From positions 1 through 34,313 of the forward strand of contig JAVYMA010000002.1 in assembly GCA_038740345.1 (NCBI GenBank): a stretch of DNA of 34,313 bases. The letters run 5' to 3'. Each line of letters begins with the position of its first letter. Position 1 is the stretch's first letter. A program made the translations under genes and the position numbers. The notes under the pieces are model-generated. The model saw nothing but the letters and a program-made list of their open reading frames with translations. It was not told the origin of the DNA and did no database searches. The stretch is from Methanomassiliicoccales archaeon. Lineage in GTDB: Archaea > Thermoplasmatota > Thermoplasmata > Methanomassiliicoccales > UBA472. Below, piece after piece: positions 1-34,313 of the stretch.

Positions 1-2115
1 GGAGACGAGAAAAATGGCCTTGCGCTCAGAAACGCTGTCCACCACATTGCGCAAGAAGCGCACCACACCCTCGAAGCCATTGTTAGAGATCAGATACTGG
101 ATGTCATCGAGCATGATCACTGCCTTCGGCTTTTGCTCCAGGAAGGACTCTATAATGCTCATGATCCTCTCCAGCGAAGGAGGGATGGTCTTTTCCTGAG
201 ACGACTCCCTATCCGTGAGCCATAAAAGCGTTAGGTCCAAATTACCTGCGCGGCTTCGCAATGCTTTGGGATGGCCACGCACAATGCCTAGCGAGGCATA
301 CCCCTCCTTGGCCTTGGTGAGGAGCAGCCTATGCGCGATCTCTGGCTTCACCTCCTCCACCAGGTAGGAGTGGCCATCCGTCAATTCCGAGCGTGGGAGG
401 GCGTGTGGGACCTTGGGAGCCTCGATTCCTAGTATCTCGTGGGCCTTCTCCAAGGTGATCTCGGATTTGAGCAAGGAGGAGAAGGCCACCACTCGATTCA
501 GCCCTCCTTCTAGCTGACGCACGTTATCCCTGAAGACCTCAGCTATTAACGTTAAAACTTCTTTAGGGACGCGCAGCCCCTCGGTTTTTACCCTTCGTTC
601 CAAGATGGCAAGGCGCGTCTCCAGGTCAGGAGGCTGTATGTCTGCTAGCAATCCCGATTCGAACCTGGTGACTAATCTTTCACTGAGGGAGGGAATCTCC
701 TTAGGCGGCCTATCTGAGGTCAGGACCACTTGCCCTCCTCGATCCAGTATGGCGTTGAATATCTGGAAGAGCTCCTCCTGCATTCGCTCTTTGCCTGCCA
801 AGAATTGAGCGTCATCGATTAGGAGAACATCCGCCCGTCGGTAAGCTGCCCGCAGCTGATCCAGCGTCCTGTCTTGGATGGCATTTATTATCTCCGTTTC
901 AAGAGCATCAGTGGGAGCGAAGATCACCAAGGCCTTAGTGGATTTTGAGATGTGATTTCCAATGGCCTGCAGCAGGTGGGTCTTCCCTAGGCCAGAGCGA
1001 GAGTAGATGAACAAGGGGTTATAGGAGCGCCCTGGCGCCTCTGCCACCGCTTTGGCCGCAGCCTCAGCGAAGCGGGAGTTGGGGCCGACCACGAAGTTCT
1101 CAAATGAATAGCGTGGATTCAGGGGACGACCGAAGGAAGGCTTAGTGGAGGTCGGGGCACAGGTGGGGCATGCCCCTGTGACATCCAATGAACTTCCGCA
1201 GCGGGGACATTTGGCTGGACTGGGGGTTTGACTGGTTATTTGTTTATGATACTGCATGATGAGCTCGTACACCCCATCAATCTTCTCATCCACCCTTTTG
1301 CGCTCCAGCTCTTTAAGGATCTGGGCCTTGGGGGTCTCCTCGGGAAGCTCTTCGAAACCCTCGATCTTCCGCCTAAGCGTCTCCAGCTCGGTCTCGATCT
1401 CCAAGACCTTTTCCGGGTCGCGCATCCTGCGCATGAGGGACTCCGCCTCCCTTTCATAACCCTGAGTGTCTAGGAAGCGCAGAACCTCTTCCAGTCCTTG
1501 AAGGCGCTGTATGTTGGCCTCGAAGTAGGGAAGAGAACGTGCCGCTGCTTTGGGGTCTGATAAATAAAGGCGGATGAGATTGCTCACATTGTATCCTTCC
1601 TTAGCCCAACCGTGGATGCGCAAAGCCACCTCGTCACTTCTGCCAGACAATCTCTGCACATCTCCAACCAGGCGGGGATTGGTAAGATTGGAAGGGGGGC
1701 CTAACTCCAGCCTCCCTATCTTGGCATCAGGGTGGCTGCGCTCGATGTCTTGAATGCTTACTCGGCTGTGCAGCGAGATAGAAGATTCAGGCAGAAGAGA
1801 ATCCTCCCATATGAATTCCACGGCCTGCGCTCCTTTGTACAGCCGCTGTGACTTCATCACTCCGCCTTTGCGGAAAGCATATAAGGCCAGAACCGGCTCG
1901 CCGCTATTGAATACCAGGACTCCCTCCGCTCGGTCGATGTTGAACTCGAATTGAAGCTTTATATAACCAGAGAAGGCGTACCTCTTCACATCTTCCAGCA
2001 CCCTTTTTAACACTCCCTCTCCACCACGATATCGATCTACCACCTGACCCTCGGGAATGCCCAGTTCCGCCAGCAAGGATACCCCTTGTAAAAAGGTCTT
2101 GGCCCGATATATCAC
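1..2115 (-). CDS. DnaA-type AAA+ ATPase fused to a DUF835 domain (partial, C-terminus cut)
   Basis: The reading frame is open from a GTG at 2115 to the window edge (705 codons, no stop seen). A stop lies two codons before the GTG and there is no clear Shine-Dalgarno. Residues about 35-110 resemble a small beta-rich sensor-like module, and about 130-300 are charged and helical. A zinc ribbon (CPRC...CPTC) spans residues 303-318. It is followed by a complete DnaA domain III: the entry motif LNPRYSFENFVVGPNSRFAE, Walker A SGLGKTH (K378), Walker B LLIDDAQFLAGKE (D434-D435), sensor 1 VVLTSDRPP, box VII SERLVTRFESG with its arginine finger, and sensor II NVRQLEGGLNRV. From about residue 580 the sequence matches DUF835 (HSYLVEE, MLDDIQYLISNNGFE) where bacterial DnaA would have its helix-turn-helix domain IV. 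Family identities are recognised by motif. The role is unknown: replication control, regulation and signalling are all possible. Whether a DNA-binding domain follows cannot be seen. Confidence 0.88.
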   Translation of the reverse strand, partial: MIYRAKTFLQGVSLLAELGIPEGQVVDRYRGGEGVLKRVLEDVKRYAFSGYIKLQFEFNIDRAEGVLVFNSGEPVLALYAFRKGGVMKSQRLYKGAQAVEFIWEDSLLPESSISLHSRVSIQDIERSHPDAKIGRLELGPPSNLTNPRLVGDVQRLSGRSDEVALRIHGWAKEGYNVSNLIRLYLSDPKAAARSLPYFEANIQRLQGLEEVLRFLDTQGYEREAESLMRRMRDPEKVLEIETELETLRRKIEGFEELPEETPKAQILKELERKRVDEKIDGVYELIMQYHKQITSQTPSPAKCPRCGSSLDVTGACPTCAPTSTKPSFGRPLNPRYSFENFVVGPNSRFAEAAAKAVAEAPGRSYNPLFIYSRSGLGKTHLLQAIGNHISKSTKALVIFAPTDALETEIINAIQDRTLDQLRAAYRRADVLLIDDAQFLAGKERMQEELFQIFNAILDRGGQVVLTSDRPPKEIPSLSERLVTRFESGLLADIQPPDLETRLAILERRVKTEGLRVPKEVLTLIAEVFRDNVRQLEGGLNRVVAFSSLLKSEITLEKAHEILGIEAPKVPHALPRSELTDGHSYLVEEVKPEIAHRLLLTKAKEGYASLGIVRGHPKALRSRAGNLDLTLLWLTDRESSQEKTIPPSLERIMSIIESFLEQKPKAVIMLDDIQYLISNNGFEGVVRFLRNVVDSVSERKAIFLVS

Positions 2116-2195
2116 TTTGGTTCAAGCCAGATTAGTTCATGAGGAAAAGTCACCATCGTTCGATACCGTGCGGGATTCGCTGAGTACCTGGAAAG

Positions 2196-2204
2196 GTTTA
2201 AATG
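2196..2204 (+). promoter_or_regulatory. TATA-like box of tRNA-Thr
   Basis: The run GTTTAAATG is preceded by a purine-rich BRE-like GAAAG and is centred about 30 nt before the first base of tRNA-Thr. This is the normal archaeal spacing for a tRNA promoter. Confidence 0.5.
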
Positions 2205-2229
2205 AGGTAGGCCTGTTGGAGGATTTTGT

Positions 2230-2331
2230 GCCACTGTAGCTCAGCGGCAGGTCGGGCCATTCCCCGGTCCGCTAGAGAGCGACAGTTTCGTAAACTGTAG
2301 GTCGGGGGTTCGAAACCCTCCAGTGGCTCCA
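2230..2331 (+). tRNA. tRNA-Thr(CGU) with D-loop intron, CCA encoded
   Basis: The acceptor stem GCCACTG pairs with CAGTGGC at 2321-2327. The anticodon stem is ACAGT/ACTGT around loop TTCGTAA, giving anticodon CGT (2289-2291), which reads the Thr codon ACG. The T-arm GGGGG-TTCGAAA-CCCTC is intact with one G-U pair. Base 73 is T and CCA is encoded at 2329-2331. The D-stem GCTC (2239-2242) pairs with GAGC (2277-2280), but the loop between them is 34 nt instead of 7-9. The excess folds as an intron, listed separately. The gene starts 114 nt upstream of the divergent DnaA-like gene and precedes thiC, which is convergent to it. Confidence 0.93.
2250..2275 (+). other. Predicted 26-nt tRNA intron in the D-loop (bulge-helix-bulge)
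   Basis: Between the D-stem strands, AGCGG (2243-2247) pairs with CCGCT (2269-2273). A 3-nt bulge CAG (2248-2250) follows on one strand and a 3-nt bulge AGA (2274-2276) on the other. An inner helix GTCGGG/CCCGGT (2251-2256 with 2263-2268, two G-U pairs) closes the 6-nt loop CCATTC. Cleavage after the second base of each bulge, the usual archaeal rule, removes 2250-2275 and leaves the D-loop AGCGGCAA. The central helix is 5 bp rather than the standard 4, so the exact cut could differ by one base. Confidence 0.75.
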
Positions 2332-2359
2332 TTCATCCCCCTTCTGGTTTCCCCCTTTG

Positions 2360-3631
2360 TTAAGTCTTCTTGAGATAGTTTCGAACAATCTTGATTGCAC
2401 AAACGTCGCCGCACATGGAGCATCCTTCCATGTCCTCATTATGACCTCGAGCACGGAGGGCCCGAGCCTTTTCAGGGTCGAGCGCTTGGGAAAACATGCC
2501 TTCCCAATCTAGATTGCGCCTGGCCAAAGCCATGAGGTCATCTTTTTCTCTGCCTCTCCCCCTCGCCAAATCAGCAGCGTGAGCAGCTATCTTAGAGGCT
2601 ATGAGCCCCTCCTTCACATCCTCAGGAGTGGGCAGAGAGAGATGCTCCGCAGGAGTCACATAGCAAAGGAAATCCGCACCAGCATAGGCCGCCATGGCCC
2701 CCCCGATGGCAGCGGTTATGTGATCATATCCTGGAGCGATATCCGTGACCAAAGGACCTAGGACGTAGAAGGGGGCCCCATCGCAGACCGCCTTCTGCAG
2801 GCGCACATTGGCTTCAATCTGGTCCAGAGGGACATGCCCCGGCCCTTCCACCATGGCTTGGACCCCAGCCTCCCGAGCCCGCTTAACCAGTCTACCTAGA
2901 ATGAAGAGCTCGGAGAGCTGTGCTGCATCGCTGGCATCGTGAATGCAGCCAGGCCTAAGTCCGTCCCCAAGAGATAGTGTGAATTGGTGCTCTCTCGCCA
3001 TCTCTAGCAGGTAGTCGAAACGCTGGTAAAGAGGATTCTCCAAATCGTGGTGTAGTATCCATGCTACCAGGAACGCCCCTCCCCGCGAAACTACGTCCGT
3101 TAGCCTTCCGGATCTCCTCAACCAGGAAACGCTCTCTCGGGTGATTCCACAATGGACCGTCATAAAGTCCACGCCATCCTTGGCATGCAGCTCTATGCCC
3201 CGAAAGATATCATCCTCATCCATGTCCACCACTGCGCCGTGCCTTGCCAGGCGCAATCCTGTCTGATATATAGGAACGGTCCCTACAGGGATATCAACCA
3301 CCTTCAGTATGGATCTCCTCATTTCGTCAATATCTCCTCCAGTGCTAAGATCCATAATGGTGTCAGCGCCATAGCGCAGAGATATCCTGACCTTCTCCAT
3401 CTCCTCCTCTGGAACGCAATGATCCCTAGACGTGCCTACGTTTACGTTCACTTTCACCCTCAAACCTTCTCCTATACCGCATGGCTTGGGGGCATGCCGT
3501 GGGTTTCGTGGTATGACGATCCTTCCTTTAAGAACCCCTCGGCGCACCGTTTCGAGTTCGACCCCTTCCTGCTCAGCCACCTCTTTTATCTCTCTCGACA
3601 TTTCGGTGCAAAGTCTCTCCATCAATGTCAT
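2360..3631 (-). CDS. thiC: Phosphomethylpyrimidine synthase ThiC
   Basis: ThiC is the radical-SAM enzyme that rearranges aminoimidazole ribotide into the pyrimidine moiety of thiamine. The protein has about 423 residues, the usual archaeal length. It contains the ThiC signatures VNVNVGTS, IMDLSTGGD, TVHCGIT, SLGDGLRPG, MVEGPGHVP and LGPLVTDIAPGYDHI. A C-terminal cysteine cluster, CSMCGDVC, for the auxiliary [4Fe-4S] cluster sits near residues 403-410. I chose the ATG at 3631 because AGGGG lies a few bases ahead of it. An in-frame GTG at 3670 would add 13 residues without a comparable site. No other thiamine genes are nearby. It diverges from gyrB across about 280 nt carrying a TATA box on each strand. 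I see no TPP riboswitch in the leader. Confidence 0.96.
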   Translation of the reverse strand: MTLMERLCTEMSREIKEVAEQEGVELETVRRGVLKGRIVIPRNPRHAPKPCGIGEGLRVKVNVNVGTSRDHCVPEEEMEKVRISLRYGADTIMDLSTGGDIDEMRRSILKVVDIPVGTVPIYQTGLRLARHGAVVDMDEDDIFRGIELHAKDGVDFMTVHCGITRESVSWLRRSGRLTDVVSRGGAFLVAWILHHDLENPLYQRFDYLLEMAREHQFTLSLGDGLRPGCIHDASDAAQLSELFILGRLVKRAREAGVQAMVEGPGHVPLDQIEANVRLQKAVCDGAPFYVLGPLVTDIAPGYDHITAAIGGAMAAYAGADFLCYVTPAEHLSLPTPEDVKEGLIASKIAAHAADLARGRGREKDDLMALARRNLDWEGMFSQALDPEKARALRARGHNEDMEGCSMCGDVCAIKIVRNYLKKT

Positions 3632-3761
3632 TCGTTCCCCTAGCCTGCAGCGTCCTATTTGAAAGTTCACCTAGAGAGCGGAACTCGTCTTGAAGACTAA
3701 AGGTAATCCGAGGTGAAAGGTGCTCGAACCTCTTCCCTAAAGCTCATGTTCAAAGCGCTTT

Positions 3762-3776
3762 CTCATTTATATATCC
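3762..3776 (-). promoter_or_regulatory. TATA box for thiC
   Basis: Read on the minus strand this is GGATATATAAATGAG, a strong archaeal BRE/TATA combination. It would start transcription near 3745 and give thiC a leader of about 110 nt. It faces the gyrB TATA box only some 20 nt away. Confidence 0.55.
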
Positions 3777-3782
3777 AGACAA

Positions 3783-3818
3783 TCCTAGAAGGATATAAAT
3801 ACAATCAATCCTTTAGGA
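3783..3818. promoter_or_regulatory. Two TCCT-spacer-AGGA palindromes between divergent promoters
   Basis: ATCCT-AGA-AGGAT (3782-3794) and TCCT-TT-AGGA (3809-3818) are both preceded by CAAT/ACAAT-like sequence and lie 26 nt apart. The first lies between, and partly overlaps, the facing TATA boxes of thiC and gyrB. The second lies just before the expected gyrB start site. The placement suits operator half-sites for one regulator, but no regulator can be named. Chance AT-rich symmetry is possible. Confidence 0.3.
3791..3802 (+). promoter_or_regulatory. TATA box for gyrBA
   Basis: GGATATAAATAC on the plus strand, with purine-rich AGAAGG ahead of it as a BRE-like element. Transcription would start near 3825, leaving a leader of about 85 nt before gyrB. 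Confidence 0.55.
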
Positions 3819-3878
3819 ATTATCGTCGAAGGGGATGGGAAAGAGTGAACTCTCCAGTTAGTTCGCAGCGACCTTTGA

Positions 3879-5807
<1,929 letters not shown>

Positions 5808-5816
5808 GTGGTCGAA

Positions 5817-8459
5817 ATGGAAGGTGCAGAAGTTAAAGAGCCGCCCGCCCTGGAGAGGAAAGCGGTGGTTAACCGCCCTATCGAGAAGGAGATGGAGAAG
5901 TGCTACATTGATTATGCCATGAGCGTGATCGTCTCCCGAGCTCTACCAGATGTCAGGGACGGATTGAAACCGGTCCATCGCCGCATCCTTTACTCCATGT
6001 ACGATTCGGGCATCACCTCAGGGAAACCTTATAAAAAGAGCGCCAGGGTGGTGGGTAACGTTCTGGGTCAATTCCATCCTCATGGAGATATGGCAGTGTA
6101 TGACGCCTTGGTGCGCCTGGCCCAACCTTTCTCGATGAGATATGTGTTGGTGGATGGGCAAGGGAATTTTGGGTCCATCGACGGTGATGCCGCTGCGGCT
6201 ATGCGTTACACTGAATGCCGCTTGAACAAGCTCGCAGAGGAGATGTTGGTGGACCTGGAGAAGGACACCGTGGATTGGGTAGATAATTTCGACAGCAGCC
6301 TCAAAGAGCCATCAGTTCTTCCTGCCAAGCTTCCTAACCTGCTGATAAATGGCACATCAGGAATCGCCGTGGGCATGGCGACCAACATCCCTCCTCATAA
6401 CCTGAGGGAGGTAGTGGATGCTCTCACTGCCCTTATCGACAGGCCTGATATGGAAGTAAATGAGCTAATGCAGTACATCAAAGGTCCTGACTTCCCTACT
6501 GGTGGCATAATCTACGGGATGAATGGAATATTGGAGGCGTATTCCACTGGTAAAGGCCGTCTTAAGGTCAGAGCCAAGACCAAGATTGAGGAGAAGAATG
6601 GTAAAAAGAGCATAGTTGTGACCGAGATACCTTATCAGGTGAACAAGTCCACTCTCCTAGAGGGCATTGCCCAGCTAATCAAGGACAAGAAGGTGGAAGG
6701 CATCACCGATCTAAGGGACGAGAGCGACCGTGACGGTATGCGCATAGTCATGGACCTGCGCCGCGATGCGATGGAGGAGATAGTCCTCAATCAGCTATTC
6801 CAACACTCTGCGCTAGAGGTCACTTTTGGGGTCATCAACCTCGCCCTGGTGAACAATGAACCCAAGGTATTGACTCTGAAGGAGACGCTGCAACACCATC
6901 TGAATTACCGCAAGGAAGTAGTTACACGGCGCACTCGCTATGAGTTAAAGGAGGCGCAGAAGCGCCATCACATCCTTCAGGGGCTTATAAAGGCAGTTGA
7001 TTCCTTGGATGAGACCATAGCTATTATCCGTTCCGCCCAGTCCACTGAAGAGGCCAGAGACGGGCTCATGGCCCGCTTTCAGCTCGATGAGGAACAGGCC
7101 AAGGCCATCTTGGAAATGCGATTGCAGAAGCTAACAGGGCTGGAGTTGGAGGCATTACATAAAGAATTCACCGACGTAGTTGAATTAATGCGGAAGCTGG
7201 AGGAGATATTGGCCTCAGAGCAGAAGATAATGAGCATCATACGCTCCGAGCTGCTTGAGCTTAAGGAGAAGTATGGTGATGACAGGAGAACGGAAATAAT
7301 TCCATACGCGCAGGATCTGGACGAGGAAGATCTGATTCCCATCGAGGACATGGTGGTCATGATCACTTCCGATGGCTATGTAAAGCGCATTCCCTTATCC
7401 ACGTACAAACAGCAGAGGAGAGGTGGTATGGGGCTCATGGGCATGGAGACCAAGGAGGAGGATCACGTCACTGACCTCTTCGTTTCCAGCACTCATGACG
7501 ATATCATGTTCTTCACTAACAAGGGGAAGATGTTCCTGCTCAAGACTTATAAAATTCCTGTAGGGCAGAGGCATTCTAAGGGAAAGCCGATTGTCAATCT
7601 GCTTCCTCATTTGGAGGAAGGAGAGAAGGTAATTGACAAGGCGCCGGTGAAAAAGTTCTCCGAAGACCTCTTTGTGGTATTTGCCACCAAGCAAGGTATG
7701 ATCAAGAAGACGCGCTTAGATGCTTATAAGAATGTGCGCTCAAATGGTATTATTGCATTGGGCCTGAACGAAGGCGATGAACTCATAGATACCAAAGTAA
7801 CAGATGATAACAAGGAAGTCATCCTGGCCACAAGGGATGGTCGTGCCATCCGCTTTGACCTGAAATATGACCCGGAAAAAGGAACTGGGGTTAGGCCGAT
7901 GGGTCGTCCTGCCACAGGGGTCATTGGCATACGCCTGCGAGAAGGTGATGAAGTGGTTAGCATGGCCCTGGTAACACCTGAGTCAAGGCTGCTCACGGTG
8001 ACTGAGAAAGGTTATGGCAAGGTCTCTGTGGTGGGTAAACCCTCCTCCGTAGAGGAAGAGGACGAGGATGAAGGAGAAGAGGAGGAGACAGAGGAGGAGC
8101 AGGAGCGGGATACCTTCCGCAAGACCCATCGCGGAGGAAAAGGGATCAAGGCCATCAGGGTAACTGAGAAGAACGGTAAAGTAGTGGCTGTGCTGGCCGT
8201 TTCTGAGGAAGATGACATCTTAATCGCCTCCGACCGTGGAAACGTCATACGCACAAGCGTATCCGAATTCCGCGTCACGGGAAGGGTCACCATGGGCGTC
8301 CGGGCCAAACGCTTGGAGGAAGGAGAGAAGGTCATAGCTGTAGAGAGGCTTGTAGGCGAACATGAGAGGGCGACTGTGGCAGCTACGGATGCCAGAGAGG
8401 ATGACAGCATGTTTCCCACCGATACCATTTCGGAGAGCGAAGACACCAATGGTGAATGA
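5817..8459 (+). CDS. gyrA: DNA gyrase subunit A
   Basis: This is the DNA cleavage/rejoining subunit of gyrase. The catalytic tyrosine is Y131 in AMRYTECRL. The N-terminal core has [18 protein letters not shown] and the QFHPHGD region. The C-terminal DNA-wrapping pinwheel carries a GyrA-box QRRGGMG near residues 533-539, in which the usual Lys of QRRGGKG is Met. An acidic stretch of about 20 Glu/Asp-rich residues interrupts the pinwheel near residue 745, and the C-terminus is also acidic. The start is the ATG at 5817: AGGTGG lies 6 nt before it and overlaps the gyrB stop, implying translational coupling. A GTG directly after the gyrB stop (5808) is an in-frame alternative. About 880 residues is a normal length. 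Confidence 0.97.
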
Positions 8460-8504
8460 CATGTCGATGTATGATTATCACCAGCTGATTCAACTCCCAA
8501 AAAG

Positions 8505-8513
8505 TTTTATAAT
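8505..8513 (+). promoter_or_regulatory. TATA box for the KaiC-like gene
   Basis: TTTTATAAT with A-rich sequence just upstream lies about 45 nt after the gyrA stop and 42-50 nt before the ATG at 8555. It implies a short leader of roughly 20 nt and transcription independent of gyrBA. Confidence 0.55.
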
Positions 8514-8554
8514 GCTAGACCTGATTGAATTCTCATCCATCAGCGGTGCGCATC

Positions 8555-9259
8555 ATGTTCAAGAACTCGATACCAGGCCTCGAGAAGGTATTTCGCACTG
8601 ACATCGAGGCTCCCAAAGTGGTTCTAGTCACTGGACCTCCCGGCTCTATGAAGACAAGCTTCTGCTATTCAGTAATGTCCTCCTACCTAGAGAGAACAAA
8701 AGAGTTCGGACTCTATGTGACTCTGGAGGAGAGCGGGGAGTCGCACTTGCGCAATATGCGCTCATTAGGCATGAAGCTCTCCCCTAATCTGGAAATATCA
8801 GACTTCACTGACTTAAGGGAGCTTGATGAGATCGTGGAGGTAGATAATCCCACGGATTATGTACAGTTCGTGGAACAAATGCTCACGTATTATAAGAAGA
8901 AACATGGGGACAAGTTCACCGTCTTCACCTTGGATTCGTTAGGGGCCTTATACTCTTTGATGGAAAACTCTACAGGCATGAGGAAGCGCATGTTCTATTT
9001 CTTTAAGGCCTTGAGGGACCTGAACCTTATTTCCTTCATTGTGATGGAGCGCGCGCCTGGCTCTCCCTCAGATTTATTAGGAAATGAGGGCTTTCTGGTA
9101 GATGGTATCATTGAGATGGGACTCGATCGCTCGAAGGGGAAGATGGCGCGGTATATGAGAGTGGAGAAGATGCGCGCCTGCGAGCACTCCATGGAAAGGC
9201 ACACCGTTGAGGTGAGTCCTGGTGCAGGCATGACCATACTTGGTCCCACAATGACTTAG
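8555..9259 (+). CDS. KaiC-like / RecA-superfamily single-domain ATPase
   Basis: A 234-residue protein comprising a single KaiC-type RecA fold. Walker A is GPPGSMKTS (residues 27-35), where Met replaces the usual Gly before the Lys, a variant common in archaeal KaiC-like proteins. A catalytic-type glutamate pair follows in YVTLEES, and the Walker B strand is VFTLDSLGALYSLM. The C-terminal half has the KaiC pattern of a strand ending in MERAPGS, followed by VDGIIEMGLDR and YMRVEKMR. The start at 8555 agrees with GGTG about 8 nt upstream; an upstream TTG (8525) is less likely. Such proteins often act in signalling or regulation, with substrate unknown. It precedes a coiled-coil zinc-ribbon gene by 119 nt, a pairing echoed by the fusion protein at 25428-27371. 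Confidence 0.85.
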   Translation: MFKNSIPGLEKVFRTDIEAPKVVLVTGPPGSMKTSFCYSVMSSYLERTKEFGLYVTLEESGESHLRNMRSLGMKLSPNLEISDFTDLRELDEIVEVDNPTDYVQFVEQMLTYYKKKHGDKFTVFTLDSLGALYSLMENSTGMRKRMFYFFKALRDLNLISFIVMERAPGSPSDLLGNEGFLVDGIIEMGLDRSKGKMARYMRVEKMRACEHSMERHTVEVSPGAGMTILGPTMT

Positions 9260-9378
9260 GTCGACCACTTTGAATATGATTTACGAATCTGGAAATACTG
9301 GAAAAGGATTAATAGTGTGTTCCGTCAATTTCTGGCACGCTCTACAAAATAATCGTTGAGCTCATTGGAGGGGTAGAT

Positions 9379-10470
9379 CTGTCCGGCGACAGTGTTCCGA
9401 TCTGGCAGGTAATCGAGGAATTCAAAGAGAAGATAAAGGCGCAGGAAGCGGAGATAAAGAAGCGCAAGGACGAGCTCGACGCGGTGGAGGCGACACTGCG
9501 CCAACGCGCCGATTCCCTGGACAAACGGGAGGAAAAGCTCATATTACGTGAGAAAGAGGTCGAAGCCAGAGATGCCGAACTCAAGCCGAGGGAGATGAAT
9601 GTCGCCAAGAAAGAGAAGGATTTGATTATGCTGGAAACTTCTTTGCGAGAGCTCCAGGATGAGATCAATATGGCCCGCATCACGATTGAGAAAAGGGATA
9701 AGGAACTTACGGAAAAGGAAGCTGAATTACTTCGCCTTTCAGAGTTATCCTCTCAATACGAAGCAGCGATTAAGGAATATGCAGCCAAGTATCAAGCTTT
9801 AGAAGAGAAGATGCTCTCCGAGGAGAGGAATTTGGCCAAAATCCTCGATGAATTATCGAGCCGGCGCGAAGAGATGCTGGTTAAGATAAAGGCGCTGCAA
9901 GAGCAAGAGGATCTGCTGGCAGAGAGCAAGCGCTTGGTGATGGAGGAGCAGAGAAGATTCGTGGATTGGGAGAGGAAGCTGAACGATAGGGAGGCAGAGC
10001 TAGCAAGAAGGGAGAGGACATTGGAGAAAGCTTCAAGCATCGCTAAAATGGAAGCCTCCTCGGAACCTCAACCTATCTGGCAGCAACCGACTTCATCAGA
10101 AAAGACTGGGGATAAGGCAGAAGTTGTAAACCAAACCGCAGCTGTAAAGGAAGTTGAAACATCTATAGTGGAGAGCGAGGAATCGGGCCTAGCCGAGATT
10201 TTCTGCCCTGAATGCCGCACCATCGTCAGCGCTTCCGCGGATTCTTGTTATGCTTGCGGGGCTGACCTGAAGAATCCAAAGCCCAAGGAACCCACAGTAT
10301 CAGAGCCAAAGGCACAGCCCGTGCAGGAAAAGGCAGAGGAGAAGGTCGAACAGAAAGAGGAGCTAAAGCCTTTGGAGCCCAAGCCAGAGGAAAAGCGGAG
10401 CGAGGAGGAGCGCAAGGAGACCGAGGGGAAGAAATCGGTGTCCATTCGCAAAATCATCAAACGCAAGTGA
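9379..10470 (+). CDS. Long coiled-coil protein with zinc ribbon and charged tail; probable CTG start
   Basis: The protein has about 363 residues. Residues 10-210 are an almost unbroken coiled coil rich in Glu, Lys, Arg and Leu. A zinc ribbon (CPEC...CYAC) lies near residues 275-293. A Pro/Glu/Lys-rich tail ends in a basic patch (IRKIIKRK). No ATG, GTG or TTG occurs in frame between the stop at 9313 and a GTG at 9484, yet the coiled coil clearly begins earlier. A perfect GGAGGGG (9367-9373) stands 5 nt before an in-frame CTG at 9379, so I chose CTG. No signal peptide or membrane segment is seen, so it is probably cytoplasmic. Function is unknown. Its position directly after a KaiC-like ATPase suggests a partner or adaptor role. 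Confidence 0.75.
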   Translation: MSGDSVPIWQVIEEFKEKIKAQEAEIKKRKDELDAVEATLRQRADSLDKREEKLILREKEVEARDAELKPREMNVAKKEKDLIMLETSLRELQDEINMARITIEKRDKELTEKEAELLRLSELSSQYEAAIKEYAAKYQALEEKMLSEERNLAKILDELSSRREEMLVKIKALQEQEDLLAESKRLVMEEQRRFVDWERKLNDREAELARRERTLEKASSIAKMEASSEPQPIWQQPTSSEKTGDKAEVVNQTAAVKEVETSIVESEESGLAEIFCPECRTIVSASADSCYACGADLKNPKPKEPTVSEPKAQPVQEKAEEKVEQKEELKPLEPKPEEKRSEEERKETEGKKSVSIRKIIKRK

Positions 10471-10599
10471 GTTCATATCGATACTGGCTAAACTGATTCG
10501 ATGCTATGGATGCGCTTGATGCATCTGTTTTTATCATCGATCTTTAGGTAGCGTTTTTCTGACTCTAAGAATTCAAAAAATACGACTTGTAAACGAATC

Positions 10600-10608
10600 T
10601 ATTTATAG
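10600..10608 (+). promoter_or_regulatory. TATA box for the giant surface protein
   Basis: TATTTATAG, preceded by AAACGAATC, is centred about 56 nt before the ATG at 10660. Transcription would start near 10630, leaving a leader of about 30 nt that contains GGTGGGTG just before the start codon. Confidence 0.5.
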
Positions 10609-10659
10609 CCAGACTTTGCTTATTTCTGCAGGTGGAACCTCGAGTTAGGTGGGTGTCGC

Positions 10660-13600
10660 ATGAGCAGTTCCATTGAGAATAGGATAATTAGCTTTGCAAT
10701 TGTATGGTGTCTAGTGACTTCTCTGTTCGCCGGACTTCTAATAGTCGTCCCTGAAGAGAGTGAGGCTGCATTGCCCTCCATTCTGCCGAATGGGGATGTG
10801 ATCATTGGCTCAGATTATGAGTTCAGTACTTGGCCGATAAATCCTAATCTTAACGGCGCTGAGATTAAGATGAGAGGAAATCTTACCATTCGATCCGGCG
10901 GTATTGTAACAATAAATGATGGTACGCTGAGCTTTGCCCAAGATATTGGTATGGATCGCATCCCTGGGACCGCTGACGATCATGTGTACAAATTAATAAT
11001 AGAAGACGGCGGTCGACTTATCCTGAATCGTGCCACCCTTACCACCCATCTAGATACCATCTTCAACTATCCTAGCCTGGGTGTGCTGGTTCGCAACGGT
11101 GGGGTTCTTCAAGCCACCGACTCCGTGCTCAAATTCCCAGGTCATATTGTGGTGGATTCGTCTCAATTAGTATTGACGGATAGCGTGGTGACGGGACACT
11201 TATCAACCGACATAAGCAAATATTGTATCCCAAGCTATTTCCCATCCGATTTTTTCGATGACTCGGCTGTGATTCTATCGGTCTCTAGCACCTGCACTTT
11301 GATGAACTCGAGAGTAGAGCGCATCTATGAAAATTCGAGCGTGCCTCTCCCGCCAAGCACGTATAATCACAACTATCCCTTCGCCTCTGATGATGCTACG
11401 AGGAATCTCGTGCAGTACACCTTATCCAGAAATGTTAATTCCTTTACCGCGGCCAATACTGCCATGGGCCCTTTGGTGAATATAACCATGGATGACAGCA
11501 GGTATGTGATGGTAGGGCCTGGTCAGACCCTTTCTTTGGGGTCTGTGGCCATCGATGGATTGGTATTCCCCGCGTCAACAAGCTATTCCATCACCATGCA
11601 TGTTAAATATAAGACCGATTTAGGCTATGACGGAACATCATACTTCTTATGGAGCTATGAGAACGGTGCCTTAACGACCACAACCATCCAGCCTCGTGAC
11701 ACACACCTCTCATATGATCCTAATGTGAACATCGAGGCCGTGGAATCATTCGCTATGCCAGCTATGTCCTCCGCCGATTTGAGGAATCTAAACATCAGTT
11801 TCTCCAACAACGCTGTCAGTTCGCCGGGCTTCGTTTATATCAACAGGGTATGGTTCGACATCACCTTCTCTCTACCTACTTATCGCAACATCACCATGGC
11901 AGGTTCGAGCAGCCTTATTGCCCTGGATACTTATCTGGACGTTGATTTCAACAACGATCGCATAGCTCACAATCAGCTGAATGTGAGAGATGCGTCAAAT
12001 GCCTATTTGTATGGTGTGTGGGGGGATGTTGAAGAAGAGGACATCGAATATGAGCGCGTACCTGCTTACTTTATCTCCTCAGGCACAACTTCTGCTTATC
12101 CTATTTCTAAAGGAACTCTTGACAACACTACCTCCTCCTTGGCCACACTCAGGAGCGTGGATGGAGTATACTATGATGTGGCAGCCAATCAGGTAATGGC
12201 ACTTGAGAACTTCAACGTAGGAGACATAAGCGGACCGTTATCAGCTGTCACCTTGACTGTATCTGTGAGAGTTGCAGCTGGCTATGTCGTTGATCAATAT
12301 GTAAAATGGGGGACTTCATGGAGTTTGTTGTATAATACTAGCATTAGACCATCTTCAACTACTTTAACAACGTATAATTTTGATTTATATTCGGCAGGAA
12401 TCACAGACGTTTCGAAGCTGAATAACTTGAAGATTTCGTTTACAAACACCAGAGCACAATTGGTACAGTTTGACCGCATTGCGATAACAGTTGAAACTGG
12501 ACCTGCCATATACGTTTACCGCTGGGCGGATGTGAACGCGGTAGATGAGCAGCAGCTTCCAATAAGTGGTGCATTCGTGAATGCCACTTTGTTGAGCAAT
12601 GGTGGACAAGCCTATTATTATACCCCATCTGGAGTGTCCCCTGTACCGCCCTCTGAAGTGCTCAGCTATTTGAATAGAAATACTGAGAACTACAAGATAA
12701 CGAATGAGTCGGGCTCCGTAATGCTGCCTCTACTTTCAGATATTCTGACCCGAACTGACCAGCTACCAAATCTGGTACCCATCCATGGTTACAATTTATT
12801 CATTAATTATACGAATGTCAGCTCCGTGTTCTATTCAGGCCAGGTAGCGATCTCATTCGACTCTTATCCCGCGATCGGAAAAGAAAATCAAACAAGGATA
12901 ATTGAGTTCACCATGCCTGATTTGTACTTGGATAGGCCAGACCTGCAGATCAATTCCATGTCTGTAGCACCTTCCACAATCTTCGTGGATGACATCGCCA
13001 CAATCTCGGTTCAAGTGCGGAACAACGGTCTCACAGGTGCTCGGAATGTTGTGGTAAACTTAACTGATTCGCTAAGCACTTGGACAGGTGAGCAGACGGT
13101 GGGCATAATTGGACCGGGGGCCACGGTGGAAGTGCAGTTCTCTTGGGTGGCTACGCCAGCAGGTATGCACACGATTACCGCCCGCGTGGATCCGAAGAAT
13201 GTGGTTGCGGAAAGTAGCGAGGTGAACAATGAGAGGTCATTATCTTTCACCGTCTTGGCGAATCTGCCCGAGCTTTCAGTTACATCCACCGACATCTCTT
13301 TCACTCCGCAGCCAGCCTTTTCCAACAGTCCTGTGACCACGACGGTAGTGGTATCTAATGCATTGGGCAGAGCCGACGCCAAGGACGTCACTGTATCTTT
13401 CTACATCGGAGATCCCAGGACAAGCGGTCAGTTAATAGGAACGAATATAATTAACGTCACCAAAGGTGCAGCCAACACTACAAATTTCGTCTGGACCCCG
13501 ACTGAAATAGGAACATACGACATTTATGTGCAAGTGAATGCTGGACAATCTCCAAAAGAATACTCTTATGCCAATAACCTGGCGAGCAGAGCGATAACCG

Positions 13601-16600
13601 TTGATTTATCTCTTATGGACACAGATTTGGTAGTGGACGACTCAAATGTAGTGACATTCTCAGGAGCTTCGTTTAGTCAGCGTGGCCGCGTGATAGTAAT
13701 GGAGCAAGGAACTCTTATCATCCGGTCGGCCACATTCACTATGTTCGAGGATTATGATGGCCAATTCCAGATATACGTTATGGACCAAGGAAGATTGATA
13801 ATCGAGGGAGCCACCCTGGCTACGACCAAATCGATTTGGATGTATGTGATGGAGGATGCGATCGTATGGGTCAACGATTCCTTGCTCTCTGATGGGTTGA
13901 AGATTAAACTGGACGGTTATTCGCAGTTCAGCATTGAGAGGTCAACTGTTCATGCTGAACTGGTCGCCCCGACTTCATCGAATTCGATACTCAGGGCATC
14001 TTCTACTACTTTCACCAAATCGCTATCCTCGTTCGGTGGCAAAGCCATCGCCTATTTGACAAGCGTTTCCACTCCTTCTTTGGTCGCCAAGGAGAACGCA
14101 CTCATCTACCACTATCGCAACATAGAGGTGACGGTGGTAGACCTGGCCAACAATAGGATAGCTGGCGCTGAGGTGGTATTGCGTTACTATGTCAATAGGA
14201 GTGATGTCTCAGCCGCGGTGACAAACGTGGCGGGTGCGCTAAGGTTCGCAGCTCTGTGCGATGTGATAACCGCGACTGGTAGCATGTATCATGGCAGGTA
14301 TGCCTTGAATGCTTCATACGCTTTCATGGCACGGACATATTACGCATCTGAGGCTGCAGTTTCCCTGTCTCCCTATTCTGCTCCCTTGTCTGTGAGCGAT
14401 GCTAAAATAACTCTCGTCATTCAAGCGATTATACCGATAAGCGAGTGGGACATCATAGTAGATGATAATAATATAGTGGAATTGGAAGGAACCACCTTCA
14501 ACCATCGTGGCCGGGTTATCGTTATGGATAACGGGGCGCTGAGGATCAGAAATGGTGGTTTAGCCATAGATCAAGACAGCAATTATCAATTCCAGATATT
14601 CGTCCAGGACAACGGGCGATTAGAACTGTACAAGGCCACCTTGAGCTCCGACTTCAATATTTGGCTGTATGCATCAGGGAATGCTGTAGTACGCATCGAG
14701 GAATCCACGGTTCATTCCTCAGTAATTATGAGACTTGACGGCTTATCCAAAGTGTACCTCCTGAACTCCACCATTGGCTCCGGCATCTCAGCTCCCTCAA
14801 GCTCATCTGCAAGAGTGTGGGCCTGGAATACTACTTTCCTAACTTCGTGGAACGCCTTCGGTGGTAATGCCGTAGCTTATCTTGTGAGCGTAAGAGTCCC
14901 AGCCTTGAGACCGATTGAGGGCGCACTTGTGCTCCACTATAGATGGGTAAAAGCGACAGTTTTAGATGGTAATAATTATGCCATTCCCAATGCCGTGGTC
15001 CAGATCCGCTTCTATGTCAATGGTACCCTATTCAGCTCGGTACGCGCATCAGCGGACGGCACGGTATTGTTCGCTGCGCTTTGCGATCGAATAGACGCCA
15101 ACGGAGCAAACTACCTGGGTAACTATAGGTTGAATGCCACTTATTGGTTCCAAGGCACACCATACGAATCCAGCGTGGTTCCAGTTTCCCTAGCACCATA
15201 TGCAGAGCCATTATCAGCGTTGAGCTATGTCAAATCGATTAGCATCCCTTCGGCTCTACCGGATTTGGATCCGCCAATCTTCGTTTCCAACTCGCAGCCA
15301 TATCGCAACGAGAATGTTACCATAACCACTCATGTAACCAATGTGGGAGTAGTCGATGCTAACAATGTGATGGTACGCTTCAAAGATGGCACCAGTGTCA
15401 TTTCCGATATTATAGTACCAAAGATATCGCCTGGGGAGACCGTTATCGTGAGTGTTGTTTGGAGGGCGAGTTATCCACTAGGTTTGCATAACATCTCGGT
15501 GGTCATCGATCCCTTGAATTTGATAAAAGAGCTCACCGTGGATGACAATACAAATTGGACCTTGGTCGAGGTGAGAGGAGTAGTAGACTTATACATTAGC
15601 GAGGTAGATGTTACTGTGACTCCAGCATCGCCTACTACTAACTCTTCAGCATCCATAACTGTGGTTGTGCACAATAGTGGTGACATCGCCGCAAGCAATG
15701 TCAATGTATCCTTCACCGACGTGATGCCGGGCGGTCAGCAAGTGCTAATAGGATACGCGTTGATTCCTACCGTCCCGGGCCTTGGGGGTACTGGAGCAGC
15801 GAGTGTTTCCTGGGTGCCAACAATACCGGGGAATCATGTCCTAATTATAAGGGTGAATGTGGGCATACCCCCCATTCCAGAGCAGATAACCTCTAACAAC
15901 AACGTGTCCTATCCTGTCATAGTAAGGAACTACGCTGACCTAACTCCTAGCAGCATAACCTTCAGGCCTCTAACTGCTATCTACGTGGGGAATCAGGTCT
16001 TTGTCGATGCAGCCATAGCCAATATCGGTCAGACGGCTGCGGCCAATGTCGTGGTCAACTTCTGGGAGGGTTCCATCGGGACAGGCAGGCTATTCGATAC
16101 CAAGACCATTAGCTCTGTGGCATCTGGTCAGACAGTCACTGTTACCGGATCCTGGATAGTACAACCCATAGCTGGTGCCAAGTTCCAGACACGCACCATT
16201 TGGGTGGATGTGAACCCAGCCCGCACCGTGATCGAGACCAATTACAACAACAACCGCCTCTCACAGGGCGTGATTGTGGTCGATAACCGTCCTGATCTCA
16301 TGTTCGTGGGTACCTTGAATTTCACCTCTGGAAGCAGCGAGGTTACCGAAGCCGTATTGGGAGAGACAATAGTGATGAGAGTCTCTCTAAAGAACGATGG
16401 CTTCACTAATGCTATGGGTGTAAAGATCAGGTTTGAGGCGGGAGACTCTGATGGCTACTATATGACTCTCTTCATAGTCTCGCGCGATGTGAGAGCCAAT
16501 GAGACGATAAGAATAGAACAGTCCTGGATAGTGAACACCACCACATCGGGGAACTATACCATCCGAGCGACAGTGGATTACAATAGTCAGGTCAATGAAA

Positions 16601-17709
16601 CCAATGAGGGCAATAACATCCTGACTAAAACGTTCAGAGTGAATCCGCCTGTGCCTCAGATCAGCATTAGCGTGCCTCTTGGAGAGCAAAAAGTAGACTC
16701 CAATATCATCGTCTCGGGAGTGGTAACCAATTCGCGTACAGGGGCGCCATTGCCCAACCAAGCGGTGGTGCTGACCATAATGACCACTGGCCTGCCTAGG
16801 CCGATAATTGAGAATGTGACAGTTTACACCGGCCCATCTGGCGTATTCCAGGGCACTCTGCATATACCAGCCAATGTGAAAGAGGGCACTTATGTGGCTT
16901 CAGCGAGTGTAACCATTGACAATAAGACCGTCTCCGTGATGTCCGCAGGCTTCCAGATCGTAAGAGGCCCTTCGGAGACTTCAGTGCCCTTCTGGGTATG
17001 GTTGTTGATAATTGCCTTGGTGGTCCTGATAATAGTCGCATTCTCCTTCAAGCTCTACCGCGGCCTGGGGAGAATGGTGGAATGCGGTGAGTGCGGTGCC
17101 CTCATACCGGAAAGCTCAAAGCGTTGTCCCAAGTGTGGCGTGGAGTTCGAGACGGGCACAGCCAAGTGCAGCAATTGTGGTGCCTGGATCCCCGTCTCCT
17201 CTTCGGAGTGCCCTGAGTGCGGTGTGAAATTCGTATCCGAGCCTTTGCCCGAAGAGGAAAGTGATTACGTGCGCAAGATGAGGGAACAATATGAAGCCTA
17301 CGTTGCGCCATTCCGAGAGCAGGGCAAACAGGCACTGGGGAAGAAATACAGTGAGGCGAAGTTCCAGGAATGGTGGAAGAAGCAGCCTTCGTACATTTCC
17401 TTCGAGAAGTGGCTTTCTCAGGAAGAGCAGAAGAGAAAAGCTGCTGGATCAGCTTTCCCTTGCCCCATCTGTGGTACTTTGAACCCTAAGGGTTCGAATA
17501 TCTGCAGCAAATGCGGCACCGTGTTCGACAAGACTATGATGAGCGAAGCGCCTACTACCGCATCCACGGAGCAATCCTCGGAGCCCTCAAAGCCTGCTCG
17601 TCGGATAGTTCGCAGAGCTGCAGAAAAGAAAACCATCACCAAAAAGCCTGAGGAGGCGGGGCAGCCATCCGAAGAACAACAGCAACCAGAGGAACAGAAA
17701 GCTCAGTGA
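10660..17709 (+). CDS. Giant membrane-anchored surface protein with beta-solenoid-like repeats, six CARDB domains and cytoplasmic zinc ribbons
   Basis: 2349 residues. A signal sequence or N-terminal anchor covers residues 8-32. The region 40-750 is rich in beta strands, with short repeats typical of right-handed beta-helices (GGxLxIxNxxL) and two related beta-sandwich-like modules (about 294-403 and 521-613). CARDB adhesion-type domains begin near 758, 869, 1533, 1642, 1758 and 1877. Each shows the pattern (P/V)DL...V.N.G...A.NV...G...V...NN. Between the second and third lie two tandem units of about 270 residues (986-1257, 1263-1527). An Ig-like domain (about 1996-2100) leads to one transmembrane helix (about 2108-2133). 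The tail carries three four-cysteine zinc ribbons (near 2142, 2170 and 2268) and a Glu/Pro/Lys end. Many N-x-S/T sequons suggest glycosylation outside. GGTGGGTG precedes the ATG. Function is unknown: an S-layer-like, adhesive or envelope-sensing role is plausible. Confidence 0.9.
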   Translation: MSSSIENRIISFAIVWCLVTSLFAGLLIVVPEESEAALPSILPNGDVIIGSDYEFSTWPINPNLNGAEIKMRGNLTIRSGGIVTINDGTLSFAQDIGMDRIPGTADDHVYKLIIEDGGRLILNRATLTTHLDTIFNYPSLGVLVRNGGVLQATDSVLKFPGHIVVDSSQLVLTDSVVTGHLSTDISKYCIPSYFPSDFFDDSAVILSVSSTCTLMNSRVERIYENSSVPLPPSTYNHNYPFASDDATRNLVQYTLSRNVNSFTAANTAMGPLVNITMDDSRYVMVGPGQTLSLGSVAIDGLVFPASTSYSITMHVKYKTDLGYDGTSYFLWSYENGALTTTTIQPRDTHLSYDPNVNIEAVESFAMPAMSSADLRNLNISFSNNAVSSPGFVYINRVWFDITFSLPTYRNITMAGSSSLIALDTYLDVDFNNDRIAHNQLNVRDASNAYLYGVWGDVEEEDIEYERVPAYFISSGTTSAYPISKGTLDNTTSSLATLRSVDGVYYDVAANQVMALENFNVGDISGPLSAVTLTVSVRVAAGYVVDQYVKWGTSWSLLYNTSIRPSSTTLTTYNFDLYSAGITDVSKLNNLKISFTNTRAQLVQFDRIAITVETGPAIYVYRWADVNAVDEQQLPISGAFVNATLLSNGGQAYYYTPSGVSPVPPSEVLSYLNRNTENYKITNESGSVMLPLLSDILTRTDQLPNLVPIHGYNLFINYTNVSSVFYSGQVAISFDSYPAIGKENQTRIIEFTMPDLYLDRPDLQINSMSVAPSTIFVDDIATISVQVRNNGLTGARNVVVNLTDSLSTWTGEQTVGIIGPGATVEVQFSWVATPAGMHTITARVDPKNVVAESSEVNNERSLSFTVLANLPELSVTSTDISFTPQPAFSNSPVTTTVVVSNALGRADAKDVTVSFYIGDPRTSGQLIGTNIINVTKGAANTTNFVWTPTEIGTYDIYVQVNAGQSPKEYSYANNLASRAITVDLSLMDTDLVVDDSNVVTFSGASFSQRGRVIVMEQGTLIIRSATFTMFEDYDGQFQIYVMDQGRLIIEGATLATTKSIWMYVMEDAIVWVNDSLLSDGLKIKLDGYSQFSIERSTVHAELVAPTSSNSILRASSTTFTKSLSSFGGKAIAYLTSVSTPSLVAKENALIYHYRNIEVTVVDLANNRIAGAEVVLRYYVNRSDVSAAVTNVAGALRFAALCDVITATGSMYHGRYALNASYAFMARTYYASEAAVSLSPYSAPLSVSDAKITLVIQAIIPISEWDIIVDDNNIVELEGTTFNHRGRVIVMDNGALRIRNGGLAIDQDSNYQFQIFVQDNGRLELYKATLSSDFNIWLYASGNAVVRIEESTVHSSVIMRLDGLSKVYLLNSTIGSGISAPSSSSARVWAWNTTFLTSWNAFGGNAVAYLVSVRVPALRPIEGALVLHYRWVKATVLDGNNYAIPNAVVQIRFYVNGTLFSSVRASADGTVLFAALCDRIDANGANYLGNYRLNATYWFQGTPYESSVVPVSLAPYAEPLSALSYVKSISIPSALPDLDPPIFVSNSQPYRNENVTITTHVTNVGVVDANNVMVRFKDGTSVISDIIVPKISPGETVIVSVVWRASYPLGLHNISVVIDPLNLIKELTVDDNTNWTLVEVRGVVDLYISEVDVTVTPASPTTNSSASITVVVHNSGDIAASNVNVSFTDVMPGGQQVLIGYALIPTVPGLGGTGAASVSWVPTIPGNHVLIIRVNVGIPPIPEQITSNNNVSYPVIVRNYADLTPSSITFRPLTAIYVGNQVFVDAAIANIGQTAAANVVVNFWEGSIGTGRLFDTKTISSVASGQTVTVTGSWIVQPIAGAKFQTRTIWVDVNPARTVIETNYNNNRLSQGVIVVDNRPDLMFVGTLNFTSGSSEVTEAVLGETIVMRVSLKNDGFTNAMGVKIRFEAGDSDGYYMTLFIVSRDVRANETIRIEQSWIVNTTTSGNYTIRATVDYNSQVNETNEGNNILTKTFRVNPPVPQISISVPLGEQKVDSNIIVSGVVTNSRTGAPLPNQAVVLTIMTTGLPRPIIENVTVYTGPSGVFQGTLHIPANVKEGTYVASASVTIDNKTVSVMSAGFQIVRGPSETSVPFWVWLLIIALVVLIIVAFSFKLYRGLGRMVECGECGALIPESSKRCPKCGVEFETGTAKCSNCGAWIPVSSSECPECGVKFVSEPLPEEESDYVRKMREQYEAYVAPFREQGKQALGKKYSEAKFQEWWKKQPSYISFEKWLSQEEQKRKAAGSAFPCPICGTLNPKGSNICSKCGTVFDKTMMSEAPTTASTEQSSEPSKPARRIVRRAAEKKTITKKPEEAGQPSEEQQQPEEQKAQ
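13616..15240 (+). repeat. Tandem intragenic duplication within the giant protein (two units of about 800 bp)
   Basis: The protein segments encoded by about 13616-14430 and 14446-15240 align end to end. Shared landmarks are the V-DD-N-V entry, RGRVIVM, QFQI(Y/F)V, DQG/DNGRL, FGG(K/N)A(I/V)AYL, LHYR-like and AALCD. The copies have diverged at the DNA level, so the duplication is old. Confidence 0.85.
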
Positions 17710-17722
17710 GCCAAACCTCAAA

Positions 17723-17766
17723 CCTTTTCCTTACCTTTTAATATCGATCTTATTTGTTTCTTTTCA
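17723..17766 (+). terminator. T-rich terminator after the giant gene
   Basis: A series of T-tracts (CCTTTTCC, CCTTTTAATA, TTATTTGTTTCTTTTC) follows the stop codon by about 15 nt without a strong hairpin. This is typical of archaeal poly-U termination. The opposing gene ends at 17817, and another T8 run lies at about 17796-17804. Confidence 0.4.
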
Positions 17767-17816
17767 AGATCTTCAGAGACCAATGAAGGTTTAGAATTTT
17801 TTTTAGAAATCGGTCA

Positions 17817-18191
17817 TCATTCACATTTGAAATCATCGAAAAACAAGACCTTGAAGTTAATCACCTTGTTTTCTTGGACCTCAACTCCCTCCAAAGCTAG
17901 TAGCGAAGCCTTGATCTTAATTTTTTCTGGATCCGAGCCATGATAGCCACCTAATCTTCCATCCGACATCACTACTCTGTGGCAAGGAAAGTATGGTGAA
18001 TAAGGATTAGATCTTAATATGGCGCCTACCAACCTGTAAGCTCGCCCTAATCCTGATGCTTTGGCCAGAGCGCCATAGGTAGTCACCCTTCCTTGGGGGA
18101 CTTGGCTAAGGAGCTCGTAGACTCTCTTGGCTTTTTGCGTGGTCTCTATTCTCATATGTTCTTGCATCGTGCGTTCGCTTTTTGAAGACAA
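17817..18191 (-). CDS. ogt: Methylated-DNA--protein-cysteine methyltransferase (C-terminal domain only)
   Basis: A suicide repair protein that transfers alkyl groups from O6-alkylguanine to its own cysteine. The 124 residues cover only the DNA-binding and active-site domain: the winged helix with VPQGRVTTYGALA, the arginine-finger region, the active site PCHRVV and the closing GYHGSDPEKIKIKASLLALEG. Having Cys rather than Trp in this motif separates it from the inactive ATL proteins. The N-terminal RNase H-like domain of full-length Ogt/AGT is missing, as in several archaeal and bacterial short forms. A TTG at 18191 with AAGGAAAG upstream gives this length. ATGs at 18167 and 18155 are alternatives. 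It starts 26 nt after the last pilus ATPase gene on the same strand and may be cotranscribed with it. Confidence 0.88.
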   Translation of the reverse strand: MSSKSERTMQEHMRIETTQKAKRVYELLSQVPQGRVTTYGALAKASGLGRAYRLVGAILRSNPYSPYFPCHRVVMSDGRLGGYHGSDPEKIKIKASLLALEGVEVQENKVINFKVLFFDDFKCE

Positions 18192-18217
18192 ACTTTCCTT
18201 GGATAGGATAAATTATT

Positions 18218-19891
18218 TTAAGGGAGTTCTTGCATCTTCTCCCGAATCTCCTTGGCAACACGTTCTGGATCCTTATAATAGCCGGAGATGACTTTTGCCA
18301 CCTGGCGATAATTATCGAATCCAGCCTTCTTCATGTATTCTAATATGTCCACTCGCCGTTTGATCTCTCGCTCCATCTCCCTCGGCGACCAATTCCGTAT
18401 GGTACGAACTTTCTCATAAACATAAGAATGACCTGAATAGTTGAAGGTGTCATCCGCTGGGTTCCAGGTGTAAACAGAATTGGTTATCAGCTCTCCTGTC
18501 TCAGGGTCCATGCCGACGATTTCCGTGAGCGATTTCACGCGTCTGGTCATCTTCGTTCCCACCTTCACTTGCGCTTGCAGCAAAACGATGTCTAGGGCGG
18601 TCATGAGTGCGCGCGGGAGATTGATGGGGTCATTCTCCATTCTATGGACCATGGCCTGCACATCCTCAGCATGGAAGGTGGAATAAGCAGTCTTTCCTGT
18701 GGCCATGGCTTGGAATACCACATAGGCCTCTTTACCTCTGACCTCCCCTACCATCAGATACTGGGGCCTTTGGCGAAGGGCAGCAGTAAGCAGCTCGAAC
18801 ATATCAATCGTGCCAGCAGAAGAGGATTTCCTACCCCCGAACCCCTCTCTGGTGAGTGAAGGTATCCAGTTCTCATGGGGAAGGTTCAGTTCTCGAGTAT
18901 CCTCTATGCTGACGATCTTCATTTGGGGAGGGATGAACAGAAGGACAGCGTTTAGGGTGGTGGTCTTACCTGAAGCCGTACCTCCACAGACCAGCATGGA
19001 GCTGCCGTATTCTGTGGCCGTCCAGAGATAAGCCATCATATCCGTGCTCATGGTCTTGAACTTGAGCAGGTCGATGGGGGTAAAGGGGTTCTCTTTGAAT
19101 CGTCGGATGGTGAAGCTCGATCCTCTCTTGGTCACATGCTTACCAAGTGTGGCATTCAATCTAGATCCATCCGGTATGGTGGCGTCCAACAGTGGATCTG
19201 CCACCGAGATGTGCTTGCCACACTTCTGCGCTAACCAGACCACATAAGAGTCTAGGTCCAGCTCGTTTTCGAACTTGACATTAGAGCGTATAGATCCATA
19301 TTTCCTATGGAATATGTAAAGGGGGATGCCGACACCATCACAGGAACAATCCTCCACGTTCGGGTCAATCATCATAACGTCGATGACCCCATAGCCTATG
19401 AAATCGCGGCGAAGGTAATAGAAGATCCTTTCTTTCGAAATTGGGTTGAGATTGATATTCATGCTTCGCATGAGCTGGTCGGTAGCCTCCCGCAATATCG
19501 ACTCCTTCCCCTTCACATCCTCACTCTGAGCCAAATTCAACGTCATTACCAGTGCTTGCTTTAAAATGGTAAGAAGCTCTTTCTCGTCTTCTGTCAGTTG
19601 TGGCTCTATCACCTCATACGTGTATTCAGAACTTACATTGTCATAGAGGATTCTCACATAAGTGTAAGGAGGAGTAATCTGAGCCACTTCCACTTCTTCC
19701 ACATTAGGATCCTCGATATGGGGGATCTCGGTTATAGACAACGACTCTCCTGTAGAGGTCTTTGCAGGCATGCGCACCCTGATAGGGCGATTCCTGATGC
19801 GGAGCAAGAGTTTCTGATAGCCAGATAGAAGGTCCACTCCACCACGTTCCTGAACTGCTCTTGCCCCTTGCTCTTCGCTGCTTGCCGCCAT
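18218..19891 (-). CDS. Type II/IV secretion-type ATPase (second copy), Tad/archaellum-like
   Basis: A hexameric motor ATPase of the GspE/TadA/FlaI superfamily that powers pilus assembly. 557 residues. After an N-terminal regulatory region come the YxxRRDFIGYGVID segment, Walker A GGTASGKTTT near residues 302-310, the aspartate box VSIEDTRELNLPHENW, Walker B YLMVGEVRGKE, and the histidine box STFHAED. The start ATG at 19891 has GGAGG about 8 nt upstream, overlapping the end of the TadC-like gene, which indicates coupling. It is clearly paralogous to the ATPase at 21850-23601, sharing both order and motifs along the whole length. It is the last pilus gene of the operon. I infer that it drives either the opposite movement or a second subunit set. 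Confidence 0.92.
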   Translation of the reverse strand: MAASSEEQGARAVQERGGVDLLSGYQKLLLRIRNRPIRVRMPAKTSTGESLSITEIPHIEDPNVEEVEVAQITPPYTYVRILYDNVSSEYTYEVIEPQLTEDEKELLTILKQALVMTLNLAQSEDVKGKESILREATDQLMRSMNINLNPISKERIFYYLRRDFIGYGVIDVMMIDPNVEDCSCDGVGIPLYIFHRKYGSIRSNVKFENELDLDSYVVWLAQKCGKHISVADPLLDATIPDGSRLNATLGKHVTKRGSSFTIRRFKENPFTPIDLLKFKTMSTDMMAYLWTATEYGSSMLVCGGTASGKTTTLNAVLLFIPPQMKIVSIEDTRELNLPHENWIPSLTREGFGGRKSSSAGTIDMFELLTAALRQRPQYLMVGEVRGKEAYVVFQAMATGKTAYSTFHAEDVQAMVHRMENDPINLPRALMTALDIVLLQAQVKVGTKMTRRVKSLTEIVGMDPETGELITNSVYTWNPADDTFNYSGHSYVYEKVRTIRNWSPREMEREIKRRVDILEYMKKAGFDNYRQVAKVISGYYKDPERVAKEIREKMQELP

Positions 19892-19895
19892 CTTC

Positions 19896-20810
19896 TCAGC
19901 CTCCGATTACTCTGGTACCTATCAGCCCTATCAGCAGCATTATGAAGCTGTGCCTCATCCCATTCGCGATCCTTCCGTCTTGGAGCACTCCTGCAAGAAT
20001 GCCGTCCCCAAAGGCATGTATGACTACCGAAACGATGAAGATCAATTGTATGGTTGGGATTACTTCCGTTTGTATGCTCACAGGTAGCGACGATGCCCCT
20101 CCAGTTTGCGCCATGCCGGTAGTGATGGAGGTACCTGCCTCCACCATCTTAGGCAGGAAGGTAACATTGAGAATGAAAATGGTGGCAATGAATACGATGA
20201 AGGAAACGTAAATCACGACCGTGTAGGTAGCCATGGCAATGCGTCTCTCGTCCTCGGAGAGCATGACTTCTCTGGCGTCATGCGCTACCATGGTCAGGAC
20301 ATCAGCCACATTTCCCCCCGCATCGTTGGCCTTGATGATTATAGACATCATACGGTTGGTCAAAGGTGTGTTGACTCGCTCTGCGAAAAGTCGCATTGCC
20401 TCCGCGGCCGGTACCCCCCAATCGATTTGCGCCGCCATTCTCCTTATCTCTGGCGTCAGGCCTCCATACCTTCCACGCGATGATACCTTCACGGCTTCAG
20501 CGAGCGTCATGCCGAATCTGCCAGCTTCGGCCACATCGCGCAGGAAATCAGGTAGACGGGACTCTATCTCCTTTATCTTCTTATGTTTATAAGTGGCATA
20601 GAAACCATAAGGGCCGCATATGGCCATTAGACCAATGGCAACGTAATCGATCCAAAGGAGTCCTGTTTGCAATCCGCCTATGGCGTCCAAGGCTCCAATT
20701 AAGAAGAAAACTGCGCCTACTGCCAAGCCACCATAGAGAAGCAGCTTGGAATAGTCCTTTTTCCTCTTGGTCAATTCCCGCATGTCTAATATCTCTTCCT
20801 TCTTTGCCAT
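19896..20810 (-). CDS. Pilus platform membrane protein, TadC-like (T2SS F family)
   Basis: 304 residues of the GspF/TadC/FlaJ type, an inner-membrane platform on which the ATPase acts. Two N-terminal membrane helices (about residues 22-75) are followed by a cytoplasmic helical domain with FLRDVAEAGRFGMTLAEAV and WGVPAAEAM, the typical T2SSF motif, then NDAGGNVADVL. Three C-terminal hydrophobic segments run from about residue 195 to the end. The ATG has GGTGG 4 nt upstream. It begins 9 nt after the TadB-like gene and ends 4 nt before the second ATPase gene. Together with the TadB-like protein it probably forms a heteromeric platform, as in Tad and Epd pili, where the two halves of FlaJ are separate proteins. 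Confidence 0.88.
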   Translation of the reverse strand: MAKKEEILDMRELTKRKKDYSKLLLYGGLAVGAVFFLIGALDAIGGLQTGLLWIDYVAIGLMAICGPYGFYATYKHKKIKEIESRLPDFLRDVAEAGRFGMTLAEAVKVSSRGRYGGLTPEIRRMAAQIDWGVPAAEAMRLFAERVNTPLTNRMMSIIIKANDAGGNVADVLTMVAHDAREVMLSEDERRIAMATYTVVIYVSFIVFIATIFILNVTFLPKMVEAGTSITTGMAQTGGASSLPVSIQTEVIPTIQLIFIVSVVIHAFGDGILAGVLQDGRIANGMRHSFIMLLIGLIGTRVIGG

Positions 20811-20819
20811 GGCACCACC

Positions 20820-21860
20820 TTACATGGAAGACTCCTTGGTCGAGTTCCAGATGAAGAAAATGAAACCGAACTGCGAGATCGGCACCATCAAGAGCACCAC
20901 CATCCAGAGAAGCATCACAGTGAAACTGGCGCTCCCCCCTCCTCCAGGGACTATAGCCATGATAGCCATGATGACGATTAGGAACAAGGGAAATGCTACC
21001 ACCACCGTGACGAACGACTCTGCCATTAGCCCTAGTGTTTCCAGCTGAGAGCGCATTTCAAGCTTTGCCTCTTTCTCGAACTGTTCCGCCTTCTGCAGGA
21101 AATAAGGTTTCAATTGCCCTCCTGATGTTGAAGTCGTCACCACTCCTTGTAGGAATTCTTGGAACTTAGAGGACGGAGTCCTCTGCGCGGCTTTACTTAT
21201 GGCAGTAAGTATGTCTATGCCGAGCAGCTCCGTGTCTCTGGTTATCCATTCAGCTTCGTTCTTTATCTCCCCATAGATATCCTGTCGCGAGAGCTCTTTG
21301 AAAATGACGTCAACGTTAACATCAGCTGAAGCCATGGCAGATATAAAGCTCATGGCGGCTCCGATCCTTTTGTCGATATCTCTAGCTCGAGCCTTCGCTT
21401 TGCTCCCTGGGCTAGAGATCAGGATCATATACGTCATCAGGGGAGGCAACATCACAATCATCACAGAGAATATGAGAACGAAGGCTGCATCAATCCCTAG
21501 CAAAGCTACGAATGTAGCCCCTAGGGTTATGGCAATCACAGCAGCAATCATGCCTACTAATATGGTCGTCATCCAAACATAGGCCATATATTCTTCAGGG
21601 CGCATACGCATGTGCGCCTGTAGGAGTGAAAGCTCGAGTTTAGGATTGGGCTTGGCTCTCATCTTCACCATTCTGCCTAGCGTGCGCCAGCAAAATTGCT
21701 GGTATTTTGTTAGCTTAACATATTCTGGCACGGCACCCTCTGGCAGCTTGATTAGATGAGGTCCGAAGTGTAAAGGCTCCTCCTCTGAAGTCTTGGTTTT
21801 CAAATAGCGCTTTTTGGACGATTCCAATCGAGCAAAAATATCAGAGACTTCAGGCGCCAA
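20820..21860 (-). CDS. Pilus platform membrane protein, TadB-like (T2SS F family)
   Basis: 346 residues. The N-terminal 90 residues are soluble. Two or three membrane helices follow at about 93-155, then the T2SSF domain (DIDKRIGAAMSFISAMASADVNV and EFLQGVVTTSTSGGQLKPYF), and two or three C-terminal helices, one containing a Gly-rich turn (PGGGGS). The start is a TTG at 21860 that overlaps the last 11 nt of the upstream ATPase gene. A G-rich tract 9 nt before it can serve as ribosome-binding site, and no ATG lies nearby in frame. The overlap argues for translational coupling with the ATPase. It is the partner of the TadC-like protein encoded immediately downstream. Confidence 0.87.
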   Translation of the reverse strand: MAPEVSDIFARLESSKKRYLKTKTSEEEPLHFGPHLIKLPEGAVPEYVKLTKYQQFCWRTLGRMVKMRAKPNPKLELSLLQAHMRMRPEEYMAYVWMTTILVGMIAAVIAITLGATFVALLGIDAAFVLIFSVMIVMLPPLMTYMILISSPGSKAKARARDIDKRIGAAMSFISAMASADVNVDVIFKELSRQDIYGEIKNEAEWITRDTELLGIDILTAISKAAQRTPSSKFQEFLQGVVTTSTSGGQLKPYFLQKAEQFEKEAKLEMRSQLETLGLMAESFVTVVVAFPLFLIVIMAIMAIVPGGGGSASFTVMLLWMVVLLMVPISQFGFIFFIWNSTKESSM

Positions 21861-23601
21861 CTTTTAAACCCCCCTCTTGCATTTCCTTGCGCACGCGCTC
21901 TATCGTTTTGTCTGGCTCTTTATAATATTGGTTTATCAGAGACCAGATCTTCCTATGGTCGGTCATGTCCTTGAATACCATATAGCGCACGATGTCTACC
22001 CTGCGTTCGAACTCGGCCATCATCTGCTCATGGGTCAAGGACTTCATCTCCATTATCTTGTCAAAAAGGAAAGAGTGGCCTTTGTAAAGGAACTTGTCCG
22101 TGGCCTGGTCCCATTCATATACGGTGTTGGTGATGAGCTCATTGGTCTCTGGCTCGAATCCTACTATTTCTATGACTTGCTTAATCCTTCTAGCAAGTTC
22201 AGTACCTACTCTAACATGGGTTTGTATGATCACGTTGCGTAGCGCTGTCAGCAATATCCTAGGACAGTTAATTGGAGGGTTTTCAAGTCTGTTGACCATG
22301 CTCTTCACGGAATCAGCGTGCATGGTAGAATAGGTGGTATGTCCGGTGGCCATGGCTTGGAACATGATGTAAGTCTCTTTGCCGCGAACCTCTCCCACTA
22401 TGATGTAGTTCGGCCTTTGCCTCAGGGCAGCCCTTACCAGATCATACATGTCTATCTCTCCCGCGGCCTTGCCTCCTACATCCTTCTCCCCCACTCCAGT
22501 TCGCGTGGTACCGGGAATCCAGTTCTCATGGGGAAGGTTAATCTCTCTGGTATCCTCCATGGTGACGATCTTCGCCCCTGGTGGGATGAACAAGGCTATG
22601 GAGTTTAGCGTGGCCGTCTTGCCTGAGGCCGTGCCTCCCGCTATAATCGCAGATTCGCCATGCTCCACAGCTATCCAGAAATAAGCTACCATTTCCGGGC
22701 TTGCCGTCCCGAATTTTATGAGGTCAACGGGTGTAAAAGGCTTCTCCTTGAAGCGGCGGATGGTAAAAGTTCCTCCGCGAGTGGTTACTTCTCGAGAATA
22801 TGTGGCTTGAACACGATGTCCTTCTGGCGTGGTACCGTCTAATATGGGATTGGACACAGAGATCTGTTTTCCACACCTTTGTGCCAGGGCTACAACGAAG
22901 GAATTAAGGGAATCCTCATCCGCGAATTTCAATTGGGTGCGTATACTCTCGTATTTACGATGGAATAGGAATAGCGGTACGCCCACGCCATCGCAAGAAA
23001 TGTCTTCCACATTCTCATCGCGCATAAGAGGATCGATTGGTCCGTAACCCACGAAATCTCTTATGATGTAATAACCAATCTTTTTCCTGGTGATCTGGTC
23101 CACACGCATCCCGCGCGTTTCGAAGAAGGAGTCCACCGCCTCTCGCAAGTATTTGTCCTTGTCCAATTGGGTAAGCTTCTCCCATTCATACCCTAAGGTA
23201 CGCTCTAGAGTATCCTTTACTAGCTTCAGCAGCTTCTCCTCTTCCTCGCTCAGCTTAGGCTCGATGGTTTCCAGCAGGTACTCTGAGTTCTCATTGTTGA
23301 AAGTGACTCTAATGTAGCTGAAAGGTTCATTCACAGGGTAGATGTCCGCCAGTTCTATGTTGGGGTTCTCGATCTTAGGTATCTCCGTGATTACCGAACC
23401 TTTTCCCTTAGACCAATCAATTCTCTCTTGGATTTTTCCTGCTGGTAATCGTACCATGGCCCCTTTCCTAGGCGATAGGCGAAGTAGGAACTTGTAATAG
23501 GAATCCCGAAGCTTGTTGGATTTGACCTTGTCCTCCTCTTGCGCTGAACCAGTCTCTACCTGACTCGCACCTCCGACCATGTCCTTCTTTAAGTTTTTCA
23601 T
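21850..23601 (-). CDS. Type II/IV secretion-type ATPase (first copy), Tad/archaellum-like
   Basis: A motor ATPase of the TadA/FlaI superfamily, about 583 residues. It has RKKIGYYIIRDFVGYGPIDP, Walker A GGTASGKTAT near residues 323-331, the aspartate box MEDTREINLPHENW, Walker B YIIVGEVRGKE and the histidine box STMHADS. Compared with the second copy it carries a longer Gly/Lys-containing loop after the aspartate box (GVGEKDVGGKAAGE). The ATG at 23601 is chosen because GGTG ends 5 nt before it. A GTG at 23607 would add two residues. It follows the pilin-like gene by 15 nt. Having two nearly colinear ATPases in one small operon is unusual and is listed as a finding. Confidence 0.93.
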   Translation of the reverse strand: MKNLKKDMVGGASQVETGSAQEEDKVKSNKLRDSYYKFLLRLSPRKGAMVRLPAGKIQERIDWSKGKGSVITEIPKIENPNIELADIYPVNEPFSYIRVTFNNENSEYLLETIEPKLSEEEEKLLKLVKDTLERTLGYEWEKLTQLDKDKYLREAVDSFFETRGMRVDQITRKKIGYYIIRDFVGYGPIDPLMRDENVEDISCDGVGVPLFLFHRKYESIRTQLKFADEDSLNSFVVALAQRCGKQISVSNPILDGTTPEGHRVQATYSREVTTRGGTFTIRRFKEKPFTPVDLIKFGTASPEMVAYFWIAVEHGESAIIAGGTASGKTATLNSIALFIPPGAKIVTMEDTREINLPHENWIPGTTRTGVGEKDVGGKAAGEIDMYDLVRAALRQRPNYIIVGEVRGKETYIMFQAMATGHTTYSTMHADSVKSMVNRLENPPINCPRILLTALRNVIIQTHVRVGTELARRIKQVIEIVGFEPETNELITNTVYEWDQATDKFLYKGHSFLFDKIMEMKSLTHEQMMAEFERRVDIVRYMVFKDMTDHRKIWSLINQYYKEPDKTIERVRKEMQEGGLKVGA

Positions 23602-23616
23602 ATGCACACCTTCGCC

Positions 23617-24543
23617 TCAAGACATCTGCAGCGCCACCTGAACTACGGCCCGACTCAAAGAGAAATTACCCGCTCCTAATATTTTCAAGGTGACATTGTT
23701 GGAGGATTTGGAAAGTTGGTAGTCGCTGTTCTCTGCCATATTCTGGATATTCTCGATATAGGATTGGAGATAGCTATACCAAGCATCTGCATTCAAAGTC
23801 TTGAATTCAAAAACGACTGCACCATCGATCTGATAGGCCTGAGAATCGAAATGAATCAAATCTATATTCAGGCCTGCACTTGAGGTCCCGGCCACACTGC
23901 CATTACGCCCGATAAAATCCACTTGAGTGAAGCTTATCTCCACCTTAGAGGTGGCTAAAGGTTTGTCCAGGTTGAAGCTGGGAAATGCGCGAACGGTCTG
24001 ACCATCCTCTTGACGAATCAATATGGCACCATTCTCATACGTCACCCACTGTTGGACATAATAGCGATTAGGGGCGTAGAACATTATCATACCACCCCCT
24101 AATTGATCGTAAAGTATGCTTGACGTGCCTATGGTATAATTGAATTTGATCCTAAGGCTGCTTTCTCCAATGGTGAAAGGGCTATAACTGAGAACACCAG
24201 CAGTAGGAGCTGCGAATACGGGTATGCCATCAGCCCCCAGATCCACGGGCTGATACATATTCAGATCGCTCATCCCAGAGATCCGTGCCCCAAGACTGAG
24301 CATGTCCACCTTGCTCTTCAACTCCCCAAATTGGTTGACCACAGTGTTCATGTGGTTCCTCTCATTATCTATCATCCAGACTGGTATGTATGAATTAGTA
24401 AAAAGGGTAAGAAAGGTTAAGAACACGAGAAGAGCCATTATGGTACCGACCGTCGATGCCACTCCTCTTTCATCACGATCCCGCTTTAAAAAGCGGCTTA
24501 CATCCGTATTTTTCCATATATTTCGCTTGGGGCGCTCGAGCAT
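23617..24543 (-). CDS. Archaeal pilin-like secreted/membrane protein
   Basis: 308 residues. After about 26 hydrophilic, basic residues comes DERGVASTVGTIMALLVFLT, which resembles the archaeal type IV pilin N-terminal motif (RG followed by V-S-x-x-G-x-I and a hydrophobic helix, residues about 29-52). The rest is a beta-rich extracellular region with N-x-S/T sites and an ending (SLSRAVVQVALQMS) compatible with a packed strand. No peptidase gene is seen in the window. As first gene of the operon, under its own TATA box, it probably encodes the main or minor fibre subunit or an assembly-priming protein. At about 300 residues it is longer than a typical major pilin, so a minor pilin or adhesin is possible. 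Confidence 0.7.
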   Translation of the reverse strand: MLERPKRNIWKNTDVSRFLKRDRDERGVASTVGTIMALLVFLTFLTLFTNSYIPVWMIDNERNHMNTVVNQFGELKSKVDMLSLGARISGMSDLNMYQPVDLGADGIPVFAAPTAGVLSYSPFTIGESSLRIKFNYTIGTSSILYDQLGGGMIMFYAPNRYYVQQWVTYENGAILIRQEDGQTVRAFPSFNLDKPLATSKVEISFTQVDFIGRNGSVAGTSSAGLNIDLIHFDSQAYQIDGAVVFEFKTLNADAWYSYLQSYIENIQNMAENSDYQLSKSSNNVTLKILGAGNFSLSRAVVQVALQMS

Positions 24544-24590
24544 ACCTTGACCAGTCCCCCAACCAGCCTGGGATAATTGACGTTTTAAAG

Positions 24591-24600
24591 AATATATAAA
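24591..24600 (-). promoter_or_regulatory. TATA box of the pilus operon
   Basis: On the minus strand, TTTATATATT preceded by ACG lies about 50 nt before the pilin-like ATG. It would give a leader of about 20-25 nt and drive the five-gene operon. Confidence 0.55.
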
Positions 24601-24759
24601 CGTACTGCTGCCAGTATCATCTGGGAGGGGGTAAATATAAATTTATTGCAAGGATAAAGGGCGATTTGCCGGAATCGAGTAAGTCTTTCTAAAGTGACTA
24701 AGTATCGCTTCGCCTAGGTCTCCTAGCTCGTGATGTACTCGCGGTCGATCTCATGCAAT

Positions 24760-24769
24760 AAATTTAATA
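24760..24769 (+). promoter_or_regulatory. TATA-like box of tRNA-Phe
   Basis: AAATTTAATA is centred about 32 nt before tRNA-Phe. The stretch from the pilus promoter to here (about 24601-24755) contains another AT-rich TATA-like run (24632-24645), but I see no gene in it. Confidence 0.45.
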
Positions 24770-24796
24770 CAGTCCTTCCCTTTTCACGATAGGCCC

Positions 24797-24869
24797 GCCG
24801 CAGTAACTCAGCTGGGAGAGTGCAAGACTGAAGATCTTGAAGTCGCTGGTTCAAGTCCGGCCTGCGGCA
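24797..24869 (+). tRNA. tRNA-Phe(GAA)
   Basis: The acceptor GCCGCAG pairs with CTGCGGC. The D-stem is ACTC/GAGT. The anticodon stem CAAGA/TCTTG encloses loop CTGAAGA, giving anticodon GAA, which reads Phe codons. The T-arm is GCTGG-TTCAAGT-CCGGC and the discriminator is A. There is no intron, and CCA is not encoded (the next bases are CTT), unlike the tRNA-Thr in this window. Confidence 0.95.
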
Positions 24870-24885
24870 CTTTTCCTTTTCTCTT
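24870..24885 (+). terminator. T-rich terminator after tRNA-Phe
   Basis: CTTTTCCTTTTCTCTT directly follows the mature 3' end of the tRNA, the usual archaeal poly-T stop. Confidence 0.45.
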
Positions 24886-24949
24886 AAGGTTGCTGAAAAA
24901 TTCCACAAAATACTATTATTGAGCTGAACTATGAAGGGGAGGCATAATC

Positions 24950-25378
24950 ATGCAGGTCAGGAATTTCGAGATCTCAGTAATCGAAGCCAAGAGGTTCTCT
25001 AAGGCGGGAGAGAAGGTGACTAACATAAGAATAGATCACAATAGCGCCGTAACCCAGATCTCAAGAGGTCCGGATGGGACGGCGTTGGTGGATTACCGCT
25101 TTACATCCAATTACGCAGGCCTGGGCTTCATCAAGATTGAAGGTCAACTAGTCCTCCAAGGAGATGTGGAGCCATTGTTGGATGAATGGACCAAGAAAGG
25201 CTCAATGCCTCCTGAGTGGGCTAATCTGGTGCATAACACCGTGGTCCCTAATTGCATACCCACGGCCCTATTGGTAGCCAGGGATATCCGTCTCCCTCCG
25301 CCCGTGCCCATGCCCCACATCAACATCCAACAGCCGCAGCTTGCCAAGCGACCAAGTCCCAGTCCAGAGATAACCTAA
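24950..25378 (+). CDS. Conserved archaeal protein of unknown function, possibly SecB-like
   Basis: 142 residues. A strong ribosome-binding site (GGGGAGG, 6-7 nt before the ATG) fixes the start. The first 75 residues look like a small beta sheet (FEISVIEAKRFS, NIRIDHNSAVTQI, ALVDYRFTSNYAGLGFIKIEG), followed by an amphipathic helix containing PPEWANLVHN. A proline-rich tail begins RDIRLPPPVPMPHINI. The pattern of alternating strands, IDHN, FRFT-NY-G-GFI-IEG and LPPP-PLP resembles a conserved archaeal family with a SecB-like fold. I recognise the pattern only from memory and cannot confirm the link. There are no membrane segments or catalytic motifs. It stands alone between tRNA-Phe and a convergent gene. 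Confidence 0.75.
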   Translation: MQVRNFEISVIEAKRFSKAGEKVTNIRIDHNSAVTQISRGPDGTALVDYRFTSNYAGLGFIKIEGQLVLQGDVEPLLDEWTKKGSMPPEWANLVHNTVVPNCIPTALLVARDIRLPPPVPMPHINIQQPQLAKRPSPSPEIT

Positions 25379-25427
25379 TTTCCGCCTTAGGTTCTACAGG
25401 ACAGTTGGTGCAGTTCTAATTCTAGCA

Positions 25428-27371
25428 TCACCTTATGTGGTCCAGGGAGAAGGATCCAATGCTCAGGCCGTGCTTTCCCACGGTGTATCTGATGTAGGAG
25501 CGCGATTGCACCTCACATATGCCTTGCACGGAGAAATAGGTCTTCAGCTGGTCGAGCTTGAAGTCCACCATTCCATCCATGATCGATCCCAACATTTGTA
25601 TTTCTTGCTCGCCGTGCATGCCCTTCTCTATTACATACATGCTTACCGCACCATCTCTCTTCCTGCGTCCACAGAAAGGATTGAGGAAGCGGAAAGCGGT
25701 GTTAGGATCAGAGTAGGCGATCAAAGTGGATACTGAGCGGAAGGCAAGACGATAATATTTGTGCTTCTCCTTGAATTCCTTGGCAACCTTATCCGTGGCT
25801 TCCATTATTCGGTCATGGTCAGTCGGTTCATCGATGTATATAGCATATGGATCCTCAGTCGTCTCTCCCATGCTGCGTGAGTAGGAGTCGATATACCTGA
25901 CCAGCCCAAGGCGCTCATATTCCTCATAGCCAGATATTATCGGTCTCATCTCTTCCCGGATATCCTTCGGGGTCTTATCGGTGATCACCCAGATGCACGG
26001 TACACCTTTCTTCAGACCTTCAGCTATGAATTGGTTGATCATTATCTCCTTGCCGATGAAAGGAGGCCCGTGGATAAGCACATTAGAGCCGAATGGAATC
26101 CCGCCCAATAACAGATCGTCGAAGCGAGAGTTGCCTGTCTTTACCTTGGCTACGGTATATTCAATAGCCCTTTCCTCCTCGCGACGACGAATTTCGTCTT
26201 CTATGATTCCTTGTTCGCGAAGGCGCAACTCCTCCATTTTGGCGTTAAGGAACTTCTCTTTGGCGATTAGCTCCTCCTCTTTGCGCTGCACTTCCGCCTT
26301 TAGCTCCTCCAATCTCTTCTTCAATTCCAATTCGTCAATATTTGTGCTCTCGCGCTTGGCCTCGTCCAATTTTCGTCGCTCGCTGGCCATGAGTTTTTCG
26401 CGATACTCGAGATCCTCTTCGCGACGCAGCAGCTCTTGTTCCTTATAACCCACTACTTCCTTGATCTTGCGCAGCTCATCATCCCGCTCACGCAATTCTA
26501 TTTTGAGCCTGGCAATCTCCTCCTCCATGAGCATCATGCGCTTCTCTTTGAGCTGTATCTCCCGCAGTTTCTGCTCCATCTCCTTAGCGGCCTGTGATGT
26601 GTCCATCTTGGCGAATTTGAGCTCGTCTTCCTTCTGTTGCTCCTCCAGGCTCTTGCGCTTCAATTCTTCCGCCAAGTACTCGACCTTAGCCTTATAGTCC
26701 TTCTCCTTCTCTCTAAACTCCATCTCTTTCTGGCGCAGCTCCGCTTGGAACCGCTCCTCCAACTCAGAAACGGAGGCCACGTCCACAGAATCCAGATACC
26801 CCTCCTCACGACCAATCTTGCGCGATTTCGCCTGGAGCAAAGCCTCCCTTTCTGCTAGCTCCATCTGCTTCTTTATTAACTCTTTCTGATCCTGGGGGAG
26901 GGTTGACATGGCATTCTCGAACTCTCGCCTCATAATAAGATTGGCCTGTTTCTCCTTCTCCAATTCAACTCGAAGATTTTGGTTGGCCTCCACGATTTGC
27001 TTTACCCTCAGCAACAACTCCTTTGGGCCCATATCTATTAAGGACTCCATGGAATAGCCATCCCCCAAAGCCTCCACTATTATGGCCCTCAAATCGTTCA
27101 TGCATGCATCATCAATTAGCAAATGCTCTCCCTGTTCTATGGTTGATTCCGCACTAGAGGTGGAATGGGGGATCACTTCGGAGTTCTCAATGGGCTCCGA
27201 TTCGCTGAGCCAAGAAAGAAGGTTGTCCTCCTCGCCTGTAAGCCATCGGCGAAGCTCCTCGGTTTTGTCAGCGTTCGCCCCGTCGGTAAGGGGTTCCGTC
27301 GAACCTAATTTCTCTGGCTCTGCAACCATTGGCTCATTTCTCAGCTGCGCGGCCTTCTTGGTTGTTCCCAA
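25428..27371 (-). CDS. Long coiled-coil protein fused to a KaiC-like domain with altered Walker A
   Basis: 647 residues. An acidic N-terminal region (1-80) and a short helical segment with SMESLIDMGPKELLLRVKQI (about 100-125) are followed by a continuous coiled coil, about 130-410, rich in E, K, R and L. A KaiC/RecA-type domain follows (about 415-647). Its P-loop reads GPPFIGKE (residues 435-442), so the Ser/Thr after the Lys is replaced by Glu, which should impair Mg-ATP handling. The Walker B-like strand is YYRLAFRSVSTLIAYSD, and the protein ends with MDGMVDFKLDQLKTYFSVQG. The start is a TTG at 27371 with GGAGTGAAGAGGG upstream; an ATG at 27329 is an alternative. Related proteins are often annotated as GvpD-like or RecA-superfamily. 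Function is unknown: a structural or regulatory role is more likely than catalysis. Confidence 0.85.
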   Translation of the reverse strand: MGTTKKAAQLRNEPMVAEPEKLGSTEPLTDGANADKTEELRRWLTGEEDNLLSWLSESEPIENSEVIPHSTSSAESTIEQGEHLLIDDACMNDLRAIIVEALGDGYSMESLIDMGPKELLLRVKQIVEANQNLRVELEKEKQANLIMRREFENAMSTLPQDQKELIKKQMELAEREALLQAKSRKIGREEGYLDSVDVASVSELEERFQAELRQKEMEFREKEKDYKAKVEYLAEELKRKSLEEQQKEDELKFAKMDTSQAAKEMEQKLREIQLKEKRMMLMEEEIARLKIELRERDDELRKIKEVVGYKEQELLRREEDLEYREKLMASERRKLDEAKRESTNIDELELKKRLEELKAEVQRKEEELIAKEKFLNAKMEELRLREQGIIEDEIRRREEERAIEYTVAKVKTGNSRFDDLLLGGIPFGSNVLIHGPPFIGKEIMINQFIAEGLKKGVPCIWVITDKTPKDIREEMRPIISGYEEYERLGLVRYIDSYSRSMGETTEDPYAIYIDEPTDHDRIMEATDKVAKEFKEKHKYYRLAFRSVSTLIAYSDPNTAFRFLNPFCGRRKRDGAVSMYVIEKGMHGEQEIQMLGSIMDGMVDFKLDQLKTYFSVQGICEVQSRSYIRYTVGKHGLSIGSFSLDHIR

Positions 27372-27427
27372 CCCTCTTCACTCCTGATTATATTAACTAC
27401 TTCGTTTCGCACACTCACCCAGACCAT

Positions 27428-27440
27428 ATTAATATATTTC
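27428..27440 (-). promoter_or_regulatory. TATA box for the coiled-coil/KaiC-like gene
   Basis: On the minus strand GAAATATATTAAT lies about 60 nt before the TTG start, implying a leader of about 35 nt. Confidence 0.45.
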
Positions 27441-27516
27441 GTTATGAATAGCATATTTGATTTTCCAGCTGGATGTAGCGTTATTTGCAGGATTGATATT
27501 CAACCCCTTCAGGTCA

Positions 27517-27541
27517 CAGGTATGAATTTCAGTGATACCTG
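27517..27541. repeat. 7-bp inverted repeat with 11-nt loop
   Basis: CAGGTAT and ATACCTG are perfect complements flanking an 11-nt spacer, between two divergent promoters. It lies about 33 nt ahead of the TATA box of the small gene at 27629. It may be an operator or a transcript hairpin. No function can be assigned. Confidence 0.35.
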
Positions 27542-27573
27542 CTTTTTAGGGGCTTTTTGCCAGCACAAAAAAA

Positions 27574-27583
27574 GATTATATAT
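27574..27583 (+). promoter_or_regulatory. TATA box for the 59-residue gene
   Basis: GATTATATAT with an A-rich BRE-like run upstream is centred about 50 nt before the ATG at 27629 and gives a predicted leader of about 25 nt. Confidence 0.5.
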
Positions 27584-27628
27584 CGTGGTAACCTCCTTAC
27601 TAAGGGAACGGTCCATCGGAGGTACTGG

Positions 27629-27808
27629 ATGACAGAGACGAAGGTTCATGTCAAGATCAGCAAGGATGGAGACATGACCCTAAGGGAAGTTTTGCGTAAG
27701 ATACAGGAGATTCAGGAGGAGAACCCAGACCTAGATGTATTCTTCGATGGGGATATGTATGCCATATGCTCTAGACCACGTAAGCCAGAGGAGAGAAGAA
27801 GAAATTAA
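27629..27808 (+). CDS. Small charged protein of unknown function (59 residues)
   Basis: The start ATG at 27629 is set by a perfect GGAGGT ending 5 nt upstream. A TATA box about 50 nt upstream supports a real, separately transcribed gene. The protein is predicted as strand-helix-strand (KVHVKISKDG, LREVLRKIQEIQEENPDLDV, FFDGDMYAICSRP) with a basic tail, a compact alpha/beta fold. It has no membrane segment, and its single cysteine cannot form a metal site alone. Longer in-frame starts (27557) precede the likely transcription start and are rejected. The deoxyhypusine-synthase-like gene follows after 75 nt on the same strand. I do not recognise the family. Confidence 0.75.
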   Translation: MTETKVHVKISKDGDMTLREVLRKIQEIQEENPDLDVFFDGDMYAICSRPRKPEERRRN

Positions 27809-27883
27809 AAAGGGTAAGAGGGGCTCGTGGTGAGAGGGACAAAGTGGAAATACTAGGTTTCGATACATCTCTCGGTTGACTCC

Positions 27884-28945
27884 ATGGTCAAAAGATCTGA
27901 TGTGTTGAAGGAGAAGGTCAAAGCCATCGATTTCGATAAGATCACAACGGTCGCGGACCTGGTCGAGGCTTATAAAGATAGCTCCATACAAAGTAGGGCT
28001 CTTGCCACCTGTGCTATAGTTTACGAGAAAGCACTTTCAGATAAAAGCCGACCTACAATTATTCTCGGTCTAGCTGGCCCCCTCGTCGCCGCCGGCTTGA
28101 GAAAAGTCATCGCGGACATGGTCAAATTCGGCATCGTGGATGCCATTGTGAGCATTGGCGCCATTCCTTATCAGGACTTCTATCAAGCGCGCGGCTATCA
28201 TCATTGGAAGACATCCCCGCGCACGGACGACTTGGCTTTGAGGGAATTGTTCATCGATCGCATTTATGACACCTTGGTGGACGAGAACAAGTTCCGCGAA
28301 ACAGACGCCTATATAGGAAAGATCGCGGGAGAATTGGAACCGAGAGCATACTCCAGCCGCGAATTCATGTCCATCTTGGGCCAGGAATGCGAGAAGGATA
28401 AGGCATCGATCCTGGGCAACGCCTACAAATACGGCGTTCCCATATTTGTCCCTGCTCTCAATGACAGCTCCATCGGCATTGGACTGACAGGGCTGTACGT
28501 GGAAAGGCGGAGGGCCGGTAAGGACTTCATGCGCATCGACCCCATACGTGACAACTGGGAGCTAACGCAATTGAAGATACATGCGGACAAGACCGCCGTC
28601 ATTTACATCGGTGGAGGAGTGCCGAAGAACTACATCCAACAAACAGAGGTCATTTGCGAGACGCTGGGTTATGATAAAGGAGGACACCACTACGCTATTC
28701 AGATTACTCAAGATACACCCCAATGGGGAGGGCTATCGGGCTGCACCTTCGAAGAGGCACAGTCTTGGGGCAAGATAAATCGGGATGCGGAAAAATCTGT
28801 GGCCTATGTGGAAGCGTCTATCGGCCTGAGCCTTCTTGTGGGTTATATCCTTCAGAAAAAGTTGTGGAAAGGACGGAAGCGTTTAAGCTACGAGTGGGAC
28901 GGAGATATGCTGAAGTCAGTAAAGCAAGTTCCGCTGGGACTCTAA
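27884..28945 (+). CDS. Deoxyhypusine synthase family protein (DHS-like)
   Basis: 353 residues of the DHS fold, which uses NAD and spermidine-type polyamines. Canonical DHS makes deoxyhypusine on translation factor aIF5A. The catalytic-lysine motif is present as EAQSWGKI (K297), along with IYIGGGVPKNY and GGHHYAIQI-TQDTPQWGGLSG. However, the N-terminal signature is GLAGPLVAAGLRKVI with SIGAIPYQDFYQARG, rather than the GLTSNLISSG-type segment of canonical eukaryotic DHS. This resembles the DHS-like branch, some members of which act on small amines instead of aIF5A. So the family is clear but the substrate is not. The ATG lacks a strong Shine-Dalgarno. Neighbours give no pathway clue. Confidence 0.88.
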   Translation: MVKRSDVLKEKVKAIDFDKITTVADLVEAYKDSSIQSRALATCAIVYEKALSDKSRPTIILGLAGPLVAAGLRKVIADMVKFGIVDAIVSIGAIPYQDFYQARGYHHWKTSPRTDDLALRELFIDRIYDTLVDENKFRETDAYIGKIAGELEPRAYSSREFMSILGQECEKDKASILGNAYKYGVPIFVPALNDSSIGIGLTGLYVERRRAGKDFMRIDPIRDNWELTQLKIHADKTAVIYIGGGVPKNYIQQTEVICETLGYDKGGHHYAIQITQDTPQWGGLSGCTFEEAQSWGKINRDAEKSVAYVEASIGLSLLVGYILQKKLWKGRKRLSYEWDGDMLKSVKQVPLGL

Positions 28946-28997
28946 TTACTACCTGAATGAGCCCCAAAATTAGTACCCTATGCCCCAAAGAGGAGAG

Positions 28998-29588
28998 ATG
29001 ACGCGCAAAAGAGGTAGAGCTACCATCGGGCTATGGAATTCATATGACCCCAATAATTTTCGGGAAGCTCACCGGCGCATACTCGCTCGCGCAGGCCCTC
29101 TAGCCTTGGCCTATGAGATGAATCTTGCCACCTTCGGATTCCCCTTCCCGAAAGAATTGAACACTCCCCAAGAAATGGCAGATTGGATTGCTACCACAAC
29201 GAGTATAGGAGAGGATGGTTCTTATCTTAAGGAGCTGGCAAAAAAAGGTCGATTCCAGAGCTTTTCCTACTTCAGCAGAGGCTCGCCTCCCCAGCTAGGA
29301 GAGCTCGTTTTGACTACTTGTGAACCAGACTCGGCTAAGGCAAGGATAGTTGATGACATAGTAGATCTGCTCGCTTCAGGGACGAGCATTTGCCTTATTT
29401 TCGGCACAGGACCGAAGGGGGTGCCTAGGGATTTGCGTGAGCTGGTATCAAATCATCTTGACATCACCTTCGGTGGGCATTCCTTAGAGACATGCACCGC
29501 TCTGGGGGCAGTAGCAGCCGTAATCGCGCATAAAATGCGAGACCGATTTCTTCTGACAGAGTTACGCTCTGGAGACTTACATGTTTGA
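28998..29588 (+). CDS. DUF531 family protein
   Basis: About 196 residues with the DUF531 hallmark TIGLWNSYDP followed by FREAHRRILARAGPLALAYEMNLATFGFPFP. The C-terminal half has an alternating alpha/beta pattern with SICLIFGTGPKGVPRDL and FGGHSLETCTALGAVAAVI. That glycine-rich arrangement is reminiscent of SPOUT-type (knotted) RNA methyltransferases, a guess based on pattern only. GAGG lies 4 nt before the ATG at 28998. An ATG six codons upstream (28980) has no such site. It is 52 nt after the DHS-like gene on the same strand and may be cotranscribed. DUF531 is an archaeal family of unknown function. Confidence 0.83.
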   Translation: MTRKRGRATIGLWNSYDPNNFREAHRRILARAGPLALAYEMNLATFGFPFPKELNTPQEMADWIATTTSIGEDGSYLKELAKKGRFQSFSYFSRGSPPQLGELVLTTCEPDSAKARIVDDIVDLLASGTSICLIFGTGPKGVPRDLRELVSNHLDITFGGHSLETCTALGAVAAVIAHKMRDRFLLTELRSGDLHV

Positions 29589-30265
29589 AGCGTTCGGTCG
29601 CACCGCCAATAAGAAGGATTCGACTGGCGAGAATTCAAAAAGGCTCAGCTTTGTTAACAACATATTCCCTTCCAATTTTATGCCAGGCATTAACATCCTC
29701 TCTCCTACATTCTTGACCCTCGGCTCATTCATATGCCTAATCATCTGAACTCTTCTGAAGGGCGTCGGAGCGAGCTCCAAGAGACCTGAAGGGGACACGC
29801 AATCGATTAACCCATTTTATTTGTTATCACTTCGAGCACAATTAATCACGATTAACTCATGCCCCTTTCTGTGAAGATATCGCAAACAAGTCACGCGGTA
29901 AATCAGGTCGGGCCCTTTTATTCAAGCATATAATCTTTGTATTTTCCTCTACAAATGCCAAATCGCCTAGGCCTTCGCCAAATTCAGGAATCACAACTCC
30001 ATTCTCCCCTCTTTCCAATTTTTCGTAGCAAGGGCGTCGCCACGTCTCACTGAAATGTGACATCAAGGCTCTGCCTGATAGCTCTGCTGAGCATAATTCA
30101 CATAAAAGTTAAGGATCAAGCATTTATGCTTCCCCTGGCGAAACATCCATGAGTATAATTCGCCATAAATCTCCAATAACCTCCAGTGATGATTGAGATA
30201 GGTAAAAGTAAAACGATTTTGAACCTCAACCAAGATAAAAGCCCTTCTTGCCCATCAAATCATAT
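29589..30265. other. Gene-poor, AT-rich interval
   Basis: About 680 nt between the DUF531 gene and the 3' end of purM. It holds no tRNA, repeat array or recognisable family. Two short minus-strand ORFs occur: 29577-29798, which I consider spurious, and 29857-30063, listed separately with low confidence. The stretch 30070-30250 is AT-rich and contains no start with a credible ribosome-binding site. It may include the downstream regulatory tails of both flanking genes or an unrecognised small RNA. Confidence 0.5.
29857..30063 (-). CDS. Possible small protein, 68 residues (low confidence)
   Basis: An open frame from ATG at 30063 with balanced amino-acid use (MSHFSETWRRPCYEKLERG and a middle rich in Gly and acidic residues). 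There is no Shine-Dalgarno, and only a weak AT-rich element lies upstream. No family is recognised. It is reported because it is the only frame in this interval that does not look like random translation. It may still be chance. Confidence 0.25.
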   Translation of the reverse strand: MSHFSETWRRPCYEKLERGENGVVIPEFGEGLGDLAFVEENTKIICLNKRARPDLPRDLFAISSQKGA

Positions 30266-31276
30266 TCAATAAGAATGATATTCTAGGTCCAGAGGAGAAC
30301 AGACGACTCCTTGGCCCTCCTCAACGCTCCCCACGATCTTGGCTCCTTTCCCTAATAGTTGCAAAGCTTCCTTAGAATCATTCTCTCTGAGCACTACCGC
30401 GAATCCCATACCCATATTGAAGGTCTGATACATCTCCTTATCTTCGATGTCCCCAAGCTCTTGTAGAAGTTGGAATATGGGTTGAGGTCTTAGCGGTCTG
30501 GAGATGGTGAAGCGAACGCCTTTTTTCAAGCGAACGAAATTGCGCAGACCCCCTCCGGTGATATCCACCATGCCTGTAGGGTGCACCACTTCGAGCATTC
30601 TTAGCACCTTTCGGACATAGATAGCGGTAGGCTGCAATAACTCCTCACCCACCGTTCTTTTCAACTCAGGCGGGCGCTCATGCAGAGGTACCTGACTTCT
30701 CTCCAACACCTTTCTTGCCAATGTAAGGCCATTAGAATGTACGCCCGAAGATGGCAAGCCGATTATGACATCTCCCACCTTGACTTCAGCACCAGTCACT
30801 ATCTTATCCTTTGGGACGAATCCGAGGCAGCTGCCCGATAGGTCCACTCCTTGAACTATCTCAGGTAGCACTGCTATCTCTCCACCAACAATTTCACAGT
30901 TGGACAATCTGGCACCCTTTTCCAGCCCCATTCCGATGGCCTCGGTTATTACAGGATCAGGCCTATCCATGGCGATATAGTCAACGAAGGCCAAAGGCTC
31001 AGCTCCGACGCAGATGGTGTCATTAACGTTCATGGCGATGCAGTCGATCCCTACCGTATCCCACTTTCGCATGGCCTGGGCTACCAATAGCTTTGTGCCC
31101 ACCCCATCTGTGCAGAGGGTTAGCGCCACATCGCCAAAGTCGATGAGGGAGGTGAATTGGCCCTTGACCTCCATCATTGTGCCTCGGCCACCGCGTCTAT
31201 GTCTCAGCTGTTTTATCAAGGAAGATATAGCTTTCGATTTCGCCTCAATGTCCACTCCGGCTTTGGCGTATGTCAT
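30266..31276 (-). CDS. purM: Phosphoribosylformylglycinamidine cyclo-ligase (AIR synthetase)
   Basis: PurM closes the imidazole ring in step 5 of purine biosynthesis, turning FGAM and ATP into AIR. The 336 residues show the family's N-terminal MTYAKAGVDIEA, the ATP-binding CTDGVGTKL, GIDCIAMNVNDTICVGAEPL with FVDYIA, GGE-A-LPEIV, and the glycine-rich GLPSSGVHSNGLTLAR and DITGGGLRN motifs. The ATG at 31276 is preferred because GAGG stands 5 nt before it and the family normally begins here. An ATG 15 nt upstream (31291) is in frame. AIR is also the substrate of ThiC, encoded elsewhere in the window, so the two enzymes are metabolically linked though not co-located. No other purine genes adjoin. 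Confidence 0.96.
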   Translation of the reverse strand: MTYAKAGVDIEAKSKAISSLIKQLRHRRGGRGTMMEVKGQFTSLIDFGDVALTLCTDGVGTKLLVAQAMRKWDTVGIDCIAMNVNDTICVGAEPLAFVDYIAMDRPDPVITEAIGMGLEKGARLSNCEIVGGEIAVLPEIVQGVDLSGSCLGFVPKDKIVTGAEVKVGDVIIGLPSSGVHSNGLTLARKVLERSQVPLHERPPELKRTVGEELLQPTAIYVRKVLRMLEVVHPTGMVDITGGGLRNFVRLKKGVRFTISRPLRPQPIFQLLQELGDIEDKEMYQTFNMGMGFAVVLRENDSKEALQLLGKGAKIVGSVEEGQGVVCSPLDLEYHSY

Positions 31277-31335
31277 CCGTTCCTCGCTCATCCGAATCGC
31301 CTAAGTAATCAGACATGATGGAAATAATCTTCTGC

Positions 31336-31632
31336 CTAGGATCTCTTTATCTCAGGGCCTTTGAGGCAATGATAATCTTCCTTGAGAGAGAGTTCTAGAT
31401 GGACAGGGCAGTCATGGCAAAGGCAGCCCAGCCGCTTGTCTATGCACATGGGGCTGCGCGAGGCCACACAATAAAGGCGCTCCGCGCTCTTCTTAGCGCA
31501 CTCGTTGTGCGTCGGGCAATTGTAGCATTGACAAATATCCATTCTGGATAATATCCAGGCGGTGAACTCCTCATCGGGCATCCTCTCGAGGTTCCTTTTA
31601 CTCGCCCCCCCTGGCCTTGGGCTACCTCTCAT
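31336..31632 (-). CDS. Cysteine-rich DUF2769 protein
   Basis: 98 residues with ten cysteines arranged as CQCYNCPTHNEC, a mid-protein C-x(8)-C pair, and GCLCHDCPVHLELSL...YHC. This matches the DUF2769 pattern of small archaeal proteins common in methanogens. The cysteine pairs suggest binding of zinc or an iron-sulfur cluster. GGTGAG lies just before the ATG. The start overlaps the stop of the preceding small ORF by ATGA, suggesting coupled translation if that ORF is real. It runs toward purM, the next gene downstream on the same strand's reading order being separated by about 45 nt. Confidence 0.82.
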   Translation of the reverse strand: MRGSPRPGGASKRNLERMPDEEFTAWILSRMDICQCYNCPTHNECAKKSAERLYCVASRSPMCIDKRLGCLCHDCPVHLELSLKEDYHCLKGPEIKRS

Positions 31633-31847
31633 CCTCTCACCTTATGGATTTGATTCTCCTTTGAATATTTCAAATGATGCAAGAAAATAATACCAAATTT
31701 GTCCATTTCCTCGTTTACGAATCCTCGGCTAGCCACCTCATCCGTCCTTATGAAATTCGTTCCGATACGGTATTCTACCTCGCTTTCGACTCCTTGGGGG
31801 AATATGAATTCATGTCTAGCATCATGCGATGGGGGGAAGACATCCAA
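31629..31847 (-). CDS. Possible small upstream protein overlapping the DUF2769 gene
   Basis: 72 residues from a TTG at 31847. Its stop shares ATGA with the DUF2769 start, a classic coupling overlap. The sequence is mixed and soluble (GTNFIRTDEVASRGFVNEEM), with no recognised domain. The TTG has AAGGA directly adjacent, which is poor spacing, and competing frames exist on both strands. The overlap is the main support. The DUF2769 gene has its own good ribosome-binding site and would not need this ORF. Confidence 0.35.
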   Translation of the reverse strand: MDVFPPSHDARHEFIFPQGVESEVEYRIGTNFIRTDEVASRGFVNEEMDKFGIIFLHHLKYSKENQIHKVRG

Positions 31848-31932
31848 TCCTTTTCTTCCATCCTTAATACAATTTTACAGACTTTTTATTGACCTCTGAT
31901 TCCTTTTTTTAGTGTTCAACATCGTGGACAAA

Positions 31933-31941
31933 GCTTTATTC
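31933..31941 (+). promoter_or_regulatory. TATA-like box for rlmE
   Basis: GCTTTATTC is centred about 26 nt before the ATG at 31963. Transcription would start at or next to the start codon, consistent with a leaderless mRNA and with the weak Shine-Dalgarno there. Confidence 0.4.
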
Positions 31942-31962
31942 CTGTGATCGGATGGGTAACTC

Positions 31963-32583
31963 ATGTCAAAGCGCTGGCTAGCAGAGCGCAAGAAAGATCC
32001 ATATTATAAGGCGGCAAAGAAAATGGATTACCGTAGCCGAGCCTCCTTCAAGCTTATGCAGATTGATGACAAGTTCAGGATTCTCAAGCCTGGATATACC
32101 GTGGCCGATTTGGGGGCGGCTCCAGGTGGATGGCTCCAGGTAGCGGTGCAGCGGGTGGGCAAAAATGGAAAGGTAGTGGGCGTGGATCTTCAACCGATAG
32201 AGCCGCTTGATGGCGCCGTGACCATACAGGGTGACATGCGTAAGGAGGAAACAGTCTCAAACGTTCTAGAAACAATAGGTGGGAAGGCCGACGTTGTGCT
32301 TTCTGATATGAGCCCCAACATCTCGGGCAATTACAGCATGGACCACGCTCGCTCGGTGGATCTTTGCGAGCATGCGCTTAAGTTCGCGGTCGAGGTGCTC
32401 AAGCCGGGAGGGACGCTGGTGATGAAGGTGTTCGAGGGTGACATGATGCAAGATCTCATGAGGAAGGTAAAATCAGTTTTCAATGAAGTCAGGCTGTATG
32501 GGCCCGAGGCTTCGAGGGCGAGCAGCTCGGAGATCTATATCATCGCCCGAGGATTCCGAGCGAAAGAGGAGAGAGGGCTGTAA
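31963..32583 (+). CDS. rlmE: 23S rRNA 2'-O-ribose methyltransferase RlmE/FtsJ
   Basis: An SAM-dependent enzyme that methylates the ribose of a uridine in the peptidyl-transferase region of 23S rRNA. 206 residues, the typical length. It begins RWLAERKKDPYYKAAKKMDYRSRASFKL, the FtsJ N-terminal signature with the first catalytic Lys. The SAM loop is DLGAAPGGW (about residues 49-57), followed by VVGVDLQPI. The remaining tetrad members are D in LSDMSPNISG, K in LVMKVFEG and E in SSSEIYIIARG, giving K-D-K-E. All catalytic residues are intact. It diverges from the DUF2769 cluster and precedes a small gene by about 60 nt. Confidence 0.95.
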   Translation: MSKRWLAERKKDPYYKAAKKMDYRSRASFKLMQIDDKFRILKPGYTVADLGAAPGGWLQVAVQRVGKNGKVVGVDLQPIEPLDGAVTIQGDMRKEETVSNVLETIGGKADVVLSDMSPNISGNYSMDHARSVDLCEHALKFAVEVLKPGGTLVMKVFEGDMMQDLMRKVKSVFNEVRLYGPEASRASSSEIYIIARGFRAKEERGL

Positions 32584-32613
32584 TTTCGTATCATGCAAGC
32601 TAGACTTCGAAAA

Positions 32614-32630
32614 GGTTTATTGCATATATT
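32614..32630 (+). promoter_or_regulatory. TATA region for the small gene at 32646
   Basis: GGTTTATTGCATATATT holds two overlapping TATA-like boxes with AAAAG ahead as BRE. The first is centred about 26 nt before ATG 32646, again suggesting a leaderless or nearly leaderless transcript. Confidence 0.5.
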
Positions 32631-32645
32631 TGCATGCATGAATCG

Positions 32646-32894
32646 ATGCTGACCTACATCACGGTAATATTCAGCTCGGAAGGAGCCAAGCCCTCCAAGG
32701 TTTTCGACGCCTTGAACAACATGGGGTTCAAGCCCACAACAGGCAACTATGATGCCGTCTACACTTGGGACAAGAAGGCCACTTTAGAGGACGCTATTTT
32801 CTTGGCGGACAAAGTGGTGATGTCTCTCAAGGGAATGGGGGTCCTGGTGAAGCTGGAGACCGTGGGCAATAACGAAGATAAGCATGAGGATTGA
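32646..32894 (+). CDS. Conserved-looking small protein of unknown function (82 residues)
   Basis: From ATG 32646 the protein starts MLTYITVIFSSEGAKPSKVF, with predicted strand-helix-strand-helix order: TYITVIFSSE, PSKVFDALNNMGF, YDAVYTWDK, LEDAIFLADKVVMSLKGM, VLVKLETVG. This is a ferredoxin-like alpha/beta pattern. An upstream ATG (32634) would add four residues but sits too close to the predicted promoter. No catalytic or metal-binding residues stand out. It overlaps the start of the next gene by 11 nt if that gene begins at 32884. I do not recognise the family. Confidence 0.75.
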   Translation: MLTYITVIFSSEGAKPSKVFDALNNMGFKPTTGNYDAVYTWDKKATLEDAIFLADKVVMSLKGMGVLVKLETVGNNEDKHED

Positions 32895-33534
32895 ACCGAG
32901 AAGCTCCATGCGTCCGGGAAAGATCGTCTGTGTAGGACAAAACTATCATGCCCATATAAGAGAGCTGAACTCGGAAATACCACAGGAGCCAGTGCTATTC
33001 CTCAAGCCCTCTTCGGCCTTGGTGGGTGATGGCGACGACATACTCATCCCGAGAGGTTTGGGCAGGGTGGACTACGAAGGGGAGCTGGCGGCGATCATCG
33101 GCAGAAGAGCCAGTCGGGTAAGCGCAGATGAAGCGTTGCAATACGTGGACTCCTTAGCCGCTTTCAACGATGTGACTGCCAGGGATGTGCAATCTCGCGC
33201 CCGGAAGGCAGGTCTGCCCTGGTCATTGGCCAAAGGAATAGACACCTTCGCGCCTCTGTCTGCACCATTCCCTTTGAAAAAGGTACCTGATGTCAAGGCG
33301 CTAACTGTAGAGACACGCCTGAATGGAGAACTGAGGCAGAGAGGTCGAGTGGCGGACATGATATTTTCATTGGAGGAATTGATCGCGTTCATCTCTAGCT
33401 ATATGACTTTGGAAAAAGGGGATGTCGTGGCCACTGGGACTCCAGAGGGTGTAGGTCCTCTCAGGGACGGAGACGTGGTGGAAGTCACCATTCCCGGTGT
33501 GGCCAGGGTGAGGAATAGGGTTAAATCGATCTAG
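32884..33534 (+). CDS. Fumarylacetoacetate hydrolase family protein
   Basis: A metal-dependent C-C bond hydrolase or decarboxylase fold. 216 residues, the short FAH form. It shows GKIVCVGQNYHAHIREL, EPVLFLKPSSALVGDGD, the metal-binding region RVDYEGELAAIIG (with conserved acidic residues) and YVDSLAAFNDVTARDVQ, then the lysine-containing LPWSLAKGIDTFAPLS and DVVATGTPEGVGPLRDGD. All expected blocks are present, so it is likely active, perhaps as an acylpyruvase or oxaloacetate decarboxylase, but the substrate cannot be read from sequence. A later ATG (32908) fits the conserved start better, and neither has a clear Shine-Dalgarno. It ends 6 nt from the convergent helicase gene. Confidence 0.92.
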   Translation: MRIEPRSSMRPGKIVCVGQNYHAHIRELNSEIPQEPVLFLKPSSALVGDGDDILIPRGLGRVDYEGELAAIIGRRASRVSADEALQYVDSLAAFNDVTARDVQSRARKAGLPWSLAKGIDTFAPLSAPFPLKKVPDVKALTVETRLNGELRQRGRVADMIFSLEELIAFISSYMTLEKGDVVATGTPEGVGPLRDGDVVEVTIPGVARVRNRVKSI

Positions 33535-33540
33535 ATCAGC

Positions 33541-34313
33541 TCAGTCCCAGAACCTCTTAGTGCGAGCGTAATTGACCTCCGCCATGAGGATGTCGCGCAG
33601 GAAATCGTCCTCCTCCTCGTGAAAGCCGCTCAAAATGCGAGCCGCTGCATCAGGGCCAACTCCCCTCGCGGCCAGGCAAAGCAGCGCCTTTGATCCATTG
33701 CCATTTACCAGGCTAGCGTTTTTGTACATGCGCTTCACTTCCGCCGCCTCATCTTCCGTCAAGGGCCGTTTGGATAGCAGCTTGACATGGTCCTTATTAT
33801 AAGCGCGGAGAGCGGCTACCATCTTCCCTCCGCAGCGTTGGCAGAATATCTTATCGGGAGAATCCTTGACTTTGATCTTCCATTGCGCCTGACATTTGAG
33901 ACAGGTAAGGAATAGCTGTTCCTCCTCTAGACGTTTCTTTAAAGCCATTAGAATGGAATGATCTGCGCGCTGAGGGGCAATTAGCTCTTTAGAATGCTCC
34001 AACCCGGCACGACCTATAGGCGTCAGGGAGGTTACTTCGATGCGAATCCTACCCTCCTGTAGCCATCGCATAATGCGCATCGTCCCCTCCAAGTCCAAAT
34101 CCTCCCATAGCACGCGGTTCACGGCCTCCTCGAACATCGGGGTACCTTCATACGCCTCAAAAAGGCGATTGAAATTGATGGATTGATAGTCTGCATCCTT
34201 CTCCACCGCCCCGAACTTCTTAGCCACATAAACGAATCTCCAGCGCAGGAAAGAGGAATTCTTCATCACCATGCGCATGAGGGCTTCCACGTTTTCAGCC
34301 TTAATGGATAAAA
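33541..34313 (-). CDS. C-terminal part of an Lhr-type (large helicase-related) protein, truncated by the window
   Basis: The frame is open to the right edge, so the N-terminus and helicase core lie outside. The 256 visible residues resemble the C-terminal region of archaeal Lhr helicases: FLRWRFVYVAKKFGAV, then FEAYEGTPMFEEAVNRVLWEDLDLEGT and RIMRWLQEGRIRI-EV-TSLTPIG. A zinc ribbon follows (CLKC...CQRCGGK, residues about 135-158 of the visible part). A helical end contains CLAARGVGPDAAARILSGF, like an HhH-type element. Lhr proteins are ATP-dependent 3'-5' DNA helicases linked to repair or recombination. The internal GTG at 34290 is not the true start. Identity rests on C-terminal patterns only. 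Confidence 0.75.
   Translation of the reverse strand, partial: LSIKAENVEALMRMVMKNSSFLRWRFVYVAKKFGAVEKDADYQSINFNRLFEAYEGTPMFEEAVNRVLWEDLDLEGTMRIMRWLQEGRIRIEVTSLTPIGRAGLEHSKELIAPQRADHSILMALKKRLEEEQLFLTCLKCQAQWKIKVKDSPDKIFCQRCGGKMVAALRAYNKDHVKLLSKRPLTEDEAAEVKRMYKNASLVNGNGSKALLCLAARGVGPDAAARILSGFHEEEDDFLRDILMAEVNYARTKRFWD

What the first reader, a model, noticed from the sequence alone, without database searches (positions are those of the whole stretch)
1..2115. DnaA-type replication-initiator ATPase in an archaeal chromosome, fused to DUF835
The AAA+ domain is not merely RecA/Orc-like. It has the bacterial DnaA entry motif, Walker A GLGKTH, LLIDDAQFLAGKE, TSDRPP, the arginine-finger box SERLVTRFESG and the sensor II NVRQLEGGLNRV, plus the extra helix region that defines DnaA initiator AAA+ proteins. 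Archaea normally initiate with Orc1/Cdc6. Domain I and, within the window, domain IV are missing. In their place are an N-terminal sensor-like module, a zinc ribbon and a C-terminal DUF835 domain, itself typical of archaeal signalling-type proteins. This suggests a bacterial ATPase captured and rewired for a new task, such as an assembly switch, a replication or transcription regulator, or a defence or signalling ATPase.
Basis: partly seen in the sequence, partly recalled or inferred. Interest (0 to 1): 0.85.

Follow-up and report, generated by a model that had tools for sequence, protein, structure and literature searches.

The report
Bacterial DnaA motor in archaeal signalling protein
In one phylum of archaea, the ATP-driven core of the bacterial DNA-replication starter DnaA has been built into a different, signalling-type protein that travels with a fixed partner gene, so a well-known bacterial motor appears to have been reused for a new and still unknown job.

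Summary
Confirmed. The minus-strand ORF (2115 to 1, cut by the contig end) has a true DnaA domain III: PF00308 E 3e-59, TM-score 0.94 to B. subtilis DnaA. It lies between an N-terminal module plus coil and zinc ribbon, and a C-terminal DUF835, an inactive FlaH/KaiC fold. The missing tail is on another contig of the same genome; no DnaA domain IV follows. The genome is a Methanomassiliicoccales archaeon with its own Orc1/Cdc6. About 104 of 300 class genomes carry the AAA+ domain; 297 have Cdc6_C and only one chimera-like MAG has DnaA domain IV. So it is not the initiator.

New here: (1) a convergent zinc-ribbon/helical gene (F1) follows in 38 of 38 testable loci and is absent from 17 genomes lacking the protein. 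(2) In three sister genera the same syntenic gene keeps N-module and DUF835 but has lost the whole AAA+ part. (3) Elsewhere in the phylum the modules are split into two adjacent genes with a degenerate AAA+. (4) ATP-switch residues are conserved; ssDNA-contact residues are not.

Most likely an ATP-dependent assembly switch in a signalling complex; output unknown. New variant of a known kind.

The parts
1..2115 (-). DnaA-AAA+/DUF835 protein (here F0), 705 residues shown; about 734 in full, tail on contig C45
1696..2064 (-). N-module, residues 18-140: predicted b-a-b-b-b-b-a-b fold; no Pfam family passes cut-off; DUF2226 profile lands on it weakly in two relatives
1231..1671 (-). Helical/coiled-coil segment, residues 149-295; a ~100-aa helical repeat of this kind occurs about 8 times in f39/f48 relatives
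1156..1221 (-). C4 zinc ribbon (CPRC...CPTC), residues 299-320; absent in some lineages
421..1128 (-). DnaA domain III (AAA+), residues 330-565
976..1002 (-). Walker A SRSGLGKTH, residues 372-380
811..825 (-). Walker B LLIDD, residues 431-435
664..666 (-). Arginine finger R484 in SERLVTRFESG
517..519 (-). Sensor II arginine R533
1..378 (-). DUF835, residues 580-705: RecA-like FlaH/KaiC fold without a P-loop; last ~29 residues lie beyond the contig end
2230..2331 (+). tRNA gene between F0 and thiC (context; anticodon not resolved by ARAGORN)
2360..3670 (-). thiC, conserved flank
3903..5807 (+). gyrB (bacterial-type gyrase), conserved flank in part of the class
5808..8459 (+). gyrA, conserved flank
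8525..9259 (+). KaiC-like ATPase (F7); in other lineages it lies next to F1
9484..10470 (+). Coiled-coil plus zinc-ribbon protein (F10), travels with F7

Best explanation
The protein is an ATP-controlled assembly switch in a Thermoplasmatota-specific signalling complex, not a replication initiator. Shown: a DnaA domain III with its ATP-binding and inter-subunit residues intact sits between an N-module plus helical rod and an inactive KaiC-type domain (DUF835), and the gene keeps a fixed convergent partner, F1 (zinc ribbon plus helical). Inferred: ATP binding lets the AAA+ domains join through the arginine finger into an oligomer or filament, as in DnaA. The rod and zinc ribbon, together with F1, form the scaffold. 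DUF835 acts as a non-hydrolysing partner or sensor, perhaps paired with the active KaiC-like ATPase F7, and the N-module receives or passes on the signal. Hydrolysis would disassemble it. The output is not known.
For: AAA+ is DnaA domain III by profile, sequence and fold (TMt 0.94-0.95). Walker A, Walker B, arginine finger and sensor II are kept in nearly all fused forms. No P-loop in DUF835; best fold matches are FlaH and KaiC, and a survey lists DUF835 as inactivated KaiC (PMC5847659). F1 is adjacent and convergent in 38 of 38 loci with room; in 50 chosen genomes F1 was next to F0 in 26, on another contig in 2, and absent in the 17 genomes lacking F0. N-module plus DUF835 persist at the same locus with F1 after loss of the AAA+ part, so they are the constant core. 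A split two-gene form in another part of the phylum ties the same modules together. No domain IV, Orc1/Cdc6 present.
Against: No expression, interaction or biochemical data. The arginine finger is lysine in family f24, and the AAA+ is degenerate in the split form, so ATP-driven assembly cannot hold in every lineage. The gyrBA and orc1 linkage in part of the class would also fit a chromosome-related role. The pairing of DUF835 with F7 is inferred from fold and gene order only.
Confidence: 0.55

Rival explanations
1. It is a regulator of replication or chromosome topology: a DnaA-like AAA+ that interacts with Orc1, the origin or gyrase, comparable in role to Hda or to the non-initiator Orc1-2.
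For: Domain III is of the DnaA lineage and aligns through the initiator-specific region without a gap. The gene is beside gyrBA in 11 of 20 neighbourhoods and lies 42-50 kb from orc1 in all 11 genomes of the syntenic group where both are seen on one contig. A shallow GC-skew minimum lies near orc1 in G069. The ssDNA-contact residues K442/R444 are kept in most Methanomassiliicoccales.
Against: Those 11 genomes share synteny, so this is one observation, not eleven. In other lineages the gene sits beside phosphoglycerate kinase and KaiC-like genes, and G163 has 158 kb to orc1. ssDNA-contact positions are not conserved outside the order. Three genera lost the AAA+ without losing the gene.
Confidence: 0.25
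2. It is a second replication initiator that acts like bacterial DnaA.
For: DnaA domain III with all ATP-switch motifs.
Against: No DnaA-box-binding domain IV in 299 of 300 class genomes; the one exception looks like a chimeric MAG. Cdc6_C present in 297 of 300. Whole families, one of them in the same order, live without it. AAA+ lost or degenerate in several lineages.
Confidence: 0.04
3. It is an anti-phage defence or mobile-element ATPase.
For: AAA+ plus sensor-like domains is a common defence layout (general knowledge); weak PADLOC hits to mad8 and LmuB at 4e-6 to 2e-3 over short or coiled stretches.
Against: Stable synteny with housekeeping genes and host-family branching; viral contigs hold only the AAA+ part and its flank at 40% identity or less.
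Confidence: 0.03
4. Assembly chimera or bacterial contamination.
For: The ORF lies at a contig edge.
Against: Independent MAGs and single-contig chromosomes carry it at the same place; GC is close to that of neighbouring genes; the tail and F1 are found on another contig of the same genome.
Confidence: 0.01

Closest known systems
Bacterial DnaA (TIGR00362), domain III
   Same: AAA+ domain: 52-53% identity to Firmicutes DnaA, same motifs, TM-score 0.94-0.95 to B. subtilis and T. maritima domain III
   Different: No domain I, no domain IV; different partner domains; host has Orc1/Cdc6; AAA+ is lost in some orthologues
Hda (DnaA inactivator)
   Same: A DnaA-type AAA+ domain without domain IV, in a non-initiator role
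   Different: 25% identity only; Hda has a clamp-binding N-terminus (general knowledge), not the N-module and DUF835
DUF835 (inactivated KaiC) signalling proteins such as REC-DUF835
   Same: Same C-terminal domain; REC-DUF835 is also in this genome
   Different: None reported with a DnaA AAA+ domain in the papers searched
Archaeal Orc1/Cdc6
   Same: AAA+ initiator superfamily in the widest sense
   Different: Profile scores are marginal; the genome has separate Orc1/Cdc6

Membership tests
Bacterial DnaA initiator | DnaA-type AAA+ domain III | tested here: met
   PF00308 E 3e-59; fold TMt 0.94
Bacterial DnaA initiator | Domain IV helix-turn-helix that binds DnaA boxes (PF08299) | tested here: not met
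   absent in the recovered C-terminus, in the own genome and in 299 of 300 class genomes
Bacterial DnaA initiator | Domain I (helicase loading, self-interaction) | tested here: not met
   N-terminus holds a different module; no DnaA N-terminal family is hit
Bacterial DnaA initiator | ATP-switch residues (Walker A/B, arginine finger, sensor II) | tested here: met
   Walker A first glycine is serine here
Bacterial DnaA initiator | ssDNA-contact residues of domain III (Aquifex K188, R190, T191) | tested here: inconclusive
   K and R kept in most Methanomassiliicoccales, lost in f8 and f27; residue roles from memory, numbering checked against the 1l8q chain
Bacterial DnaA initiator | Opens the origin | not testable with these tools
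   needs biochemistry or genetics
Hda | Curated Hda model score (194.8 bits) | tested here: not met
   104.8 bits
IstB / DnaC / DnaI helicase loaders | Best profile match among AAA+ families | tested here: not met
   IstB 49 bits of 200, DnaC 22 of 357, against DnaA 318
Orc1/Cdc6 | Cdc6 lid and winged helix | tested here: not met
   no such domain in P0001; found in the separate Orc1 protein
DUF835 (inactive KaiC) family | PF05763 above cut-off, RecA-like fold, no P-loop | tested here: met
   64 bits against 33.1; FlaH/KaiC fold; no GxxxxGK[ST]
DUF2226 (N-module) | PF09987 score above cut-off | tested here: not met
   the best hit in G002 and one hit in G111 fall on the N-module, E 0.005 and 0.049, below cut-off

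The most novel reading that the evidence does not exclude
A whole archaeal phylum carries an unrecognised multi-gene ATP-switch system (F0, F1, F7, F10) in which a captured DnaA motor assembles a pseudo-KaiC signalling scaffold, in part of the class encoded near the chromosome origin, linking cell state to DNA topology or replication without being an initiator.
Probability: 0.2. Interest if true: 0.85.

Novelty: new variant of a known kind. Interest (0 to 1): 0.64.

Why it matters
DnaA is treated as the hallmark of bacterial replication. Here its motor domain persists across much of one archaeal phylum, separated from origin recognition, beside normal Orc1/Cdc6. It gives a natural experiment on what the DnaA ATP switch does on its own: intact, arginine-finger-less, degenerate and deleted versions exist, some at the same syntenic place. 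It also gives the obscure DUF835 pseudo-KaiC domain a defined, testable partner gene.

Tried and rejected
Literature: no paper in the library joins DUF835 and DnaA, and in the archaeal-replication and archaeal-gyrase papers opened no archaeal DnaA gene was found by word search. The N-module has no Pfam family at cut-off; DUF4388, which I suspected by eye, gave nothing there; DUF2226 gave only weak but well-placed hits. The AAA+ tree does not settle one capture or more; long branches (Hda, IstB, Deferribacter, f18, f25, f29) disturb it and were left out in part. GC skew around orc1 was weak. Defence was tested with PADLOC and viral contigs and dropped.

Full report
WHAT IS THERE. The ORF is on the minus strand, 2115 down to 1, and runs off the contig, because the window begins at base 1 of contig C2. 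Its 705 visible residues hold, in order: an N-module (18-140), a helical coil (149-295), a C4 zinc ribbon (299-320), a DnaA domain III AAA+ (330-565) and DUF835 (580-705). The AlphaFold2 model has mean pLDDT 83.8, but pTM is only 0.41, so the domains are reliable and their arrangement is not. The missing C-terminus was found: contig C45 of the same genome begins with the DUF835 tail and a stop codon, followed by the convergent gene F1. The contigs do not overlap, so about five residues are still unseen. The whole protein is about 734 residues and ends after DUF835, as do complete relatives.

IS THE AAA+ DOMAIN REALLY DnaA. Yes. PF00308 scores 3e-59. TIGR00362 gives 318 bits, against 105 for Hda, 49 for IstB, 22 for DnaC and 13 for Orc1/Cdc6. 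The best solved relatives are B. subtilis, T. maritima and A. aeolicus DnaA. Foldseek gives TMt 0.94 at rmsd 1.5 to B. subtilis domain III. Identity is 53% to Paenibacillus and B. subtilis DnaA and 25% to E. coli Hda. In trees the archaeal domains fall among bacterial DnaA and branch by archaeal family. One archaeal clade is not rejected (p-AU 0.344); with the f39/f48 relatives added it is borderline (p-AU 0.067). An old capture with mostly vertical descent fits, but more than one capture is not excluded and the trees are unrooted.

IS THE CONTIG ARCHAEAL. Yes. The nearest named relatives are Methanomassiliicoccales MAGs (76% and 69% over the N-terminal part). All 44 loci found in the genome collection with the N-terminal module come from records titled as archaea, mostly Thermoplasmata, Euryarchaeota or Methanomassiliicoccales. 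The genome has two Cdc6_C proteins, one of them checked as an Orc1/Cdc6 with Cdc6 lid and winged helix. GC content of the ORF is close to that of neighbouring genes.

DISTRIBUTION. In 300 genomes of the class, 135 matched the 575-residue query; by my count of the list about 104 did so at E 1e-39 or better, a level that in these lists goes with the AAA+ domain. Cdc6_C was found in 297 of 300. Bac_DnaA_C was found in one, a 5.2 Mb single-contig MAG that looks chimeric. In the members of family f2 of the same order that were tested, neither the DnaA protein, nor the N-module, nor F1 was found.

THE GENE NEIGHBOURHOOD. Across 20 neighbourhoods there are two main arrangements. In Methanomassiliicoccales and families f8/f24 the order is F10, KaiC-like F7, gyrA, gyrB, thiC, F0, F1, as far as the contigs reach. 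In families such as f19 and f27 and the soil EA MAGs it is phosphoglycerate kinase, F0, F1, F7, F10. F1 is a zinc-ribbon plus helical protein transcribed towards F0. It is present in 38 of 38 named loci with at least 700 bases of room after the AAA+ domain; some of these MAGs are the same genomes as in the 20 neighbourhoods. In 50 chosen genomes F1 was next to F0 in 26, on a different contig in 2, and absent in all 17 genomes without F0; a few further genomes gave only weak matches, mostly to ~1500-residue helical-repeat proteins. In the own genome F1 also follows F0. F0 and F1 therefore behave as an obligate pair.

THE AAA+ DOMAIN IS A REMOVABLE PART. In genera g2, g3 and g5 of the window's own family, the gene between thiC and F1 encodes only 335-356 residues, an N-module followed by DUF835. 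The coil, zinc ribbon and AAA+ are gone. Other genera of the family, other families of the order and other families of the class have the full form, so loss is the simplest reading. In families f43 and f46 elsewhere in the phylum (probably Poseidoniia; not verified) the same modules are split: one ORF with N-module and DUF835, and a second that overlaps its end, by 4 nt in four of six loci, with a degenerate DnaA domain. It lacks the arginine finger and, in three of four f43 members, the Walker A lysine. In f39/f48 three long proteins have an N-module, about eight helical repeats and the AAA+, without DUF835; the f48 AAA+ is 65% identical to Bacillus DnaA. Fusion in one branch and adjacent genes in another is good evidence that the modules work together.

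RESIDUES. Walker A GK[TS], Walker B DD, arginine finger and sensor II are kept in nearly all fused forms of the class. Exceptions are lysine for the arginine finger in f24, and changes in the single members of f11, f18 and f29 examined. The positions that contact ssDNA in A. aeolicus DnaA (K188, R190, T191; roles from memory, numbering checked on the 1l8q chain) are K, R and M here, but mostly S/N at the first in f8, and D/E at the second in f27. Selection keeps the ATP switch and not the DNA contact.

DUF835. The short form was modelled (pLDDT 81.8). Its best PDB matches are FlaH and KaiC, at E 2.7e-6 and 2.6e-5. DUF835 has no P-loop. An archaeal two-component survey labels DUF835 as inactivated KaiC (PMC5847659). 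An active KaiC-family gene, F7, is a recurrent neighbour.

ORIGIN LINKAGE. In eleven genomes of the syntenic group where both genes are seen on one contig, F0 (full or short form) lies 42-50 kb from an orc1 gene (positions). This is one inherited arrangement, not eleven tests. In G163, of family f23, the distance is 158 kb. In G069 the cumulative GC skew has a shallow local minimum near orc1. I treat this as a lead only.

MECHANISM. Shown: a DnaA motor with conserved switch residues, an inactive KaiC-like domain, a constant N-module/DUF835 core in most lineages, and an obligate neighbour gene. Inferred: ATP-dependent assembly of a scaffold through the AAA+ domains, with F1 and perhaps F7 as partners. 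Unknown: the signal and the output. The main rival is a regulator of replication or DNA topology. Initiation, defence and contamination are disfavoured by the tests above.

NOVELTY. No paper in the library was found that describes this protein. The library holds open-licence papers only, so a subscription paper could exist. The domain is a known one; the architecture, the gene set and the pattern of losses appear to be new.

Noticed in passing
L145:999-5192 (own genome, contig C17): A 1397-aa class I tRNA synthetase (I/L/M/V type) with helix-hairpin-helix, zinc ribbon and a C-terminal DUF835: a pseudo-KaiC domain fused to a tRNA synthetase.
   Followed up: partly
window 18218-23607, minus strand: Two archaellum-like FlaI ATPases and two FlaJ-like membrane proteins in tandem, resembling a type IV pilus-like or secretion system; scores are below the curated archaellum cut-offs.
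   Followed up: no
window 10660-17709: A 2349-aa protein with repeated CARDB domains and C-terminal zinc ribbons, directly after F7 and F10; large ORFs sit at the same place in some other lineages.
   Followed up: no
L146:3533-7858 and similar ~1450-1600 aa ORFs: Giant helical proteins present in many Thermoplasmata genomes; they match the helical parts of F1, and some match that of F0; the one scanned has no Pfam hit.
   Followed up: partly
window 2230-2331: tRNA gene with extra bases that ARAGORN cannot assign (four-base anticodon gtcc); probably an intron-bearing archaeal tRNA.
   Followed up: no
G303 and G310 (family f37): Dozens of copies of the helical repeat in very long proteins, plus N-module proteins, in genomes whose listed matches include no DnaA AAA+.
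   Followed up: no
L164, G000:C11:51743-53176: Own-genome member (1443-aa ORF) of the giant helical protein family.
   Followed up: no
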